This document shows, one piece after another, positions 1 through 64,000 of a stretch of DNA of 64,000 nucleotides. The DNA comes from Amycolatopsis nigrescens CSC17Ta-90 (GTDB taxonomy: Bacteria; Actinomycetota; Actinomycetes; Mycobacteriales; Pseudonocardiaceae): NCBI RefSeq assembly GCF_000384315.1, contig NZ_ARVW01000001.1, forward strand, positions 1,311,746 to 1,375,745. The letters run 5' to 3'. How positions within the stretch are numbered: the stretch's first letter is position 1; every line of letters begins with the position of its first letter. The notes under the pieces are model-generated. The model was not told where the DNA came from, made no database searches, and saw nothing but the letters and a program-made list of their open reading frames with translations. Made by a program: the position numbers and the translations under genes.

Positions 1-154
1 CTGCTTCAGCCGAATGGACAAGGTAGCGCCTCCCCGAATGCGCGATCAAGCAACAATGCAATTACTTAGAGCAGCCACTCAGCGGTCTTCTAGTCCGAAC
101 GGGCTACAACTGGCGATCCTTGCCCACTGCAGGTAAGGCGGGCAGACTGCCGTC

Positions 155-1186
155 ATGACGGGGAAATCGCGGTTCACCAGGGTCCTGTCCGCGTTCACGG
201 CCGCCACCGCCATCACCGCACTCGCACTGGTCGCGCCCGCGACGGCGGCCGAGGGCTCGACGGCCGGGAAGGTCGACCCGCGGCCCAGCACCGCGAAACT
301 CGCCTGGGAACTGCACAAGCTGCAACTGCTCAGCCTCGGCCGGGTTTCGGTGCGGGAGATCGGCCGCTCCAACCAGGGCCGCCCGGTCTGGAGCGCACGC
401 GTCGGGCACGGTCCGCTGCGCATCTCCTACCTCACCCAGCAGCACGGCGACGAACCGCTCGGCACCCCGGCGGCGCTGGAGTTCCTCCGCGAACTCGGCA
501 CCGGGAACAGCGCCGAGCAGCGCCGGCTGCGCAGCCAGGTCACCGTGGACATCGTGGTGCGCGCCAACCCGGACGGCTTCGAGCACGACTGGCGGTACAA
601 CTACGCGCCGGACGCCGACCCCGAGTACGGCGAGCGCGGCAAGGGCTACGACATCAACCGCTACCACGATCCGGCGGTGCGTCCGGAGGACAACCCGAGC
701 ACCGAGTCCGGCCTGCTCCAGCGGCACAACGCGAAGTTCAAGCCGAGCATAGTGGTCGACTACCACATGCAGGGCCGCTACCGGGACGACGAGGGCAAGC
801 CCATCACCGCCTCCGTGCTGTGGCCGACGCACCCCGGCGTCACCCGAGAGAACGTCGCCTTCGCCAAGCAGATCTCGGTGGTGGCCAAGGATTCCCTCAA
901 CGCCGCCGGCGGCAACGTCTCGCAGTATCCCGGCGGGAACTACCAGGGCATCGCCCGCAACGGCTACGGCCTGCTCGGCAGCGGCAGCGTGCTGGTCGAG
1001 CTGAGCGACGTCGACCCCGGTCAGGAGCCGGCCCAGATCCGCGGCGCGCAGGCGTCCATGCTGGCCATCGCGGAAACCGCCGCGGACGGTTCGCTGCGCG
1101 AGATCGACCCGGCACTGGCCGACCAGATCCCGCCACGCGGCGAGCCCACCACCGTCACCACCAACGCAGCCGCGCTCACCGACTGA
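155..1186 (+). CDS. Secreted M14-family zinc carboxypeptidase-like protein
   Basis: A signal peptide (about residues 1-32, ending ATAA) precedes an M14-like domain. Visible metal and catalytic residues are the HGDE motif (H97, E100), the NPDG block at 138-141, VDYHMQG (H204) and a late VELSD (E282) in the position of the catalytic glutamate. It should act outside the cell on peptides or a peptidoglycan-type substrate; the substrate cannot be read from sequence. The gene stands alone, convergent with the ferredoxin reductase gene, and ends just before a strong hairpin. The ATG lacks a perfect Shine-Dalgarno, but it is the only start that gives a complete signal peptide. Confidence 0.8.
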   Translation: MTGKSRFTRVLSAFTAATAITALALVAPATAAEGSTAGKVDPRPSTAKLAWELHKLQLLSLGRVSVREIGRSNQGRPVWSARVGHGPLRISYLTQQHGDEPLGTPAALEFLRELGTGNSAEQRRLRSQVTVDIVVRANPDGFEHDWRYNYAPDADPEYGERGKGYDINRYHDPAVRPEDNPSTESGLLQRHNAKFKPSIVVDYHMQGRYRDDEGKPITASVLWPTHPGVTRENVAFAKQISVVAKDSLNAAGGNVSQYPGGNYQGIARNGYGLLGSGSVLVELSDVDPGQEPAQIRGAQASMLAIAETAADGSLREIDPALADQIPPRGEPTTVTTNAAALTD

Positions 1187-1209
1187 GCCGACCACCCGCC
1201 GAGGTTCGA

Positions 1210-1258
1210 GCCCAACGTGACGTTTGGCCAATAGAAGACACCAAACGTCACGTTGGGC
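1210..1258. terminator. Bidirectional hairpin between convergent genes
   Basis: Perfect 18-bp inverted repeat (1210-1227 and 1241-1258) with a 13-nt loop. It lies between the 3' ends of the peptidase and ferredoxin-reductase genes. A near-identical palindrome recurs at 42828-42880, so it belongs to a dispersed family. Confidence 0.75.
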
Positions 1259-1295
1259 CTGGGCGGGGCGCGAATGCTCGAACCCGGTCCGCGGC

Positions 1296-2555
1296 TCAGC
1301 CGGCGACCAGCCAGGCGTCGCCCGGCGGTCCGCTGCGCACCGGAAGCCGCGACACCCGGGACGTCCGGGATGCCCTGCTCGGCCGGGCTGCCGGTACCGG
1401 CAGCCGCCTTGCCAGTTCCGCGGTCCACTCGATCATCTCCCGCGGACGGTCCCAGCCGCAGATGCCGACCAGCCGCCCGGCTCGCAGGTAGCCGGTGATG
1501 CCGTCCGCGAGCCGGACCGTGTCGTCGCCGAGTGACGGCAGTCCCGCCATCTGCAGCCGCACCTGGTACTGGCCGGACCAGGCTCGGGGCAGCGGGGTGA
1601 ACGGCAGTGCCTGGTCGCGGCCGAGCAGCAGGTTCTCCGCCGCCGCCCGGCCGCTCTCCACCGCGTTGATCCAGTGCTCCACCCGCCGGGGCACCTTGTC
1701 GAAGCGGAGGTTCGGCCAGCGCGCCACGTCGCCGGCCACCACCACGTCCGCCACCCCGGCGGCGAACAGGGTCGACTCGCACAGCACGCCGTCCTCCAGC
1801 ACCAGCCCGGAACCGCGCAGCCAGTCCACCGAGGGCACGCTGCCCAGCGCCAGCACCACGCAGCCGGCGACCAGGAGCTTCCCGTTCGCCAGGTGCAGCC
1901 CGACCGCGCCGCCGGTGGTGATCCAGTGCCGCACCTCGGTGCCCAGCGCCAGCTTCGCCCGGTACCGCCGGTGCAGGTCGGTCACCGTGACCGCCAGCGC
2001 CGGCCCGTACCGCAGCAGCGGCGCGGACGAGCGCCCGACCATCGACACGTCCCGGCCGAGCTGGCGCATGCTCGCCGCGAACTCGCAGGCGATCAGCCCG
2101 GTGCCGAGCACCACCGCCGGTTTGTCGCTGGCCACCAGCGCGCGGCGGACCGCGAGCGCGTCCTCGATGGTCCGCAGCACCCGCACCCGCGGGTCGTGCC
2201 GCGGCGCGCCGGGCAGGTGCCGCGGCACCACGCCGGTGGCCACCACCAGCCCGTCGTAGCGCAGTTCCTCACCGCCGGGCAGGTGCAGCACGTGCCGGTC
2301 GGCCTCCAGCCGGGTGGCCTGGGTGCCGAGCCGCCAGCGCGCGTCGAGCTCCACGTAGGACCGCAGGGTCACGTCGGCCGCGCGAGCCGAGCCGCCGAGC
2401 ACGGCCTTGGACACCGCCGGCCGGTGGTAGGGCCGGCGCGGCTCGTCGCCGACGATCACCAGCTCACCGTCGAAACCCAGTTCCCGCAAGCGTTCCGCGG
2501 CACGCAGCCCGGCGACCCCGGCACCGGCCACCACGATCCGGTCCTGGCCCGTCAT
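1296..2555 (-). CDS. NAD(P)H-dependent ferredoxin reductase (FAD)
   Basis: Pyridine nucleotide-disulphide-type oxidoreductase of the rubredoxin/ferredoxin reductase family. An N-terminal FAD-binding GAGVAGLRAAE motif is followed by the second dinucleotide site (VVLGTGLIACEFA) and a VVVAGDVARWPN block that closes the FAD site. The chosen ATG at 2553-2555 overlaps the TGA of the preceding ferredoxin gene (ATGA), so the two are translationally coupled. The reading frame extends further upstream, but that part is out of character. It probably passes electrons from NAD(P)H to the adjacent 3Fe-4S ferredoxin and on to the heme-type membrane protein upstream, or to a P450. Confidence 0.85.
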   Translation of the reverse strand: MTGQDRIVVAGAGVAGLRAAERLRELGFDGELVIVGDEPRRPYHRPAVSKAVLGGSARAADVTLRSYVELDARWRLGTQATRLEADRHVLHLPGGEELRYDGLVVATGVVPRHLPGAPRHDPRVRVLRTIEDALAVRRALVASDKPAVVLGTGLIACEFAASMRQLGRDVSMVGRSSAPLLRYGPALAVTVTDLHRRYRAKLALGTEVRHWITTGGAVGLHLANGKLLVAGCVVLALGSVPSVDWLRGSGLVLEDGVLCESTLFAAGVADVVVAGDVARWPNLRFDKVPRRVEHWINAVESGRAAAENLLLGRDQALPFTPLPRAWSGQYQVRLQMAGLPSLGDDTVRLADGITGYLRAGRLVGICGWDRPREMIEWTAELARRLPVPAARPSRASRTSRVSRLPVRSGPPGDAWLVAG

Positions 2556-2776
2556 CCGGCCACCCCGTGCAAGGCGATGGCCTGCATCGGGCAGCACCTG
2601 GCCGCGGCCACGGCGTCCGGCAGCTCTTCGGCCTCCGGTGCGCGCCGATACCGCAGCCGCCCGTCCGGGGCCAGCTCGAACAGCTCCGGCGCCTCCGCCT
2701 GGCAGAGTCCGTAGAGCTCACAGCGATCGTTGTCCACACTGATCCGCGGGCCGCCGCGGCGCCATCCGAGGTTCAA
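2552..2776 (-). CDS. Small [3Fe-4S]-type ferredoxin
   Basis: About 74 residues. Cysteines are arranged as CELYGLC, then APELFEL, then CCPMQAI, the three-cysteine signature of single-cluster 3Fe-4S ferredoxins that usually partner P450s or other monooxygenases. The start is taken as TTG at 2774-2776, overlapping the TGA of the preceding membrane gene. A GTG at 2735-2737 would give a shorter protein that begins immediately before the first cluster motif. The 3' end overlaps the reductase start. Its role is one-electron transfer between the FAD reductase and a redox acceptor. Confidence 0.75.
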   Translation of the reverse strand: MNLGWRRGGPRISVDNDRCELYGLCQAEAPELFELAPDGRLRYRRAPEAEELPDAVAAARCCPMQAIALHGVAG

Positions 2777-3387
2777 ACCCGTTCCTCCACAAGACCGATA
2801 CGTTCGAGCGTCCGGGTGGGCAGAAAACGCAGCACGCCCAGCGTCGCCGCCGGCACCAGCAGGGTGATTCCGGCCAGCCAGACCAGCGACAGGTGCCCGT
2901 TGGCCAGCGCGCCGAACAACGAGTGCAGCACGCCGAGCCCGACCGCCGGGTAGGCCAGCCGGTGCAGCCACAGCCAGCGCCGGTACGCCGTCCAGCGGTG
3001 CAACCCGGCGGTCAGCGCGACGGCCAGCATCAGCTCCAGTCCGACGATGCCCGCGGTGTGCCGGGCCAGCGTGCCCGGCAGCAGCGGGATCACCAGCTTC
3101 GCCACGTCGAAGGGATCGGTGCTGAGGAACAGGAAGCAGAGCGCGTGGACCACCGCGAAGGACAGGGTGAACGCCGCCAGCGCCAGGTGCCCGCCCCGCA
3201 GCGTCTTGCGTTCGCCGAGGCGGCGGGCCCAGCCGGTGGTGGTGAGCACGCCCCAGCACAGGGTCAGGCACATGAACGCGTAGGCCACCCTGGCCGACAG
3301 CGCCGCGATGTCCCGGACGCCGAGATCCGCCGACTGCGCGAGGACCACCAGCGCCCGGGACCAGCCGTCAGCAGGAACGGCCGTCAT
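2773..3387 (-). CDS. Ferric reductase-like transmembrane protein
   Basis: 204 residues with about six hydrophobic helices. Histidines sit in the helices (GGHLALAAFTLSFAVVHALC, LARHTAGIVG, LHRLAYPAVGLGVLHSLFG) as expected for the two b-hemes of the ferric reductase/YedZ-like domain. No cytosolic flavin domain is fused; the separate ferredoxin and FAD reductase encoded just downstream could take that role. It overlaps the preceding DUF1996 gene by 20 bp and the ferredoxin gene by 4 bp. The inferred function is moving electrons across the cytoplasmic membrane. Confidence 0.75.
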   Translation of the reverse strand: MTAVPADGWSRALVVLAQSADLGVRDIAALSARVAYAFMCLTLCWGVLTTTGWARRLGERKTLRGGHLALAAFTLSFAVVHALCFLFLSTDPFDVAKLVIPLLPGTLARHTAGIVGLELMLAVALTAGLHRWTAYRRWLWLHRLAYPAVGLGVLHSLFGALANGHLSLVWLAGITLLVPAATLGVLRFLPTRTLERIGLVEERV

Positions 3388-4363
3388 TGATGCACCCGAC
3401 GACCTGGTCCATCAGCCGCTGCGGCATCAGGTTGGCGAAATCCGCGTGGTCGGTCAGCGGGTTGTGCCCCTGGTCCGGGAAGCTGTCCACGGCGAAGGTC
3501 TGGGGCTCGTTCGGCGCCGTGTAGGTCAGTGTCATCCGCAGCTGCGGCACCGCTTGCGTGCCGCGCGGGCAATTGCCGCGACGGTCGGTGAAACGCAGGT
3601 GATCGCGGTGGTTCTGGCTGTCCGTGTTCTGCCCGTCCCAGCAGCTGGGGAAGTCCAGCACGCGCTGCACCTGGCTGTCTTCGGGGCAGAGCGGGTACTG
3701 GGTGGTCTGCCGGTCCTCGAAACCGGTGCAGGTCCATTTGGCGTTCGCGTCCGCGTCCCCGTTGGTGGCCGCCTTGGCGTCGCCGGTGATCGCGCGGAGG
3801 AAGGCCGGCATCGCGGTGACCTGGCTCTTGGCGTTGCCGCGGAACTCCAGCCGCACGTCCGGGGGGAGGATCTCGCCCTCGTTCCCGTCGTTGCCACCGC
3901 CGTCCTCGTCCTCGTCCGGGCCCGGCACCCCGAGCTCGCGCAGCACCGGCCAGAAGTAGGTGGACTGGTCCCGGTTGCGGCAGGTGGTGCCGGCCGCGGC
4001 CAGGCTCCGGTCGTCGGAGTCCGCGTCGGTGGACAGGTTGCCCACGTAGTCGTGCAGGTGCTGGGCGCCGTTGCGCACCCCGGGGGCCACGATGAAGTTG
4101 TCCGGGTTGCGGTGCCCGTTCTCGTTGTTGCCGCACTGCGCGACGAAGGTGCCCGGCGACGCCCGCAGCTCGGGTTCGTCCACGTTCGGCTCGATCTCGC
4201 GGATGTCGGTGTAGAACTCCTTGGCCGGCCCTTCGGCCTGGCCGGGGCCGCCGTGCGCGGAAGCGGTGACCACGCCGATCGCGGCGCTGACCGCGATCAC
4301 TCCGGCCGCGGAGACCGCGATGATCCGCTTGCGTTTGCGGCTCGGCATTCTGTGCAGTGCCAT
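3368..4363 (-). CDS. Secreted DUF1996 protein
   Basis: The N-terminus (RKRKR followed by a hydrophobic stretch ending TASA) is an export signal. The mature part carries the DUF1996 hallmarks: AQHLHDYVGN, a WPVL block, and DFPSCWDGQN with downstream NHRDH, rich in His, Asp and Cys. A Gly/Asp/Glu-rich spacer (GPDEDEDGGGNDG) interrupts the domain. The function of DUF1996 is not established; it is common in actinomycetes and fungi. The start is supported by an AGGAGG Shine-Dalgarno 6 nt upstream. It is the third gene of the redox module. Confidence 0.85.
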   Translation of the reverse strand: MALHRMPSRKRKRIIAVSAAGVIAVSAAIGVVTASAHGGPGQAEGPAKEFYTDIREIEPNVDEPELRASPGTFVAQCGNNENGHRNPDNFIVAPGVRNGAQHLHDYVGNLSTDADSDDRSLAAAGTTCRNRDQSTYFWPVLRELGVPGPDEDEDGGGNDGNEGEILPPDVRLEFRGNAKSQVTAMPAFLRAITGDAKAATNGDADANAKWTCTGFEDRQTTQYPLCPEDSQVQRVLDFPSCWDGQNTDSQNHRDHLRFTDRRGNCPRGTQAVPQLRMTLTYTAPNEPQTFAVDSFPDQGHNPLTDHADFANLMPQRLMDQVVGCINDGRSC

Positions 4364-4376
4364 GACTGCCTCCTGA

Positions 4377-5114
4377 TCAGGTCTTCTTCGGGGAGAACTT
4401 CGGGAAGGGGAGCCGCTTCGGTGGGTTCCGGAGCAGCCCGACGAGGAAAATCGTGGCGAGTGTTTCCAGCGGGATGAGCACGGTCAGGGTGACCACGTCG
4501 GCGGTGTCGAGATCGTTGAGCGAGGGCACCGCCTGGCTGGTGGCCGGTTCCGGCAGCTTCGCGTGGTCGACCAGCCCGGTGCTCTCCAGCAGCGTGATGT
4601 GCCGCAGTACCGCCTGGTTGGCGGTGCTGGCGAAGGCACGGATTCGCTCGTCGCGGGTACCGGCCCGGACCTGGGCGATCACCGGGAAGATCGCGCCGTG
4701 GGCCGCCCGCAGCCGGTTGACGAAGATCCGCTCGAACTCGGCGCCGGCGGTGGCGGCGCTCATCTCGTCCAGCCAGGACTGCTGGTCGGCGGTGGGCTTG
4801 TCGGGCAGCGCCGCACCGAGCTCGGTGGCCAGCGCGCGGACCTGGCTGTCCAGCCTGCCGTGGTCGACCATGATGGTCATGCCGACCTCGCGGACCCGCT
4901 GGCCAGCCGCGCGCTGCCGGGCCCATTCACCGGCCGGCATCTCCCACAGGCCGGCCTGGCGGACCTTGGACAGCAGTTCCTGGTCGGCCGGTGGAAGTCC
5001 CTGCGCGGCCGCCTGCCCGGAGAGCACGAACATGACCACGGCGAACACGGCCAGCAGCGGCGGCAGCCTGCCGGTTCTCGGCGGATGGTCGGCCGGTTCA
5101 GAGTCCGAAGGCAC
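4377..5114 (-). CDS. DUF4142 membrane-anchored/exported protein
   Basis: The DUF4142 helical-bundle domain (about 35-190) follows an N-terminal signal/anchor (LPPLLAVFAVVMFVLSG) and precedes a C-terminal membrane helix (VVTLTVLIPLETLATIFLVG) with a basic tail. The GTG at 5112-5114 is preferred because it sits just upstream of the signal and overlaps the end of the lipoprotein gene by 17 bp. The reading frame continues upstream with sequence that is only the antisense-like shadow of the lipoprotein gene. Function unknown; the family resembles ferritin-like bundles but no metal ligands are obvious. Confidence 0.75.
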   Translation of the reverse strand: MPSDSEPADHPPRTGRLPPLLAVFAVVMFVLSGQAAAQGLPPADQELLSKVRQAGLWEMPAGEWARQRAAGQRVREVGMTIMVDHGRLDSQVRALATELGAALPDKPTADQQSWLDEMSAATAGAEFERIFVNRLRAAHGAIFPVIAQVRAGTRDERIRAFASTANQAVLRHITLLESTGLVDHAKLPEPATSQAVPSLNDLDTADVVTLTVLIPLETLATIFLVGLLRNPPKRLPFPKFSPKKT

Positions 5115-5622
5115 CGGAGGTCCCCGCGTCCGCGGCGGGCTGGACCTTCTTGCCGTCTGGGGCCACCGGGAACCAGCTCCCACCGGAGCCGAGCCCGCTG
5201 GTCTCGCCGGGCATCTGGTCCTTGGTGTACCGGTACAGCGGCCAGCCGGCCAGGGTGAGCTGGTCGGTGCCGTCCGACCTGCGCAGCGCACCGACCAGCT
5301 CGCGGTCGAACCCGGAAACCCGCAGGTCACCGGCCGAAGGCACCGGCCGCCACTGCTCGGCGCAGTCCTCGGCGCAGTTCGACGCCGGTGGCCTGGCGGT
5401 GTCCCGGTCGAACCGGTAGAGGGTGAAGCCCTGGGTGTCCACCACGAGCCGGCCGAGGTCGAAGGCGCGGACCGCGTGCAGGGCGGGTGGTTCGCCGGTT
5501 GCGGCCGCGTGGCCGGTGTGGGGCGCGCTGCCGCCCGCCGGGCCGCCTTCGTGGCAGCCGGCGGCGAGCAGCAGCGCGGCGAGACCCGCGGCGGTTAGCG
5601 GAATGATCCCACGATGGGTCAT
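5098..5622 (-). CDS. Lipoprotein with YxFxxD-type repeats (COG4315-like)
   Basis: Lipobox LLLAAGC gives an acylated Cys at residue 22, then a short linker and one COG4315-type domain. The domain carries the paired motifs TLYRFDRDT and LYRYTKDQ and a conserved NCAEDCAEQW cysteine pair. It is therefore an outer-face lipoprotein. The ATG at 5620-5622 has an AAAGGA ribosome site 5 nt away. It heads the minus-strand redox operon and is a single-domain relative of the two-domain lipoprotein at 7281-8195. The biochemical role of this family is unknown; the surrounding genes suggest redox or metal handling. Confidence 0.8.
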   Translation of the reverse strand: MTHRGIIPLTAAGLAALLLAAGCHEGGPAGGSAPHTGHAAATGEPPALHAVRAFDLGRLVVDTQGFTLYRFDRDTARPPASNCAEDCAEQWRPVPSAGDLRVSGFDRELVGALRRSDGTDQLTLAGWPLYRYTKDQMPGETSGLGSGGSWFPVAPDGKKVQPAADAGTSGAFGL

Positions 5623-5703
5623 GGCATCCTTTCTGTCGCGAGCGTGGCCGGGCATGCGTCATCGCCGCGATAAATGCCGGAAAAGGGCATAGAGAATCCA
5701 CGA

Positions 5704-5719
5704 TAGACACTTCTGTCTA
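5704..5719. promoter_or_regulatory. Candidate operator palindrome TAGACA-N4-TGTCTA
   Basis: Perfect 6-bp inverted repeat with a 4-nt spacer, in the divergent region between the lipoprotein operon (minus) and the sigma factor gene (plus). Its placement fits a regulator site. No candidate regulator beyond the sigma/anti-sigma pair is nearby. Confidence 0.35.
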
Positions 5720-5723
5720 CAAT

Positions 5724-5750
5724 GGAACCAAGCGTTCGCGGGGGAACGAC
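5724..5750 (+). promoter_or_regulatory. Candidate ECF-type promoter of the sigma factor gene
   Basis: GGAACC at 5724-5729 and CGAC at 5747-5750, spaced by 17 nt, match the usual GGAAC/CGT-like form of ECF promoters. A similar TGAACC-N16-CGTG element stands before the two-domain lipoprotein (7203-7228). Autoregulation by the sigma factor is inferred. Confidence 0.4.
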
Positions 5751-5878
5751 GCTTGCGGGGCCTTCACCGGGAGATACGGCTGTGGCCCAGCTGTGGTTCA
5801 AAAGAAACAAAGAGTCACGCACCGTGAGGTCGATATTGCATCTGGACACGGAACGGGTTCTGCCACAAGGATGTCCCC

Positions 5879-6430
5879 GTGGGACGCCACAGCCGGACGC
5901 TTCGCCCCCTGGTCGATCAATGCGCCGATACGGACGGCCGTGACGACCTGGTGACGACGCTCTACCAAGAGTTCGGCGGCCCATTGAAGGCGTACGCGCT
6001 CAACCTGACCGGTCATGATCGGCACTGGGCCGAGGATGTCGTGCAGGAGACGCTGATCAGGGCGTGGCGCAACGCGGACAAGCTGGACCGGCGGCCGGAC
6101 ATGCTGCTGGCCTGGCTCTACACGGTGGCGCGCCGGATCGTCATCGACGGCTGGCGCAGCCGCCGGGCCCGACCGCAGGAAGTGGAGGAGGCCGACGCGG
6201 ATTCGATCGGCGTGCCCGACGAATCGGAGAAGACACTGGCCGCGCTGGTGATCTACGACGCCCTTCGCGCCCTTTCCCCGGAACAGCGCGAAGCCGTATT
6301 ACAGACCTATCTCTGTGATCGAACCGTGAACGAGGTGGCAGCGAATCTCGGAGTTCCGCCAGGTACGGTCAAATCGAGGATCTACCACGCCGTCCGAGCT
6401 TTACGCCGGGCATTGCGGGACCGAGGTTGA
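5879..6430 (+). CDS. ECF-family RNA polymerase sigma factor
   Basis: 183 residues. Region 2 (YQEFGGPLKAYALNLTGHDRHWAEDVVQETLIRAWR) and region 4 (LSPEQREAVLQTYL...VPPGTVKSRIYHAVRAL) are both complete, with a short linker: a SigK/SigL-like ECF factor. GTG start with AAGGA 7 nt upstream. The next gene encodes its membrane-bound zinc-finger anti-sigma factor, which begins at the sigma stop codon. The likely regulon includes its own operon and the lipoprotein/redox genes on either side, based on position and on promoter-like elements. Confidence 0.9.
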   Translation: MGRHSRTLRPLVDQCADTDGRDDLVTTLYQEFGGPLKAYALNLTGHDRHWAEDVVQETLIRAWRNADKLDRRPDMLLAWLYTVARRIVIDGWRSRRARPQEVEEADADSIGVPDESEKTLAALVIYDALRALSPEQREAVLQTYLCDRTVNEVAANLGVPPGTVKSRIYHAVRALRRALRDRG

Positions 6431-6438
6431 TTTCGCCG

Positions 6439-7161
6439 ATGACCGAGAGCACCCATGTCGACGTCGCCGCGTACATTCTCGGCGCGTTGAACGAACGGGA
6501 CACCGAAGCCTTCCAGGCGCATCTGCTGAACTGCTCGATCTGCCAGCTGGAACTGCTGGAGCTGCACGAGCTGCCGGAGCTGCTGGACGAGGTCAGGCGG
6601 GCCTGGCCGGAGCCGCCGAGCCCCAGGCTGCCGGCCGGCCGACCCGAGGAGACCACCGGCACCCGGCGTCGTCGTCGAAGCAGGCTGGTGCTCGCCGGCA
6701 CCGCGCTGCTCGCCGCGGCCGCCACCGTGCTGACCGTGGCACTGCTCTCCCCCACCAGCACCCGCGCCGGCACCCCGCGAGCGGCGCCGGCCAGCGGCGC
6801 ACCGGCGCAGGTGCGCACCGGCACGGCCCCCGGCCTGGAAGGCAGCGCCGCCCTGCTCGGGGCCGAACCGACGAACACCGTGGACGCCAAGGTCACCGTG
6901 CGGCCCAAGGAATGGGGCGCGCAGGCCGAGCTCGAACTGCGCGGCGTCACCGGTCCCCTGCGGTGTCGGCTGATCGCCGTGCCGTGGACAGGGGAGGCGC
7001 AGGTGATGACCGGCTGGTCGGTGCCGGCCAAGGGCTACGGCGTGCCGGGCTCCCCCGAGCCGCTGCGGGTCTCCGGCGGCACGGCGCTCGGCCCGGCCGA
7101 AATCGAGTACTTCGAAATCCGCGCCGACGACGGGTCTCTGCTGGTCACCGTGCCGAACTGA
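6439..7161 (+). CDS. Zinc-finger anti-sigma factor, RskA-like
   Basis: The N-terminal anti-sigma domain has the HxxxCxxC signature (AHLLNCSICQLEL). One membrane helix (LVLAGTALLAAAATVLTVALL) follows a basic stretch, then an extracytoplasmic RskA-like domain of about 130 residues. It should hold the sigma factor at the membrane until a signal triggers proteolysis. The ATG at 6439 has a GAGG 12 nt upstream. A TTG at 6427 overlapping the sigma TGA is an alternative start. Confidence 0.85.
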   Translation: MTESTHVDVAAYILGALNERDTEAFQAHLLNCSICQLELLELHELPELLDEVRRAWPEPPSPRLPAGRPEETTGTRRRRRSRLVLAGTALLAAAATVLTVALLSPTSTRAGTPRAAPASGAPAQVRTGTAPGLEGSAALLGAEPTNTVDAKVTVRPKEWGAQAELELRGVTGPLRCRLIAVPWTGEAQVMTGWSVPAKGYGVPGSPEPLRVSGGTALGPAEIEYFEIRADDGSLLVTVPN

Positions 7162-7202
7162 ACCGTGGCAGCGGGTCCGCCGCGATCGAGGGCGAAAAAC
7201 TC

Positions 7203-7228
7203 TGAACCGGGTCCCGGCTGGGTACGTG
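7203..7228 (+). promoter_or_regulatory. Candidate ECF-type promoter before the two-domain lipoprotein
   Basis: TGAACC (7203-7208), 16 nt, CGTG (7225-7228). It resembles the element before the sigma gene, suggesting that the lipoprotein is a target of the adjacent sigma factor. Inference from two sequences only. Confidence 0.3.
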
Positions 7229-7280
7229 TGCTTGGTGTCCATCGCCGCGAGGCGGTCACCGGTACCCCAGGAGGAAACCC

Positions 7281-8195
7281 ATGCCCCGCAAGCAGCTTGT
7301 CGCCGTATCCGCGATCTCGGCGCTCGGCCTCACCCTGCTCGGCGCCTGCGCCGGCGGCGCCGAACAGGAACGGACCAGCCCCGCCGCGCCGCAGGTTTCC
7401 CGCGCCCAGCAGGCCGTCGGCAGCACGGAACTGGCCGCCACCCAGCTCGAAGGCATCGGCGAAGGACTCACCGACAAGGCCGGGATGACCCTGTACCGCT
7501 TCGACAAGGACACCGCCAAACCGCCCAAGGCCACCTGCAACGGCGACTGCGCCAGCCAATGGCCGCCGGTGCTCAGCGATGGCGACCCGGTGCTCGACGG
7601 GGTGGACGCGGCTGCGGTCGGCAAGGTACGCCGGGACGACGGCACCGAACAGGTCACCGTCGGCGGCTGGCCGGTCTACCGGTTCGCCAAGGACACCAAG
7701 GCGGGCGATGCCAAGGGCCAGGGCGTCGGCAGCACCTGGTTCGCGGTGAATCCCAAGGGCGGCAAGGCTTCTGCTTCGGCTCCTACTTCGACTTCGGCTC
7801 CTTCGGTGCAGACCAGGCTGGTCGCGTCCGATGTGGAGGGAATCGGGCCGGTGCTCACCGAGCAGGACGGTTTCACCCTGTACCTCTTCGACAAGGACAC
7901 CAGCAAACCGCCCAAGGCCACCTGCAACGGCGACTGCGCCAGCCAGTGGCCGCCGCTGCTGAGCCAGGGCGAGGTACAACTCGAAGGCGTAGACACCAAA
8001 CTGGTCGGCAAGGTCAAGCGCGCCGACGGCACCGACCAGGTCACCGTCGGCGGCTGGCCGGTCTACCGCTACGCCAAGGACACCAAACCGGGCGAGGCCA
8101 AGGGACACGGCGTCGGCGGCACCTGGTTCGCGATCGAGCCCAACGGCTGCAAGTCCCAGGCCCGCCCCGACGAACCCGCTCCCTCCGGCTACTAG
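7281..8195 (+). CDS. Lipoprotein with two tandem COG4315-type domains
   Basis: The signal peptide ends in lipobox LLGAC (Cys at residue 23). Two copies of the domain follow (about residues 55-155 and 180-290), joined by an Ala/Ser/Thr linker. Each has the paired motifs TLYRFDKDT / TLYLFDKDT and VYRFAKDT / VYRYAKDT plus a shared CNGDCASQWPP block with two cysteines. The duplication is almost verbatim in places, so it is recent or under conversion. The start has a near-ideal AGGAGG. It follows the anti-sigma gene and precedes a strong hairpin. Role unknown; probably redox or metal related, like its single-domain paralogue at 5098-5622. Confidence 0.85.
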   Translation: MPRKQLVAVSAISALGLTLLGACAGGAEQERTSPAAPQVSRAQQAVGSTELAATQLEGIGEGLTDKAGMTLYRFDKDTAKPPKATCNGDCASQWPPVLSDGDPVLDGVDAAAVGKVRRDDGTEQVTVGGWPVYRFAKDTKAGDAKGQGVGSTWFAVNPKGGKASASAPTSTSAPSVQTRLVASDVEGIGPVLTEQDGFTLYLFDKDTSKPPKATCNGDCASQWPPLLSQGEVQLEGVDTKLVGKVKRADGTDQVTVGGWPVYRYAKDTKPGEAKGHGVGGTWFAIEPNGCKSQARPDEPAPSGY

Positions 8196-8210
8196 CCCAC
8201 TATGGACAAC

Positions 8211-8242
8211 GTGGCCCCTCGACGATTCCCACGAGGGGCCAC
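8211..8242 (+). terminator. Hairpin terminator after the lipoprotein gene
   Basis: Perfect 11-bp stem (8211-8221 with 8232-8242) and 10-nt loop, starting 15 bp after the stop codon. No clear U-run follows. Confidence 0.7.
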
Positions 8243-8270
8243 ACGGCCCTTTCCGAACTGGCTGCAGCGC

Positions 8271-8480
8271 GCGAGTCCCACGTTCGCGCACCGCGAGTCC
8301 CACGTTCGGCGTTGGCGAGTTGTGCCCGCGCAGGCGAAAGCCGGGACACCCGAGCGGCGAACTCGCCGTGGGCCAACGGTCAACTCGCCGACCGGAACGT
8401 TCGACTCGCCCAGGCCGAACGTGGGACTCGCCGAAGCGGGCCAGCCACACCGGCGAGTCCTACGTTCGGGCACCGCGAGT
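8271..8480. repeat. Cluster of direct and inverted GCGAGTCC(C/T)ACGTTCG repeats
   Basis: This gap of about 320 bp between genes carries the 18-mer gcgagtcccacgttcggc at 8293-8310, its exact inverted copy at 8414-8431, and partial direct copies near 8271 and 8452. No coding signal is convincing here. It looks like decayed or layered copies of an intergenic palindrome. Confidence 0.55.
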
Positions 8481-8514
8481 TCTGCGGTTGGGCGGCGTGG
8501 GGTGGCGGGTGGGG

Positions 8515-9054
8515 TCAGGGGGTGAGGGTGATGCCGGCGGCGCGTAGGTCGGCTAGGGCTGCTTGGTCGCCGTCGGGGTGCGCGTGGGCGAAAGCCGTGG
8601 CGCTGAGCGGGATTGTCACCTCGTAGCCAAGGCGTACGGCGTCGCGGGCGGTCGCGGCGACGCAGATGTCCGTTGCGATGCCGACGACGGTAACGGAGCG
8701 CGTTTGCGTCTCGGCGAGCAAACCGGCCAGCGGTCCAAGGCCGCCACCGCCGTGGCCCTGCTGCGGTTCGAGCACCGGGGCGAGCAGGAATCCCGAGAAG
8801 CCACCACGTTTGCCGGGGCCCTTCTCCACCACCGTGCCCCGCACGTCCAGGTCGGGGTGCAGGCTCGTCCTGCCCTCGGGGTCGCCTTCGGGGAGGTCGA
8901 TCGGGGCGTAGTCGCGGGTGTAGAACACCGGGTGACCGTGCTCCACCGCCTCGGCCACCCGCTCGTTGACGGCCTTGACCACACCGGGCCCGTCCACTCC
9001 GGCCAGGTCCACGAACAGGTTCTGCATGTCGACGACGATCAGCGCATGGGTCAT
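8515..9054 (-). CDS. Isochorismatase-fold cysteine hydrolase, nicotinamidase-like
   Basis: 180-residue isochorismatase-family fold with the catalytic triad D9 (VVDMQ), K78 (VVEKG) and C131 (ATDICVAATARDA). Genuine nicotinamidases also carry a metal site of the DxH...H type. Here that segment reads YTRDYAPIDLPEGDPEG and lacks the histidines, so the substrate may be another amide. The gene lies downstream of, and on the same strand as, a MarR regulator, 34 bp away. A palindrome sits in that gap. There is no reason to link it to chorismate chemistry. Confidence 0.75.
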   Translation of the reverse strand: MTHALIVVDMQNLFVDLAGVDGPGVVKAVNERVAEAVEHGHPVFYTRDYAPIDLPEGDPEGRTSLHPDLDVRGTVVEKGPGKRGGFSGFLLAPVLEPQQGHGGGGLGPLAGLLAETQTRSVTVVGIATDICVAATARDAVRLGYEVTIPLSATAFAHAHPDGDQAALADLRAAGITLTP

Positions 9055-9071
9055 GGCATCGACGCTAGAAG

Positions 9072-9087
9072 CTCAACCACTGTTGAG
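9072..9087. promoter_or_regulatory. Palindrome CTCAAC-N4-GTTGAG upstream of the hydrolase gene
   Basis: Perfect 6-bp arms between the MarR stop and the hydrolase start. It may be an operator for the hydrolase. Its half-site differs from the GTTAG sites on the other side of the MarR gene, so a different regulator or a structural role is possible. Confidence 0.35.
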
Positions 9088-9088
9088 G

Positions 9089-9526
9089 TCAAGACGAAAC
9101 CGTGACGTTGCGCTGGAGCTGTTCGAGAAAATCGCCGAACTCGGTGAGCTGCTCCGCGCTGAAACCGGCACGCAAACGACTGTCGAAGTTGAGCGCCGCG
9201 CCGCGCATGCGCTCGAAGGCGGCTTCGCCCGCCTCGGTGAGTTCGACGAGATGCACGCGCCGGTTGGCGGGATCGCGGCGGCGGGTGAGCAGGCCGTCAG
9301 CCTCCATGGTGTTCAGGTGATGCGTGAGGGTGGCACCCTGGATGCCCACCGCGGCGGCGAGCTCGCGCTGGTTGGCGACCGGCCTGCTCTTCAGGGACAT
9401 CAGCACCATCCAGGTGGGACGCGACCCGCCTGCGGCCGAAAGCGCGTCATCGAACGCGCGGCTGACGACCTTCGCGGTGCTGGCCAGTCTGACGCCGAGG
9501 GGCGGTCCGGCGAATCGTGGCGACAT
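9089..9526 (-). CDS. MarR-family transcriptional regulator
   Basis: 145 residues with a winged helix: recognition region NQRELAAAVGIQGATLTHHLNTMEADGL and wing RRRDPANRRVHLVELT. It is transcribed divergently from the LLM oxidoreductase gene at 9599. The gap between them holds two GTTAG/CTAAC palindromes, one inside the LLM promoter, so it most likely represses that gene and itself. The effector is unknown, perhaps an aromatic or quinone-like compound as for many MarR proteins. Confidence 0.85.
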   Translation of the reverse strand: MSPRFAGPPLGVRLASTAKVVSRAFDDALSAAGGSRPTWMVLMSLKSRPVANQRELAAAVGIQGATLTHHLNTMEADGLLTRRRDPANRRVHLVELTEAGEAAFERMRGAALNFDSRLRAGFSAEQLTEFGDFLEQLQRNVTVSS

Positions 9527-9545
9527 GCGGCAACCCTAGCACAGG

Positions 9546-9598
9546 GTTAGTCATCTAACGCATTGACAGCTAACCGTTAGATCTCTATCTTTAATCTC
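9546..9598. promoter_or_regulatory. MarR operators and LLM promoter
   Basis: Operator 1 is GTTAG-N4-CTAAC (9546-9559). Operator 2 is CTAACcGTTAG (9570-9580). A sigma70-like promoter on the plus strand has -35 TTGACA at 9563-9568 and -10 TATCTT at 9586-9591, with a 17-bp spacer that contains operator 2. The ATG at 9599 is 7 nt after the -10 box and has no Shine-Dalgarno, so the transcript is probably leaderless. Confidence 0.65.
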
Positions 9599-10471
9599 AT
9601 GCGTATCAGCCTGAACATCACGCACTACTCCTGGCCGGTCCCGCCCGCGGACCTCGTCCTCCGGCTCGCTGAGATCGCCCGCGCCGCGGAGGAGTGCGGT
9701 GTGGACACCCTGTGGGTACCGGACCACCTCATCCAGGCGGATCCGGTCAGCAGCCCGGAAAAGGAGATGCTCGAGGCGTACACCACGCTCGGGTTCCTGG
9801 CCGGACAGACCGAACGGGTTCGCCTCGGCACCATGGTCACCGCGGTCAGCTACCGGGCACCGAGCCTGCTGGTCAAGGCCGTCACCACGCTCGACGTGCT
9901 CTCCCGCGGACGGGCCTGGCTCGGTATCGGCGCCGGCTACTCCGAGCACGAGGCGGCCACGATGGGGCTGCCGCTGCCACCCACCGCGGCCCGTTTCGGG
10001 CAGCTCGAAGAGACCCTTCAGCTGGCGAACCGGATGTGGGCCCGCGACGAGTCGCCGTTCGAGGGCGAGCACTTCCGGCTGACTCGCCCCTATGCCAGCC
10101 CCGGCCCGGCGAGCAGCCCGCGCCCACCGGTCCTGATCGGCGGCATGGGGGAACGCAGAACCCTGCCGCTGGTGGCGAAATACGCCGACGCGTGCAACCT
10201 GTTCGACATTCCGGACGACGGCCGGACCGTCACGCACAAGCTCGGTGTGCTGGCCGCGCACTGCGCGGAGATCGGGCGGCCGTTCGCGGAGATCGAGAAG
10301 ACGCTGAGCGCGCGGCTGGAACCGGGCGAGACCGCGCGGCAGTTCCTGGACCGCTGCGGCCGCTGGGCCGAGCTCGGCTTCGAGCACGTCGTGTTGATCA
10401 CCCCCGGCCCGTGGACGATGGACGCGCTCGCCCAGCTGGCCGATGCCGTTCCGGCGGCACGGGAAATCTGA
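9599..10471 (+). CDS. LLM-class F420/flavin-dependent oxidoreductase
   Basis: 290-residue luciferase-like TIM barrel. Family features include the N-terminal ISLNITHY strand, ERVRLGTMVTAVSYRAPSLLVKAVTTLDVLSRGR and the glycine-rich LGIGAGYSEHEA. It could use F420H2 or FMNH2, and the substrate is not evident. The gene is divergent from and apparently repressed by MarR. It differs clearly from the LLM pair at 15552 and 46178, so it may belong to the flanking genome rather than the polyketide cluster. Confidence 0.8.
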   Translation: MRISLNITHYSWPVPPADLVLRLAEIARAAEECGVDTLWVPDHLIQADPVSSPEKEMLEAYTTLGFLAGQTERVRLGTMVTAVSYRAPSLLVKAVTTLDVLSRGRAWLGIGAGYSEHEAATMGLPLPPTAARFGQLEETLQLANRMWARDESPFEGEHFRLTRPYASPGPASSPRPPVLIGGMGERRTLPLVAKYADACNLFDIPDDGRTVTHKLGVLAAHCAEIGRPFAEIEKTLSARLEPGETARQFLDRCGRWAELGFEHVVLITPGPWTMDALAQLADAVPAAREI

Positions 10472-10695
10472 GATCCACAAGTCGACTTCCGTCCCGGAAC
10501 CTTCGGGCCGATGTCCCAATCCGACTGGGCGGAACGTCCGTCGCCGCCGGGAAGAATTACCTGCCGCACACCGGAAAAACGAGGCCAAAGATCCTAGTTC
10601 CGTTGCTCCCCACCCCGGTAGCTGATAAGCACGACCAGGGACGCCGTTAACGAAGCCGGCCCCGCCGTGGTGCGACCCAACGACGGAGGATCTCG

Positions 10696-11721
10696 ATGCA
10701 ATCTCGCCATGTCAGCGTAACTCGAAAAGGTGGCCTGGAAACCCTGGAGGTGCGCACCTCCGAGCTGGCCGAGCCCGGCTCCGGTGAGGCCGTGGTGAAG
10801 GTCGACGCCGCCGGTGTCTCCTTCGGTGACATCCTGCTCAGGCTCGGGGTCATTCCCGGCGGCCCGACGCCGCCGTTCACCCCCGGCTTCGACATCGCCG
10901 GCGTCGTGGAGAAGGTCGGTCCCGGCGTCACCGGGCTCGAGGTCGGCCAGCCGGTGGCGGCGCTGCTGCGCACCGGTGGCTACTCCGACCGCCTGATCGC
11001 GCCGGCCGAGCGGCTGGTGCCGCGGCCGTCCGGCGCCGACGCGGTGGAGTCCGCCGCGGTGGCACTGAACTACTTCATCGCCTACCAGATGCTGCACCGC
11101 GTCGCCGAAGCCAAGCCGGGACACCGGATCCTGGTGCACGGCGCCTCCGGTGGTGTCGGTGTCGCCTTCCTGCAGCTGGCCCAGCTCGCCGGGATCGAGA
11201 CCTACGGCTCGGCATCGGCGGAGAAGCGGGACCTGGTGACCAAGTTCGGCGGGCACCCGATCGACTACCGCAAGGACGATTTCGTCAAGATCATCCGCTC
11301 GCTGCCGGGCGGCACCGTGCACGCCGCCTTCGACGCCATCGGCGGCAGCCACTTCAACCGCTCGTCCTCGGTGGTCGGCCGCGGCGGCATCATGGTCGCC
11401 TACGGGCAGAGCGCGGCGCTGGTGGACGGCAAGCCGAACAAGGCCGTCGGCGCGCGCGGCTTCCTCGGCGGGGTCGCACTGCCCAAGCTCATCCCCAACG
11501 GCAAGCGGACCACCTTCTACAACGCGTGGGCACTGGAGAAGTCGCACCCCAGCGCGTACCGCGAGGACCTGGCCGAGGTGCTCAAGCTGCTGGCCGAGGG
11601 CAAGATCTCGCCGCTGATCGCCAAGACCGCCGCGCTCGAGGAGGCCGCGGACGTGCAGCGCCAGCTGGAGCAGGGCGCGGTCACCGGCAAGGTGGTACTG
11701 ACCCCCGGGGACTCGAAATAA
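10696..11721 (+). CDS. Quinone oxidoreductase-like MDR enzyme (copy 1)
   Basis: 341-residue medium-chain reductase: GroES-like N-domain (GVSFGDILLRLGVIPGG) and Rossmann domain with HGASGGVGVAFLQLAQLAG. It lacks the structural-zinc cysteines, so it is a zinc-independent NADPH enoyl/quinone reductase type. The start has a GGAGGA site. It is a close paralogue of 50141-51157, roughly two-thirds identical by eye, including the long shared block VAYGQSAALVDGKP. That copy sits in the PKS tailoring operon, which ties this gene to the pathway. The exporter gene follows 17 bp downstream. Confidence 0.85.
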   Translation: MQSRHVSVTRKGGLETLEVRTSELAEPGSGEAVVKVDAAGVSFGDILLRLGVIPGGPTPPFTPGFDIAGVVEKVGPGVTGLEVGQPVAALLRTGGYSDRLIAPAERLVPRPSGADAVESAAVALNYFIAYQMLHRVAEAKPGHRILVHGASGGVGVAFLQLAQLAGIETYGSASAEKRDLVTKFGGHPIDYRKDDFVKIIRSLPGGTVHAAFDAIGGSHFNRSSSVVGRGGIMVAYGQSAALVDGKPNKAVGARGFLGGVALPKLIPNGKRTTFYNAWALEKSHPSAYREDLAEVLKLLAEGKISPLIAKTAALEEAADVQRQLEQGAVTGKVVLTPGDSK

Positions 11722-11738
11722 CCGCCACCGACCAGGCG

Positions 11739-13220
11739 GTGCCGGAGCTCGGCAAACGCCAGATCATGATCATTTTCACTGGTCTGGCGCTTGCCATGTT
11801 CCTCGCCTCGCTGGACCAGACGATCATCGCGACCGCGTTGCCGGCGATCGCCGGTGATCTCGGTGGTCTGGACCAGCTTTCCTGGATCATCACCGTCTAC
11901 CATCTTGCCTCCGCCGCGACCACCCCGCTGTGGGGCCGGGCCAGCGACATCTACGGCCGGAAGAAGCTGTTCATCTCGGCGATTCTGGTTTTCCTGCTCG
12001 GCTCGGTGCTTTCCGGGCTGGCGCAGGACATCGGCCAGCTGATCGCGTTCCGCGCCTGCCAGGGACTCGGCGCCGGCGGCATGATGACGCTGGCCATGGC
12101 GGTGATCGCGGACGTGGTGTCGCCCCGGGAACGGGGCCGCTATCAGGGCTACATGCAGCTGATGTTCACCCTGGCCAGCGTGCTCGGGCCGCTGCTCGGC
12201 GGGCTGCTGGTGGACGTCTCGTCCTGGCGCTGGGTGTTCTACGTCAACATCCCGATCGGCGCGGTGGCGCTCGGGGTGATCATCGCGAAGCTGAAGCTGC
12301 CCAAGACCAGGACCGAACGGGCGCTGGACTACTCGGGGGCCGTGCTGCTCACCAGCGGCGTGATCTGCCTGCTGCTGGTCACCGAATGGGGCGGGCGCCA
12401 GTACTCCTGGGGCTCCGGCCAGATTCTCGGCCTGCTCGGCGGCGCACTGGTCCTGCTGGTCACCTTCATCCTGTGGGAGCGTCGGGCCGCCGAGCCGATC
12501 CTGCCGCCGCGGCTGTTCCGCAACCCGGTGTTCGTGGTGGTCACCATCACCCTGTTCCTGGCCACCTGCATGCTGTTCGCGGTGCTCATGTTCACCCCGC
12601 TGTTCCTGCAGATCGTGGTCGGCTCCAGCGCCACCAGCTCGGGCCTGCTGCTGCTGCCGATGACGGTGGGCATCACCATCTCCACCGTCCTTTCCGGACG
12701 GTTGATCGCCAGAACCGGGCGGTACCGGCACTTCCCGGTGATCGGGCTGGCCATCGCGACGGTGGTGATCTTCCTTCTCTCGCGGATCACCGAGTCCACC
12801 TCGCAGCTGGTGGTGATGCTCTACATGCTGCTGTTCGGCGCCGGTTTCGGCCTGGTCACCCAGGTGCTGGTGATCGCCGTGCAGAACGGCGCGGAACGTC
12901 AGGACATCGGCATCGCGACCGCTTCCGCGAACTTCTTCCGCTCGCTCGGCGCATCGATCGGGGCCGCGGTGTTCGGCTCGATCTTCGCCGCCGGGCTGAA
13001 CAGCTCGCTGGCACAGGGCGGCGCATCGGGGGTGGACGCCAACGCGGTGCAGTCCAGTCCCGCGGTGATCCAGCAGCTGCCGGACGCCGTGCGGGAAGTG
13101 GTGACCACCGGGGTCGCGGACTCGGTGACCACGGTGTTCCTGGTCGGCGCCGGGGTGGCCGCGCTCGCGTGGGTCGCCTCGCTGTTCCTCAGGGGCGGCA
13201 CCCTGCGCGGCAAGAACTGA
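11739..13220 (+). CDS. DHA2-type (14-TM) MFS drug exporter
   Basis: EmrB/QacA-family transporter: DQTIIATALPAIAGDLGG in helix 1, motif A (GRASDIYGRKKLF), and about 14 hydrophobic helices over roughly 490 residues. The start is placed at GTG 11739; an ATG at 11766 would cut into the conserved pre-helix GKRQIMIIF. It follows the MDR gene closely and probably shares its transcript. It probably exports the pathway product or confers self-resistance. Confidence 0.85.
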   Translation: MPELGKRQIMIIFTGLALAMFLASLDQTIIATALPAIAGDLGGLDQLSWIITVYHLASAATTPLWGRASDIYGRKKLFISAILVFLLGSVLSGLAQDIGQLIAFRACQGLGAGGMMTLAMAVIADVVSPRERGRYQGYMQLMFTLASVLGPLLGGLLVDVSSWRWVFYVNIPIGAVALGVIIAKLKLPKTRTERALDYSGAVLLTSGVICLLLVTEWGGRQYSWGSGQILGLLGGALVLLVTFILWERRAAEPILPPRLFRNPVFVVVTITLFLATCMLFAVLMFTPLFLQIVVGSSATSSGLLLLPMTVGITISTVLSGRLIARTGRYRHFPVIGLAIATVVIFLLSRITESTSQLVVMLYMLLFGAGFGLVTQVLVIAVQNGAERQDIGIATASANFFRSLGASIGAAVFGSIFAAGLNSSLAQGGASGVDANAVQSSPAVIQQLPDAVREVVTTGVADSVTTVFLVGAGVAALAWVASLFLRGGTLRGKN

Positions 13221-13343
13221 CACCTAGGGGTGCCCGGTACGTTCACAGGAGTATCCGGGCACCAGGCGGCAGCCGGGAAGCGCGGGTTCAACTGTCGCCG
13301 CCGGTCCGACGCAACCGGGCGGCGCGCGGCGCACCATGGAGTC

Positions 13344-13802
13344 ATGACCAACGAGAACCCGCGCAGCCACGGAGTTCGCGCCTCCGACATCGAACGAGAG
13401 AAGTTCGCCCACCGCATCGAGACCGCCAACGGCGAAGGCCGGCTGTCGCTCGAAGAGACCGACCGGCGGCTGGGCCTGGTGTACGACGCCACCTACCGGC
13501 ACGAGCTGGAATGGCTGGTCACCGACCTGCCGCCGGAGCCGGTCGAGCAGCGGACCTCCGCGGAAGTTTCCCAGCACGCCGGGAAAGCGTTGCGTACGCA
13601 CGCCATCGTGGTGGGCATCTTCTCGGTGTTCCTGGTGGCCCGCTGGATCGTCTCGGGAGTGCCGTTCTTCTGGCCCGCGTTCCCGATGTTCTGGCTGGCG
13701 CTCAGCCTGGTGGTGCACGCCCTGATCCGCCGCTCCAGCCTGCCGGGCGGGCGAATTCTGCCCGCCTTCCGCCGCCCCGGCAAGAAAGCCACCACCCAGT
13801 AA
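13344..13802 (+). CDS. DUF1707 protein with two membrane helices
   Basis: 152 residues. The N-terminal DUF1707 motif (RASDIEREKFAHRIETANGEGRLSLEETDRRL) resembles SHOCT domains. Two membrane helices (IVVGIFSVFLVARWIV and FWLALSLVVHALI) and a basic tail follow. DUF1707 proteins are common in actinomycetes and their function is unknown. It is about 120 bp from the exporter, which suggests its own promoter, and ends just before a long hairpin. Confidence 0.8.
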   Translation: MTNENPRSHGVRASDIEREKFAHRIETANGEGRLSLEETDRRLGLVYDATYRHELEWLVTDLPPEPVEQRTSAEVSQHAGKALRTHAIVVGIFSVFLVARWIVSGVPFFWPAFPMFWLALSLVVHALIRRSSLPGGRILPAFRRPGKKATTQ

Positions 13803-13816
13803 CCCACTCGCGAATA

Positions 13817-13872
13817 GGCAAATAGCCGACTTTTCGCCCCTCAAGCCCGGGGCAAAAAGTCGGCTATTTGCC
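13817..13872. terminator. Long bidirectional hairpin terminator
   Basis: 24-nt arms (13817-13840, 13849-13872) with one mismatch and an 8-nt loop, located between convergent genes. The inner motif (ggcaaatagccgac...) recurs at 29156-29189, so it is a dispersed terminator family. Confidence 0.8.
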
Positions 13873-13880
13873 GTGCGGGG

Positions 13881-15413
13881 TCAGGCGCCGATGCCTTGGG
13901 CGAAGCGGAAGAAGCCGTGCGGGTCGTAGCGGCGCTTGGCCCGGAGCAGGCGGTGGTAGTTCTCGCCGTAGTAGGCGCTGCGCCAGTCCGGCAGCCGGGA
14001 GTCGATGAAGTTCACCTGTCCCTCACCGTCGCCGTACCGCTCGGCCACCGCGTAACCGCCGTCGGTCCACGCTTCGACGGCCGCCTTCTCCTCGGGCGTC
14101 GGCACCGGGGTGCGGACGCCCGAGGTGAAGGTGAAGTAGTGCTGCGCGGTCCGGTGCACATACGCGGTCGCGGTGCGCGGGGTCCGGTTGATCTGGCCGC
14201 CGAGCCCGCCGAAGCTCATCACCCGGAACTGGCCCGCCACTGGGTTCGCCTCGAACGCGGTGAGCGCCTCGTCGATCCCGGTGCCGTTCAGCTCCCCCTC
14301 GAACAACCGCCCGCGCGCCATCACCAGGCTCTGCCGCTGCAGCATCGCTTCGGGGTTGTAGCCGACCCGGTGGCACTGGTCCACCGTCTTGTCCCCGCAG
14401 CCGAACATCCGCATGATCGCCTGCTGGTAGGTCAGGTCGTCCGCGCTGCGGGTGGCCGGGGCCGCGCCCACCGCCGAGACGAGCTCGTTCAGGTGCGGGT
14501 CCAACCCGGACACTGGGCCGCCGAGCCAGCCGCCGGAGACCAGCACGGTCGGCTTGCTGCCGGGGGCGGCGTTCTGGTTCATCACGGTCAGGTTCGCGGT
14601 CAGATCGTCCGGGGCCTGCGCCAGCCAGGGCAGGTACGCGGTGATCACGTTCGCGGCCTGCTCCCACGGCCAGCTCAGGCTGAAGCTGACCATCCTGGTC
14701 ACGTTCCCCGGCTTGATCTCGTACCGGGTGACCACCCCGAAGTTGCCACCGCCGCCACCGCGCAGCGCCCAGAACAGCTCACGTTCGCGGTGCTCCGAAC
14801 AACGCACGATGCGGCCATTGGGCAGCACCACCTCGGCGGACACCAGCCGGTCCGCGGCAATGCCGAACTTCCGCGCCAGCGGCCCGATCCCGCCGCCCTG
14901 GAGGTACCCGCCGGCGCAGACCGTCGCGCAGTTGCCGGTGACCGCGGCCAGTCCGCTGGGGGCCAGCGCGTTCACGATGTCCACCCCCTGCGAGCCCGGC
15001 CCGATCGTGGTGGTCGAACGCCCCACCTTGACCTGGTTGAGCCGCGAGGTGTCCAGCACCAGCCCGGTGCCGGTGGAGTACCCCGCCGCGGAGTGCCCAC
15101 CGCTGCGCAGCGCCACCTGGATGTCGTTGTCCTGCGCGAAGTTCAGGCAGAGCCGCACGTCGCTACTGTTCTCGCAGAAGGCGATCGCCTGTGGCCGGAC
15201 GCCGTCGAAGGCCTTGCTGTCGAGCTGCCTGGCCTGGTCGTAGGCCGGGTCGCCGGGCAGCACCACGTCCCCGGTGAAGGAGCGGCGCAGCTGTGCCCAG
15301 CGCGCCGCGCCGGTGGCCGGCCGCGCTTCGGCGGCCGACCACAGCGGCGCACCCGCCACGGCGAGCCCGACCGCACCAGCACCTGCCCGCAGCACCGTCC
15401 TTCGATTGACCAT
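13881..15413 (-). CDS. Tat-exported BBE-type oxidase with bicovalent FAD
   Basis: The Tat signal NRRTVLRAGAGAVGLAVAG precedes a PCMH-type FAD domain. H107 in RSGGHSAAGY and C162 in GNCATVCAGGYLQGGG are the two residues that bind FAD covalently in berberine-bridge-type enzymes. The C-terminal BBE segment (YYGENYHRLLRAKRRYDPHGFF) is intact. It should be an extracytoplasmic O2-dependent oxidase or dehydrogenase of sugars or polycyclic phenols; such enzymes do late oxidations in several aromatic polyketide pathways. AAGGAG precedes the ATG. Confidence 0.85.
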   Translation of the reverse strand: MVNRRTVLRAGAGAVGLAVAGAPLWSAAEARPATGAARWAQLRRSFTGDVVLPGDPAYDQARQLDSKAFDGVRPQAIAFCENSSDVRLCLNFAQDNDIQVALRSGGHSAAGYSTGTGLVLDTSRLNQVKVGRSTTTIGPGSQGVDIVNALAPSGLAAVTGNCATVCAGGYLQGGGIGPLARKFGIAADRLVSAEVVLPNGRIVRCSEHRERELFWALRGGGGGNFGVVTRYEIKPGNVTRMVSFSLSWPWEQAANVITAYLPWLAQAPDDLTANLTVMNQNAAPGSKPTVLVSGGWLGGPVSGLDPHLNELVSAVGAAPATRSADDLTYQQAIMRMFGCGDKTVDQCHRVGYNPEAMLQRQSLVMARGRLFEGELNGTGIDEALTAFEANPVAGQFRVMSFGGLGGQINRTPRTATAYVHRTAQHYFTFTSGVRTPVPTPEEKAAVEAWTDGGYAVAERYGDGEGQVNFIDSRLPDWRSAYYGENYHRLLRAKRRYDPHGFFRFAQGIGA

Positions 15414-15551
15414 GACCTTCGCTCCTTAACGCCGGTGTTATCGGGGTTGAGTGTCGCGAAAGTCTTGCCAGGATGCGAGGTTTGTGCCGATCTTGGGAAA
15501 GATTCCTGAACGGCGCGGGATATCCGTCCCCACTGCCCCGGGCGGAATGGC

Positions 15552-16370
15552 TCAGCTGCCGCTCAGCTTTTCCACCACCGGCGCGAACTTGTCCAGGAAA
15601 GCCGCATTTACCGTGATGTAGGAGATCCCGTAGGTGTCGCGCCAGCGGCGCAGGGTGTCCGCGCACTCACCCGGGGTACCCGGCAGCACGGTGACCGCGC
15701 CGGCCGCGGCGAGGTCCGCGGTGCTGGCACCGATGAACTTGTTCACCTCGGTGGAGAGCTCGTCGCCGACCGCGATCAGGTTGATGTTCAGCTCGATCTC
15801 CGCCAGCCGCGCGCTCGCCGCGGACCGGAAGTTGTCCACAATGGACTTTGCGTCGTCCTCGGTGGTCTGCGGCTTCCAGGTCAGCGTCACGATGTCGGCC
15901 TCGCGCCCTGCCAGTTCCAGCAGCTTGGGCCCGGCACCGGCGAGCAGCAGCTTCGGCCGGTCCTGCTCCTTCTTGACCAGTGCCACCGTCTCGGCCAGCC
16001 CGCGCAGCCGCTGCCCCGGGGAGCCGAAATCCCGGCCGAGCGTGGCGGCACGCTGCTCGGCGCCCGGCCGGCCCGCGCCAAGCCCCAGCTCGAACCGGCC
16101 GCCGGAGAGCTTGTGCAGGGTCTGCGCCTGCCAGTTCAGCTGCTGCCGGTCGCGGAAGGCGTCGGCCAGCACGAAGGTGCCGAAGTGCAGCCTGCTGGTC
16201 ACCGCCGCGACCGCGGACAGCGCGGTCAGCGGGTCGTGCTCGGCCACCGGGTCCGGCGTGACGAGGGTGTCGTAGCCGAGCTCCTCGGCCCGCCGGGCGA
16301 TCCCGGTCAATGCCTCGACCTTCGGCGTATACCCGGCGACCACACCGAAACGGAACGGGCGAACAGTCAT
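15552..16370 (-). CDS. LLM-class oxidoreductase (copy 1 of a pair)
   Basis: 272-residue luciferase-like protein starting MTVRPFRFGVVAGY; AAGGAG precedes this ATG, and the longer frame upstream is not needed. It matches 46178-46996 almost throughout (shared blocks FGTFVLA, WQAQTLH, LSGGRFELGLG, LLLAGAGPKLL, ITVNAAFLDKFAPVVEKLSGS versus ISVNSGFLEKFAPIVEMLSGS), so the two are recent paralogues. The likely role is a flavin- or F420-dependent oxidation or reduction in the polyketide pathway. It is divergent from the SnoaL-like gene. Confidence 0.8.
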   Translation of the reverse strand: MTVRPFRFGVVAGYTPKVEALTGIARRAEELGYDTLVTPDPVAEHDPLTALSAVAAVTSRLHFGTFVLADAFRDRQQLNWQAQTLHKLSGGRFELGLGAGRPGAEQRAATLGRDFGSPGQRLRGLAETVALVKKEQDRPKLLLAGAGPKLLELAGREADIVTLTWKPQTTEDDAKSIVDNFRSAASARLAEIELNINLIAVGDELSTEVNKFIGASTADLAAAGAVTVLPGTPGECADTLRRWRDTYGISYITVNAAFLDKFAPVVEKLSGS

Positions 16371-16547
16371 GACACACTCCTTGCATCGACTTTCTGACAA
16401 GCCCGATCATTCACCGAAACCCGCCACCACCGCACCCCCGCTGTGACGAAATGGTCGCTAAGTCCTAATGCCGGTGGGACCGCTGCCTCATGACTTGAGG
16501 AAGCGGATCCGGAAGTCTTGGCGAGGAAAGCGATGCGGAGGTGAACG

Positions 16548-17021
16548 TTGGCCACGGACGGGAACACCAGCGCTGCCACCGGCTCCGGCCGGCAGGGCGG
16601 CAAGGAGCTGATTCGGCACATCACGGACAAGATCGTCAACGGTGGCGATCTCACCCTGGTGCGCGAACTCTTCTCCGAAGACTACGTTGCGCACAAGACC
16701 GGGCTGTCGCTTCCGCGCGGCCCGGAGGCATTCAAGATGGCGGTCCGCCAGTGGCGCGACGCCTTCCCCGACTACCGCGTCACCATCGAGACGCTGTTCG
16801 GTGAGGGCGACCTGATCGCGAACCAGTTCACCGCGGAGGGCACCCACCAGGGTTCGCTGCTCGGCATCCCGCCATCGGAGAAGTCCTTCAAGCTGACCGG
16901 CACCGAGGTGCACCGGGTGGTGGACGGGCTGGTGGTCGAGTCCTGGCTGGCCGACGACCTGCCGCGGATCCTGACCGATGTGGGCGTACTCGCGCCGGGC
17001 CAGTCCAACAAATGGACCTGA
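16548..17021 (+). CDS. SnoaL-like polyketide cyclase/ester-cyclase family (copy 1)
   Basis: 157-residue cone-fold protein of the SnoaL/DUF4440-like ester cyclase family: NGGDLTLVRELFSEDYVAHK, FPDYRVTIETLFGEGDLI, HRVVDGLVVESWLADDLPRIL. TTG start, supported by GGAGG about 5 nt upstream. It closely matches 48723-49175 in motif order. Members close a ring by aldol chemistry or act as hydroxylase-like proteins, and sequence alone does not separate these. It heads a plus-strand run with the HAD and RCC1 genes. Confidence 0.75.
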   Translation: MATDGNTSAATGSGRQGGKELIRHITDKIVNGGDLTLVRELFSEDYVAHKTGLSLPRGPEAFKMAVRQWRDAFPDYRVTIETLFGEGDLIANQFTAEGTHQGSLLGIPPSEKSFKLTGTEVHRVVDGLVVESWLADDLPRILTDVGVLAPGQSNKWT

Positions 17022-17053
17022 GCACACCACCAACGAGAGAAGGGAAAAGGGCC

Positions 17054-17521
17054 ATGGCCGCACGCCGACTGCTTTTGTTCGATGTCGACGGTGTCCTCAT
17101 CGAGAAAGGTGAGCTGCGCCGTCCGCCTGGCGCGGCCGAAGCGCTGGCCCAGTTGCGGCACGACGGCAACGCCGTGCTGTCCCTGCTCACCGAAGAGGAC
17201 GAGGCCGGCGCGCGGCGCCGGACCGACAAGGTCGGCGTGGACCGCTATCTCGACCTGGACGTCGCGTCCTGCGGTCCCGCCGCGCAGGTGTCATTCGCCC
17301 GCCAGAAGGCGGAAGACGGGTACGGCTGCGAGTTCACCGTCGTGGCCGTCACCGCGGCTTCGACGGCCGACGTGGCCAGGGCCCGCCCGCAGGCCGACAT
17401 CGTGGTCGCGGTGGACCCCACCGAAACGGCCGGGGACGAGCTCCGCGCCGCCGGCGCCGACCAGGTCGTGACGACCCTGCTCGGCGTGGTGGAGCTGGCC
17501 AAGGGCAGCCACGTCGGCTGA
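17054..17521 (+). CDS. Short HAD-superfamily protein
   Basis: 155 residues beginning MAARRLLLFDVDGVLIEKG, with HAD motif I (DVDGV). The later part (VVAVTAASTADVARARPQADIVVAVDPTE) runs like a capless HAD core, but the usual lysine and the DD/GDxxxD motif are not evident. Phosphatase activity is therefore doubtful; it may bind rather than hydrolyse. It starts 33 nt after the SnoaL-like gene and is followed 63 nt later by the RCC1 gene, consistent with one operon. Confidence 0.65.
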   Translation: MAARRLLLFDVDGVLIEKGELRRPPGAAEALAQLRHDGNAVLSLLTEEDEAGARRRTDKVGVDRYLDLDVASCGPAAQVSFARQKAEDGYGCEFTVVAVTAASTADVARARPQADIVVAVDPTETAGDELRAAGADQVVTTLLGVVELAKGSHVG

Positions 17522-17583
17522 CCCCGTTCAGCGCTGGAAAGAACTTCGTAAAAGTCACCGGGAACAAGGACACAGGAGTCGCA

Positions 17584-18693
17584 ATGACGGTCGTGAAGCC
17601 GGAAGCCGGCATCGAAACGGGCAACGTATGGATTTGGGGGGACAACGGCTTCGGACAGCAGTGCGACGGCACGAACGAGCCTCGTCTCCTGCCGGCCAAG
17701 CTCGATGGTCTCGAGGACATCGTGACCATCACCGGCGGTGGCGGCCAGGGTGTCGTGCTGCTGTCCGACCGCACGGTCTGGGCCTGGGGCCGCAATGACC
17801 ACGGCCAGGTCGGCGACGGCACCACCGAGAACCGCTCGGTGCCCGCCAAGGTCGAGGGCCTGGAGAACGTCAAGCAGCTCTCCGGCGGCGGCGGGCACAC
17901 CCTGGCGCTGGCCCAGGACGGGACCGTCTGGGCCTGGGGCCACAACGGCCGCGGTGACCTCGGCGACGGCACCACGGACAGCCGCAGCCACCCGGTGAAG
18001 GTGAAGAACCTGACCGACATCGCGCGGGTCTCCTGGGGCGGCGGGCACAGCGTCGCGCTTGGCAACGACGGCACCGTGTGGACCTGGGGCCACAACCTGT
18101 TCGGCGGCCTCGGCGACGGCACCACCGAGACCCGGCTGGAGCCGGTACGGGTGAACCTGGAGAACGTGGTCGAGGTCAACGGTGGGGGCGGGCACACGCT
18201 GGCCAAAACCGCGGACGGCAAGCTGTGGGCCTGGGGCCGCAACGACCGCGGCCAGGTCGGCGACGGCTCCAACGAGACCCGGCTCGACCCGGTCCCGGTG
18301 CAGGGTCTGGACGACGTCAAGATCGAGTCGTTCATCGGCGGCTACTTCCACAGCCTGGTGCTGGCCACCGACGGCACCGTGTGGACCTGGGGCAACAACG
18401 ACAGCGGCCAGCTCGGCGACGGCACCACGGACAACCGCAGCCTGCCCGCACAGGTGGCGGACCTGACCGGGGTCAAGACGATCGCCGGTGGCGGCGGCCG
18501 TAACGAGTTCGGCCCCGGCGGGCACACCGTCGTGCTGCTCGAAGACGGCACCCTCCGCGCGTGGGGCCTCAACGACGCCGGCCAGCTCGGCGACGGGACC
18601 ACCGAGAACCGCACCCACCCGGTCGCGGTCAAGGGCATCAGCGGCGTCAAGGCCATCGTCGCCGGTGGTGGCTACACCATGGCACTGGCCTGA
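17584..18693 (+). CDS. Cytosolic RCC1-repeat beta-propeller protein
   Basis: 369 residues made almost wholly of about seven RCC1 blades with a WxWGxNxxGQxGDGTTxxRxxPxxV pattern (for example VWAWGRNDHGQVGDGTTENR). There is no signal peptide, so it is expected in the cytosol, unlike many bacterial RCC1 proteins. RCC1 propellers are binding scaffolds, and no catalytic site is recognisable. The start has CAGGAG. It lies in the cluster downstream of the SnoaL-like and HAD genes. A role as a scaffold, immunity or ligand-binding protein is only inference. Confidence 0.85.
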   Translation: MTVVKPEAGIETGNVWIWGDNGFGQQCDGTNEPRLLPAKLDGLEDIVTITGGGGQGVVLLSDRTVWAWGRNDHGQVGDGTTENRSVPAKVEGLENVKQLSGGGGHTLALAQDGTVWAWGHNGRGDLGDGTTDSRSHPVKVKNLTDIARVSWGGGHSVALGNDGTVWTWGHNLFGGLGDGTTETRLEPVRVNLENVVEVNGGGGHTLAKTADGKLWAWGRNDRGQVGDGSNETRLDPVPVQGLDDVKIESFIGGYFHSLVLATDGTVWTWGNNDSGQLGDGTTDNRSLPAQVADLTGVKTIAGGGGRNEFGPGGHTVVLLEDGTLRAWGLNDAGQLGDGTTENRTHPVAVKGISGVKAIVAGGGYTMALA

Positions 18694-18766
18694 TCCAGTG
18701 ACTCGCGCCCCTGGCCCGCCAGTCAACTGGTGTGCCAGGGGCTGCGGTCCTTCCTGACCCGAAGGT

Positions 18767-18823
18767 ATGCAGCGAAGGCCACCTTGCCTGCGTTCAACGC
18801 AGCGAAGGTGGCCTTCGCTGCAT
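18767..18823. terminator. Hairpin repeat, family AAGGCCACCTT
   Basis: Perfect 19-bp inverted repeat (18767-18785, 18805-18823) between the convergent RCC1 and glycosyltransferase genes. The same element occurs at 29192-29250 and 54996-55052. Confidence 0.75.
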
Positions 18824-18877
18824 CGGCCATATGTCGTGAAGGGCACCTTCGCTGCATGCAGCGGAAGGAGCGGCGGG

Positions 18878-20758
18878 TCAGCTGGCGGGTGAAGGGTGGG
18901 CGCCGGGGACGCAGTCGTAGAGGGTGGGGTCCCAGCGGCCGGGGACGGCGGTCGGCTGGTAGGCGGGGCGGGGCACGGTGGCGCAGTGCGCGTGGATCCA
19001 GTCGGCGCGCTGCAGGGCCTGACCGGTCATGCCGGGCAGGTTGATCATCAGCACGTAGCGGAGTTCGCCGGCCGCGACCAGTCGGCTCAGCTCGTCGACC
19101 GGGATGGAAGGCGAGTTCTCGGTGAAACCGCGCAGTGGCAGCACATTCCGGCCGTCACCGAGATACGGCGCGGCCGTGCTCGACTCGCCGGCGGCGAACA
19201 GGAACCGCTCCTTGCCGTGGTGCGCCAGCAGGTAGTCCAGCAGATCCTGGTTGACCACCGGCAGGGTGCCGCCCGAACGCCGCGCACCCGCCGCCTGCAC
19301 CTGCGGCGGGCCCGCCACCGGATCGACCACCCTGGTCGAGTGCCCGTCGATCCGCGGGGTACTCACCAGCCAGGTGGCGGGACCGGCGAACAGCGCGACC
19401 GCGGCGGTGAACACGGCCGCCATCGCGATCGCCCGCCTCCCGTCACGGGAAACCCGCAGCACCAGCAACAAACCCACCGCGAGCACGGCGGCGACCGCGA
19501 TCAGCGGCGGCAGCCAGCCGAGGCCGGCCCGCTGCCGGGTGAGCAGCACCAGCGCCCAGCCCGCGGTCAGCAGCACCCCGGCCGGCAGCAACCAGCCGGC
19601 CGGGCGGCGGGCACGCCAGTCGGCGAAGGCGCGCACCAGCCCGGTACCGGCGACCGCGGCGACGGCTGGGGCCAGTATCGCGGTGTAGTACGGATGCATG
19701 CCGCCGAGCAGGCTGAGCACCGCCCCGCCGAGCACCAGCCAGCCGCCCCAGAGCAGCCAGCCGGCCCGGTCGCTCCGGGTGCGGGCCCGCAGCAGCCCCG
19801 CCACCAGCAGCACCACGGCCAGCGGCAGCAGCCAGCCGATCTGCCCGCCCGACTGCTCGTTGACAAGGCGCGTGGCCCCCGGCTCGCCGCCGAACAGCCC
19901 GGCGACCCCGCCCTGGCCGCCGCGGCTGACCCCGTTGTAGACGAAGACCATGTCCCACAACGAGTTCGACGCGCTCCCGTCGACCTGCGGCCGTGCACCG
20001 GCCGGCACCAGCGACACCACGGTCATCCAGGACAGCGACACCAGCACCGACAACGCGCCGTAGACCACCGCACGGACCAACCGCACCCTCGGCGCCGCCG
20101 CGGCGAAGAACAGGTAGGTGAGGCAGAACGCGGGCAACACCAGCAACGCCTGCAACATCTTCACCTGGAAACCGACGCCCACCAGCACCGCGGACAGCAC
20201 CAGCCAGCGCCACCCCGGATGCTCCAGCGCACGCACCAGCGCATAGGCCGCCGCCACCACCGCGCACATCAGCAACGTGTCCGGGATGTTCACCTGCGCC
20301 GTCGCGAAAACCACCGGCGTGCACAGGAAGATCACCGCGGCGGCGAACCCCGCCCGCGCCCCCGCCCACCGACGCACCGCACCGAACAGCAACGGCACCG
20401 ACGCCGACGCCGCCAGCACCTCCGGCAGCAAGAACACCCAGGACTGCGTGCCGAAAACCCGCACGAACAACGCGTGCACCCACAACGATCCCGGCAACTT
20501 GTCCGTGGTCACGAAGCCCGACGGATCGAACGCGCCGAAGAAGAAAGCGTGCCAGCTCTCGCTCATGCTCCGCATCGCGGCGCTGTAGTAGTAGTGCGGC
20601 GCACCCCGGCTCAGGCCCCAGGCATACAGGGCGGCCGCCAGCACGGTCAGCACCACAACCGGCACCGTTTTATGCCGTATCGCAACCGTTTCCGGGCGCG
20701 CTGAAGCTAGCTCGACCACCTTGGGACCCCCCGCAACCGTAAGCGTCTGCTCGCTCAA
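18878..20758 (-). CDS. GT39-like (YkcB-type) membrane glycosyltransferase, copy 1
   Basis: 626 residues with about 12 membrane helices. The first periplasmic loop has AMRSMSESWHAFFFGAFDPSGFVTTDKLPGSLW, the acidic motif of ArnT/PMT-like polyprenyl-phosphate sugar transferases. A soluble C-terminal domain (NVLPLRGFTENSPSIPVDELSRLVAAGELRYVLM) resembles that of YkcA/B-type putative mannosyltransferases. It probably moves a sugar from a lipid carrier to an extracytoplasmic acceptor. A second, clearly homologous copy follows upstream on the same strand (21058-22938). The link to the polyketide is unproven. Confidence 0.8.
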   Translation of the reverse strand: MSEQTLTVAGGPKVVELASARPETVAIRHKTVPVVVLTVLAAALYAWGLSRGAPHYYYSAAMRSMSESWHAFFFGAFDPSGFVTTDKLPGSLWVHALFVRVFGTQSWVFLLPEVLAASASVPLLFGAVRRWAGARAGFAAAVIFLCTPVVFATAQVNIPDTLLMCAVVAAAYALVRALEHPGWRWLVLSAVLVGVGFQVKMLQALLVLPAFCLTYLFFAAAAPRVRLVRAVVYGALSVLVSLSWMTVVSLVPAGARPQVDGSASNSLWDMVFVYNGVSRGGQGGVAGLFGGEPGATRLVNEQSGGQIGWLLPLAVVLLVAGLLRARTRSDRAGWLLWGGWLVLGGAVLSLLGGMHPYYTAILAPAVAAVAGTGLVRAFADWRARRPAGWLLPAGVLLTAGWALVLLTRQRAGLGWLPPLIAVAAVLAVGLLLVLRVSRDGRRAIAMAAVFTAAVALFAGPATWLVSTPRIDGHSTRVVDPVAGPPQVQAAGARRSGGTLPVVNQDLLDYLLAHHGKERFLFAAGESSTAAPYLGDGRNVLPLRGFTENSPSIPVDELSRLVAAGELRYVLMINLPGMTGQALQRADWIHAHCATVPRPAYQPTAVPGRWDPTLYDCVPGAHPSPAS

Positions 20759-21057
20759 GGTAGTGATCGCGGACGGCGGTCTTCAACCGGCTCTCAGCCG
20801 AACTTGTCCCCTTTTTCCCGGCCCGCGGCGGCCGTCCAGCCGCGGGCGCACCAGACCCCTTGCCCGGCGAAGGGCGCTGAGCTGCACCGGCGGGCCCCGG
20901 TTAAAGAGCAGGTCAGCGAACACAAAAGCCTTTGCGGGCAACAAAAACGCCGACCGGATCACCCGGATGGCCGAAGCCAGCTCTCAGCGTAACCGGACAG
21001 CCGAGCCGGATTCCCTTGTTCCGCAGGGAATCCGGCTTATCGCCCGATCCGGCCGGA
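20759..21057. other. Gap between the two glycosyltransferase genes
   Basis: About 300 bp without a convincing gene. It holds the terminator hairpin at 21005-21036 and presumably the promoter of the downstream minus-strand copy. I see no other clear element. Confidence 0.5.
21005..21036 (-). terminator. Hairpin terminator after glycosyltransferase copy 2
   Basis: Perfect 12-bp stem (21005-21016, 21025-21036) with an 8-nt loop, about 20 bp downstream of the minus-strand stop codon. Confidence 0.65.
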
Positions 21058-22938
21058 TCAGGCGCGGCAGTCGTAGAGCGCCGCCTCGCCCCACGGGCTT
21101 TCCGGCGCGCCGCGTTTTCCGTATGCCTCTCGCGGCACGAGTGCGCAGTTTTCGCGCACCCAGGCCTCCCGCTCCCGCGCCGAGCCCGTGGTGCCGGGCC
21201 TCGGCGAGCCCATCAACACGTACCGGACCTCACCACCGCCGACCAGCCTGCTCAGCCCGCCAACCGGAATGGACGGCGACTCCTCGGTGAAACCGCGCAG
21301 CGGCAGCACCGGCAGCCCGTCGCCGAGATAATGCGCGGCGGTACTCGCTTCCGCGCTGGCGAACAGGAAACGCGCGTCGCCGCGGTTCGCCTCCAGGTAG
21401 CCCAGCAGCCCCCGGTCGACGCCGCCCAGCCTGCCGAGGAGCGGCTTGTGCCCTTCCGGTCCGGCGAGCGGGTCGATCTTCCGCGGTGAGGTGTCCGCGA
21501 TCGCCGGCGTGCTCAGCGCCCAAGCGCCGGGCGCGGCGAAAAGCGCCACGCCGAGCACGAGCGCGGTGGCGGCCGCGAGCTCCCGGCTCCGGACGCGGGT
21601 GACCCGGACGGCCAGCAGCAGGCCGACCGCCATCGCGGTGGCCAGCGCCACCAGTAGCAGCAGCCACGGCTGGCTGACCGACTGGCGCAGCAGCAGGACC
21701 AGCGCCCAGCCCGCGGTCAGCAGCACCCCGGCCGGCAGCAGCCAGCCGGCGGGACGGCGCGCCTGCCACGCGGCGTACGCCCGCACGACCCCGGTCCCCA
21801 CCAGCGCGGCCAACGGCGGCGCCACCATCGTGGTGTAGTACGGATGCATCCCGCTGAGCACGCTCAACGCCGCCCAGCCGACCACCAGCCAGCCGCCCCA
21901 CAACGTCCAGCCCGCCCGGTCGATGCGGTCCCCACCTCGAGCAGTGCTGGTCCCGATCACACCGGCGACCAGGAACAGCACGGCCAGCGGCAGCAGCCAG
22001 CTGATCTGGGTGGCGAGCTCCGCGTTGAACAGCCTGGTGATGCCGGGCTGACCGCCGAACAGCCCGGCCGTGGCGTTGCCGCTACCGCCGCGGCCGACCC
22101 CGTTGTAGACGAAGACCATGTCCCACAACGAGTTCGACGTGCTGCCGTCGACCTGCGGCCGGGAGGTCGCAGGCACCAGGGACACCACGGCCATCCAGGC
22201 GACCGACACCAGCAGGGACAACGCGCCGTACACCACCGCGCGGACCAGCCGCGCCCGTGGCGACACCGCGGCGAAGAAGAGATAGGTGAGGCAGAAGGCG
22301 GGCAGTACCAGGAAGGCCTGGAGCATCTTCATCTGGAACGCCAGCCCGACCAGCACCGCGGACAGCACCAGCCAGCGCCACCCCGGGTGCTCCAGCGCCC
22401 GCACCAGCGCGTAGGCCGCGGCCACCACGAAGAACAGCAGCAGCGTGTCCGGCAGGTTCACCCGCGTGGTCGCCAGCACCGCCGGGGTGAGCATCAGGAT
22501 CACCGCGGCGACCAGCCCGGCCCGTACGCCGGACCACCGCCGCACCGCGCCGAACAGCAGCGGCACCGACGCCGTCGCGGCCAGCACCTCCGGCAGCAGC
22601 AGCACCCAGGTGTGCATGCCGAAGACCCGCACGAACAGCGCGTGCACCCACATCGATCCCGGCAGCTTGTCCGTGGTCACGAAACCCGTGGGGTCGAACG
22701 CGCCGAAGACGAAGGCGTGCCAGCTCTCGCTCATGGTGCGGATGGCCGCGGTGTAGTACGGATGGGTGGCACCGCGGGTCGCGCCCCAGGCGTACAGCGC
22801 GGCGGCCAGCAGGGACAGCAGGACGACCGCCCACCGGATCCGGGAAGGCGGGGAGAACCACGCAGAACTCGAAGATCTTTCGCGTTCCGCCGCCGAAAGT
22901 GGGCGCGCTGAATCGCACTCGAGCACCTTTGCCCCCAT
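21058..22938 (-). CDS. GT39-like (YkcB-type) membrane glycosyltransferase, copy 2
   Basis: 626 residues, the same length and topology as 18878-20758, with long identical runs (ALVRALEHPGWRWLVLSAVL, DPTGFVTTDKLPGS, SNSLWDMVFVYNGV). The two therefore arose by tandem duplication and have diverged mainly at the N-terminus and in the C-terminal soluble domain. The catalytic acidic loop is intact in both. Terminators suggest that each copy is transcribed separately. The substrate is unknown; if the pair serves the cluster, the two could handle different sugars or acceptors. Confidence 0.8.
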   Translation of the reverse strand: MGAKVLECDSARPLSAAERERSSSSAWFSPPSRIRWAVVLLSLLAAALYAWGATRGATHPYYTAAIRTMSESWHAFVFGAFDPTGFVTTDKLPGSMWVHALFVRVFGMHTWVLLLPEVLAATASVPLLFGAVRRWSGVRAGLVAAVILMLTPAVLATTRVNLPDTLLLFFVVAAAYALVRALEHPGWRWLVLSAVLVGLAFQMKMLQAFLVLPAFCLTYLFFAAVSPRARLVRAVVYGALSLLVSVAWMAVVSLVPATSRPQVDGSTSNSLWDMVFVYNGVGRGGSGNATAGLFGGQPGITRLFNAELATQISWLLPLAVLFLVAGVIGTSTARGGDRIDRAGWTLWGGWLVVGWAALSVLSGMHPYYTTMVAPPLAALVGTGVVRAYAAWQARRPAGWLLPAGVLLTAGWALVLLLRQSVSQPWLLLLVALATAMAVGLLLAVRVTRVRSRELAAATALVLGVALFAAPGAWALSTPAIADTSPRKIDPLAGPEGHKPLLGRLGGVDRGLLGYLEANRGDARFLFASAEASTAAHYLGDGLPVLPLRGFTEESPSIPVGGLSRLVGGGEVRYVLMGSPRPGTTGSAREREAWVRENCALVPREAYGKRGAPESPWGEAALYDCRA

Positions 22939-23019
22939 TACTCGTGGTTGTCATTGTGTGATCGACTGTGTTCCCACCGTAGCGAGGAGTTCGGGGGCCT
23001 TCAACCGAACGTGAACGTG

Positions 23020-23060
23020 CCGAACCCCTCCTCCCGCGGTCGCGGGAAGGAGGGGTTCGG
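23020..23060 (-). terminator. GC-rich hairpin terminator after the P450 gene
   Basis: Arms ccgaacccctcct-cccgcg (23020-23038) and the complementary 23041-23060, with one bulged A and a very tight loop. It is downstream of the P450 stop. Confidence 0.7.
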
Positions 23061-23192
23061 GGTCGGGTTGCGATTTCCGAAGCGCTGGCCTGCATCGTCA
23101 CCGCAAGCTGAGACTTGGCTCAGCCAAGCCAAAACCCGAGCGGGGGCCGGCGCGATGTGACCTGAATCACCGACTATCGGAGGGTCTGGAGA

Positions 23193-24389
23193 TCACCACT
23201 GAACGGGCAGTTCGTAAAGACCGTAGACGAACATGTCCTCGCGGTAGCGAAGCTTGTCGGCCGGCTGCACCGACCGCAGCGTCGGGAAGGCGGAGAACAG
23301 CGCGCGCAGCACCACCCGCAGCTCGACCCTGGCCAGGCTCATCCCGATGCACTGGTGCACGCCGTAGCCGAAGGTCAGGTGCGCCACCTGCGGCTGGCTG
23401 GTGTCGATCGCGTGCGGGCACTTGTACTGCGTCTCGTCCCGGTTCCCGGAGGCCAGCAGGCAGGTCACCCACTCCCCCTCGGCGATCCGCACCCCGCCGA
23501 TCTCCACGTCCGTGGTGGCCCGCCGAGTCACGCCGAACTGGATGATCGAGTGGATCCGCAGGATCTCCTCGACCAGCTTGTCCGCGCCCTGCGGGGTTTC
23601 CAGCTCCTTGATCAGCGAGGGGTTCTCCAGCAGGTGGGCCACCCCGATGCCGATCGTGCTCGCCGTGGTCTCGTGCCCGGCGAGCAGCAGCAGCATGCCC
23701 ATGCCGACCATGTACTCCCGCGAAACCGGCTCGCCGTCGATCTCGGCCGCGCCGAGGTGGCTGAGCAGATCGTCGACCGGCTTGCGCTTCTTCTGCTCCG
23801 CGATGTCGGTCAGGTAGTCGATCAGCGCGATGGTGGCCTCGTCGACCTGGTCCGGAGTACTCGCCACCGCACTGCGGACATGGGTCTGCTGCTGGAAGAA
23901 CTCCTGATCCGACGCCGGCACGCCGAGCAGCTCGCAGATGATCCTGGACGGCACCGGGAAGGCGAGGGACTCCAGCAGGTCCAGCGGCCCGCCGTGCTCG
24001 CGCATCCCCGCCAGGTACTCCTGGGTGATCTCCTCGATCCGCGGCTCCAGCGCACGCGCCTTGCCCGGCGTCATGTCGCGCAGGATGAGCCGCCGCCACT
24101 TCGTGTGCTCCGGCGGGTCCATCGCGACCAGCGAGCGCGGCATCATCACCGGCTTGCGGCCGATGGCAAGCGAAGGCGGCATGTTGCCGGCCCTGTCGAT
24201 GCTGAACCGGTTGTCCGCGAGCAGCTTCCGCTGAAGGTCGTAGGTGGTTACCAACCACCCTTCCACGCCGTTCGGCCAGACGAACCGGCTGATCGGGGCT
24301 TCCGCGCGTAACCGGTCGTATTCCGGCGGCAGGTCGAACGGATGGACTCGCTCGCGGGGAAACATCGGTAACGAGGAAGGCTGTGCCAC
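23193..24389 (-). CDS. Cytochrome P450 (bacterial class I, CYP105/107-like)
   Basis: 398 residues, complete. I-helix AGHETTAS (237-244), EILR with E275 and R278 for the ExxR motif, heme-binding FGYGVHQCIG with C347. The GHETT sequence keeps the acid/Thr pair for O2 activation. A hydroxylation, phenol coupling or N-oxidation of the polyketide or the aminobenzoate unit is plausible. No dedicated ferredoxin is adjacent; the 3Fe-4S ferredoxin at 2552 is a possible partner. Its promoter region has three 10-bp direct repeats and a motif shared with the DAHP-synthase promoter. Confidence 0.9.
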   Translation of the reverse strand: MAQPSSLPMFPRERVHPFDLPPEYDRLRAEAPISRFVWPNGVEGWLVTTYDLQRKLLADNRFSIDRAGNMPPSLAIGRKPVMMPRSLVAMDPPEHTKWRRLILRDMTPGKARALEPRIEEITQEYLAGMREHGGPLDLLESLAFPVPSRIICELLGVPASDQEFFQQQTHVRSAVASTPDQVDEATIALIDYLTDIAEQKKRKPVDDLLSHLGAAEIDGEPVSREYMVGMGMLLLLAGHETTASTIGIGVAHLLENPSLIKELETPQGADKLVEEILRIHSIIQFGVTRRATTDVEIGGVRIAEGEWVTCLLASGNRDETQYKCPHAIDTSQPQVAHLTFGYGVHQCIGMSLARVELRVVLRALFSAFPTLRSVQPADKLRYREDMFVYGLYELPVQW

Positions 24390-24417
24390 GATGACCTCAT
24401 CTTCTCCGAGCTGTAGC

Positions 24418-24447
24418 GTCGTTCAGCGTCATTCGGCGCCATTCGGC
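24418..24447. promoter_or_regulatory. Three 10-bp tandem repeats upstream of the P450 gene
   Basis: gtcgttcagc, gtcattcggc, gccattcggc: three consecutive 10-mers in helical phase, 29-58 bp upstream of the P450 start codon. The arrangement resembles operator arrays read by SARP-type activators. No SARP gene is in this window. Confidence 0.45.
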
Positions 24448-24478
24448 GAACCCCTCGGCCGTGGCGCCGGGTAAGACT

Positions 24479-24492
24479 CTGGCACAACCGGG
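24479..24492 (-). promoter_or_regulatory. Motif shared with the DAHP-synthase promoter
   Basis: ctggcacaaccggg here and ctggcacaactggg at 36905-36918, both on the same strand relative to the minus-strand gene they precede. Thirteen of 14 positions match. Possible common operator for the P450 and the aminobenzoate operon. Confidence 0.35.
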
Positions 24493-24722
24493 GTCCCAGG
24501 GTCATCGTCGTCCGGTCCCCCCTCGACAGGGACAATCGCCGTGCCAGCCGGGAACCGGGAAATCCCGCCCCGTCCTCGGCAGATTCCCGGGCGGCGGGGA
24601 CGCCTGCCCCACGACGTGGGACGGGGAGAACCAGAATGCTTTGGTCAAACGTATTGGGCTCATTACCTCTTACCCCCACGTAGTGACAAACTCATTGTGC
24701 GACAGAAAGCAGGGCAGAAAGC

Positions 24723-25751
24723 ATGAGCGAGAGTTATGCGCCAGACGCCGCGGACGCCTTCGCGCTCTCGCAGCTGATGTTCCCGACCACCGCTCTGTGC
24801 ATTTCGGTGGCGGCCCAGCATGGGCTGGCCGACGTGCTCGGCGACGGGAAGATGTCCGTCGAAGAGCTCGCCGAGCGCAGCGGGACCAACGTGGTCCAGC
24901 TCGGCAAGGTGCTCCGACTGCTCGTGGAGGAAGGAGTCTTCCGCGAGACGCAACCGGATGTCTTCGAGAACTCCCCGTTGTCCCATCTGCTGCGCCGCGG
25001 TTTCCCCCGCTCGCAGTACTCGATGGCGCGGCTGGTCGGTTCACGCTGGCTGTGGACCGCTTGGGGCCGGCTCGCCGACGGCCTCGCCACCGGCAAACCA
25101 GGCTTCGAGGTCGCCTACGAGAAGACCCTGTGGGCGCACCTGGCCCAGCACCCCGAAGACGGCACCATCTTCAACGGTGCGATGAACGACTTCTCCGAGG
25201 CGCTGAGCGACCAGGTCGCCGCGTCCTACCCGGAGTTCTCCGACAGCGGGGTGATCGCCGACCTCGGTGGCGGCACCGGCACCTACCTCGGCGCGATCCT
25301 GCGCGCGCACCCCGGGGTGAAGCAGGGTGTGCTGGTGGACCTGCCACCGGTGATCGAAGAGGCCCGCGCCAGGCCGGACCTCGAGTCGATGATCGGCTCG
25401 GACCGGCTGCGGCTGGAGGCGGGCGACTTCTTCGAGAAGGTGCCCGGCGGCATCGACACCTATGTGGTCAAGCAGGTCATGCACAGCTGGGACGACGCGA
25501 AGGTGGTGCAGCTGCTCAAGCTGTGCCGGGCCGCGTCGCCGAAGGCCAGGTTCGTCGCGGCCGAGTTCGTCCGCGACGACAAGTCCTCCCGGTTCGTGAA
25601 GAACTTCGACCTGGTCATGACCATCACCATGAACGGCAACGTGCGCACCGAGGCGCAGTACGCCGAGGTATTCCGCGCGGCCGGCTACGAGCTGACCAGG
25701 GTGGTCCCCACCGACACGGCCTTCAGCCTGGTCGAAGCGCGTCCCGTCTGA
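24723..25751 (+). CDS. SAM-dependent O-methyltransferase
   Basis: 342 residues of the plant/actinomycete small-molecule O-methyltransferase family. The N-terminal dimerisation domain (PTTALCISVAAQHGLADVLG) is followed by a Rossmann fold with ADLGGGTGTYLG as the SAM site and a catalytic His in VMHSWDD. It is the type of enzyme that methylates phenolic hydroxyls of aromatic polyketides. It starts a plus-strand operon with PabC (10 bp gap), the VCBS protein and the MFS exporter, which couples methylation with aminobenzoate supply. Confidence 0.85.
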   Translation: MSESYAPDAADAFALSQLMFPTTALCISVAAQHGLADVLGDGKMSVEELAERSGTNVVQLGKVLRLLVEEGVFRETQPDVFENSPLSHLLRRGFPRSQYSMARLVGSRWLWTAWGRLADGLATGKPGFEVAYEKTLWAHLAQHPEDGTIFNGAMNDFSEALSDQVAASYPEFSDSGVIADLGGGTGTYLGAILRAHPGVKQGVLVDLPPVIEEARARPDLESMIGSDRLRLEAGDFFEKVPGGIDTYVVKQVMHSWDDAKVVQLLKLCRAASPKARFVAAEFVRDDKSSRFVKNFDLVMTITMNGNVRTEAQYAEVFRAAGYELTRVVPTDTAFSLVEARPV

Positions 25752-25761
25752 GTCCGAGACC

Positions 25762-26592
25762 GTGAACGACGTATGGGGCTGGCGGCAGGGCCACGGGTTG
25801 CGGCCCGCCGACGCCGGGCCGGCCAGGCTGCTGGTCGCCGACTCCTGGCTGCTGGAGCACGGCCGGATGCGCGGGCTGGAGCCGCACCGGCGCCGGTTCG
25901 CCGCCGGCTGCGCCGACGCCGGCGGCCCCGAACCGTCCGAAGTGGACGATTTCTGGCAGGCCGCGGTGGCCCGACTGCCCAGGGCGGGCACCTGGTTCCC
26001 GAGGGTGGAGCTGGTGGCCGCACCCGGGGGCGCCCAACTGCGCCTGCGGGTGCGGCCGGCGCCGGCCAGGACCGAGCAGGTCGTGGTCTGGGTGCACGGC
26101 GAAGGCGACCCGCGGGCCGTCCCCCGGCGCAAGGGCCCGGACCTGGACCGGCTCGGCGAGCTGCGGCACCGGGCCGTCGAGGCCGGCGCGAACGAGGCGC
26201 TGCTGACCACCGGTTCCGGCTACGTGTTGGAGGCGGCCACGTCCAGCGTGCTGTGGTGGGAGGGCGACCAGCTCTGCCTGCCCGACCCGAGCTGGCGGGT
26301 GCTGCCGAGCGTGACCGTGGCGCTGATCCGGCAGGCCGCCGCCGAACGCGGCATCACCGTGCGCAGCTCCCGGCGCAGGCTGAGCGAACTGGCCGGCCGC
26401 GAAGTCTGGCTGGCCAACGCGCTGCACGGGATCCGGCCGGTGACCGCGTGGGCCGGCAGCGACGTGCCGGCAGGCCCGGCGGTACGAGCCCCGTCGTGGC
26501 GCCGCTGGTGGCAGGAAGCAGCGGTGGCACTGCCAAAAAGACCCAACGGAGAGCGGGAGATATCCCGAATGTCCGAGATCGGGGCCCCCTGA
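25762..26592 (+). CDS. pabC: 4-amino-4-deoxychorismate lyase (PLP fold type IV)
   Basis: Class IV aminotransferase-fold protein of 276 residues. The PLP lysine is K124 in RRKGPDLDRLGELR, and the later block EALLTTGSGYVLEAATSSVLWW (E157) is typical of ADC lyases. A branched-chain aminotransferase would be longer. Together with PabAB (33062-35308) it completes the two steps from chorismate to 4-aminobenzoate. GTG start, 10 bp after the methyltransferase stop, so the genes are co-transcribed. The last 30 residues are variable. Confidence 0.8.
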   Translation: MNDVWGWRQGHGLRPADAGPARLLVADSWLLEHGRMRGLEPHRRRFAAGCADAGGPEPSEVDDFWQAAVARLPRAGTWFPRVELVAAPGGAQLRLRVRPAPARTEQVVVWVHGEGDPRAVPRRKGPDLDRLGELRHRAVEAGANEALLTTGSGYVLEAATSSVLWWEGDQLCLPDPSWRVLPSVTVALIRQAAAERGITVRSSRRRLSELAGREVWLANALHGIRPVTAWAGSDVPAGPAVRAPSWRRWWQEAAVALPKRPNGEREISRMSEIGAP

Positions 26593-26694
26593 CCCTGGGA
26601 CATTCGGGAGGTCATGATCTCTCAGCAGCTTGCCCCTCGAGTCCCCACCGAGGACGAGCCGCCAAGTTCACACAAGAATGCGGAGGGACCGTTG

Positions 26695-27939
26695 GTGAAC
26701 AAACGACAGAAGCTCTGGAAACTGGCCCTACCACTGAGCGTGGTGGCCGCTGCCTCGGTGGTCACCGCCGCGCAAGCCGAAGAAAGCGCGGAGCCGGAGG
26801 CCCTATCTTCGGCCCAGCCGATCGCCAAGCCCGCGCAGATCAGCTTCTCCGCTCCGGTGGAGTACCCGGCCGGCGTCCGCGCCTGGGCCGTCACGTACGC
26901 GGACTTCAACGGCGACGGCAAGGTCGACGTGGCCACCGGCAACGGCGGCAACTCGATCTCCGTCTTCGCCGGCAAGGGTGACGGCACGTTCGGCGAGAAG
27001 GTCGACTACACCGCCCCCAAGCTGCCCTACTTCCTCGCCTTCGACATCGCGTCGGCGGACTTCACCGGCGACCGCAAGGCCGACATCGTGCTCTCCGGCG
27101 GCAACCCGGCCGGCAACGTGCTGCTCTACCCGAACAAGGGCGACGGCAGCTTCGGCGAACCGAAGGTCGTCCCGTTCGGCTTCGGCCCCACCCAGGTGGC
27201 GACCGCGGACCTGAACCGCGACGGCAAGCAGGACCTGATCGCCAGCAACAACTTCGCCGCGAACGTGTCCGTGGCGCTTGGCAAGGGCGACGGCACCTTC
27301 CGCGAGGAGCGGACGTTCGAGGTCGGCCCAGGGCCGCAGGGCCTGACCGTCGGCGACATCAACGGTGACCGCGTGCCGGACCTGATCACGGGTAACTTCG
27401 GACGGGTGAAGGACTCGGTCTCGGTGCTGCTCGGCAAGGGCGACGGCAGCTTCCGCGAGCAGCGGAACTACCCGGCCGGCATGGCGGTGAACGACGTGGT
27501 GACCGGCGACTTCAACCGCGACGGCGTCACCGACATCGCGGCGGGCCAGTTCATCAAGAACAAGGTGTCCGTGCTGCTCGGCAAGCGCCGCGGTGGGTTC
27601 TCCGAGCCCAAGGAGTATTCGACCGGCACCGCGCTGAACGAGATGACCACGGCCGACTTCAACGGCGACGGCGTGCTGGACATCGTCACCACCGTCTCCC
27701 CGGACAGCGGCCGCGACCCCGGTTCGCCGCCGCCGCCGAACGAGAAGGGTGCCGGTGTCGCGCTGCTGCTCGGCAAGGGTGACGGCAGCTTCACCGAGCA
27801 CAGCCAGTTCCTGATGGAGGGCCTGATGGTCTCGGTCCAGCCGGTGGACCTCAACGGCGACAAGCGGGTCGACCTTGCCACCGCGAACCTGACCAAGAAC
27901 TCCATGGTGGTCTGGCTCAACGAGGGTGCGAAGAGTTGA
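26695..27939 (+). CDS. Secreted FG-GAP/VCBS beta-propeller protein
   Basis: GTG start at 26695 with GGAGG 8 nt upstream. The signal peptide (KRQKLWKLALPLSVVAAASVVTAAQA) leads into about seven FG-GAP/VCBS repeats of the form DFNGDGKVDVATGN...VSVLLGKGDGSF, each with an Asp-rich Ca-binding loop of integrin type. It is therefore an exported calcium-binding propeller with no recognisable active site. It lies between pabC and an MFS exporter whose TTG overlaps its stop, so it is embedded in the pathway operon. Product binding or sequestration outside the cell is a guess. Confidence 0.85.
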   Translation: MNKRQKLWKLALPLSVVAAASVVTAAQAEESAEPEALSSAQPIAKPAQISFSAPVEYPAGVRAWAVTYADFNGDGKVDVATGNGGNSISVFAGKGDGTFGEKVDYTAPKLPYFLAFDIASADFTGDRKADIVLSGGNPAGNVLLYPNKGDGSFGEPKVVPFGFGPTQVATADLNRDGKQDLIASNNFAANVSVALGKGDGTFREERTFEVGPGPQGLTVGDINGDRVPDLITGNFGRVKDSVSVLLGKGDGSFREQRNYPAGMAVNDVVTGDFNRDGVTDIAAGQFIKNKVSVLLGKRRGGFSEPKEYSTGTALNEMTTADFNGDGVLDIVTTVSPDSGRDPGSPPPPNEKGAGVALLLGKGDGSFTEHSQFLMEGLMVSVQPVDLNGDKRVDLATANLTKNSMVVWLNEGAKS

Positions 27940-29138
27940 CCAAGCCCGAGGTGCGGCCGGACGGCGCGGTGGCCAGCACCGCGCCGTTCGGTCGCACGGT
28001 GCTGGTGATGACGATCAGCGGGCTGCTGGTGGTCGGCCAGATGTACCTGGTGCTGCCGCTGTTCTCCGCGATGGCGGCGGACTGGCAGACCACGGCCTCC
28101 GCGGTGACCTGGACGACCACGGCCTTCGGCCTTGCCTACGCGGGCGGGTTCCTGCTCACCGGGCCGCTGTCGGACCGGCTGGGCAGGCGCCGGGTGGTGG
28201 TCACCGGGCTGAGCGTGCTCGCGGTCGCGACGGTCGTCGCGGCCTTCGCCCCTTCCCTGCCGGTGGCCATCGCCTGCCGGATCGCACAGGGCATCGGTGC
28301 CGCCGGGTTCTCCCCCGCGGCACTGGCCTACCTGACCGAGCGGATCGCGCCAGCCCGCCGCTCGGTGGCGCTGACCTGCCTGGTCACCGCGATGGTGGCG
28401 TCCACCGTGACCGGGCAACTGGTGGCGCAGGCGCTGCTGCCGATCGGCGGCTGGCGCGGCGTGTTCGTGATCAACGCCTGCCTGGTCGCGGCGCTGGCGG
28501 CGACGCTGCGGGTGGTGATGCTGCCCGAGCAGGCCACCGGTGCCCGCGGCAGCCTCGGCAGCTTCTTCGGTGCCATGGCGAAACTGGTCACCCGGCCGGT
28601 GCTGCTGCTGATCGACCTCGGCGCGTTGACCGTGCTGGGCAGTTTCGTGGCCGTCTACACCGCGCTGCAACTGCTCGGCCCGGACGAGCTCGGCCGGCCG
28701 GACGTGCTGCTCGGCCTGCGGGCCAGCGCACTGCCGGCACTGGTGGCGATCCCGTTCCTGGCGCCGGTTCTGGCGAAGCTGCGGGCCACCTTCCGTGCCG
28801 CACTGGCGCTGGTGATCGGCGCCGCGGCGGTGCTCGGGCTGGCCTTCGCCGGCGGTTCCTCGCTGCTCACCATCGGTGCGCTGCTGTTCCTCTTCGTCGC
28901 CGCCATCGCGGCGGTGTCCCCCGGGCTGACCGAGCTGACCGGCATGCTCTCCGGGCCGGCCCGAGGCGCCGGGGTCGCGCTGTACACCTTTTCGCTGATG
29001 GCCGGCGCCAGCCTGGGACCGCAGCTCGTCTCACTGCTCGGCGGGAGCGGCTTCACCACCGTGCTGGTGGCGATCTGCGTGCTGCAGCTGGCCGGTGCCG
29101 CCCTGCTCCTCACCGCCGAACGCTTCCGCCCCCGCTGA
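27936..29138 (+). CDS. MFS exporter, DHA1-type (12 TM)
   Basis: 400 residues with 12 predicted helices. Motif A is GPLSDRLGRRRVVVTG after helix 2, and RIAQGIGAAGFSPAALAYLTERI matches the drug-H+ antiporter pattern. The TTG start at 27936 overlaps the TGA of the VCBS gene (TTGA). It is the last gene of the methyltransferase-pabC-VCBS-exporter operon and is followed directly by a terminator. It probably exports the product or an aromatic intermediate. Confidence 0.8.
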   Translation: MTKPEVRPDGAVASTAPFGRTVLVMTISGLLVVGQMYLVLPLFSAMAADWQTTASAVTWTTTAFGLAYAGGFLLTGPLSDRLGRRRVVVTGLSVLAVATVVAAFAPSLPVAIACRIAQGIGAAGFSPAALAYLTERIAPARRSVALTCLVTAMVASTVTGQLVAQALLPIGGWRGVFVINACLVAALAATLRVVMLPEQATGARGSLGSFFGAMAKLVTRPVLLLIDLGALTVLGSFVAVYTALQLLGPDELGRPDVLLGLRASALPALVAIPFLAPVLAKLRATFRAALALVIGAAAVLGLAFAGGSSLLTIGALLFLFVAAIAAVSPGLTELTGMLSGPARGAGVALYTFSLMAGASLGPQLVSLLGGSGFTTVLVAICVLQLAGAALLLTAERFRPR

Positions 29139-29155
29139 CCGTCTCCGTGTGTCCA

Positions 29156-29189
29156 CCCAAGGGCAAAAAGTCGGCTATTTGCCCTTGGG
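29156..29189 (+). terminator. Hairpin terminator of the exporter operon
   Basis: Perfect 12-bp stem (29156-29167, 29178-29189) with a 10-nt loop. Its core (gggcaaa...tttgccc around cggctattt) is shared with the hairpin at 13817-13872. Confidence 0.7.
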
Positions 29190-29191
29190 CG

Positions 29192-29250
29192 GATGCAGCG
29201 AAGGCCACCTTGCCTGCGTTCAACGCAGCGAAGGTGGCCTTCGCTGCATC
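29192..29250. terminator. Hairpin repeat, family AAGGCCACCTT
   Basis: Perfect 20-bp inverted repeat (29192-29211, 29231-29250) with an inner ctgcg/cgcag stem. Same family as 18767-18823 and 54996-55052. Confidence 0.75.
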
Positions 29251-29260
29251 GCCAACGCAG

Positions 29261-29305
29261 TGAAGGCCACCTTCGCTGCATGGGTGAGCAGGAAGGTGGC
29301 CTTCA
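29261..29305 (-). terminator. Hairpin after the AhpD-like gene
   Basis: 13-bp inverted repeat (29261-29273, 29293-29305) of the same AAGGCCACCTT core. It lies just downstream of the minus-strand stop at 29322. Confidence 0.6.
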
Positions 29306-29321
29306 GGGGCACTGAGGGGAA

Positions 29322-29804
29322 TCAGCCGACGGCGGCGGGGGCCTTGGCCTTGTAGCCGCCGACCGGGCGGCGCTGGGTGATGCCGAGCCGGTTCCACGCG
29401 TTGATGGCGATGATCGCGGTGACGATCCGGCCGAGGGTGGCCTCGTCGAAGTGCTTGGCGGCCTCGTCCCACGCCTCGTCCGAGACGCCCTCGTCGGCGA
29501 TCAGCGTGATCTCCTCGGTCAGCGCCAGCACGGCGCGTTCCTCGTCGGTGTAGAACGGGGTGTCCCGCCACGCGTTGAGCGCGTAGATCCGCTGCTCGGT
29601 CTCGCCGGCCGCGCGCGCATCCTTGGTGTGCATGTCCAGGCAGAAGGCGCACTGGTTGAGCTGCGAGGCACGAATCTTGATCAGCTCGAGCAGGGTGTGG
29701 TCCAGACCGGAGTCGGCCACCAGCGCGTCGAGCGCGAACAGCGCGTTCTTCGCCTCCGGCCAGGCCTTGCCGAGGTCAATCCGAGTCTTCAAACCGAACT
29801 CCAA
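29322..29804 (-). CDS. AhpD-like/carboxymuconolactone decarboxylase-family protein
   Basis: 160 residues with the alkylhydroperoxidase-type CxxC...H motif CAFCLDMHTKDAR (C52, C55, H59). This signature gives peroxidase/disulphide activity in AhpD. The TTG start has GGGGGAG 9 nt upstream. It lies 113 bp downstream of the aminobenzoate/ligase operon on the same strand and may be read through from it. A redox housekeeping or detoxification role during quinone production is possible; no specific step can be assigned. Confidence 0.75.
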   Translation of the reverse strand: MEFGLKTRIDLGKAWPEAKNALFALDALVADSGLDHTLLELIKIRASQLNQCAFCLDMHTKDARAAGETEQRIYALNAWRDTPFYTDEERAVLALTEEITLIADEGVSDEAWDEAAKHFDEATLGRIVTAIIAINAWNRLGITQRRPVGGYKAKAPAAVG

Positions 29805-29917
29805 TCGGTGTTGCTCCCCCAGCCGCCGAAAGGCGGGGAAAAGGTCGGGGAAAGGTCAGGGAAAGGTCTCTGCTAGTTGTGTTCTCCTGCATGGCTTTAG
29901 GCCACCAGGCTAGTCCG

Positions 29918-31489
29918 TCAAGACGGCTGGCCGCTGGTCTTCTGCAGCAGCCGGGTCAGTTCCAGCCGCTGGACCTTCCAGGTGGAGGTCCGCGGCACCT
30001 CGTCGAACGGCAGCTGCACCGGGTCTGCCATCGTCGGCAGGTCCGCGGTGGCCAGCCGCCAGCGGTCGAGGTCGAGCGGACGCTCGCCCCTGGTGCACAC
30101 CACCGGCACCGGCTCGCCGGAGCGGCCGGCCACGATGGCGATCTCCCGCAGCTCGTCCAGCCGGGACATCAGCATGTCCTCGGCCTTGAGGTTGCTGTCC
30201 ATCGAGTCGATCTGGTCCACCTCGCGGTCCATCAGGTAGACCTCGCCCCAGCGGCCGCGGAAGCCCATGTCGCCCATCTTCCACCACTTGCCGTTGAGCA
30301 CCTCCTCGTAGCGCTTGTGCTCGCCGAGGTAGGTCAAGATCCGGCTGCGGATCTTCACCTCCAGGTGGCCCGGCTCGCCGCGGCCGACCTTCTTGCCGTC
30401 GGCACCGGTGACCCGCAGCTTCACGAACCAGGGCACCGCCACCCCGACGCACCTGGCGTCGGTCTTGTCCGCCGAGCGCCGGGTGAACCAGCGCGCACAC
30501 ACCGGGCCGGTCTCGGACTGCCCGTAGAGCTGCACGAAGACCGGCGACCGCCGCCGCGACGAGGAGAGCATCCGCTGGATGGTGCGCGGATGCATCGCGT
30601 CGAAGGTGGCACCGAAGACCTTCACGCTGGACAGCGGCGCCTGCGGCGCGTCGGCCAGCTCCTCCCAGTCGATGTAGGTGTTCGGCTGGGTCTCGATGAA
30701 ACCGGGACGGGTGCGCGCGAACAGCGGCCCGATCCGCCGCGGGTCGGTGTCCACCGCGATCACCAGCGGGTTGCCGTAGTCGAGGAAAACCCGCAGCGCG
30801 TTGTAGAACCGGGAGTGCACGAAGGTCATGCAGAGCGCGACCGTCTCCTTCCGGATCGGCCAGGCCATGATCTTCTGCGGGCGCAGCCGGTGCAGCAGCG
30901 AGTCACCGCAGTGCACCGCCAGCTTGGGCACCCCGGTGGTGCCCGAGCTGTGCGTGATCAGCGAGGGCTGGCGCGGGTGCAGCTGCACCGCGTCCCGCGC
31001 GGGCGCGCCGGCGAACTCGGACAGCGGCGTGGTGTTGGGCAGCTCCCGGCCGGCGGAGAGCAGCACCCGGCGCACCTCCTCGGCCGGTGCCGTGCCGTCG
31101 AAGGACGCGTCGATCTTGTTCGCGTCGGTGATCAGCCACGGCTTCTCCATCCGCCGCAGCAGCTCGGTGGCCAGCGCCGGGCTCAGCGCCGGCGAGAGCA
31201 GCGCGGGCACCGCGCCGATCCTGGCCGTGGCGCAGGCCAGCAGCGCGATGTCGAAGTTGTTCGTCTTGTAGATGGCCACCCGTTCGGTCGGCCGCACCCC
31301 GGCGGCCCACAGCCGCGCGGACAGCTCAGCGACCCGGTCGGCCAGCTCGCCGACCGTGGTGTCCACGCCCGCGTCCGGCGCCAGCTGCAACGGCTGGTCG
31401 AGGGTGACCTTGACCGCGCCATGCCGCTGAGCCGCGTGCTGGAACATCAGGCCGATCTGGAAGGCCAGATCGGCGGAATCGTTCGACAT
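29918..31489 (-). CDS. Class I adenylate-forming enzyme (acyl-CoA ligase-like)
   Basis: 523 residues. The phosphate-binding loop THSSGTTGVPK (180-189) and the acceptor-site region VQLYGQSETGP are normal, and the catalytic lysine is kept (K505). However, the terminal motif reads PRTSTWKVQR with Trp where this family almost always has Gly. The ATG at 31487-31489 with AAGGGG is used; the frame runs on upstream but is non-coding in character. It sits 2 bp from the benzoate-CoA-ligase-type gene. Possible roles are activation of a second acid, loading to a carrier protein, or amide formation with aminobenzoate. Confidence 0.8.
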   Translation of the reverse strand: MSNDSADLAFQIGLMFQHAAQRHGAVKVTLDQPLQLAPDAGVDTTVGELADRVAELSARLWAAGVRPTERVAIYKTNNFDIALLACATARIGAVPALLSPALSPALATELLRRMEKPWLITDANKIDASFDGTAPAEEVRRVLLSAGRELPNTTPLSEFAGAPARDAVQLHPRQPSLITHSSGTTGVPKLAVHCGDSLLHRLRPQKIMAWPIRKETVALCMTFVHSRFYNALRVFLDYGNPLVIAVDTDPRRIGPLFARTRPGFIETQPNTYIDWEELADAPQAPLSSVKVFGATFDAMHPRTIQRMLSSSRRRSPVFVQLYGQSETGPVCARWFTRRSADKTDARCVGVAVPWFVKLRVTGADGKKVGRGEPGHLEVKIRSRILTYLGEHKRYEEVLNGKWWKMGDMGFRGRWGEVYLMDREVDQIDSMDSNLKAEDMLMSRLDELREIAIVAGRSGEPVPVVCTRGERPLDLDRWRLATADLPTMADPVQLPFDEVPRTSTWKVQRLELTRLLQKTSGQPS

Positions 31490-31491
31490 GA

Positions 31492-33072
31492 CTACCCCTT
31501 GTTCGGCAGTTGGAGTGAATTCGGTCCGGCGGCGTTTTCGGTGACGTTCACTGTGGTGTTCTCGACCGTCTGCCGGAGCACGAACCGGCGCAGCTTGCCG
31601 GTGGAGGTGCGCGGCAGGGAGTCGACCAGCTGCACCGAACGCGGCACCTTGTACGGCGCCAGCCTGCTCCTGGCCAGCGCGATCAGCTCGGCCTCCAGCT
31701 CCGACTCGAGCTCGGGCGGCGACGGCGCCGCCACCACGAACGCGCGCAGCTTGGTGGCACCCCGGTAGTCGGCGACCGCGGCCACCGCCACCTCGCGCAC
31801 CCCGCGGTGGGTGCGGAGCACGTCCTCCACCTCCATCGGCGACATGGTGATACCGCCGACCATCTCCAGGTCGTCGGTCCTGGCCACATGGGTGAAGGTG
31901 CCGTCGGCGTGCCGGACCGCGCGGTCGCGGGTGTACAGCCAGCCGTCCACCAGCACGGCTTCGGTGGCGTCGGGGCGGTTCAGGTATTCGCGCATCATCG
32001 CCGCGCCGCGCACCCACATGTCGCCTTCGGTCTCGTCACCGATCGGGCGACGGTTCTCGTCCCGCAGCTCGACCTCGAACCCGGGCACCGCCCGGCCGAT
32101 GGTGCCGGGCACGTTGTGGCCGAAGGTGTTCGCGGTGGCCGCGCAGCCGATCTCGGTGGCGCCGAGCTGGTTCAGCACCGGGGCGCCGAGGAACTCGGCC
32201 GAGCGGTCGGTCATGTCCTTGGTGAACCGCTCACCGCCGGAGACCGCGCCGCGCACCGAGCCGAACAGCGCGGGGTCGGCCTCGTCCGCCATCCGGCCGA
32301 ACCACGAAGGCACCGCGTAGAGCCGGGAAACCTGGTAGCGGGCCACCAGTTCGCCGATCATGCCCGGGGCGGGGCGGTCCGAGATGAGCACCGCCGAGGA
32401 GCCGGAGAACAGCGGGAACACCATGGAATTGCAGAACCCGTAGGTGAAGTACAGCTTGGACACCGAAAGCGTCACGTCGTCCGGCCGCACGTCGATCGCC
32501 CTGCCCACGGTCTCGTGGTAGGCGAACGGATTCCGTTGTGGATGGACGACACCCTTCGGCCGCCCGGTGGTGCCCGAGGTGTAGTGCACGTACAACGGCA
32601 CGCCGGCCGGCGCCGGGGCGGCGGCACCGGCGACCGCGGCCTCGGCCAGCAGCCGCCCCACGTCCAGGAAGCGGCCGGCGTCGAACCTGCCCGCCAGCTC
32701 CTCGGTGGTGACCACCAGCTTCACGTCGCAGTCGGCGGCCATGAACAGGTGGTCCTGCGCGGTCAGGTCGGGGTTGACCGGGACGACCGTGCAGCCGGCC
32801 CGCGCGGTGGCCAGGAAGGCCACCACCCAGGCGATGCTGTCCGGTGCCACGATCATCACCCGGTCGCCGGCCCGCACCCCGTGCCGGTGCAGCACGGTGA
32901 CCGCCCGCGCCGCGGTGTCGTACAGGCGGCCGTAGGTCCACGGCCCTTCTTCGGTGAAGAACGCGGTGCGCCGCAGCCAGCCGTTGCGCACGGCCATCGC
33001 TTCCAGCTGGGCGGCGTAGTTCGGCACCGAAATGTCCAAAGTGGACGTCTTGAGGGCGCGGTCAAGCGACAA
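31492..33072 (-). CDS. Benzoate/aminobenzoate-CoA ligase-type enzyme
   Basis: 526 residues. ATP loop HYTSGTTGRPK (163-173), core motif LYFTYGFCNSMVFPLFSGSSAVL as in benzoate-CoA ligases, and a canonical C-terminal PRTSTGKLRR with catalytic K493. It fits activation of an aryl acid; 4-aminobenzoate is the obvious candidate because the gene overlaps the 3' end of pabAB by 11 bp. In enterocin biosynthesis a ligase of this type (EncN) primes a type II PKS with benzoate. TTG start supported by GGAGGG. Substrate specificity is inferred from context. Confidence 0.85.
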   Translation of the reverse strand: MSLDRALKTSTLDISVPNYAAQLEAMAVRNGWLRRTAFFTEEGPWTYGRLYDTAARAVTVLHRHGVRAGDRVMIVAPDSIAWVVAFLATARAGCTVVPVNPDLTAQDHLFMAADCDVKLVVTTEELAGRFDAGRFLDVGRLLAEAAVAGAAAPAPAGVPLYVHYTSGTTGRPKGVVHPQRNPFAYHETVGRAIDVRPDDVTLSVSKLYFTYGFCNSMVFPLFSGSSAVLISDRPAPGMIGELVARYQVSRLYAVPSWFGRMADEADPALFGSVRGAVSGGERFTKDMTDRSAEFLGAPVLNQLGATEIGCAATANTFGHNVPGTIGRAVPGFEVELRDENRRPIGDETEGDMWVRGAAMMREYLNRPDATEAVLVDGWLYTRDRAVRHADGTFTHVARTDDLEMVGGITMSPMEVEDVLRTHRGVREVAVAAVADYRGATKLRAFVVAAPSPPELESELEAELIALARSRLAPYKVPRSVQLVDSLPRTSTGKLRRFVLRQTVENTTVNVTENAAGPNSLQLPNKG

Positions 33073-35308
33073 GGTGACTGCCCTCCTCGCTCGGCACGCC
33101 GACCTCAGCAGCGGAGTCTTCGGAGTCCAGTTCGGACGGTCCGCCGATCAGCGGGTGGGCGCGCAGGGTGGCGGTGGCCTTGAGCAGCATCTCGTCGTAC
33201 TCCTCGACCGCGTCCGAGTCGAGCACGATCGCGCCGCCCGCCCCGACGTGCCACTGGCCGTCGGTGAGCACCGCGGTCCTGATCACGATGTTCAGGTCCG
33301 CCGTGCCGTCGCAGCCCAAGAAGCCGATCGTGCCGGAGTAGACGCCCCTGGCCATGGTCTCCAGCGAGTCGATGATCTCCATCGTGCGCAGCTTGGGCGC
33401 GCCGGTCATCGAGCCGCCGGGGAAGCAGGCCCGCACGCAGTCGATCACGCTGGTGTCCTGGCGCAGCGTGCCGCGCACGGTGGAGACCAGTTGGTGCACC
33501 GTCGCGTAGGTCTCGGTGGCCATCAGCCTCGGCACGTGCACGCTGGAGACCTCGCACACCTGGCCGAGGTCGTTGCGCAGCAGGTCGACGATCATCAGGT
33601 TTTCCGCGTAGGTCTTGGCGCTGGTGGTCAGCTCCGCGCGCAGCGCCTCGTCCTCTTCCGGGGTGCTGCCCCGGCGGGCGGTGCCCTTGATCGGCTTGGT
33701 CTCCACCACCCGGTCGCGGTCGATCCGCAGGAAGCGCTCCGGCGACGAGCAGGCCACGTGCATCTCGTCGAACCGCAGGTAGGCCCCATACGGCGCGGGG
33801 TTGCAGCGCCGCAGCTCCCGGTAGAACTGGAAACCGTCCCCGGTGGCCGGGATCTGCGCCGCATTGGTCAGGCAGATCTCGTAGCTCTCGCCGGCCAGCA
33901 GCTTGTCCTTGCAAGCGTCCACATCGGACAGATACTGCTCGCGGTCGCGGACCAGCCACGGCTCGACCACGGCCGGGTCCACCGCGGCCTGGCGGCGTCG
34001 CCCGTTGTTGCCGTTGCCGTTTCCGTCGCCGGGGGCCGCGCAGTCGACCAGCGTGCCGATCACCGAACGCAGCCACTCCGAGGAGGTACGGAAGCCCTCC
34101 GGGGTGTCGTCGTCCAGCGCCAGGATGTAGGTGCGCCGCTTCTCGTGGTCGACCGTCACCGCCCGGTCCGCGAAGATCCACTGGGCGTCCGGGTTCGCCG
34201 ACACGTGCTTGTTGGCCGCGCCGCAGTCCGCCTTGAGCTCGTAGCCGAAGTACCCGACGTACCCGCAGGGGTGGTCGAAGGACAGCCGGTAGGGCGTGAC
34301 CACGTCGCGCCGCTCCAGCTCGGTCTCCAGGTAGTCGAAGATGGTGCCGGGCACCTGGTGGGTCACGCCGCTGCTCGGCGTGACCATCACCTTGCCGTCG
34401 CCGACCTGGTAGCTCACCGACTCGCCCAGCGGGCCGGAGCCGTCGCCGAGGTGGGAGAACCTGGCGAGGCCTGGTTCCACGTGCGCACTGTCCAGCCAGA
34501 ACGCGTTCGGCGAACCGGCGAAGATCGTGGAGAAGGCCGACTCGGTGTCCACCGCGAACTCGAGCATGCGCACCCGGAGGTGGTACTGCACCGGCGCCGG
34601 CTTGTCCGGCGTCCTGCCGTTGCGGGCGCTGTGCGCGGGGTGCCCGTTTCCGTGGTGGCCGTTGACCCGCGCACCGTTGCCACGCACCCTGACCGTGCTG
34701 CCGGCCGGGGCGGAGCTGCCGTCGCGCTGCCGCTCGGCGGTGATGTCCCGGAAGTTCGCCAGCAGCTCACGGCCGAACTCGCTGGCCACCGACTCCGGGT
34801 GGAACTGCAGCCCCCACAGCGGCCGCTCCCGGTGCCGCAGCCCCATGATCACGCCGTCCTCGGCCCACGCGGTGGCGGCCAGGCTGTACGGCAGCGGCTC
34901 GATGGTGCGCAGCGAGTGGTAGCGGACCGCGGTGAACTCGGTGGGCAGACCGGCGAACAGGTCCTCGCCGTCGTGCGTGACCTTGGTCAGGTGCCCGTGC
35001 CGCGCCTGCGGCGCCGGGCCGACCTCGCCCTGCTCGACGGCCGCGATCCCCTGGTGCCCGAGACACACGCCGAGCAGCGGGATCTCGGTCCGGCGCAGCA
35101 CGTCGGTGCAGATGCCGAAGTCGTGCGGCCGGGCGGGATGACCGGGTCCCGGCGAGATCACGATGTTGTCGAAGGCGCCGAGGTCGAGCCGCTCCCCGTC
35201 GGGGAGGTCGTTCCGGACGACCGTCGGCTCCACACCGTTGACCTCGGCTATCAGCTGGAAGAGGTTGTAGGTGTAGGAGTCGTAGTTGTCGATCAGCAAT
35301 GTCCGCAT
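33062..35308 (-). CDS. pabAB: Fused aminodeoxychorismate synthase PabAB
   Basis: 748 residues. The N-terminal glutamine amidotransferase (about 1-190) has C82 in GVCLGHQG and the H170/E172 pair in FHPES. An Ala/Gly/Asn linker leads to the chorismate-binding domain (about 230-725). The diagnostic motif is PIKGTARRG (K541): the lysine marks aminodeoxychorismate synthases, where anthranilate synthases have PIAGT. The domain order (amidotransferase first) matches PabAB of candicidin and chloramphenicol-type pathways. It makes 4-amino-4-deoxychorismate, which PabC (25762) aromatises. It is 15 bp downstream of the DAHP synthase gene in the same operon. Confidence 0.9.
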   Translation of the reverse strand: MRTLLIDNYDSYTYNLFQLIAEVNGVEPTVVRNDLPDGERLDLGAFDNIVISPGPGHPARPHDFGICTDVLRRTEIPLLGVCLGHQGIAAVEQGEVGPAPQARHGHLTKVTHDGEDLFAGLPTEFTAVRYHSLRTIEPLPYSLAATAWAEDGVIMGLRHRERPLWGLQFHPESVASEFGRELLANFRDITAERQRDGSSAPAGSTVRVRGNGARVNGHHGNGHPAHSARNGRTPDKPAPVQYHLRVRMLEFAVDTESAFSTIFAGSPNAFWLDSAHVEPGLARFSHLGDGSGPLGESVSYQVGDGKVMVTPSSGVTHQVPGTIFDYLETELERRDVVTPYRLSFDHPCGYVGYFGYELKADCGAANKHVSANPDAQWIFADRAVTVDHEKRRTYILALDDDTPEGFRTSSEWLRSVIGTLVDCAAPGDGNGNGNNGRRRQAAVDPAVVEPWLVRDREQYLSDVDACKDKLLAGESYEICLTNAAQIPATGDGFQFYRELRRCNPAPYGAYLRFDEMHVACSSPERFLRIDRDRVVETKPIKGTARRGSTPEEDEALRAELTTSAKTYAENLMIVDLLRNDLGQVCEVSSVHVPRLMATETYATVHQLVSTVRGTLRQDTSVIDCVRACFPGGSMTGAPKLRTMEIIDSLETMARGVYSGTIGFLGCDGTADLNIVIRTAVLTDGQWHVGAGGAIVLDSDAVEEYDEMLLKATATLRAHPLIGGPSELDSEDSAAEVGVPSEEGSHLVA

Positions 35309-35323
35309 TGGGCTTTCGTCCCC

Positions 35324-36745
35324 CTAGTTGTTCGCGGCCAGCAGGCGGGCGGCATCCGACAGGGTGGCCGCGGCGGAAGTGAGCAGGTCCGCGATCTCCT
35401 GCGCGAGCGAAAGCGCTTGCACGTCGTTGAGCCGCGGATCGCACAGTGACCGGTAGGCGGTGGGCAGTTCGGAGACGATCGGACCGCCTCCGCCGACGCA
35501 TTCGGTCACGTCGTCGCCGGCCACCTCCAGGTGCACCCCGCCCGGCCACTCGGAAAGAGCCACCAGCACGTCGAAGAACCCCCGCAGTTCGTCGACGATG
35601 TCGTCGTAGTAGCGCGTCTTGAGCCCGGTCGAGGTCTTCACCGTGTTGCCGTGCATCGGATCGCACATCCAGATCACCGGATGCCCCGCCGCGCGCACCG
35701 CGCGGACCAGCGCCGGCAGCCGGTCCCGCACCATCGCGGCGCCCTGCCTGGCGATCAGGGTCAGCCGGCCGGGAGTCCGGTCCGGGTCGAGGCGCGCGCA
35801 GATCCGGACCAGCTCGGCCGGGTCGGTGTCCGGCCCGACCTTGCAGGCGACCGGATTGGCCACCCCGGCGAGGAACCGCACGTGCGCGCCGTCCGGCTGG
35901 TTGGTGCGGGCCCCGATCCACGGCAGGTGGGTGCTGCTCAGGTACCACCGCCCGGTCTCGGGATCCCGCCGGGTCAGCGGCTCCTCGTAGTCGAGCACCA
36001 GCGCCTCATGGCTGGACCACAGTCCATTGTGGAGCCAGGAGCCGTCGCGCTGCCTGGTCTGGCCGTAGGAGTGCGCCCCGGTGGAAAGCGAACCGGGCGG
36101 GGTGGACCACCACCGCGCCGGGCGTACCCCGCCCGGTTCGCCGTCCCCGGCGGTGACCGGGCCGGAGAGGTTGTGCAGTTCCTCGAACACCCGGTACGCG
36201 GTCTGGTATGCGTCCAGCAGCCGCGGGGCGTGCGGGCGGCGGGCCGTTTCGGTCGGCTCCGCCCCGTTCACGATCAGCCCGCGGAAGGACGGCAGGCGCC
36301 TGCCTTCGACCAGTTCGGTCGGCTGGGACCGCGGCTTGCCGAACTGGCCGGCCAGCCGTCCCGCCGTGACCACCGGGAAGGCGGTGCTCTTGCTGATCAG
36401 CGTCGCCATCTGGCCGAGCAGCCGGTGCTTGTTGCGCGCGCCGACCACGGCCGCCTTGCCGAACGGCTCGGCGCAGTCCCCAGCCTGCAGCACGAACGCC
36501 TCCGCGGCCTGCACCCGGCTCAACGTCGCGAGCAGCGCGCGTACGTCAGCGGGCGTACTCAGCGCGGGCAGCGAGAACAGCGCTTCACGAACCCAGCTGA
36601 TACCAGGAGTGGTCCAGTCCGGCTGCTGTTTGGCGGGCAGCGAATGCCAGATATCGGGATTCCACGGCGCCGGGACGCCCTCGGTCGTCTCCCGGTCGGA
36701 CGTGCCCGCCACCCGTTGGGAAGGCGACAGCCTTGACCAGTTCAT
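35324..36745 (-). CDS. Class II (plant-type) DAHP synthase
   Basis: 473 residues: NPDIWHSLPAKQQPDW, AGDCAEPF with C91 for the metal site, KTRYYDD and MCDPMHGNT (phosphate and metal ligands) are all in place. It condenses PEP and erythrose 4-phosphate, the first step of the shikimate pathway. Extra copies of this enzyme are often found in gene clusters that draw heavily on chorismate. As the first gene of the DAHP synthase-PabAB-ligase-ligase operon it should boost flux to 4-aminobenzoate. ATG at 36743-36745 chosen; the frame extends further without conserved sequence. Confidence 0.9.
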   Translation of the reverse strand: MNWSRLSPSQRVAGTSDRETTEGVPAPWNPDIWHSLPAKQQPDWTTPGISWVREALFSLPALSTPADVRALLATLSRVQAAEAFVLQAGDCAEPFGKAAVVGARNKHRLLGQMATLISKSTAFPVVTAGRLAGQFGKPRSQPTELVEGRRLPSFRGLIVNGAEPTETARRPHAPRLLDAYQTAYRVFEELHNLSGPVTAGDGEPGGVRPARWWSTPPGSLSTGAHSYGQTRQRDGSWLHNGLWSSHEALVLDYEEPLTRRDPETGRWYLSSTHLPWIGARTNQPDGAHVRFLAGVANPVACKVGPDTDPAELVRICARLDPDRTPGRLTLIARQGAAMVRDRLPALVRAVRAAGHPVIWMCDPMHGNTVKTSTGLKTRYYDDIVDELRGFFDVLVALSEWPGGVHLEVAGDDVTECVGGGGPIVSELPTAYRSLCDPRLNDVQALSLAQEIADLLTSAAATLSDAARLLAANN

Positions 36746-36904
36746 CTTCACCACGTTTCGAGTCAGGCGCCGAACCCGGCGCTCACCCAGTTGCGCCCCA
36801 AACCCCAGCCAATTCGAACTCCGCACACCCGGCTCGGGCCTACCGCGTCCTTTGGCGTCTTACAGCCTCGCTCCAGGTCATCCCGCGGTCTTGAGCAAAC
36901 GGTC

Positions 36905-36918
36905 CTGGCACAACTGGG
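36905..36918 (-). promoter_or_regulatory. Motif shared with the P450 promoter
   Basis: ctggcacaactggg; matches 24479-24492 at 13 of 14 positions, with further purine/pyrimidine-conserved flanks. It lies about 160 bp before the DAHP synthase start. Confidence 0.35.
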
Positions 36919-37055
36919 ATTCTGCGAGGCAAGCCGGGACATACCGGCCCCGAACGGAATGCCGGGGCGAAACTTCGCGACCCTTCCCAGCACGGTTCCG
37001 AGGCGGCCGCGAAAGCGGGTTTCGGGTGGTCAGGAAGCGCTGTTGCGGCCCTGCC

Positions 37056-37124
37056 CTACGCAGCCTTGCGTAGCGGAACAGCCCGTTCTGAGCGGACGTT
37101 TCCGGCCCAGCGGGCGCACATGCT
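37056..37124 (+). promoter_or_regulatory. Operator/promoter module A (copy 1)
   Basis: The inverted repeat CTACGCA-N4-TGCGTAG (37056-37073) is followed, 20 nt later, by GGACGTTTCC (37094-37103) and then CATGCT (37119-37124), a -10-like box 7 nt before the GTG start at 37131. The same elements with the same spacing occur at 48037-48105. The repeat centre lies about 66 bp upstream of the start, a usual place for an activator of the NarL/LuxR type. Confidence 0.6.
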
Positions 37125-37130
37125 GAGGGG

Positions 37131-38051
37131 GTGACTGAGCTACTGGTCGAGACCGTCGACTTGACAAAGAGGTACGGCGACAGCCTTGCCCTCGACCGGG
37201 TGAGCCTGTCCGTGCGCCGTGGCGAGGTGTACGGGTTCCTCGGTCCGAACGGCGCCGGGAAGACGACCACCCTGCGCATCCTGCTCGGTCTGGTCCGGCC
37301 GACCGAGGGCGTCGTGCGGGTGCTTGGCGGCGAACCGGGCGATCCCCGGGTGCTGGCTCGCATCGGCATGGTGGTGGACTCCGCCGCCTTCTACCCCTAC
37401 CTGTCCGGCCGGGACAACCTCCGGGCACTGGCGCGGTACTGCCGGGTCCCGGACAGCCGGGCCGACGAGGTGCTCGAGATCGTCGGCCTGACCGGCAGGG
37501 CGAAGGCCAGGTTCGCCACCTACTCCCTCGGCATGAAGCAGCGGCTCGGCCTGGCCGGGGCGCTGCTCAAGGACCCGGAGCTGCTGATCCTGGACGAGCC
37601 GGCGAACGGGCTGGACCCGGCGGGCCTCGCCGACCTGCGGGTGCTGCTGCGCAGGCTGGGCCGGGACCGGCGCAGCGTGCTGCTGGCCAGCCACCAGCTC
37701 GGCGAGGTGCAGCAGATCTGCCACCGGGTGGGCATGATCGACGGGGGCAGGCTGGTCCGCGAGGGCACCGTGGACGAGCTTCGCGGCGGCGCCACGCTGG
37801 CCGTGGCCGCGGAACCGCTGGACCGGGCGAAGGAACTGGTCGAGCGACTGCTCGGGGCTGGCCGGGTGGTCCGGCACCAGGACGAGCTGCGGGTGCGCGC
37901 CGAACCGGACGACGCGGTGCGGGTCAACCGCGCACTGGTGCTGGCCGGGATCGCGGTCCGCACCCTCGGCTGGGTGGAACGCTCGCTCGAGGAGACCTTC
38001 CTCGAGGTGACCGGCGCCGGCCCGACACCAGCACCGGTGGGTGGTGCCTGA
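37131..38051 (+). CDS. ABC transporter ATP-binding protein (DrrA/BcrA-like)
   Basis: 306 residues: Walker A GPNGAGKTTT, Q-loop region, signature YSLGMKQRLG, Walker B LLILDEPANGLDP, and the C-terminal regulatory domain typical of antibiotic export ATPases. The stop codon overlaps the permease ATG (TGATG). GTG start only 7 nt behind a -10-like box, without a strong ribosome site, suggesting a leaderless transcript. It probably powers export of the cluster product, in parallel with the two MFS transporters. Confidence 0.9.
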   Translation: MTELLVETVDLTKRYGDSLALDRVSLSVRRGEVYGFLGPNGAGKTTTLRILLGLVRPTEGVVRVLGGEPGDPRVLARIGMVVDSAAFYPYLSGRDNLRALARYCRVPDSRADEVLEIVGLTGRAKARFATYSLGMKQRLGLAGALLKDPELLILDEPANGLDPAGLADLRVLLRRLGRDRRSVLLASHQLGEVQQICHRVGMIDGGRLVREGTVDELRGGATLAVAAEPLDRAKELVERLLGAGRVVRHQDELRVRAEPDDAVRVNRALVLAGIAVRTLGWVERSLEETFLEVTGAGPTPAPVGGA

Positions 38052-38887
38052 TGCCAGCCGGCTTCCGCGCGGAGCTGTTCAAGCTGCGCAAACGCACGCT
38101 CTGCTGGCTGATCGCCGGGGTGTGGTTGGCGATGAGCCTGCTGTTCGGCTACGTGTTCCCGTACTTCGGCTACCGCGCCTCGGCGGGCAGCCGGGAAATC
38201 GCGGAGCGGGTGTTCACCCAGGCATTGCCGGCGGGCCTGGTGCCCACCTCGATCCAGGGGTTCCCGCTGTTCGCCGGGGTGCTCGCGCTGCTGCTCGGGG
38301 TGCTCTGCGCCGGCGGCGAATACGGCTGGCAGACCATGAAGGTGATCTTCACCCAGGGGCCGCCGCGGCTGTCCCTGCTGGCCGGGAAGCTGTCCGCGCT
38401 GCTGGTGCTGATGCTGGTGATCGTGTCGGCCACCTTCGTGCTCGACGCGGCCGCGGCCTGGCTGGTCGCGGCGGTGGAGTCACGGCCGATGGACTGGCCG
38501 CCGCCGGGCGAGCTGGCCCGCGGGGTACTGGCCGGCTGGCTGATCGTCGGCATGTGGGCGGGCTTCGGCCTGTTCCTCGGCTTCCTGGTGCGCGGCACGG
38601 CCGTGGCGCTGGGCCCCGGGCTGGTCTGGGCGCTGGTGGTGGAGACCGTGCTGCGCGCACTCGGCCCGGTCTCGGCACCCGCCGAGGCGGTGCAGCGGTG
38701 GTTCCCCGGCACCAACGCCGGTGCGCTCGCTGCGGCGCTCGGGGTCGGGCGGCAGGGCGAGCCGGGCGGGACCCCCGGCGTCACCGCGGCCGTCGGTGGT
38801 GTCCAGGCGGCCATCGTGCTGGCCGGCTACCTGGCGATATTCGCGGCGATCAGCGCGTTTCTGCTGAACCGCCGCGATATCACCTGA
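38051..38887 (+). CDS. ABC transporter permease
   Basis: 278 residues with about six membrane helices (WLIAGVWLAMSLLFGYVFPYFG, FAGVLALLLGVLCAGGEYGW and others), an ABC-2-type permease. The motif GGEYGWQTMKVIFTQGP after helix 2 is characteristic. It is translationally coupled to the ATPase gene. A small membrane protein gene follows 41 bp on. Confidence 0.85.
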   Translation: MPAGFRAELFKLRKRTLCWLIAGVWLAMSLLFGYVFPYFGYRASAGSREIAERVFTQALPAGLVPTSIQGFPLFAGVLALLLGVLCAGGEYGWQTMKVIFTQGPPRLSLLAGKLSALLVLMLVIVSATFVLDAAAAWLVAAVESRPMDWPPPGELARGVLAGWLIVGMWAGFGLFLGFLVRGTAVALGPGLVWALVVETVLRALGPVSAPAEAVQRWFPGTNAGALAAALGVGRQGEPGGTPGVTAAVGGVQAAIVLAGYLAIFAAISAFLLNRRDIT

Positions 38888-38928
38888 ATACGCACGACAA
38901 GGAACAAGAAGAAACAGGGAGAAGAAAA

Positions 38929-39318
38929 ATGAGTGAAAAGACCGCATTGTCCGGACCGCGTGGCATCACCATTCTGGGCCTGCTGGTTGGCGCCGCCGGA
39001 ATCGCGGTCCTCTGGGCCGCCGGGGTCGCATTCCCGTTCTATCCGCCGCCTGGAATCATCATCCTGCTGATCGGCGCCGTGTTCATGGCGCTGAGCAAGG
39101 CGCGCTGGGCACCGGCGGTGGGCGCGTTCATGGGCCTGTTCGTCGTCGTCGGGTTCCTGGTCTCGCCGGACGGGTTCCCCAACCTGACCGGTGAGCACGG
39201 CACCGGCGCGTCGATCGGCTCGGTGATCCAGCTGATCGGGGTGGTCACCGCGCTGGTCGCCGGCGTGCTCGCCACCGTGCGGGCCACCAAGAGCCGACCG
39301 GCGGAGCACTCCTCCTGA
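38929..39318 (+). CDS. Small membrane protein, four helices
   Basis: 129 residues; helices at about ITILGLLVGAAGIAVLWAAG, GIIILLIGAVFMAL, GAFMGLFVVVGFLV and VIQLIGVVTALVAGVLATV. No family recognised. ATG with AGGGAG upstream. It is third in the ABC exporter operon, so it may assist transport or protect the membrane. Confidence 0.7.
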   Translation: MSEKTALSGPRGITILGLLVGAAGIAVLWAAGVAFPFYPPPGIIILLIGAVFMALSKARWAPAVGAFMGLFVVVGFLVSPDGFPNLTGEHGTGASIGSVIQLIGVVTALVAGVLATVRATKSRPAEHSS

Positions 39319-39444
39319 ACCGGGCATTCCCAGCCGGGGTGGGCAGTTTCCCGCCGAGCAAGTGACGCGGGACTCCTGCCCCGGCGTGCCCGCGCGGCCC
39401 AGACTCGATGCGGCTAGTGAACGCCGCCAGACGGGAGTGCACGG

Positions 39445-40701
39445 GTGAGCAGTCGGCGAGAAAACGGTACGTCCGGAGCGGGCCGGAGCGGGCCCGAACT
39501 GCTGGTCGTCGGCGCCGGCCCGGCCGGGCTGACCTCCGCGCTGGCCGCATCGGCACTCGGCATCGACGTGACCGTGCTCGAAGCCGAGCCGGCGGACCGG
39601 GTGCGGGCCGGCAGCCGCGCGCTGTTCGTGCACCGGGAGAACCTGCGCCGGCTCGACCGGATGAGCCCGGGACTCGGCATGAAGATCGCCGGGTTCGGCA
39701 TCACCTGGCGGGCGCGACGCACCTTCTACGGCGGCCGCGAGGTGTTCGCCAGGGAGTACCCGGCCCCGGACACCGAAAGCCTGCCGCCCTACGCCAGCCT
39801 CCGCCAGATCGACACCGAGCAGTTCCTGATGGACGCCTGCCTGGACGCCGGGGTCCGGTTCGTCTGGGACGCGCCGATCGAGGACGTGCGCAGCACCCCG
39901 GACGGCGTCACCGCGCTGACCGCGGACGGCCGTTCCTGGCAGGCGCCTTACCTGATCGGCGCGGACGGCGGGCGGTCCGCGGTGCGCAAGGCGGTGGGCA
40001 TCACCCTGGAGGGCGGGCGCTCCACCGATTACCGAGTCGCGGTCGACCTCGAAGACCCAGTGGACACTGCGCCTTCTGTGACAGGTGAGCGGATCAACCA
40101 CTACCGCCACCCCAGGGTGGACCTGCGCAACCTGTTCATCGTGCCGTTCGCCGGCGGCAGGCAGGTCGACCTGCAGTGCCGGACGAAAGAGGACGCGGAG
40201 ATCATGGGCCGCCCGGAGGAGGTCCGCCGGTGGTTGCCGAAGGTGGTCGACCCCGGCTACCTGGACCGGATCCTGTGGATCGCCCGCTACCCGTGCCTGC
40301 AGCTGGTGGCCGACCGGTTCACCGACCGGCACCGCCGCGTGCTGCTCGCCGGCGAGGCGGCACACCTGTTCGCCCCGCTCGGCGCTCGCGGCATGAACAG
40401 CGGTATCGCCGACGCCGACGCGGCCGCCGGCGCGGTGGGTCTCGCGCTGCGCTCGGCGAACCCGGAGCGCGCGAAGGACGCGGTCGACAAGTTCGCCGAC
40501 GCGCGGAAACAGGCCGGGGACCACAACTGCGCCGCGGCCAGCGCCGGACTGGCCCACGTGCGGGCCGGCAACGTGGTGGCCCGCACCCGCCAGTCGCTCG
40601 CCGCGCGGCTCTCCCCGGTCGTCCCGCGCTTCGGCGCCTGGCTCGACGAAGCGCCCTACGGCCCCCGAGGCGCCATCCGCCAGAAAGCCGGCACCTACTA
40701 G
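39445..40701 (+). CDS. FAD-dependent aromatic monooxygenase (PHBH type)
   Basis: 418 residues of the p-hydroxybenzoate hydroxylase/UbiH group: VVGAGPAGLT (FAD), IGADGGRSAVR (DG motif) and VLLAGEAAHLFAPLGARGMNSGIADA (second FAD motif). These enzymes hydroxylate phenols or open rings using NAD(P)H and O2. In this cluster it is a main candidate for hydroxylating the polyketide nucleus or the aminobenzoate ring. GTG start behind GGGAG. The gene is separated by 126 bp from the ABC exporter operon and may have its own promoter. Confidence 0.85.
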   Translation: MSSRRENGTSGAGRSGPELLVVGAGPAGLTSALAASALGIDVTVLEAEPADRVRAGSRALFVHRENLRRLDRMSPGLGMKIAGFGITWRARRTFYGGREVFAREYPAPDTESLPPYASLRQIDTEQFLMDACLDAGVRFVWDAPIEDVRSTPDGVTALTADGRSWQAPYLIGADGGRSAVRKAVGITLEGGRSTDYRVAVDLEDPVDTAPSVTGERINHYRHPRVDLRNLFIVPFAGGRQVDLQCRTKEDAEIMGRPEEVRRWLPKVVDPGYLDRILWIARYPCLQLVADRFTDRHRRVLLAGEAAHLFAPLGARGMNSGIADADAAAGAVGLALRSANPERAKDAVDKFADARKQAGDHNCAAASAGLAHVRAGNVVARTRQSLAARLSPVVPRFGAWLDEAPYGPRGAIRQKAGTY

Positions 40702-40878
40702 CCCCCGCCGTGTTTGCCGTATCCGCCGCCGTGTTTGCCGGTTGCGACACCGAGTTGGCCGGTTCGGGCGGTCATCGTTCGGCTACGGCAATCGGCGGTG
40801 CCGCCGCAAACGGCAAACTCGCCGACCGCGATGGCCAACACACCGCCCGGAACGGCAAACACGACGTGACCAGTCGGG
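40702..40878. repeat. Degenerate palindromic terminator region between convergent genes
   Basis: 177 bp. The left half carries gccgtgtttgccg copies, the right half the complementary cggcaaacacgac and cggcaaactcg. Reading one half reversed gives an imperfect long stem. It is placed between convergent genes, as for the other hairpin elements. No coding content seen. Confidence 0.5.
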
Positions 40879-41550
40879 TCAGCGGTCGATGGTGAGGCCG
40901 GCGCGGACGGCGAAGACCACGAGCTGGGCGCGGGAACGAGCGTGCAGCTTGACCATCGCCCTGCTGACGTGGGTGCGCACGGTGGCCGGGCTGAGCACCA
41001 GTTCCTTGGCGATCTCCTCGTTGGAGTAGCCGGTGGTCACCCAGGCCACCATCTCCCGCTCCCGGTCGGTCAGCTCGTCCAGCCCGCCGACCGGGGCACC
41101 GGAAGGCGGCGCGCTCGGCGCCACCTGGCTGGCGAACAGCGAGACCACCCGCCGGGTGACCGACGGCGAGAGCAGCGCCTCGCCCGCCGCCACCACCCGG
41201 ATCGCCCGTACCAGCTCGTCCGGCGCGGTGTCCTTGAGGATGAACCCGCTCGCCCCGGCCTGCAACGCCTCGAAGACGTACTGGTCGACCTCGAAGGTGG
41301 TCACCACGATCACGCGGGTCCCACCGAGCGCGGGGTCCGCGCCGATCCGGCGCAGCGTCTCCAGGCCGTCCATGCCCGGCATCCGGATGTCCAGCAGCAG
41401 CACGTCGGGCCGGTCGGCCCGGATCAGCTCCAGTGCCGCCTCGCCGCTGTTCACCTCGCCCACGACCGCCATGTCCTCTTCGCGGTCGATCAGCACCCGC
41501 AGCCCCATCCGGACCAGCTCGTGGTCGTCGGCCAGCGCCACCCTGATCAT
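40879..41550 (-). CDS. NarL/LuxR-family response regulator
   Basis: 223 residues. Receiver domain with phosphoacceptor D54 (LLLDIRMPGMDG), VTTFE and LKDTAPDE, followed by a LuxR-type helix-turn-helix (LTDREREMVAWVTTGYSNEEIAKELVLSPATVRTHVS). Its ATG overlaps the stop of the sensor kinase gene (ATGA), forming a classical NarX/NarL-like pair. It is a good candidate to bind the inverted repeats in modules A at 37056 and 48037, which resemble NarL-type sites in layout. Confidence 0.9.
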   Translation of the reverse strand: MIRVALADDHELVRMGLRVLIDREEDMAVVGEVNSGEAALELIRADRPDVLLLDIRMPGMDGLETLRRIGADPALGGTRVIVVTTFEVDQYVFEALQAGASGFILKDTAPDELVRAIRVVAAGEALLSPSVTRRVVSLFASQVAPSAPPSGAPVGGLDELTDREREMVAWVTTGYSNEEIAKELVLSPATVRTHVSRAMVKLHARSRAQLVVFAVRAGLTIDR

Positions 41551-42737
41551 CGCGCACCCCCGGCCAGCGGAAGACGAGCCGACACCCGGAAACCGCCGCC
41601 TTCGCGCGGCCCGGCCTCCAGCCTGCCGCCGACGTCCTCGACCCGGCCGCGCATCCCGGTCAGCCCGCGGCCGGGCGCCGGCTGCTCCCCGGCCGAACCG
41701 CACCCGCGGTCCACGACCTGCACCAGCAGCTCGTCCCCGGACCGGACAATGTGGACACCGGCACTGGTCGGCCCGGCGTGTCTGAGCACATTGGTCAGTG
41801 ACTCCTGCACCACCCGGTAGGCCACCACGTCGATATCGCCGGCAAGTTCCGTGTCCATGTTCTCCATTTCGAGCTCCACCGGCAGACCGCCGGCGCGCAC
41901 CTGTTCGACGAGTTCACCGAGCCCGGCCAGACCCGCGTCCTGGGTCAGGTCCGGCAGCTGTCCCCGGTCCGCCGGCGCGGGCGGCGGTTCCTCCCCTTCG
42001 GCCGCGGAATCGTTGCGGTGGAAGGTATCCAGCATGGTGCGCAGCTCGGTCAGCGACTTGGCGCTGGTGGCCTGGATCGCCTCGAGCGACTTGCGCGCCT
42101 GCTCGGGCTGCTCGTCGAACACCAGCAGCGCGACCCCGGCCTGCATGGCGACCACCGCGAACCCGTGGCCCGCCACGTCGTGCACCTCACCGGCCACCTT
42201 GATCCGCTCCTCCAGCGCGACCCTGGTCACCAGCTCCTGCCGCGACCGTTCCCGCGCCGACCGCGCCATGTGCAGCAGCGCGCCGAGCGACCATGGCAGC
42301 ACGATCCAGCCCATCCAGGCCAGCGTCAACGGCAACGGGGTGTCCCCGATCAGCCTGACCAGCACCGTGGCCGAGGCGGCGGCCGCAGCCAACCCGCAGG
42401 CGGGCAGCGAGACGCGCAGCGGGCGCAGCCGCGCCACCTCGAACATCCCGATCACCATGCACAGCTGCACGGGCCCGTACGGATAGCCCTCGAACAGGTA
42501 CACGCTGACCGAGAGCATGCCGCCGGCCAGCGCCCATACCGGGGCGGTGCGGCGCAGGCCGAGGGTCGCCACCACGGCGAGCACGATCAGCAGGTACGCC
42601 CAGAAGTCCATGGCACGGGACCGGTCGGCCTGCAGGGTGGCGGCGCCGATGGTGCCGAAGATGACACAGATCCCGAAGCCGGCCGCGAAAGCGAGGTCGC
42701 GCAACGGCAGCAGTGCGCGCAACCTGGCGAGGTGCAT
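41547..42737 (-). CDS. Sensor histidine kinase (HisKA_3 type)
   Basis: 396 residues: about five or six N-terminal membrane helices without a large sensor loop, dimerisation/phosphorylation box EVHDVAGHG with H186, and a C-terminal HATPase (VQESLTNVLRHAG, VDRGCGSAG, GRGLTGMRGRVEDVGG). It probably senses a membrane-borne cue or cell envelope state. It is coupled to the response regulator at 40879. Two-component pairs of this kind, next to ABC exporters, often control export genes. Confidence 0.9.
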   Translation of the reverse strand: MHLARLRALLPLRDLAFAAGFGICVIFGTIGAATLQADRSRAMDFWAYLLIVLAVVATLGLRRTAPVWALAGGMLSVSVYLFEGYPYGPVQLCMVIGMFEVARLRPLRVSLPACGLAAAAASATVLVRLIGDTPLPLTLAWMGWIVLPWSLGALLHMARSARERSRQELVTRVALEERIKVAGEVHDVAGHGFAVVAMQAGVALLVFDEQPEQARKSLEAIQATSAKSLTELRTMLDTFHRNDSAAEGEEPPPAPADRGQLPDLTQDAGLAGLGELVEQVRAGGLPVELEMENMDTELAGDIDVVAYRVVQESLTNVLRHAGPTSAGVHIVRSGDELLVQVVDRGCGSAGEQPAPGRGLTGMRGRVEDVGGRLEAGPREGGGFRVSARLPLAGGAR

Positions 42738-42827
42738 ACGAAGACCTCAGGTCGCTTCGAAGTCCAGACGGCCTGTCACGGTTCGAGAATACGGCCGGCC
42801 CCGCCGAACGCAAGTCCTCCCCGGAAC

Positions 42828-42880
42828 GAGCCCAACGTGACGTTTGGCTCGTTCTACTGGCCGAACGTCACGTTGGGCTC
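42828..42880. terminator. Hairpin, family CCCAACGTGACGTT
   Basis: 20-nt arms (42828-42847, 42861-42880) with a single G-T wobble and a 13-nt loop, between the FAD-binding-protein gene and the kinase gene (both minus strand). Near-copy of 1210-1258. Confidence 0.7.
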
Positions 42881-42889
42881 GTGGCCGAC

Positions 42890-44836
42890 CTACCGTGCGG
42901 CTTCGCCTGCTTTCGGGCGGTCCAGCTCGGCGGCGACGTCGAGCACCAGGTCCAGATCCTCGGCCGGGAACAGGCAGGCCCTGGCGATCGCGTCGGAATC
43001 GGCCAGGATGACCGAATTCACCCCGGGTCGGATGCCGGCCGCGGTGACCCAGTGCACCGACTCGGTCGGCACCCCGAAGGCGAACCGCCGCGGGTGCGGC
43101 CGTTCGTCGGCGTCCACCAGGTGGTACGGCCGCCTGGTCACCGCCAGGCCACCGGTCTCGTAGTGCTCGCCGGGCTGGTCCGGGATCAGGTACGGCCGGC
43201 ACTGCCCGGTGCGCAGCAGGCATTTGATCAGCGGATCGTTGGTGCGCCTGATATCCATCTCCGGCAGCCTGGCCTCGACCAGTGCCGAGACCCGCACCGG
43301 CGGGCCGGGGATCGCGACCGAGCTGACCAGGAAGGCGTCGCCGTCGGGCGCGGGTTCCACCCGCACGCCGGGGCCGAACACCTGCAGCAGCCCGGCCTGC
43401 ATCAGCGCGATCATCTCCTCGATCCGCTGGGCTGGCGGCCCGATCGAGACGAACGCGTTGAACGGGGTGTACCACTCGCGCAGTTCGTCGCGATAGGACC
43501 GTCCGGTGAGGCCGCTGTGGTCGACGACCAGCCGGATTTCGTTGCGCAGGTCGCGAAGCACGTCCAGGGCGGCCTTGACCGGGCTGGTCACGTTGCCGCG
43601 GCGGGCTTCGACGAGGTCCGCGCGCAGGTAGTCCAGCAGCCAGCTCTGGAACTCGGCGTGATCGCCGAAGCTGCGCTCGCCGTACGGACGGGCGATCCGC
43701 GCCCAGTCCCACAGTTCCGACGGCCGGACCCCGTGCCGGCCGGGCAGCCACTTCTCCGCGATGACGTCGTCGGCGAGATAGCGCCCGACGAACGCCTCCG
43801 CCTCGGCCGCGCCGCGGCGTTCGGAGATCAGCGTGCGGTAGTAGACCGCGCCCACCTCCCGCGCGATCAGCGACCACACGTCGCGCTGGAACTCCGTGCC
43901 GCCCCGCGCCCGCAGCGAATCGATCACGTCCTGGGTCAGCACCCGCGGCTCGTGCCGCCCGGTCGGCCCCTTCTCGTTCTCGCCGCGCGCGTGGTAGGGA
44001 ACGCTGCGCCGCGAACCCGCGTACATCAACGGCTCGCAACCCGAAGGCCGGTAGGTCAGCCCGCCGTCCTCGCGCCGGACGAACCGCCCGCCGCGGCCGG
44101 TGGTGAGCAGCTCCAGGTAGTCGAAGAAGTTCAACCCCATGCCGCGCAACATGACCGGCTCGCCCGCACCGATGAATCCGAGGTCCACATCGGCCGGGTT
44201 GCTCGGCGGCTGGTAGCTGACCTTGCCGTCGCCAGCCGCCGAGTACTCCGCCAGCCGCCGTTCCTCCTCGGTGGGCACCATGTCCACGTGCCCCTGCGCC
44301 AGCACCACAGCGTCCAAACCGGACAGAAGACGGCCGTCGTCGAGCTCCAGCACCTGCGAACCGCCGGCGACGTCGTGCAGCGCCACCGCGGTGGCGCGGT
44401 GCAGCTCCACCCGGATGTGCGCGGGCGCGGACCGGATCAGCCGCCGCAGCACCCAGCGCAGGTAGTACCCGTAGAACGCGCGGGTCGGATAGGAGTTCGG
44501 GGTGAGCTCCCCGGCCTCCGCCCGCACGTGCGCCGGGTACGCCGCACCGAAACCCGGCCGCTTGGCCCAGTCGTAGAGCGACGGTCCCGGCACGATCGGC
44601 CCGGCGCACTCCACGCTTTCGTCGGTGTACATGGTCACCTGCGACGCGACCGTGTTCATCAGCAGCCGCTGCGGCTGGTCGACCCGCCACACCCGGCCCC
44701 CCTCGCCCGCGAGCGGGTCCACCAGGTGCACCACGACGCGGGCGGACGAGCCGGAAACCGCCGCGTTGGCACAGATCCGTTCCACCACGGAGATCCCGCG
44801 CGGCCCGGCGCCAACGACGCAAAGGGTGGTGGTCAT
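42890..44836 (-). CDS. Large FAD/NAD(P)-binding protein
   Basis: 648 residues starting MTTTLCVVGAGPRGISVVERI, the FAD-NAD(P)-binding (NAD_binding_9) family. An N-terminal dinucleotide site is followed by QPQRLLMNTVASQVTMYTD, then a long C-terminal part with no assigned domain. Members are scattered in natural-product clusters and are usually thought to be flavin monooxygenases or dehydrogenases; the reaction is unknown. It begins 1 bp after the stop of the TcmI-type cyclase gene, so the two form an operon ending in a hairpin. An N-hydroxylase or oxidative tailoring role is possible. Confidence 0.75.
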   Translation of the reverse strand: MTTTLCVVGAGPRGISVVERICANAAVSGSSARVVVHLVDPLAGEGGRVWRVDQPQRLLMNTVASQVTMYTDESVECAGPIVPGPSLYDWAKRPGFGAAYPAHVRAEAGELTPNSYPTRAFYGYYLRWVLRRLIRSAPAHIRVELHRATAVALHDVAGGSQVLELDDGRLLSGLDAVVLAQGHVDMVPTEEERRLAEYSAAGDGKVSYQPPSNPADVDLGFIGAGEPVMLRGMGLNFFDYLELLTTGRGGRFVRREDGGLTYRPSGCEPLMYAGSRRSVPYHARGENEKGPTGRHEPRVLTQDVIDSLRARGGTEFQRDVWSLIAREVGAVYYRTLISERRGAAEAEAFVGRYLADDVIAEKWLPGRHGVRPSELWDWARIARPYGERSFGDHAEFQSWLLDYLRADLVEARRGNVTSPVKAALDVLRDLRNEIRLVVDHSGLTGRSYRDELREWYTPFNAFVSIGPPAQRIEEMIALMQAGLLQVFGPGVRVEPAPDGDAFLVSSVAIPGPPVRVSALVEARLPEMDIRRTNDPLIKCLLRTGQCRPYLIPDQPGEHYETGGLAVTRRPYHLVDADERPHPRRFAFGVPTESVHWVTAAGIRPGVNSVILADSDAIARACLFPAEDLDLVLDVAAELDRPKAGEAAR

Positions 44837-44837
44837 C

Positions 44838-45176
44838 TCAGGCCCTGCGCGCCGAGTCCTTCGACTCCCAGCTGTAGAAGCATTCGGCCATCGCGTCCTT
44901 CGGCGACTTCCAGGTGGGCAGGTACGGAGTGATGTGCTCCTCCAGCAGCCCGCTCACCCTGGCGAACTCGGGGTGCTTGCGCGCGTCGCCGACCGCGCTG
45001 TCGCCCGTCACCTCGGTCTCCAGCAGGTGCACGTACAGGTCACCGAGCCGGTACAGCGAGCGGTGCTGCACGCCGGCCACCCGGGGCAGTTCGGTCTGGT
45101 CGGACTCGCCGAAGATCTCCGCCACGCGACGCTCGGCATCGGGCTGGATCTTGGCGACGATCAACGTCCTGTGCAT
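44838..45176 (-). CDS. TcmI-family polyketide cyclase
   Basis: 112 residues, the usual size. The ferredoxin-like fold is marked by HRTLIVAKIQPDAERRVAEIFGESD, HRSLYRLGDLYVHLLE and a C-terminal YSWESK. TcmI/WhiE-VII relatives close the last rings of tetracenomycin- and pentangular-type chains. Its presence alongside the SRPBCC aromatase, cupin and SchA/CurD protein suggests a long chain folded into four or more rings. ATG at 45174-45176 with GAGG 6 nt upstream; the longer frame is unlikely. Confidence 0.85.
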   Translation of the reverse strand: MHRTLIVAKIQPDAERRVAEIFGESDQTELPRVAGVQHRSLYRLGDLYVHLLETEVTGDSAVGDARKHPEFARVSGLLEEHITPYLPTWKSPKDAMAECFYSWESKDSARRA

Positions 45177-45288
45177 ATTTGCCTCAATCGAGTGAGTAAT
45201 ACATGTTTCCCGGCCGGATAGTCGTGTTTTCGACTTTCCTGGAAAAGTATCCGCAGCGGCCCATCCCAACGTCGTGAGCCTCGCGTCC

Positions 45289-46050
45289 TCAGCTCGGCGG
45301 GAACCTGTTCCCCATGCGGGTAAACAGGTCCTGGTTCTGCTGCCCCATACCGGCCCGGCGCGCGTGCACCACGGCTTCGGTGCGGTCCACTATCCGCAGT
45401 TTCGCGAAGATCCTGGACAGGTAGTTCCGGACCGTCTTGATGGACAGGTCAAGGTCGCGGGCGATCGCCGCGTTGCCCCGGCCGTCCGCGATCAGCTCCA
45501 GCACCGCCCGTTCCCGGTCGGTGAGCTCGGGGAACGGCATGCCGCCGCCGCGCGGCTCGGTCAGGTGCTCGATGACCCAGCTCGCCACCCCCGGACCGAA
45601 CGCGATCCCGCCGCGCCGGACCGTGTCGATGGCCCTGCCGATGTCATCCATGCTGGCGCCCTTGAGCAGATAACCGCGGGCACCGGCGCGCATCGCGGCG
45701 AAGAACGTTTCGTGATCCTCCAGCACGGTCAGGATCACCACCGCGGTACCGCGTCCACCAGGCTGTCCACCGGGCTGCCCACCGGGGTCCCTCGCCGCGA
45801 TCGCCCTGGTGGCCATGATCCCGTCGATACCGGGCAGCGCGATCTCCATCAGCACCGCGTCCGGCCGCAGCTGGCCGCTCATGCTGACCACGTCGTTCCC
45901 GGTGCCCGCCTCGCCGACCACCTCGAAGGCGGGATCGGCCTCGAGCAGCTTCCGCAGCCCGGTCCGGAAAACTGGGTGCTCGTCGCCTATCAGTACCCTG
46001 ATCCGCTCGCCGTACCGCCCGTCCGCCCTCACGAGCACGATCATCGGCAC
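45289..46050 (-). CDS. Orphan NarL/LuxR response regulator with Glu at the phosphosite
   Basis: 253 residues. The receiver reads IGDEHPVF, then PDAVLMEIALPGIDG: the phosphoacceptor Asp is Glu (E69), while ILTVLED and LLKGAS keep the Thr and Lys positions. A Gly/Gln-rich insertion (DPGGQPGGQPGGRG) separates them. The DNA-binding domain (LTDRERAVLELIADGRGNAAIARDLDLSIKTVRNYLS) is intact. No kinase is adjacent. It may be constitutively active or ligand controlled, as in other atypical regulators of antibiotic clusters. GTG at 46048-46050 with AGGA; an ATG at 46042-46044 is the alternative. Confidence 0.85.
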   Translation of the reverse strand: MPMIVLVRADGRYGERIRVLIGDEHPVFRTGLRKLLEADPAFEVVGEAGTGNDVVSMSGQLRPDAVLMEIALPGIDGIMATRAIAARDPGGQPGGQPGGRGTAVVILTVLEDHETFFAAMRAGARGYLLKGASMDDIGRAIDTVRRGGIAFGPGVASWVIEHLTEPRGGGMPFPELTDRERAVLELIADGRGNAAIARDLDLSIKTVRNYLSRIFAKLRIVDRTEAVVHARRAGMGQQNQDLFTRMGNRFPPS

Positions 46051-46119
46051 CGGATCCTAGCCTGCGAAACATTTCTGTTGAAAGTCTCAGGAGTTCCCAG
46101 CGGATTCAGGGACGTAAAT

Positions 46120-46158
46120 CCCGGCCGAACGGGAATTCGTCCCGTTCGGCCGGGTTTT
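46120..46158 (-). terminator. Terminator hairpin after the LLM gene
   Basis: Perfect 14-bp stem (46120-46133, 46141-46154), 7-nt loop, with TTTT on one side. It separates the LLM gene (ends 46178) from the regulator gene (starts 46050), both minus strand. Confidence 0.75.
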
Positions 46159-46177
46159 CACTCGACCGTTCAGTCGA

Positions 46178-46996
46178 TCAGCTTCCGCTGAGCATTTCCA
46201 CGATCGGCGCGAACTTTTCCAGGAAACCGGAATTGACCGAAATGTAGGAAATGCCCAGTTCGTCGCGCCAGCGGCGCAGCACGTCCGCGTTCTCCGCCGC
46301 GGTCCCCGGCAGTACCGTCACCGCACCGGCCGCGGCGAGCTCGGCGCTGCTCATGCCGATGTACTTCTGCATCTGCGTCGGCAGCTCGTCGCCGACCGCG
46401 ATCAGGTTGATGTTCAGCTCGATCTCGTCGAAGCGCGCGCCAGCGGTCTCCCTGAACCGGTCCACAATGGACGCCGCCTCGGCCTCGGTGGTCTGCGGCT
46501 TCCAGGTGAAGGTCACGATGTCCGCCTCACGGGCGGCGAGGCCGAGCAGCTTCGGGCCGGCACCGGCCAGCAGCAGCCGCGGCCGGTCCTCCTGCGCCTT
46601 CAGCTCCGCCACCAGCTCGGCCACCCCGGCCACCCGTTCACCAGGCGAGCCGAAATCGCGGCCAAGCTCGGCGGCGAACTGCTCGGACCCCGGGCGCCCG
46701 GTGCCGAGCCCCAGCTCGAACCGGCCGCCGGAGAGGTTGTGCAGGGTCTGCGCCTGCCAGCTCAGCATCCGCTTGTCCCGGAACGCCTCGGCCAGCACGA
46801 AGGTGCCGAAACGCAGCCTGCTGGTCACCGCGGCCACCCCGGACAGCACGGTCAGCGGGTCGTGCGCGCCCATCGGGTCGGGGGTCACCAGCGTGTCGAA
46901 ACCCAGCTCTTCGGCCCGGCGGGCGACGCTGGTGACGGCCTGGATGTCCGGCGCGTAGCCGGCGACCACACCGAACCGGAACGGACGATCGGGCAT
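46178..46996 (-). CDS. LLM-class oxidoreductase (copy 2 of a pair)
   Basis: 272 residues, paralogue of 15552-16370 with the same length and the same conserved blocks (FRFGVVAGY, RRAEELGFDTLVTPDP, LLLAGAGPKLLGLAAREADIV, LNINLIAVGDELPTQ). A flavin/F420-dependent monooxygenase or reductase. It follows the eight-helix membrane protein gene by 44 bp on the same strand and ends in a terminator. Having two near-copies suggests two similar oxidation steps or dosage. Confidence 0.8.
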   Translation of the reverse strand: MPDRPFRFGVVAGYAPDIQAVTSVARRAEELGFDTLVTPDPMGAHDPLTVLSGVAAVTSRLRFGTFVLAEAFRDKRMLSWQAQTLHNLSGGRFELGLGTGRPGSEQFAAELGRDFGSPGERVAGVAELVAELKAQEDRPRLLLAGAGPKLLGLAAREADIVTFTWKPQTTEAEAASIVDRFRETAGARFDEIELNINLIAVGDELPTQMQKYIGMSSAELAAAGAVTVLPGTAAENADVLRRWRDELGISYISVNSGFLEKFAPIVEMLSGS

Positions 46997-47040
46997 GACG
47001 AACTCCTCGGGCTAGCTGATGGGACCGGACGCGCGCCCGG

Positions 47041-47964
47041 TCAGGACTTGACGGTTTCCCGGTCGCCGTTGACCAGCCCGTACAGTGCGACCGCCCCCGA
47101 GCCGGCCACCACGGCCAACGCGATCGCGGAGACCACCATCTCCACCGGCGAAGCGGCGAAGGGAGACACGCCGGCGAAGGATTCGATACCCACCACCACG
47201 GTCAGTACCCCGTACGCGGCCGACGCGAGCAGCACCAATTGCGTCCGCTGCCGCTCGGTCCAGTCCAGGAACCGCAGCAGCCAGGCCAGCCCCGGCAGGA
47301 TCAGCAGGCCGTGCATGGCCACCGCGTGCAGCGGCTTCAGCCCGCCGGCCGTGGTGTAGGCGAGCTGCGGGTTGCCGCCCCTGGCCTCCACCACGCCGCG
47401 GGCGATCATCACCGCGCCGGTGACCAGTGCCACCAGCAGGGTGAGGAAGCCGAAGCGCACCGCCACCCGCATGCTCGGCGACAGCTCCCCGGTACCGATC
47501 AGGATCGACGCGGCGAAGCCGATCGCGGTCAGGATGATGATCCCGCCGCCGGCGGCCAGCGTCATCGCGACCACGTTGTCGAACGGGGTCTCGAAGTTGA
47601 AGTGCGACGGCACCCCGCGCCAGGCCTGCAGGCTGACCCCGGCCGTCTCCACCACGCAGGACGTGGTGAACACGCCGAGCAGGATGTTGCGCGCCCGCGG
47701 CCGGATGCGCACGAACGAGGTCGCCCAGGCCACCGTGATCAGCGTCAGCCCGAAGGACAGGCCGAAGGTGGCCGCCTTGCGCAGGGACACCGGGCCCGAC
47801 CAGGAGGCACCGGTCACCAGCAGCACGACCACGTGCACCAGCCCGCTGGCGAACAGCGCGGTGCCGATCGCGTAGGCGATCCGCTCCACCCGCCTGCCCT
47901 CGATCCAGGTGCGGCCCAGCGCCTGCCACACCTTGTGCAACCTGGTCATTTCCATGTTCACCAT
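47041..47964 (-). CDS. Membrane protein of unknown function, about eight helices
   Basis: 307 residues from the ATG at 47962-47964 (ATGs at 47953-47955 and 47947-47949 are alternatives). Many hydrophobic helices, with a histidine-bearing segment (GGLKPLHAVAMHGLLILPGLAW) and HFNFETPFDNVVAMTLAAGG. No family recognised. It shares a divergent promoter region with the four-helix protein gene at 48112, which carries promoter module A, and precedes LLM copy 2. Pathway-linked transport or protection is possible. Confidence 0.65.
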   Translation of the reverse strand: MVNMEMTRLHKVWQALGRTWIEGRRVERIAYAIGTALFASGLVHVVVLLVTGASWSGPVSLRKAATFGLSFGLTLITVAWATSFVRIRPRARNILLGVFTTSCVVETAGVSLQAWRGVPSHFNFETPFDNVVAMTLAAGGGIIILTAIGFAASILIGTGELSPSMRVAVRFGFLTLLVALVTGAVMIARGVVEARGGNPQLAYTTAGGLKPLHAVAMHGLLILPGLAWLLRFLDWTERQRTQLVLLASAAYGVLTVVVGIESFAGVSPFAASPVEMVVSAIALAVVAGSGAVALYGLVNGDRETVKS

Positions 47965-48036
47965 TGTCCGTGCCGCGCTCGGGCACCGGCAAGGCACAGG
48001 GAGAGTAAGTCCGGGCTGCGCTTCTGCGGCCATCCA

Positions 48037-48105
48037 GTACGTCAGCCTGCGTAGGCGCAGGGACGCCCCAGGGCGGACGTTTCCGCCGGCCGGGGCGCGC
48101 ATGCT
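48037..48105 (+). promoter_or_regulatory. Operator/promoter module A (copy 2)
   Basis: GTACGT-N6-TGCGTAG (48037-48054), 20 nt, GGACGTTTCC (48075-48084), then GGGCGCGCATGCT with the -10-like CATGCT at 48100-48105, 6 nt before the GTG at 48112. Order and spacing equal those at 37056-37124; the shared TACG-N10-CGTA repeat is 18 bp in both. Confidence 0.6.
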
Positions 48106-48111
48106 ACCCGA

Positions 48112-48528
48112 GTGACCGAATTCGAAACCGCGCTGAGCCCGGCCAGCAAGCTGAACGCGGCCTTCCTGTTCGTCGCCGCCGGCGGGATCATCGTCCAGAC
48201 CGCCTTCGTGGTGCCCGGGTACTCCAGCCTGCCACCGGGGCCGATCATCCTGGCCTGCGTGGCCACCGCCGTGCTGGCGCTGGCGCCGAGGTGGCGATGG
48301 GTCAGCGTGCTCGGCCTACTCGCTCCTGCGTACGTCATCACCACCGGCATCGTGGAGCGGACCAGCTGGGCGCGGCTGCGCGACCCCGGCGACTTCCTGC
48401 CCTTCCTGGGGGCCGTGCTGCAGGAGGTCGGCGTGCTCTTCGGGGCCCTGTTCGGGGTCATCGCGGTGGCGCAGGCGTACCGATCCAAGACAGCGCAGCG
48501 ACCGGATTTCGACAAACAGGACGCCTGA
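48112..48528 (+). CDS. Small membrane protein, four helices
   Basis: 138 residues with four hydrophobic segments (FLFVAAGGIIVQTAFVV, IILACVATAVLALA, VSVLGLLAPAYVITTG, LFGALFGVIAVAQAY). No family recognised. GTG start directly behind promoter module A. It is separated by 194 bp from the tailoring operon at 48723, which may have its own promoter. Confidence 0.65.
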   Translation: MTEFETALSPASKLNAAFLFVAAGGIIVQTAFVVPGYSSLPPGPIILACVATAVLALAPRWRWVSVLGLLAPAYVITTGIVERTSWARLRDPGDFLPFLGAVLQEVGVLFGALFGVIAVAQAYRSKTAQRPDFDKQDA

Positions 48529-48722
48529 ACGACCTCGTGCGCGTTTTTGTCATCCACGAGCGCATTCGTGCTGCCCGGCATTCATCGGCGCTCATCGGTG
48601 ACCGAGTTCCCTTCCTTCCCGTGACGGGCCGGTTCCCTGGTAGCCGGGACAGGCGACTCATGACCGAGGGACCTTCACGGGCCAAGGTCGATACTGCACC
48701 CACACCGCGTATGGAGGTAAGT

Positions 48723-49175
48723 ATGTCCACCCAGGACAACATGGATCTCGTTCGGATGATCACAGAAAAAGGCTTGAACAACGGCGATGTCAGTTTCCTC
48801 GACGACGTGTTCTCGCCGGACTACGTGGTGCACGCGCGCGATCTCAACCTGCCCGCCGGGCCGCACGCCTTCGCCAAGGCGGTGGAGTTCTGGCGCCAGT
48901 CCTTCCCGGACTTCCACTGCACCATCGAGCACATGATCGGTGAGGGCGAGTACGTCGCACACCGCTTCAGCACCACCGGCACGCACACCGGTCAGCTCGG
49001 CCAGATGCCGCCGACCGGCCGCAAGTTCCACGTCTCCGGGGTGGACATGCACCGCGTCGTCGACGGCAAGGTCGTGGAGTCCTGGATCAGCGACGACATG
49101 CCGCGGATCCTGATCGAGATCGGCGCGCTGGCCCCGGCCGGCGGCCCGCCCGCCGGTGGTCCGCCGAAGCACTGA
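48723..49175 (+). CDS. SnoaL-like polyketide cyclase family (copy 2)
   Basis: 150 residues matching 16548-17021 in order (NNGDVSFLDDVFSPDYVVHA, FPDFHCTIEHMIGEGEYV, MHRVVDGKVVESWISDDMPRILIEIGALAP). An excellent GGAGG ribosome site marks the ATG at 48723. The C-terminus ends in PAGGPPAGGPPKH, a Pro/Gly tail also seen inside the amidohydrolase further down the operon. It heads the eight-gene tailoring operon. Either a ring-closing cyclase or a SnoaL-type hydroxylase. Confidence 0.8.
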   Translation: MSTQDNMDLVRMITEKGLNNGDVSFLDDVFSPDYVVHARDLNLPAGPHAFAKAVEFWRQSFPDFHCTIEHMIGEGEYVAHRFSTTGTHTGQLGQMPPTGRKFHVSGVDMHRVVDGKVVESWISDDMPRILIEIGALAPAGGPPAGGPPKH

Positions 49176-49225
49176 CCTCCCACTCACCTGCGTCGACCGG
49201 TTCGGCGAACCGACTGGAGAATTAC

Positions 49226-50110
49226 ATGGGAATGCAACGGATCGGATTTCTCGGCCTCGGCGCGATGGGGTCCGGGATGGCGAGCCGGCTGGCCGCCGGC
49301 GGTTTCACCGTCTCGGTCTACAACCGCACCAGGGCCAAGGCCGAGGCGCTGGCCGGGCCCGGCATCACGGTGGCCGAGACGCCCGCGGACGCGGCGCGCG
49401 ACGTCGATGTGCTGCTGGTGAGCCTGGCCACCGCGGACGTGGTGGAGGACCTGCTGTTCGGCACCGGTGGCGCGCTGGCGGCGGCCGCCCCCGGCACGAT
49501 CATCGCGGACATGAGCACGGTCTCGCCGGACGCCGCGCGCGCGTTCGCCGACCGGGTGGCCGCCGCCGGCCACCGGGCGCTGGACTCCTGCGTACTGGGT
49601 AACGCCCAGCACGCGAAGGACGGCGAGCTGCGGTTCATGATCGGTGGCGACGCGGCGGACGTGACCGCGCTGCAGCCGGTCTTCGACGTGCTGGCCAAGG
49701 AGGTCGTGCACCTCGGCGACCACGGCAAGGGCGCCACCGCGAAGGTCGCGATGAACCTGTTGATGGGTGTGCAGATGCAGTCGCTGGCCGAGGCGATCGT
49801 GTTCGGCGAGCAGGCCGGCCTCGACCGCGGGCAGCTGATCAAGATGATCGCGGCCAGCGGCTACAGCTCGCCGATGATGAAGTTCAAGGCCGGCGCGATG
49901 GCCCGGCGCGACTTCGAGCGCGCGGACTTCAAGCTCGCCCTGATGCGCAAGGACCTGATGCTCGCGCTGAGCGACGCGCAGCGGTACGGCGTACCGATGC
50001 CGGCCACCAGCGCCAGCTACGAGGTGCTCACCGCGGCGGTCAACGCCGGGCTCGGCGATCTCGACTGCGCCGCCGTGCTCTCCGAGGTCGAACGCCAGTC
50101 CGGCGTCTGA
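49226..50110 (+). CDS. Beta-hydroxyacid dehydrogenase-family NAD(P) oxidoreductase
   Basis: 294 residues: Rossmann GLGAMGSGMASRL, then NRTRAKAEAL, and the catalytic helix GATAKVAMNLLMG with the family's Lys and Asn. 6-phosphogluconate/3-hydroxyisobutyrate dehydrogenase-like enzymes act on small hydroxy acids, while relatives called imine reductases reduce C=N bonds. The residue after GDH...K cannot settle which. In a cluster with an aromatic amine, an imine reductase is worth considering. GGAGA site, 51 bp after the SnoaL gene. Confidence 0.8.
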   Translation: MGMQRIGFLGLGAMGSGMASRLAAGGFTVSVYNRTRAKAEALAGPGITVAETPADAARDVDVLLVSLATADVVEDLLFGTGGALAAAAPGTIIADMSTVSPDAARAFADRVAAAGHRALDSCVLGNAQHAKDGELRFMIGGDAADVTALQPVFDVLAKEVVHLGDHGKGATAKVAMNLLMGVQMQSLAEAIVFGEQAGLDRGQLIKMIAASGYSSPMMKFKAGAMARRDFERADFKLALMRKDLMLALSDAQRYGVPMPATSASYEVLTAAVNAGLGDLDCAAVLSEVERQSGV

Positions 50111-50140
50111 GCCCCGGAAACCCCGAACCAGGGAGAAGAA

Positions 50141-51157
50141 ATGCGTTACCAGCACGTGAACGTGGCCCGGTCCGGGGGACTCGAGACGATGGAGCTCACC
50201 ATCTCGGACACCGGGCCGGTGAAACCGGGTGAGGTGATCGTCCGGGTCGAGGCGGCCGGTATCTCCTACGGCGACATCCTGCACCGGCTCGGGGTCATTC
50301 CCGGTTCGGTCAAGCCGCCGTTCACCCCCGGCTACGACCTGGCCGGCGTGGTCGAAGAGGTCGGCGCCGGGGTGCAGGGTCTCGAAGCGGGCCAGCCGGT
50401 CGCGGCGGTGGTCAACACCGGCGGCTACGCCGAACGCATCGCGCTGCCCGCCGAGCGGGTGGTGCCGATGCCGGCCGGGGTGGACGCGGTCACCGCCGTC
50501 GCGGCCGGGCTGAACTACTTCATCGCCTACCAGATGCTGCACCGGGTGGCGGCCGCCAAGCCGGGACAACGGGTGCTGGTGCACGGCGCGTCCGGCGGGG
50601 TCGGCCTCGCCTTCCTGCAGCTGGCCGAGCTTGCCGGCATCGAGTGCTGGGGCTCGGCTTCCACCAAGAACCAGCACATCATCGAGAAGTACAACGGCCA
50701 CCCGATCGACTACCAGCGCGAGGACTTCGTGCAGATCATCCGCGGGCTGCCGGAAAAGAAGGTGTACGCGGCCTTCGACGCGATCGGCGGGTTCCACTTC
50801 CACCGCTCGTACTCGCTGCTGGAAAAAGGCGGCATCCTGGTCGCATACGGCCAGAGCGCCGCGCTGGTGGACGGCAAGCCCAAGGCCGCGGTCGGGGCAT
50901 GGGGGTTCCTCGGCGGAATCGCCTTCCCCAAGCTCATCCCGGACGGCAGGCGCACCACCTTCTACAACGCCTGGGCACTGGAAAAGAGCCACCCGCAGGC
51001 CTACCGGGAGGACCTTGGCAAGGTGCTGAGCCTGCTCGCCGAGGGCCAGATCGAGCCGATGATCGCCAAGACGGTGCCGCTGAGCGAGGCCGTCACCGCC
51101 CAGCGAGACCTGGAATCCGGGGCGGTCACCGGAAAGATCGTGGTGACGACCGAGTAG
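50141..51157 (+). CDS. Quinone oxidoreductase-like MDR enzyme (copy 2)
   Basis: 338 residues. Same family as 10696-11721: HGASGGVGLAFLQLAELAG, VAYGQSAALVDGKPKAAVG, TTFYNAWALEKSHPQAYREDL. NADPH-dependent, no zinc ligands. It may reduce an enone or quinone intermediate. Third gene of the tailoring operon, 31 bp after the dehydrogenase. Confidence 0.85.
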   Translation: MRYQHVNVARSGGLETMELTISDTGPVKPGEVIVRVEAAGISYGDILHRLGVIPGSVKPPFTPGYDLAGVVEEVGAGVQGLEAGQPVAAVVNTGGYAERIALPAERVVPMPAGVDAVTAVAAGLNYFIAYQMLHRVAAAKPGQRVLVHGASGGVGLAFLQLAELAGIECWGSASTKNQHIIEKYNGHPIDYQREDFVQIIRGLPEKKVYAAFDAIGGFHFHRSYSLLEKGGILVAYGQSAALVDGKPKAAVGAWGFLGGIAFPKLIPDGRRTTFYNAWALEKSHPQAYREDLGKVLSLLAEGQIEPMIAKTVPLSEAVTAQRDLESGAVTGKIVVTTE

Positions 51158-51294
51158 CCGGCCGAATTTCCTGCGTGACACCGGATCTGTTCCCAGCCTG
51201 CCGGGATATCCGGCCCATGCCCCGGTGACCGGTGCCGCGCCACCCTGAAACAGAGCCAGAACCGTCGAAGCAGAAAACACACAAGGGAGTGCAC

Positions 51295-51813
51295 ATGTCC
51301 AACGAGAAGCCCCCCGTGACCATCGATGTCGCCGACCTGAAGCCGTTCGACCTCGGGTCGGACCAGGGCAAGGCGATCTGGCACATGGGCTCGCTGATGG
51401 TCTTCAAGGCGACCAGTGAGGAGACCGGCGGGCAGTACTGGCTCGCCGAGCAGACCGCCACCTCCGGCTACGCGTCGCCGGTGCACGTGCACACCCGTGA
51501 GGACGAGCTGTTCTACGTGCTCGAGGGCGAGCTCAGCATCGAGATCGACGGCGTCATGCACAACCTCGAGGCCGGCTCCACCCTGTTCGGCCCGCGCAAC
51601 CTGCCGCACTCCTACAAGGTCGAGTCGCCCACCGCGAAGTGGCTGGTGCTGGGCACCCCCGGTGGTTACGACGGCTGGTTCTTCGACACCGGCAAGCCCG
51701 CCGAGCGCCTGGAGATCCCGGCCTTCAACCCCGACGACATCCCGGACTTCGGCGCCATCATCGCCGCGGTGGAGGCCTACGGCGGCAAGGTGCTCGGCCC
51801 GCCGCGCGCCTGA
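51295..51813 (+). CDS. Single-domain cupin, quercetinase-like
   Basis: 172 residues. Metal ligands are visible as H64 and H66 (PVHVHTREDE), E71 and H105 (NLPHSY), in a beta-barrel with ELFYVLEGELSIEIDG. It could be a dioxygenase or a non-catalytic cyclase-helper like those found with aromatic PKS genes. AAGGGAG start site. Fourth in the tailoring operon. Confidence 0.8.
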   Translation: MSNEKPPVTIDVADLKPFDLGSDQGKAIWHMGSLMVFKATSEETGGQYWLAEQTATSGYASPVHVHTREDELFYVLEGELSIEIDGVMHNLEAGSTLFGPRNLPHSYKVESPTAKWLVLGTPGGYDGWFFDTGKPAERLEIPAFNPDDIPDFGAIIAAVEAYGGKVLGPPRA

Positions 51814-51855
51814 GCACCGGCCCCACCCCGCGTCACCCGGACCGAAAGATTGCTG

Positions 51856-52842
51856 ATGACTATCGACGTGCACGGACACGTGACCTCACCGGAGCTGTTC
51901 AAACGGTTCCCGATGCCGCCCAGCCTGGCCGACATCGACGGCATGATCGAGCAGAAGCTCGCGGTCGGCATCGACATGACGATCGTGGGCAGCCCGGTCG
52001 GCGCGGGAACCATGGTTCCGGTGCCCGGCCTGGACAACTACGCGCAGCCGGCCGACCAGCTCGACGCCTTCCACGAGTGGGTCGCCGAAACCGTGCGGTC
52101 GCATCGGGACAATCTGCGCGGTTACGTCTACGTCAACCCGTTCGCCGAGGACGGCTCGCTGGCCGGTGCCGCGAAGCTGCTCGGCCGGGAGGAATTCGTC
52201 GGGCTGATCGTGAACACCTCCGTCCGCGGCGAGTATCTCGGCTCGCCACGGGCGGAGGAGTTCTTCGCGATGGCCGAGGAGACCGGCAGCCCGGTGCTGC
52301 TGCACCCGCCGGCCGAACCGGTGGGCGCGGCGGCCATGAACGGGCACCTCGGCCTGGTCGAGCACGTGGCGAGGCCGTGCGACATCACCTGCGGGGTGGC
52401 CTCGATCCTGTTCGCGGGCTGGCTCGACAAGTTCCCCCGGTTGAAGCTGATCGCGGCCAACGCCGGTGGGGCGCTTTCCCTGCTGCGGGAGAAGCTGGAC
52501 CTCGCGCAGCAGCGCGCGAGGGGCGGTCCCCCGCCCGGCGCCGGGGGTCCCCCTCGCGGCGGGCCTCCCGCGGGCGGGCCCCCTGCCGAGGCGGTGGCCC
52601 CGATGAGCGGGCAGCTATCCCGGATCTACGTGGACACCGCGACCCCCAGCAGGCTCGCGCTGAGCGCCGCGGCCACCGTGTTCGGCCCGGAGCGGCTGCT
52701 GTTCGGCACCGACTCCCCGCCGCTGACCGCGCCGCTGCACACCGGGCTGGACCTGGTGGAGGAACTGGCCGTGTCGGCGGAGCAGCGCGAGCTCATCCGG
52801 TCCGGCACCGCACGTGAACTGTTCGGATTGGAGACATCATGA
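51856..52842 (+). CDS. ACMSD-type amidohydrolase/decarboxylase
   Basis: 328 residues of the amidohydrolase-2 family: DVHGH with H6 and H8 as metal ligands, PVLLHPPAEPVG, and LLFGTDSPP with the catalytic Asp. ACMSD-like members decarboxylate aromatic or muconate acids without cofactor, so the enzyme could remove a carboxyl from a polyketide or benzoate. A Pro/Gly-rich insertion (GGPPPGAGGPPRGGPPAGG, near residues 222-240) is unusual for the fold. The ATG at 51856 is used. Its stop overlaps the next gene's ATG. Confidence 0.75.
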   Translation: MTIDVHGHVTSPELFKRFPMPPSLADIDGMIEQKLAVGIDMTIVGSPVGAGTMVPVPGLDNYAQPADQLDAFHEWVAETVRSHRDNLRGYVYVNPFAEDGSLAGAAKLLGREEFVGLIVNTSVRGEYLGSPRAEEFFAMAEETGSPVLLHPPAEPVGAAAMNGHLGLVEHVARPCDITCGVASILFAGWLDKFPRLKLIAANAGGALSLLREKLDLAQQRARGGPPPGAGGPPRGGPPAGGPPAEAVAPMSGQLSRIYVDTATPSRLALSAAATVFGPERLLFGTDSPPLTAPLHTGLDLVEELAVSAEQRELIRSGTARELFGLETS

Positions 52843-53600
52843 CGACTTTGGCCGGACGCAAGGTCCTGGTCGCCGGCGGTTACGGCGGCCTCGGCGCGGT
52901 CATCTCCGAGCAGCTGGTCGCCCAGGGCGCCGCGGTCGCGATCGCGGGCCGGTCCGCGGACAAGGCGGTGGCACTGGCCGACAAGCTGCGCACCGCGGAC
53001 GCGCCGGTGATCGGCAAGGAGCTCGACATCACCTCGAGCGCGAACATCCGGCAGACCGTGGCCGAGGTGGCCGAGGAGCTCTCCGGGATCGACACGCTGA
53101 TCAACTGCGCCAGCAAGCTGGAGACCATTCCGGCGGAGAAGTTCCCGGAGCAGGAGTTCCGCGACATCGTGGAAGCCAACCTGACCGGCGCTTTCCTGCT
53201 GTCGCAGGAGATCGGCAAGCGGATGATCGCCTCCGGCGAGCACGGCAGGCTGATCCACCTGTCCTCGGTGCGCGGCGCCGGCGGCGGACGGCGCGGGTTC
53301 AGCGCCTACGGCGCCAGCAAGGCCGGGCTCGACCTGCTGGTGAAGCAGCTAGCCACGGAATGGGGCAAGCACGACATCACGGTCAACGCGGTCGCACCCG
53401 GCTTCGTCCGGACCGAGTTCGTCGAGCAGGCCACCCAGGACGCCGGTTTCCTGCAGATGCTCAAACAGCGCATCCCGCTCGGCCGGTTCGCCGAGCCGGA
53501 GGAGGTGGCCAGCGCGGTGCTCTACCTGGTCTCCCCGCTCGCCCGCTTCATCACCGGGCAGGTCATCTACGTCGACGGCGGCGTGACCGCCAGCCAGTGA
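52839..53600 (+). CDS. SDR ketoreductase (FabG-like)
   Basis: 253 residues. NAD(P) loop AGGYGGLG, catalytic Ser in LSSVRGAGG, YxxxK at Y157-K161 (YGASK), and N114. The usual NNAG motif reads NCASK here. It is a candidate for a regiospecific ketoreduction of the polyketide chain or of a later quinone carbonyl. ATGA overlap with the amidohydrolase gene shows coupling. Confidence 0.8.
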   Translation: MTTLAGRKVLVAGGYGGLGAVISEQLVAQGAAVAIAGRSADKAVALADKLRTADAPVIGKELDITSSANIRQTVAEVAEELSGIDTLINCASKLETIPAEKFPEQEFRDIVEANLTGAFLLSQEIGKRMIASGEHGRLIHLSSVRGAGGGRRGFSAYGASKAGLDLLVKQLATEWGKHDITVNAVAPGFVRTEFVEQATQDAGFLQMLKQRIPLGRFAEPEEVASAVLYLVSPLARFITGQVIYVDGGVTASQ

Positions 53601-53646
53601 GCACGTTCCCGCAAGAAGTACCGCAAAACCCTTGAGGAGAAGAAAA

Positions 53647-54030
53647 ATGTCGGTTTGGCACGGGCTGCAGTACCCCCTGAAGCCGGGTAGCGAGGAGACC
53701 GTCAAGGAGCTGTTCCGCAAGAGCGGGCGGCCCACCTTCGACGTCACGGACGACAACGGCGAAGTGGTCGGCAGGCTGCTGGGCACGATGGTCTTCGTCG
53801 GCAAGGAGATCGCCATCCGGATCATCGAGGTCGAGGGCCCGCTTCCGCTGGTGGCCGCGCACATGAGCCGTCAGCCCGAGGTCCGCGAGTTCGAGCGTGA
53901 GCTGGAGGAGCACCTCGCCGCCCCGCGCGACATGGTGACCCCGAACGGCGCCAGGCAGTTCTTCCAGCAGGCCGCGCTGGAGAACGTCATCTCGCGGCGG
54001 CACGACCAGCCGCTGAAGCCGGTCGGCTGA
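53647..54030 (+). CDS. SchA/CurD-domain protein
   Basis: 127 residues: WHGLQYPLKPGSEETVKELFRKSGRP, followed by MVFVGKEIAIRIIEVEG and VAAHMSRQPEVREFERELEEHL. This matches one SchA/CurD domain as in the first gene of whiE-type spore-pigment clusters, whose proteins are often longer with a second half. The function is unknown; it is a marker of pentangular or spore-pigment type clusters. GAGGAG start site; 46 bp after the SDR gene. Confidence 0.75.
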   Translation: MSVWHGLQYPLKPGSEETVKELFRKSGRPTFDVTDDNGEVVGRLLGTMVFVGKEIAIRIIEVEGPLPLVAAHMSRQPEVREFERELEEHLAAPRDMVTPNGARQFFQQAALENVISRRHDQPLKPVG

Positions 54031-54064
54031 CCCTTTCCCCGATTCGACTAGGAGCGTTTGGACA

Positions 54065-54934
54065 GTGGAAATCGGACTCGGGTTACCGAACACGGTGGCG
54101 GGCACCGAGGGCAGCGTCCTGCTGGACTGGGCGACCGAGGGGGAGCGGGCCGGTTTCTCCACGCTCGCCAGCCTCGACCGGCTCGTCTACGACAACTACG
54201 AATGCCTGACCACACTCGCCGCGGCCGCCGCGGTCACCGAGCGGGTCCGGCTGACCACCGCGATCATGATCGGGCCGGTGCGCGCGGACACCGCGGTGAT
54301 GGCCAAGCAGGCGGCGACCGTGGACCGGCTCTCCGGTGGGCGGCTGGTCCTCGGCCTCGCCGTCGGCGCGCGGCCGGACGACTTCACCGCCAACGGCACC
54401 GAGCACGCCGGCCGCGGCAAGCGGATGAACGCCCAGCTGGACGAGATGCGCTCGATCTGGGCCGGCGAGCGGCGTGGTTTCGCCGGCGGCATCGGCCCGG
54501 CACCGTCCCGTGATGGCGGGCCGGAGCTGATCCTCGGCGGCCACTCCCCCGGTGCCATCGCCAGGGCCGCCAGGGTCGGCGACGGCTGGATCTCCGGCAG
54601 TGGCGGGCCCGGCATGTTCCGCAGCGGCGCCGCGGCCGTGCGGAAGGCATGGGAGGCCGCGGGCCGGACGGACAAGCCACGGCTGGTCGCGCTGTCGTAC
54701 TTCGCACTGGGCGACTCGGCCGAGGAGCTCGCGGACAGCTACATCAACCACTACTACGGCTTCGCACCGCCGTACGCCCAGCTCGTGCTGAACAACACGG
54801 CCAAGGGCGACGAAGCCGTCCGCAACACCATCACCGCGTTCGAAGAGGCCGGCTGCGACGAGCTGATCCTGGCTCCCTGCTCCGCCGACCTCGAGCAGCT
54901 CAAGCTGCTCACCGCGCTAGTCACCCAGCGCTGA
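54065..54934 (+). CDS. LLM-class flavin-dependent oxidoreductase
   Basis: 289 residues; luciferase-like barrel with MEIGLGLPNTVAGTEGSVLLDWA, RVRLTTAIMIGPVRADTAVMAKQAATVDRLSGGRLVLGLAVGARPDDF. It differs from the 15552/46178 pair. It could carry out a Baeyer-Villiger or hydroxylation step. Last gene of the tailoring operon; GTG start with AGGAG. Three hairpins follow. Confidence 0.8.
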   Translation: MEIGLGLPNTVAGTEGSVLLDWATEGERAGFSTLASLDRLVYDNYECLTTLAAAAAVTERVRLTTAIMIGPVRADTAVMAKQAATVDRLSGGRLVLGLAVGARPDDFTANGTEHAGRGKRMNAQLDEMRSIWAGERRGFAGGIGPAPSRDGGPELILGGHSPGAIARAARVGDGWISGSGGPGMFRSGAAAVRKAWEAAGRTDKPRLVALSYFALGDSAEELADSYINHYYGFAPPYAQLVLNNTAKGDEAVRNTITAFEEAGCDELILAPCSADLEQLKLLTALVTQR

Positions 54935-54949
54935 TTCTCTCCCCCCTTG

Positions 54950-54988
54950 AAGGCCACCATCCCGGCACCCAGCCGCGATGGTGGCCTT
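54950..54988 (+). terminator. Terminator hairpin of the tailoring operon
   Basis: Perfect 11-bp stem aaggccaccat/atggtggcctt (54950-54960, 54978-54988), 16 bp after the stop. Confidence 0.7.
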
Positions 54989-54995
54989 TCCCTTT

Positions 54996-55052
54996 ATGCA
55001 GCGAAGGCCACCTTGCCTGCGTTCAACGCAGCGAAGGTGGCCTTCGCTGCAT
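54996..55052. terminator. Hairpin repeat, family AAGGCCACCTT
   Basis: 19-bp inverted repeat (54996-55014, 55034-55052), the third copy of the 18767/29192 element, between convergent operons. Confidence 0.75.
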
Positions 55053-55055
55053 GTC

Positions 55056-55102
55056 GTGAAGGCCACCTTGCCTACGTTGAAGGTAGGCAAGGTGGCCTTC
55101 AC
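55056..55102 (-). terminator. Hairpin repeat, family AAGGCCACCTT (variant)
   Basis: Perfect 20-bp stem (55056-55075, 55083-55102) with a 7-nt loop, serving the minus-strand PKS operon. Confidence 0.7.
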
Positions 55103-55171
55103 GGACTTACGAGGCGGGGCATGGCGGAAGGCCGGTGCGTGGGGGACGCACCGGCCTGAGGGGGAAGGGGG

Positions 55172-55666
55172 TCAGGGGTGGGAGAGGGCGGGGGCGCGGT
55201 CGCGGGTGGCGGGGCGGTTGCCCGCGCCGACCCGGCCCTTCGGCTTGTAGACCGAAAGGACCGTCGCGAGTACGAACAGCAGCAGCTGGACGCCGAGGCC
55301 GCCGAAGACGAGCCAGGCGGCCAGTGATCCATCCGCCACCTCGGTCACCCGCGGGCCGACGACGAGCACCGGCACCGCCAGGTTGACCAGGGTGAGCAGC
55401 AGCTTCTTGAGCACCCAGGTGTGCTTGAACAGGCCCCACGGAGAGGTCAGCGCGGACAGCACGCCGACCACCACGCCCACCGTCAGCAGCGGGATGCCGA
55501 CGGAGTACACGACCTGTTCGGCGAACCGCAGCGCGGCGTCCTGGCCGGCCGGGTCCGTCTGGGACACCGCGCCGGCCAGGACGAGCAGCTCCGCGAGCAC
55601 CGCGCCGACCCCGGAAACCGAGGTCAGCACGTGCAGCACGACCAGCAGCTTGCGCTTGGAGGTCAT
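55172..55666 (-). CDS. DUF2269-like membrane protein
   Basis: 164 residues with four helices; starts MTSKRKLLVVLHVLTSVSGVGAVLAELLVLAGA and has HTWVLKKLLLTLVNLAVPVLV. Two or three His residues lie in or near helices, as in heme- or quinone-binding helical bundles, but the family is uncharacterised. It overlaps the NAD(P)-binding gene by 4 bp and is the last gene of the minus-strand PKS operon. Confidence 0.7.
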   Translation of the reverse strand: MTSKRKLLVVLHVLTSVSGVGAVLAELLVLAGAVSQTDPAGQDAALRFAEQVVYSVGIPLLTVGVVVGVLSALTSPWGLFKHTWVLKKLLLTLVNLAVPVLVVGPRVTEVADGSLAAWLVFGGLGVQLLLFVLATVLSVYKPKGRVGAGNRPATRDRAPALSHP

Positions 55667-56307
55667 GCCGGTCCGACGACCGTCACGGTCGCCCCGTGCA
55701 CCGAGGCGTCCGCGACATGCGAAACCAGGTAGTCCGCCAGGTCCGAAGTGCTCACCGGACGCTCGTCGCGGAGCTCACCGTCCGGGATGACCCGGTAGGC
55801 CCCGCTCGCGCCCGAGTCCCGCAGCTTCGCCGACCGGACGATGGTCCAGTCGATGTCGTCCGCGAAGTCGGTCAGCTCGGACTCCGTGCGCTCAACGTCG
55901 TTGTACGGGTTGCGCTGCTGCTTGTGCACGAAGTACCGCAGCCACAGCTTGCGCAGCAGCGGAGCCTTCGGGCTGATCGCGACCGCCGCGGGCGAGACGG
56001 TCAGCAACCGCTTCACCCCGTTCGCCCGCATGCCTTTGAGGATGGCCGAGATCGAGGTCGACCGGACCACCGTCGAGGTGGTGCCGGGCTGCCCGACCGC
56101 GAAGACCACCGCGTCCGCGCCGGCGACGGCGCTCTCCGCCACCTCCGGCTCGGTCGCGTCCCCGGTCACCTGGGTGAGGCTGCCGTGCGAGACGGGCGAC
56201 TTCGGCGGCCGGCGGGCCACCGAGGTCACCTGGTGACCGTCGGCCAGCGCGCGCCGCACCACCTCACTGCCGATCCGGCCGGTACCACCGAATACCACGA
56301 TGTGCAT
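55663..56307 (-). CDS. NAD(P)-binding (atypical SDR/NmrA-like) protein
   Basis: 214 residues: MHIVVFGGTGRIGSEVVRRALADGH with a GxxGxxG NAD(P) loop, then SVARRPPK, VFAVGQPG, LLTVSPAAVAI and WTIVRSAKLRD. No canonical YxxxK is evident, so it fits the NAD(P)H-binding domain group of atypical SDRs. It could act as a reductase or as a redox sensor. GGAGGG before the ATG at 56305-56307. Confidence 0.8.
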   Translation of the reverse strand: MHIVVFGGTGRIGSEVVRRALADGHQVTSVARRPPKSPVSHGSLTQVTGDATEPEVAESAVAGADAVVFAVGQPGTTSTVVRSTSISAILKGMRANGVKRLLTVSPAAVAISPKAPLLRKLWLRYFVHKQQRNPYNDVERTESELTDFADDIDWTIVRSAKLRDSGASGAYRVIPDGELRDERPVSTSDLADYLVSHVADASVHGATVTVVGPA

Positions 56308-56323
56308 CGGATTTCGCCCTCCC

Positions 56324-56794
56324 TCAGGCAATACCGGCGACGAACGCCGCCACGTAGGCGCCCACCGCGACGATCGCGCCGTAGGTACGGACCTGGTGCG
56401 CGATGTGCCAGTTGAACCGCTTCTGGACCCAGTCCTTGGCGTGCCGCTCCGGGCTCCAGTGCTCGATCTGGCGCCAGATCGGCCGGTTGAACACCTCCGA
56501 CACGATGCCGACCACCACCATGGCGATCGAGCCGACGATGAACAGCGCGGACGCCGCGCCCGAGGTCGCGAGGAACGCCGCCCACACCCCGATGCCGGCC
56601 GAGATGATCCCGTTCCACACCGCGATCGGGTGGAACACGTGCATGTCGATCAGCTGGCACGCGTTGACGTACCGGTCGTAGGTCATGTTGTTGAGCATCG
56701 GCAGAATGGACAGTTTCATGATCCAGAGGGTGCCCAGCTGGACGCCTGCCGAGGCGAGCACCCAGACCGTCAGAATTCCCAGTGTCAGGTCCAC
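56324..56794 (-). CDS. DUF1772 anthrone-oxygenase-like membrane protein
   Basis: 156 residues, four hydrophobic helices, GTG start behind AGGAG. The family includes small cofactor-free anthrone oxygenases that turn anthrones into quinones. Conserved polar pattern NRPIWRQIEHW and HIAHQVRTYG. It lies 1 bp from the ABM monooxygenase gene, which suggests that both serve quinone formation. Activity cannot be told from sequence. Confidence 0.7.
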   Translation of the reverse strand: MDLTLGILTVWVLASAGVQLGTLWIMKLSILPMLNNMTYDRYVNACQLIDMHVFHPIAVWNGIISAGIGVWAAFLATSGAASALFIVGSIAMVVVGIVSEVFNRPIWRQIEHWSPERHAKDWVQKRFNWHIAHQVRTYGAIVAVGAYVAAFVAGIA

Positions 56795-56795
56795 G

Positions 56796-57167
56796 TCATT
56801 TCTCCTGAACAGCGTCGACCAGCCCCGCCAGGGACAACGCGTCGCCCCTGGCGGTCTGCATGCGAATGGTGAACCGGAGCGATTTCGGGCTTTCCATGCA
56901 TTCGCGAAGGGGACGGACCAGTGTCCGATGGTCCGGACTCCGCTCCCACTGCTCGAAGTGCTCGATCGAGTCCCATTCGCTGGTGATCAGCCACTGCTCC
57001 GGGTCCGCGGCTGACTGGCAGACCTGGTCGAGGATGTGACCGGGCACGCCGCCTGCCACCTCGTACCGGATCTTGTCGTACGCACGCAGGAAGTCTTCGG
57101 TGCGTGCGGCGGGCACGGTGAACATGAAGATCACCCGGGCCCTGGTTTCTTCGTTTTGTTCGGACAT
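56796..57167 (-). CDS. ABM-domain monooxygenase-like protein
   Basis: 123 residues, antibiotic-biosynthesis-monooxygenase fold: ARVIFMFTVPAARTEDFLRAYDKIRYEVAGGVPGHILDQVCQS, WLITSEWDSIEHFEQWERSPDH. ActVA-Orf6-type enzymes of this size oxidise anthrone-like intermediates with O2 and no cofactor. It starts 13 bp after the CLF stop with a GGGAG site. Confidence 0.8.
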   Translation of the reverse strand: MSEQNEETRARVIFMFTVPAARTEDFLRAYDKIRYEVAGGVPGHILDQVCQSAADPEQWLITSEWDSIEHFEQWERSPDHRTLVRPLRECMESPKSLRFTIRMQTARGDALSLAGLVDAVQEK

Positions 57168-57179
57168 CTCACTCTCCCT

Positions 57180-58439
57180 TCAGGAAGTCGGGGCCGCGGT
57201 GACCGGCGTGCCCTGGTCATACCGCCTCAGCAGCACAGAACTGTGGTAGCCGTCGAAGCCGTGCGCACCGATCAGCGCGACGTCCACGTCGGCCTGCCTG
57301 GTCTCCGGTACGAAGTCCAGCTCGCAGCCGGCAGCGGGCCGCTTCGGCCCCGCGGTGGCGGGAACCTGCCGCTTGTCCATGGCCAGCAGCGCGGTCACCA
57401 CGTCCAGTGCCGCACCGCCCTGGTACATCCGGCCGGTCAGCGACTTGTGGGTGGTGACCGGCACTCCGCCGGCACCGAACACGTCGTCGATGGCACCGGC
57501 CTCGGTGGCGTCGTTCTCCGGCACGCCGAGCGCGTCCGGCAGCAACATGTCCACATCGGACGGACTGACCTCGGCCCTGTCCAGCGCCAGCCGCATGGAG
57601 CGCGCGTACTGCCGCCGCGACCCGCCCGAGCCGGGCGCGGTGTGCGCACCGTCGTGGGTGGAACCCCAGCCGGTGATCTCACCGTAGATCTTCGCGCCCC
57701 TGTCCAGTGCGTGCTCCAGCTCCTCGATGAGCAGGACCGCCCCGCCCTCGCCGGGCACGTACCCGGAGGCACCGACGTCGAACGGCTGGTAGGCCGTCTC
57801 CGGGTCCTCGCTCGTGCTGAGCCTGCCGCTGCGCAGCTGGCAGGAGAGCGCGTAGGGGGAAAGCGGCGCCTCCAGGCCACCGGCCAGCACGACCGACACC
57901 CCGCGGTTGATGGTGCGCGCCGCGTGCGCCAGGCTGTCCAGCCCGCCGGCGCTTTCCGAGACCAGCACGTTGCTCGGGCCCTTGGCCTGGTGCCGGATGG
58001 AGAGCTGGCCCACCGTCGCCGCGTAGAACCACGCGATCGACTGGTACGCCCCGACCGTGCGGTCCGGACGGCTCCACAGCCGTTGCAGTTCCTTCTGCCC
58101 GAACTGGTTCCCGCCCGAGGAGCTGGCCATGATCACGGACAGCTCGTAGGGGTCCATTTCGGACAGATCGAGGCCGGCGTCGTCGATGGCCTGCTGCGCG
58201 GCGTCGAAGCCCATCCAGGTCCAGCGGTCGGTCTGCACCAGCAGCCTGCCGTCGACCTTGCCGGCCACGTCGAACCCGGCCACCTCGCCCGCGATCCGCG
58301 TCGCGTAGCTGGACGCGTCGAACAGGCTGATCGGGCCGATCTTGCTGTCCCCGGCCGTGATGGTGTCCCAGTGCGCCTGCGGGTTCATCCCGCTCGGCGA
58401 GACGACCCCGATACCGGTGATCACCGCGCGACGACTCAT
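57180..58439 (-). CDS. Chain length factor (KS-beta)
   Basis: 419 residues. KS fold with the nucleophile Cys missing: the site reads [14 protein letters not shown], with Ser163 at the position where most CLFs carry Gln (QAGGLD). The rest ([47 protein letters not shown]) is normal. It dimerises with KS-alpha and sets polyketide length. Its ATG overlaps the KS-alpha stop (ATGA). The Ser could affect the malonyl decarboxylation attributed to CLF, or be neutral. Confidence 0.9.
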
Positions 58440-59716
58440 GATGCCAACTCTCGGAGCTTCGTGAAGATCATCGCCGACTGGAAGCCGCCGAACCCGCTGC
58501 CGACCGACAACGCGGTGTCAACGGGGACCTCCCTGGCGATGTTCGGGGTGTAGTCCAGATCGCATTCCGGGTCGCGGTTGGCCCAGTTCGCGGTCGGCGG
58601 TACGACACCGTCGTCGATCGCCAGTGCGCAAGCGGCCATCTCGATCGCCCCGATCGCACCCAGCGAGTGCCCGACCATCGACTTGATCGAGCTGATCGGC
58701 ACCCCGTAGGCGGCCGCGCCAAGTGAGCGCTTGAAGGCCGCCGTCTCGTGCCGGTCGTTCTGCCGGGTACCCGAGCCGTGCGCACAGATGTACGACACGT
58801 TCTCCGGATTCAGTTTCGCCTGTGCCATCGCGTCATCGATGGCCAGCGACATCTCCGCACCGTCCGGGCGCAGCCCGGTCATGTGGAAACCGTTGCTCCG
58901 CGCGGCATAACCGCCCACCTCGCAGTAGATGGTGGCCCCGCGACGGCGCGCGTGCTCCAGCTCTTCCAGGATCAGCACCGCGCCGCCCTCACCGAGCACG
59001 AACCCGGTGCGGTCCCGGTCGAACGGCCGCGAAGCGTGCTCCGCGTTGTCGTTGTCCGGAGTGGTCGCCTTGATCGCGTCGAAGGACGCCGCGGTCACCG
59101 GGGACAGCGGGGAGTCCGACGCGCCGGCGATCACCACGTCCGCCTCGCCGTCCTGCACCAGCTGGTGCGCGTAGCCGATGGCGTCGATGCCCGACGTGCA
59201 CCCGGTGGAGACCACCTGCACCGGCCCGTGCGTCCCGTACTTCACCGCGACATCCGCCGCGAGGCTGCTCGGAATCAGTGCCTGGTAAAGGAAACGCGAG
59301 GCGTAGTCGTCGTCGACCAGCCAGTTCTTGCCGGTGTCGCTGAGCACCACGTACTCGTTCTCCAGCGCGGTGGTGCCACCGACCGCAGAACCGAGCACGA
59401 CACCGGTGCGGTCCTGCAGCTCCTCGTCGAACTCCAGACCGCTGTCGGCCACCGCTTCCGCGGCCGCGGCCAGCGCGAACTGCACGTACCGGTCGGAGCG
59501 CCGGATCTCCTTGGCGGAGAGCCCGGCGGCGAGCGGGTCGAAATCACACTCCGCCGCGACGCGCGACCGGAAGGTCGACGCGTCGAACAGGGTGATCGGC
59601 CTGGTCGCGGTGCGCCCTTCGGTAAGGCAGGACCAGAAGGCCTTCCTGGTCACCCCACCGGGGGCCACCACGCCGACCCCGGTCACCACGACCCGGCGGT
59701 TGCTGAGCTCCTTCAT
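58436..59716 (-). CDS. Ketosynthase alpha (KS-alpha) of type II PKS
   Basis: 426 residues: nucleophile C173 in [13 protein letters not shown]313 in [10 protein letters not shown] and H350 in [12 protein letters not shown], all present. It catalyses chain extension with malonyl-ACP in a heterodimer with CLF. The ATG at 59714-59716 overlaps the cupin stop codon and has GAGG upstream; the longer frame before it is the cupin region in another frame. Part of the operon accDA-accB-accC-ACP-ARO-cupin-KS-CLF. Confidence 0.95.
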
Positions 59717-60126
59717 GCCTGCCTCGCGAACTCTGCGGCCTCCTCGGCCGTTTCGGTGTCGACGTGCCCCAGCTCCGGCCGGGGTGCGAGCGGGCCGAGG
59801 TGGAACACCGCCTTCACCGTCTCGGTGCCCGCGTTGCGCAGGCGGTGCCGGACGTTGATCGGCACCAGCACACCCGACTCGGGTGCGACGGTGGCGGGCT
59901 CGCCGTCGAGATCGACGGTCAGCGTGCCGGACATCACGTAGATGAACTCTTCGCTGTACGGGTGGTAGTGCTCGGCGATGCACTCGCCCGGCTCCAGCAC
60001 CGCGACGCCCATGAATCCCGACTCACTGCCCACCGTGGCGGGCCCGAGCAGCACACGGATCTCGGCACCGCGCCGGCGGTTGGGCGGGATGTCGTCACGG
60101 GCGATCGTCTTGTGGGTGGTGGTCAT
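59713..60126 (-). CDS. Cupin (TcmJ/WhiE-II-like)
   Basis: 137 residues. Metal ligands H53, H55, E59/60 and H94 in [17 protein letters not shown] and VRHRLRNAG. TcmJ-like cupins improve or steer cyclisation of type II chains; an oxygenase function has also been proposed. Placed directly upstream of KS-alpha, as in whiE-type clusters. AGGAG start site. Confidence 0.85.
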
Positions 60127-60206
60127 CTTTCGATTCTCCTGTTGTGAAGGGGCGCCGATTACCTCGGCGGCGACCTGCGATGACTGCTTTTCCCGCCCGA
60201 TGCGGG

Positions 60207-60674
60207 TCAGCGACTGGCTGCGGAGGTGCGCGCGGCGGCCTCCACCCTCTCCTTGATGACGTTCATCTGGATCGGGGTGTTCGTGTTGATGCGGTTGGTC
60301 ATTCCGTCGTCGTCCAACGGCGCGGCCGGCTTCATGTGGAAGTCCTGCTTCCAGGTCATCCGGACCTTGCCGTCTTCCTCGGTGTACTTCCAGTAGATGT
60401 GCATGTACTCGAACGGGCCGGTCTCCACCCGCTTCGCGTGCACCTCGCGCTTTTCCACGTCGAAGGTGCGCTGGCTGACCCAGCTCCACACCTTGCCGTT
60501 CTCGTCGGGGTGCAGTGCCAGCCGGAACTTCACCGTGTTGCCCTCGCGCTCGATGACCTTCGCCTCGGCGTACTCGGTGAACAGGTTGGTCCAGTTGTCG
60601 ACGTCGTTGGTCATGTCCCAGACGAGCTGGAACGGGGCGTCGATCAGAATGCTCGCTTCGGTGTGTCCCGCCAT
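60207..60674 (-). CDS. Single-domain SRPBCC aromatase/cyclase
   Basis: 155 residues; [32 protein letters not shown] is the helix-grip N-terminus of TcmN/WhiE-VI type enzymes. It has one domain only, like aromatases that act on unreduced chains (first-ring C7-C12 or C9-C14 folding). It therefore suggests that the chain is not reduced at C9 before the first ring forms. 1 bp from the ACP gene. Confidence 0.9.
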
Positions 60675-60675
60675 C

Positions 60676-60939
60676 TCAGTTAGCCTCCTCGATCTCGGAC
60701 CGCATGAACGCGGAGATCTCCAGCACGCTCATCGTCAGCGCCTCGTCCGGGATCTGGACCCCGTGCCGTGCCTTGACGATCGCCTGCAGTTCCATCGTCG
60801 CCAGCGAGTCGAGCCCGAGGTCGGCCAGCGAGTGGTGCTCGGTGCCGTCGAAGGACGACGCCACCAGGCCCGCGCTGCTGATCAGGATCTCCCGCAGCTC
60901 CGCGTCGAAGTTGTCGGTGATTTCGTTCTGTGTCGTCAT
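60676..60939 (-). CDS. Acyl carrier protein of type II PKS
   Basis: 87 residues with the phosphopantetheine serine S45 in LGLDSLATMELQAIV. Acidic, four-helix ACP. Sole ACP seen in the window, so any aryl starter must be loaded onto it or onto a carrier outside. Lies 1 bp after accC. Confidence 0.95.
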   Translation of the reverse strand: MTTQNEITDNFDAELREILISSAGLVASSFDGTEHHSLADLGLDSLATMELQAIVKARHGVQIPDEALTMSVLEISAFMRSEIEEAN

Positions 60940-60940
60940 T

Positions 60941-62305
60941 TCAGCCTTCTTCCTGTGTTACTGCCTGCACCCGTTCCACCAGACCCGTGCTGTGCGTCGC
61001 CTTCCGGAACTCCGGATCGACGAGAACGCGCTGCAAGAAGGGAATCGTGGTCTTGACGCCCGGACCGTCCACTTCGAACTCGCCGAGCGCACGGTCCATC
61101 CGGTTGAGCGCCTGCTCGCGGTCCGGCGCCCAGACGATGACCTTGGCCACCATCGAGTCGTAGTGCGGACTGAGCACGTAGCCGGAGTACGCGTGCGTGT
61201 CCACCCTGGTGAACGGCCCGCCCGGCGGGTCGAACCGTTCGAGCACCCCGGCCGTCGGCACGAAGTCGCGATCGGGGTCCTCGACGTTGACCCGGCACTC
61301 CACCGCCACCCCGCGCAGCTGGATGTCGCGCTGCACCAGGGTCAGCGGATGGCCCGCGGCCACCAGGATCTGCTCGCGCACCAGGTCCACCCCGGTGATC
61401 GCCTCGGTGACCGGGTGCTCCACCTGGATCCTGGTGTTGATCTCCATGAAGAAGTAGTTCTCGTACTCGTCCACCAGGAACTCGAAGGTGCACACGCCGG
61501 TGTAGCCGACCTCCAGCGCCGCGCGGACCGCCGCCTCCGCCATCGCGTCCGTGGTGCTGGCAGCGAGTGCGGGCGCCGGCCCCTCCTCGAGCAGCTTCTG
61601 GTGCCGGCGCTGCACCGAGCAGTCCCTGGTGCCGAGGTGCACCCCGTTGCCGTGGCCGTCGCAGAGCACCTGCACTTCGACGTGCCGGGCGCGCTCGAGG
61701 TAGCGCTCCAGGTACACCCGTTCGTCGCCGAACAGCGACGCGGCGACGTTCTTCGCCTGCAGGAAGGTCTCCTCCAGGGTGGACGAGTCCTGCACCACCG
61801 CCATGCCCTTGCCGCCGCCGCCCGCGGAGGCCTTGATGATCACCGGGTAGCCGACCCGCTCGGCCGTCTCCAGCGCGTGCGCCGTGTCCGGCGACGGCTC
61901 GACGCTGCCGGGCAGCAGCGGCAGCCCGGCCTCGTTCATGATCCGGCGGGCACTGGCCTTGTCCCCGAGCGCGGCCATCTGGGCCGGCCGCGGGCCGATG
62001 AAGATCAGCCCGGAGTCGTCGCAGACCTCCACGAAGTCTGCGTCCTCGGAGAGGAAGCCGTAACCGGGATGGATCGCGTCGGCGCCGGTCTGCAGCGCCG
62101 CCTCGATGATCGCGGGCGTGTTCTGGTAGCTGCGCCGTCCCGGTGCCGGGCCGACGTGCACCACCTCGTCGAAGTGGCGCAGCACCCGGGGATCGCGGTC
62201 CACAGTGGAGTACACGCCGACCGAGGCGATACCGAGCTCCCGGCACGTTCTGGCCACCCTGACGGCAATCTCACCGCGGTTGGCGATCAGCACTTTACTG
62301 AACAT
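60941..62305 (-). CDS. accC: Biotin carboxylase subunit of acetyl-CoA carboxylase
   Basis: 454 residues: MFSKVLIANRGEIAVRV, ATP-grasp KASAGGGGKGM, and catalytic EINTRIQVEHPVTE. Carboxylates biotin on AccB. A cluster-borne copy supplies malonyl-CoA for chain extension. Complete; the start is 9 bp after accB. Confidence 0.95.
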   Translation of the reverse strand: MFSKVLIANRGEIAVRVARTCRELGIASVGVYSTVDRDPRVLRHFDEVVHVGPAPGRRSYQNTPAIIEAALQTGADAIHPGYGFLSEDADFVEVCDDSGLIFIGPRPAQMAALGDKASARRIMNEAGLPLLPGSVEPSPDTAHALETAERVGYPVIIKASAGGGGKGMAVVQDSSTLEETFLQAKNVAASLFGDERVYLERYLERARHVEVQVLCDGHGNGVHLGTRDCSVQRRHQKLLEEGPAPALAASTTDAMAEAAVRAALEVGYTGVCTFEFLVDEYENYFFMEINTRIQVEHPVTEAITGVDLVREQILVAAGHPLTLVQRDIQLRGVAVECRVNVEDPDRDFVPTAGVLERFDPPGGPFTRVDTHAYSGYVLSPHYDSMVAKVIVWAPDREQALNRMDRALGEFEVDGPGVKTTIPFLQRVLVDPEFRKATHSTGLVERVQAVTQEEG

Positions 62306-62314
62306 GTCACCGAC

Positions 62315-62863
62315 CTACTCGTGTCCGTTTACCGTGTCGGCAGTTACGGAGGTCCCGAGCCGCAACAAAGGCTGGCCGAACTCGACCGACTGCCCGTCCT
62401 CGACGAGCACTTCGAGCACCACACCGGCGGCGTCCGAAACGATCGGGTTGAACAGCTTCATCGCCTCGACGATCGCCACCGTCTGGCCCTGCTCGACCGT
62501 GTCCCCGAGCTCGACGTACGGCGGCTTGTCCGGGCTCGCCGCCCGGTACACGGTGCCCACCATCGGCGAGCTGACCACCACCGACTCCACCTGCTCTTCC
62601 TCGAGCTCGGCGGGGACCTGGTGGCCGTTCTCGTGCGCGCCGTTGGGATGCGAGCCGTTGACGTGCACCCCGTTGGTCAGCACGTGCGGCAACACCCCCT
62701 GCACCACTTCGGCCGGTCGCTGCCATTCGACTTCGATGGTCGCGTCGCCCGAGCTGACACTCAGCCGATGCAAGGACCCCGGCAGGTCGCCGGCCAGCCG
62801 CTGGGTGTGCGCGCGGAGCACCGCCAGCGCGTCGCCGTCGACCTGATCCTGTCGCTCTGTCAT
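62315..62863 (-). CDS. accB: Biotin carboxyl carrier protein
   Basis: 182 residues: C-terminal biotinyl domain with K136 in VEAMKLFNP, preceded by an Asn/Gly/His-rich linker (TNGVHVNGSHPNGAHENGHQ) and an N-terminal domain of about 60 residues. The stop of the carboxyltransferase gene abuts its ATG. Confidence 0.9.
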   Translation of the reverse strand: MTERQDQVDGDALAVLRAHTQRLAGDLPGSLHRLSVSSGDATIEVEWQRPAEVVQGVLPHVLTNGVHVNGSHPNGAHENGHQVPAELEEEQVESVVVSSPMVGTVYRAASPDKPPYVELGDTVEQGQTVAIVEAMKLFNPIVSDAAGVVLEVLVEDGQSVEFGQPLLRLGTSVTADTVNGHE

Positions 62864-64000
62864 CTACTCCACCGGTTCCTTCCGCACCTCGCTGATCAGA
62901 ACTCCGGCACCGCCGAAGGCACGGAACCTGGCGCGCCGATCCCGGATCAGGTCGCGATCCGCGGCCTGGTCCAGTTCGGTGAGCGTCCTGGCCACGGCGG
63001 CGCCAAGTGCGGCCGCCATCACCGGCGCGTCGGTCGGGTCGCTGTCGGGGGGTTCCGGCAGCACGCCGTCCACCACCCCGAGCTCCAGCAACCGGCGAGC
63101 GGTGATGCCGAGCGCCCGTGCAGCGGCCGGCGCCGATGTCGCCTCACCCCAGAGAATCGCCGAGCAGCCCTCGGGGGTGATCACCGAGTAGATGGCCCGC
63201 TCGAACATCAGTACCCGGTTCGCCACGGCCAGCGCGAGCGCGCCGCCGCTGCCGCCCTCACCGGTGACCACGGTGACCACCGGGGTGCGCAGCTCGAACA
63301 TGCCGAGGATGTTCTCCGCGATCGCGATGGACTGGCCGTGCTCCTCGGCGTCCTTGCCGGGGAACGCGCCCGGAGTGTCCACAATGGTGACGATCGGGAT
63401 GCCGAGCCGGTCGGCCAGCCGCATCACCCGCAGCGCCTTGCGGTAGCCCTCCGGCTGGGGCATGCCGAAGTTCCGGCTGATCAGCTCCGCGGTCTGGTGC
63501 CCCTTCTGGTGCCCGATCACCGCCACCGGACGGCCGCGCAGCCTGGCGAAGCCGGCCACGATGGACGGGCAGTCCGCGGCGAGCCGGTCCCCGTGCAGCT
63601 CGACGAAACCGTCGAAGGCGAGCTCCAGGTACTCCAGCGTGGTCGGCCTGCTGGTCTGCCGCGCCGCGCCCACCGACTCCCAGGCGTCCACTGTGGGCAG
63701 ATGCTCCGGGTCGCGGACGATCTCGTTCTTCCGGTCGGCGTCCCGCACCAGCTCCAGCTCCGGCCGCATCGGCAGCGGGCCGGTGGCCGGCCGGGTGGCG
63801 GCCAGCAGCGACGCCAGCCAGCCGCGCAGGTCCTGGCGGTGCTGCACGGTGTCCACCTGCCCGTGCGCGAGCAGGAAGTCCGCGGTCTGGAAGTCCTTTG
63901 GCAGCCGCTCCCGGATGGTCTGCTCGATCACCCTGGGGCCGGCGAAGCCCATCCGGGCGCCCTTCTCGATCACCAGCACGTCGCAGTTGGTGGCATAGGA
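62864..64000 (-). CDS. Fused acetyl-CoA carboxyltransferase AccDA (5' part outside the window)
   Basis: The visible part starts inside the beta-subunit region ([26 protein letters not shown]) and runs into the alpha region ([74 protein letters not shown]). It is therefore a beta-alpha fusion as in several aromatic PKS clusters. The gene continues beyond position 64000, and the operon promoter lies outside. Confidence 0.9.

What the first reader, a model, noticed from the sequence alone, without database searches (positions are those of the whole stretch)
23193..36745. Complete 4-aminobenzoate branch plus two acyl-activating enzymes inside a type II PKS cluster
Seen: class II DAHP synthase, fused PabAB with PIKGT lysine, a benzoate-CoA-ligase-type enzyme and a second adenylating enzyme in one minus-strand operon, with PabC in an operon with an O-methyltransferase and an exporter. 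The minimal PKS sits 22 kb away on the same stretch. Known: enterocin uses benzoyl-CoA-type priming without KSIII, and aurachin uses anthranilate; 4-aminobenzoate starters are well known from type I systems such as candicidin. Inference: PABA (or an N/C-modified form) either primes this type II PKS or is attached as an aminobenzoyl group. I know of no PABA-primed type II PKS.
Basis: partly seen in the sequence, partly recalled or inferred. Interest (0 to 1): 0.85.

Follow-up and report, generated by a model that had tools for sequence, protein, structure and literature searches.

The report
PABA diazotisation cassette beside type II PKS
The genes make 4-aminobenzoic acid and probably turn its amine into a reactive diazonium group beside genes for an aromatic polyketide, so the acid is more likely a nitrogen-linked attachment than the starting block of the polyketide.

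Summary
In detail: DAHP synthase, fused PabAB (PIKGT), PabC, two adenylating enzymes and a type II PKS lie in one region; no KSIII is near. The interpretation changes. The second adenylating enzyme (29918-31489) is not a plain acyl-CoA ligase: it falls in a clade with AvaA6-type diazotases and Tri17 (UFBoot 100). The FAD protein 42890-44836 is a CreE-type L-aspartate N-hydroxylase with its published site residues conserved; five relatives also have a CreD-like lyase in the cassette. PabAB, both ligases and a PHBH-type hydroxylase occur together in 70 of 80 named loci, with no type II KSalpha or CLF in any flank. Ten of 13 genomes with a close SchA-type PKS block lack the cassette there; four of these ten show KSalpha, 78-86% identical. 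So PABA is unlikely to prime the PKS. I propose a diazotised (hydroxy-)PABA that azo/hydrazone-couples to a conventionally primed aromatic polyketide. Substrate, coupling and product are inferred; CreD is missing here and CreE from Amycolatopsis taiwanensis. Arylhydrazone polyketides (murayaquinone C, katorazone) are a known product kind; the passages I read name no genes.

The parts
23193..24389 (-). Cytochrome P450, conserved next to the cassette in G027 (80%)
   Evidence: Pfam p450
24723..25751 (+). O-methyltransferase (Methyltransf_2)
   Evidence: 70-73% in G027 and G209
25762..26592 (+). PabC-like aminodeoxychorismate lyase (Aminotran_4)
   Evidence: NCBIfam models below cut-off
26614..27939 (+). 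FG-GAP repeat protein
   Evidence: conserved in G027 and G209
27936..29138 (+). MFS exporter
   Evidence: conserved in G027 and G209
29322..29804 (-). CMD/AhpD-family protein of the cassette
   Evidence: Pfam CMD; in 10 of 10 family genomes examined and 68 of 80 named loci
29918..31489 (-). Lig2: diazotase-clade ATP-dependent adenylating enzyme (HSSGTTG P-loop); ATG 2 nt after the Lig1 stop
31492..33072 (-). Lig1: benzoate-CoA ligase/FadD22-like carboxylate-activating enzyme
33062..35308 (-). PabAB fused aminodeoxychorismate synthase, PIKGT
35324..36826 (-). Class II DAHP synthase
37131..38051 (+). ABC transporter ATPase (by eye from the translation; no family scan run)
   Evidence: translation; conserved in G027 and G209
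38051..38887 (+). ABC permease-like membrane protein (by eye; no family scan run)
39445..40701 (+). FAD_binding_3 (PHBH-type) hydroxylase of the cassette; proposed ortho-hydroxylase of PABA
   Evidence: in 73 of 80 named loci
42890..44836 (-). CreE-type L-aspartate N-hydroxylase (nitrosuccinate synthase)
   Evidence: PDB 8cp2/8cp5 1.9e-197; site residues conserved
44838..45269 (-). TcmI-family polyketide cyclase (Cyclase_polyket)
49226..50110 (+). 3-hydroxyisobutyrate dehydrogenase-like (models below cut-off), PKS side
   Evidence: present in cassette-free PKS relatives
51232..51813 (+). Cupin, PKS side
51850..52842 (+). Amidohydrolase, PKS side
52839..53600 (+). SDR ketoreductase, PKS side
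53632..54030 (+). SchA/CurD-like protein
   Evidence: 17 of 297 family genomes
54065..54934 (+). LLM oxidoreductase, PKS side
56324..56794 (-). Anthrone-oxygenase-like protein (below Pfam cut-off)
56796..57167 (-). ABM-family cyclase/monooxygenase
57180..58439 (-). [12 protein letters not shown] signature
58436..59714 (-). KSalpha (start taken at MKELSNRR)
60207..60674 (-). TcmN/WhiE-type aromatase-cyclase (TcmN named in the PDB hits; WhiE recalled)
   Evidence: PDB 3tl1, 3tvr, 2rer
60676..60939 (-). ACP, the only free ACP seen in the type II part
60941..63979 (-). Acetyl-CoA carboxylase subunits (AccC, BCCP, AccAD; the AccAD frame runs on to 64594 outside the window)
   Evidence: BCCP by eye
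11526..18693 (.). Further conserved part of the cluster: MFS, DUF1707, berberine-bridge-type oxidase 13881-15413-, LLM, SnoaL, HAD-like (below cut-off), RCC1-like
   Evidence: the BBE homologue also sits beside the cassette in G012, G167, G244, G251

Best explanation
One merged gene cluster (window about 11.5-64 kb plus about 8 kb beyond the right end) with two modules. Module 1 makes and diazotises a 4-aminobenzoate: DAHP synthase, PabAB and PabC give PABA. The PHBH-type hydroxylase probably adds a hydroxyl ortho to the amine, Lig1 activates the carboxylate, the CreE enzyme oxidises aspartate to nitrosuccinate, a lyase encoded elsewhere releases nitrite, and Lig2 uses ATP and nitrite to convert the arylamine to a diazonium or o-quinone diazide. 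Module 2 is a conventionally primed type II PKS. The electrophilic diazo-benzoate then probably couples to the electron-rich polyketide and gives an azo- or hydrazone-linked aryl polyketide. Shown: gene content, families, conserved cassettes, shared clusters, clade of Lig2, conserved CreE site residues. Inferred: substrate of Lig2, order of steps, coupling and product.
For: Lig2 groups with AvaA6-type diazotases and Tri17 (PDB 8TF7/9BQ0, so identified in PMC11705231 passages) at UFBoot 100, apart from Lig1, 14 ligases of the same genome and 4-chlorobenzoate ligase. P-loop H[ST]SGTTG in 20 of 20 Lig2 rows, 30 of 30 AvaA6-type rows and Tri17, against YTSG[ST]TG in 6 of 6 Lig1 and 15 of 15 outgroup rows. 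Its closest same-genome relatives include a ligase behind a CreE and a CreD-like gene at 67.6-73.7 kb of this genome. CreE: 8cp2 at 1.9e-197, eleven of eleven site residues checked are identical. CreE lies within 10 kb of Lig1 in at least 7 of the 21 family genomes (own included) with Lig1 at 48% identity or more; five of those 7 also have a CreD-like lyase in the cassette. PabAB+Lig1+Lig2+hydroxylase together in 70 of 80 named loci. Merged cluster conserved in G027 and, over two contigs, G209. PKS block without cassette in 10 of 13 genomes with close SchA; KSalpha, seen in 4 of the 10, is 78-86% identical against 87-88% in cassette-bearing G209 and G027.
Against: No CreD-like gene in this cluster nor in the G027 stretches; A. 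taiwanensis (G209) has the cassette but no CreE in the genome at 1e-80. In the 80 named loci CreE is within the flank in only 2, both without PabAB, and the CreD-like lyase in 0. The 7 linked genomes are not independent: four are of one genus (g8), and in three other g8 genomes no link was seen (G238 and G193 on other contigs; G170 on very small contigs), so the chance figures (5e-13, or 1e-7 with a generous rate, both with rates that I chose) overstate the case. Lig2 scores only 88 bits against the AvaA6 model (cut-off 975). The clade also holds 9xb8, deposited as a FadD fatty-acid-CoA ligase; CreM itself was not available. The H-x-S-G-T-T-G DNA pattern alone is no rarer than its backward control (4 against 3 places); what speaks is that all four places fall in AMP-binding genes. 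The role of Lig1 is unexplained if only the amine is modified. PABA as the diazotised amine is inferred from linkage; L070-L072 carry Lig2 without PabAB in the flank. No coupling enzyme is identified. The structure prediction of Lig2 never finished.
Confidence: 0.55

Rival explanations
1. PABA (activated by Lig1) primes the type II PKS.
For: Benzoate-type ligase, no KSIII within 1.8 Mb; the CLF has S/T/A where the actinorhodin CLF has Gln (recalled), so decarboxylative priming is uncertain; aminobenzoate-primed highly reducing type II PKSs exist (PMC10777205 passages). For 6 of the 10 cassette-free PKS blocks no KSalpha was in the stretch fetched.
Against: The KSalpha/CLF/ACP/aromatase set occurs without PABA genes in G238, G114, G029 and G207, with KSalpha up to 86% identical and the same CLF signature. 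Cassette loci lack KSalpha, CLF and ACP in the flanks of 80 of 80 named loci at the thresholds used (type I PKSs not tested). There is no second starter ACP as in ava/cma. The aromatase is TcmN-type, a kind known from acetate-primed systems (recalled).
Confidence: 0.08
2. Two independent gene clusters that happen to be neighbours: a PABA-diazo cluster and a type II PKS cluster with separate products.
For: Both modules occur apart in other genomes. The block has been rearranged between genomes.
Against: The combination is kept in G027 from another genus with genes of both modules interleaved (the TcmI-family cyclase at 44838 next to CreE at 42890; P450, OMT and BBE at both sides), and in A. taiwanensis over two contigs.
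Confidence: 0.22
3. The PABA unit is attached through its carboxyl as an ordinary aminobenzoyl ester or amide by Lig1, and Lig2 is an amide synthetase rather than a diazotase.
For: Lig1 is FadD22/benzoate-CoA-ligase-like. Lig2 has no Pfam AMP-binding_C match.
Against: Position of Lig2 in the diazotase clade and linkage of the cassette to CreE and CreD-like genes in part of the genomes; no acyltransferase was recognised among the cassette genes scanned.
Confidence: 0.12

Closest known systems
Cremeomycin (CreE/CreD/CreM), tasikamide (Aha1/Aha2/Aha11) and penzonemycin (pzm) diazo clusters
   Same: Aspartate-derived nitrite, CreM-type ATP-dependent arylamine diazotase, amino-benzoate ring; pzm has an acyl-CoA ligase gene (pzm17) next to the CreM homologue (pzm18); tasikamide couples two pathways by Japp-Klingemann chemistry (passages of PMC11705231 and PMC9323291).
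   Different: There the arylamine is 3-amino-2-hydroxy-4-methoxybenzoate, an alkyl 5-hydroxyanthranilate or a 3-hydroxyanthranilate, not PABA; partners are none, an NRPS peptide or a small ketone, not a type II polyketide.
[quoted passage not shown]
   Same: Aminobenzoate, nitrite pathway and diazotase; ava/cma also hold a type II PKS (PMC10777205 passages). For spinamycin the passages say only that its cluster resembles ava (PMC11705231).
   Different: In ava/cma the PKS is highly reducing and is primed by the aminobenzoate through a ligase and a dedicated starter ACP; the diazotases are of the AvaA6 group. Here the PKS is an aromatic one whose relatives exist without the aminobenzoate genes.
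Murayaquinone C and katorazone (arylhydrazone aromatic polyketides)
   Same: Aromatic polyketide-type skeleton carrying a hydrazinyl-benzoate unit, the product kind predicted here (PMC13266690 passages).
   Different: From Streptomyces; scaffold and position of the carboxyl may differ (katorazone is put down to a 2-hydrazinylbenzoate); the passages give no gene cluster.
Candicidin/aureothin PABA starters
   Same: PabAB/PabC and a ligase supply PABA for a polyketide (recalled).
   Different: Type I PKS with PABA as starter; no diazotase or nitrosuccinate synthase (recalled).

Membership tests
CreE-type L-aspartate N-hydroxylase | Homology over full length to the solved enzyme | tested here: met
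   8cp2 E 1.9e-197, query 3-622 of 648
CreE-type L-aspartate N-hydroxylase | Asn62 and the Arg/Asn cluster binding aspartate (PMC10404684 section 8) | tested here: met
   R13, N62, R266, R276, R409, R412, N413, R416, R577 (also V571, R593) identical; R597 lies outside the alignment
CreE-type L-aspartate N-hydroxylase | Paired nitrosuccinate lyase CreD in the cluster | tested here: not met
   No CreD-like hit in the window or G027 stretches, no PF00206 hit near (6 in the genome); a CreD-like gene exists at 67.6-69.0 kb of the genome; 5 relatives have one in the cassette. No reference CreD sequence was at hand: 'CreD-like' means PF00206 lyase beside CreE
CreM/AvaA6/Tri17-type nitrite-dependent diazotase | Phylogenetic position inside the diazotase clade | tested here: met
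   UFBoot 100 for Lig2 + three same-genome relatives + AvaA6-type + Tri17 + 9xb8 (53 sequences); FastTree 1.0 without the PDB rows (66 sequences)
CreM/AvaA6/Tri17-type nitrite-dependent diazotase | P-loop H[ST]SGTTG instead of YTSG[ST]TG | tested here: met
   seen here on these sequences, not a published rule that I know of
CreM/AvaA6/Tri17-type nitrite-dependent diazotase | Curated AvaA6 model NF058622 | tested here: not met
   88.3 bits against cut-off 975; own genome no match at 1e-60: not an AvaA6 orthologue; CreM itself was not available to test
CreM/AvaA6/Tri17-type nitrite-dependent diazotase | ATP- and nitrite-dependent diazotisation of an arylamine | not testable with these tools
   needs assay
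PABA synthase PabAB | PIKGT lysine and pabB model over its cut-off | tested here: met
PABA-primed type II PKS | Starter-loading parts (starter ACP, KSIII or acyltransferase) tied to PABA genes | tested here: not met
   no KSIII near, one free ACP in the type II part, cassette and PKS separable
PABA-primed type II PKS | PABA incorporated at the chain start | not testable with these tools
   needs labelled feeding

The most novel reading that the evidence does not exclude
This is the first gene cluster for an azo/hydrazone-linked type II polyketide: a dedicated 4-aminobenzoate is made, hydroxylated and diazotised in situ and coupled to the aromatic polyketide. The same PABA-diazotisation cassette, which I did not find described in the texts I searched, is widespread in actinomycetes as a portable aryl-diazonium supplier for different partners.
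Probability: 0.4. Interest if true: 0.85.

Novelty: new variant of a known kind. Interest (0 to 1): 0.68.

Why it matters
If true, it gives a genetic handle on arylhydrazone aromatic polyketides, whose origin is only proposed in the review passages I read (PMC13266690). It adds PABA to the amines diazotised in nature and gives a function to a cassette found in 70 of the 80 named loci examined. It also makes a tempting lead, the PABA-primed aromatic PKS, unlikely, and shows that one of the 'two acyl-activating enzymes' should be assayed with nitrite.

Tried and rejected
PABA as starter: rejected as the main reading because PKS and cassette are separable. Amidohydrolase at 51850 as a cassette enzyme: rejected, it follows the PKS (in 8 of the 10 cassette-free relatives, not in the cassette-only genomes). 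Type I PKS right of the cluster (w77451-84215): not part of the block shared with G027; other type I PKSs lie near some relatives at 33-36% identity, left open. Azoxymycin as a PABA-primed type II precedent: abstract and passages of PMC6783550 name neither PABA nor a PKS class, left open. Full-text searches for a PABA-primed type II PKS or a PABA diazo cassette: (1 paper; 1; 0; 4 hold, 3 listed; 37 hold, 25 listed; 4; 9; 2; 59 hold, 20 listed), and for DUF3050 (7); I judged most papers by the listing and opened 11 (abstracts, passages, and section 8 of PMC10404684; none read whole). The library lacks most subscription papers.

Limits of the counts. The KSalpha tree is unusable (an upstream out-of-frame stretch cut the rows of G027, G114 and G029); it was replaced by the identities. 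In one search, 16 of 30 outgroup loci were dropped because no open frame under 1200 aa with the motif was found, 16 of 30 AvaA6-type rows were thinned out, and PDB 8ztz, also near Lig2, was not put in. CreE positions are a truncated list, so 7 of 21 is a lower bound. Of 133 Lig2 relatives found in named genomes 80 were kept, and 27 of these have short flanks. Stretches are up to 20 kb each side, less for G087 and G148. The counts use identity thresholds that I set (for example KSalpha 50%, CLF 40%).
Full report
Observation. PabAB passes the pabB model's cut-off (TIGR00553, 350.9 against 328.4 bits) and carries PIKGT. DAHP synthase, PabAB, Lig1 and Lig2 run head to tail on the minus strand; Lig1's stop lies 2 nt before Lig2's ATG. 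KSalpha, CLF, ACP and a TcmN-type aromatase are at 57-61 kb. Past 64 kb lie regulators, a pyruvate-dehydrogenase-E1-like alpha/beta pair, a flavoprotein and then a type I PKS. No KSIII lies within 1.8 Mb (7 PF08545 hits in the genome).

One cluster. In G027, another genus of the family, homologues of most genes from window 11.5 to 72.3 kb lie together at 45-86% identity, inverted and partly reordered. In A. taiwanensis (G209) the cassette ends one 63 kb contig and the PKS half starts another. Genes of both halves are interleaved, for example the TcmI-family cyclase 44838-45269 beside the CreE gene. So the two halves occur together in three of the 297 genomes sampled.

Two modules. PKS: SchA/CurD-type proteins at 66% identity or more occur in 13 of 297 genomes, own included (17 at E 1e-20). 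In the 10 other than G000, G027 and G209, no PabAB, PabC or CMD homologue at 1e-10 and no Lig2 homologue above 30% lies in the stretches fetched; of these 10 genomes only G238 has a Lig1 at 1e-80 at all, on another contig. KSalpha itself was in the stretch in 4 of the 10. It is 86.0 and 85.9% identical to the window's in G238 and G114, and 80.2 and 78.1% in G029 and G207, against 87.8 and 86.9% in cassette-bearing G027 and G209. All seven CLFs examined have the same VSE[STA]AGGLD signature. Cassette: Lig2 relatives were found at 133 places in named genomes, 80 kept. Within up to 10 kb, PabAB is in 72, Lig1 in 76, the PHBH-type hydroxylase in 73, PabC in 72, CMD in 68, and PabAB+Lig1+Lig2+hydroxylase in 70 of 80; KSalpha, CLF, ACP, aromatase and SchA in 0 of 80 at my thresholds (53 of the 80 have full flanks; type I PKSs not tested). 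In the family, the ten best non-self genomes all have PabAB, Lig2, CMD and the hydroxylase beside Lig1, and 9 of 10 PabC. A mere starter-supply role fits this poorly.

What the cassette does. Lig2 was the key. Its best solved relatives by profile are 8tf7/9bq0, which a review identifies as Tri17, an N-nitrosylase proposed to activate nitrite by adenylation and able to make diazo compounds from anilines (PMC11705231 passages); the next is 9xb8, deposited as a FadD fatty-acid-CoA ligase. Its P-loop HSSGTTG is kept in 20 of 20 Lig2 rows; AvaA6-type rows have HSSGTTG in 26 and HTSGTTG in 4 of 30 (15 of the 16 over the model's cut-off have ISHSSGTTG); 6 of 6 Lig1 and 15 of 15 outgroup rows have YTSG[ST]TG. 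In the whole genome the H-x-S-G-T-T-G DNA pattern occurs at 4 places (backward control 3), and all four fall in AMP-binding genes, among the lower-scoring of 86 PF00501 matches. Trees put Lig2, its three same-genome relatives, AvaA6-type enzymes, Tri17 and 9xb8 in one clade (UFBoot 100) apart from Lig1 and the other ligases. One of those relatives (50% identity) lies behind a CreE homologue and a CreD-like lyase at 67.6-73.7 kb of this genome.

Nitrite supply. The FAD protein 42890-44836 is 1.9e-197 to 8cp2, the aspartate N-hydroxylase that makes nitrosuccinate (PMC10404684, abstract, passages, section 8); eleven of eleven site residues checked are identical. Of the 21 family genomes with Lig1 at 48% identity or more, CreE is within 10 kb of Lig1 in at least 7 (G000, G027, G007, G140, G156, G163, G294), and in five of these (not G000 and G027) a CreD-like gene is next to it. 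Four of the 7 are of one genus, so they are not independent, and the chance figures rest on rates that I chose. The window cluster and G027 lack CreD; A. taiwanensis lacks CreE; in the 80 named loci CreE is near only twice, both times without PabAB, and the CreD-like lyase never. There a DUF3050 haem-oxygenase-like protein is near in 36 of 80; a DUF3050 protein, MgoB, is in the mgo operon for mangotoxin (PMC3298696 passage). So nitrite would often have to come from elsewhere, and this is the weakest part of the case.

Mechanism proposed. PABA (PabAB, PabC); ortho-hydroxylation (39445-40701), which fits the review's remark that known diazotases other than SpiA7 act on substrates with an ortho or para hydroxyl; nitrite from aspartate; diazotisation by Lig2; Lig1 activates the carboxyl, perhaps so that ring chemistry takes place on a thioester; coupling of the diazonium to the nucleophilic polyketide, spontaneous as in tasikamides (Japp-Klingemann) or enzymatic. 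Arylhydrazone aromatic polyketides exist: murayaquinone C and katorazone, each with a hydrazinyl-benzoate unit (PMC13266690 passages). Substrate, order, coupling and product are inference.

Verdict. Observation confirmed; priming interpretation disfavoured (0.08). A PABA diazotisation module joined to an aromatic type II PKS is the best reading (0.55 for the whole chain; higher for the identity of Lig2 and CreE alone). New variant of known kinds: diazo cassettes and type II PKSs are known; the PABA version and this combination I did not find in print (searches listed in Tried and rejected).

Noticed in passing
genome G000:C1:67601-73744 (L291:7602-13745): A second nitrosuccinate locus: CreD-like lyase, CreE homologue, an unassigned frame and a Lig2-type ligase (50% to Lig2), no hit to the PABA genes in the 20 kb fetched; probably another diazo compound of this strain.
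   Followed up: partly
genome G000:C1:1656931-1658781 (L292:9827-11833): A further CreE homologue, 64-67% identical to the window's, with no hit to the CreD-like lyase in the 20 kb fetched.
   Followed up: partly
genome G000:C1:1379476-1381503 (L010:4477-6504): Pyruvate-dehydrogenase-E1-like alpha/beta pair, conserved with the PKS block in cassette-free relatives (66-78%); may supply an unusual starter or two-carbon unit, since the CLF lacks the usual Gln (recalled).
   Followed up: no
L104:4420-5241 (-) and 35 other named loci: DUF3050 haem-oxygenase-like protein near the cassette in 36 of 80 loci; candidate N-oxygenase or nitrite source in Streptomyces.
   Followed up: no
window 13881-15413: Berberine-bridge-type flavoprotein, nearest NCBIfam model bagremycin/ferroverdin BagG/FevA2 (153 bits, cut-off 850); homologue beside the cassette in G012, G167, G244, G251.
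   Followed up: partly
L070, L071, L072: Lig2 at 63-65% without PabAB within 10 kb; L070 and L072 have CreE, and L072 a hydroxylase, an O-methyltransferase and a Rrf2 regulator, a make-up like cremeomycin (recalled) or penzonemycin clusters.
   Followed up: partly
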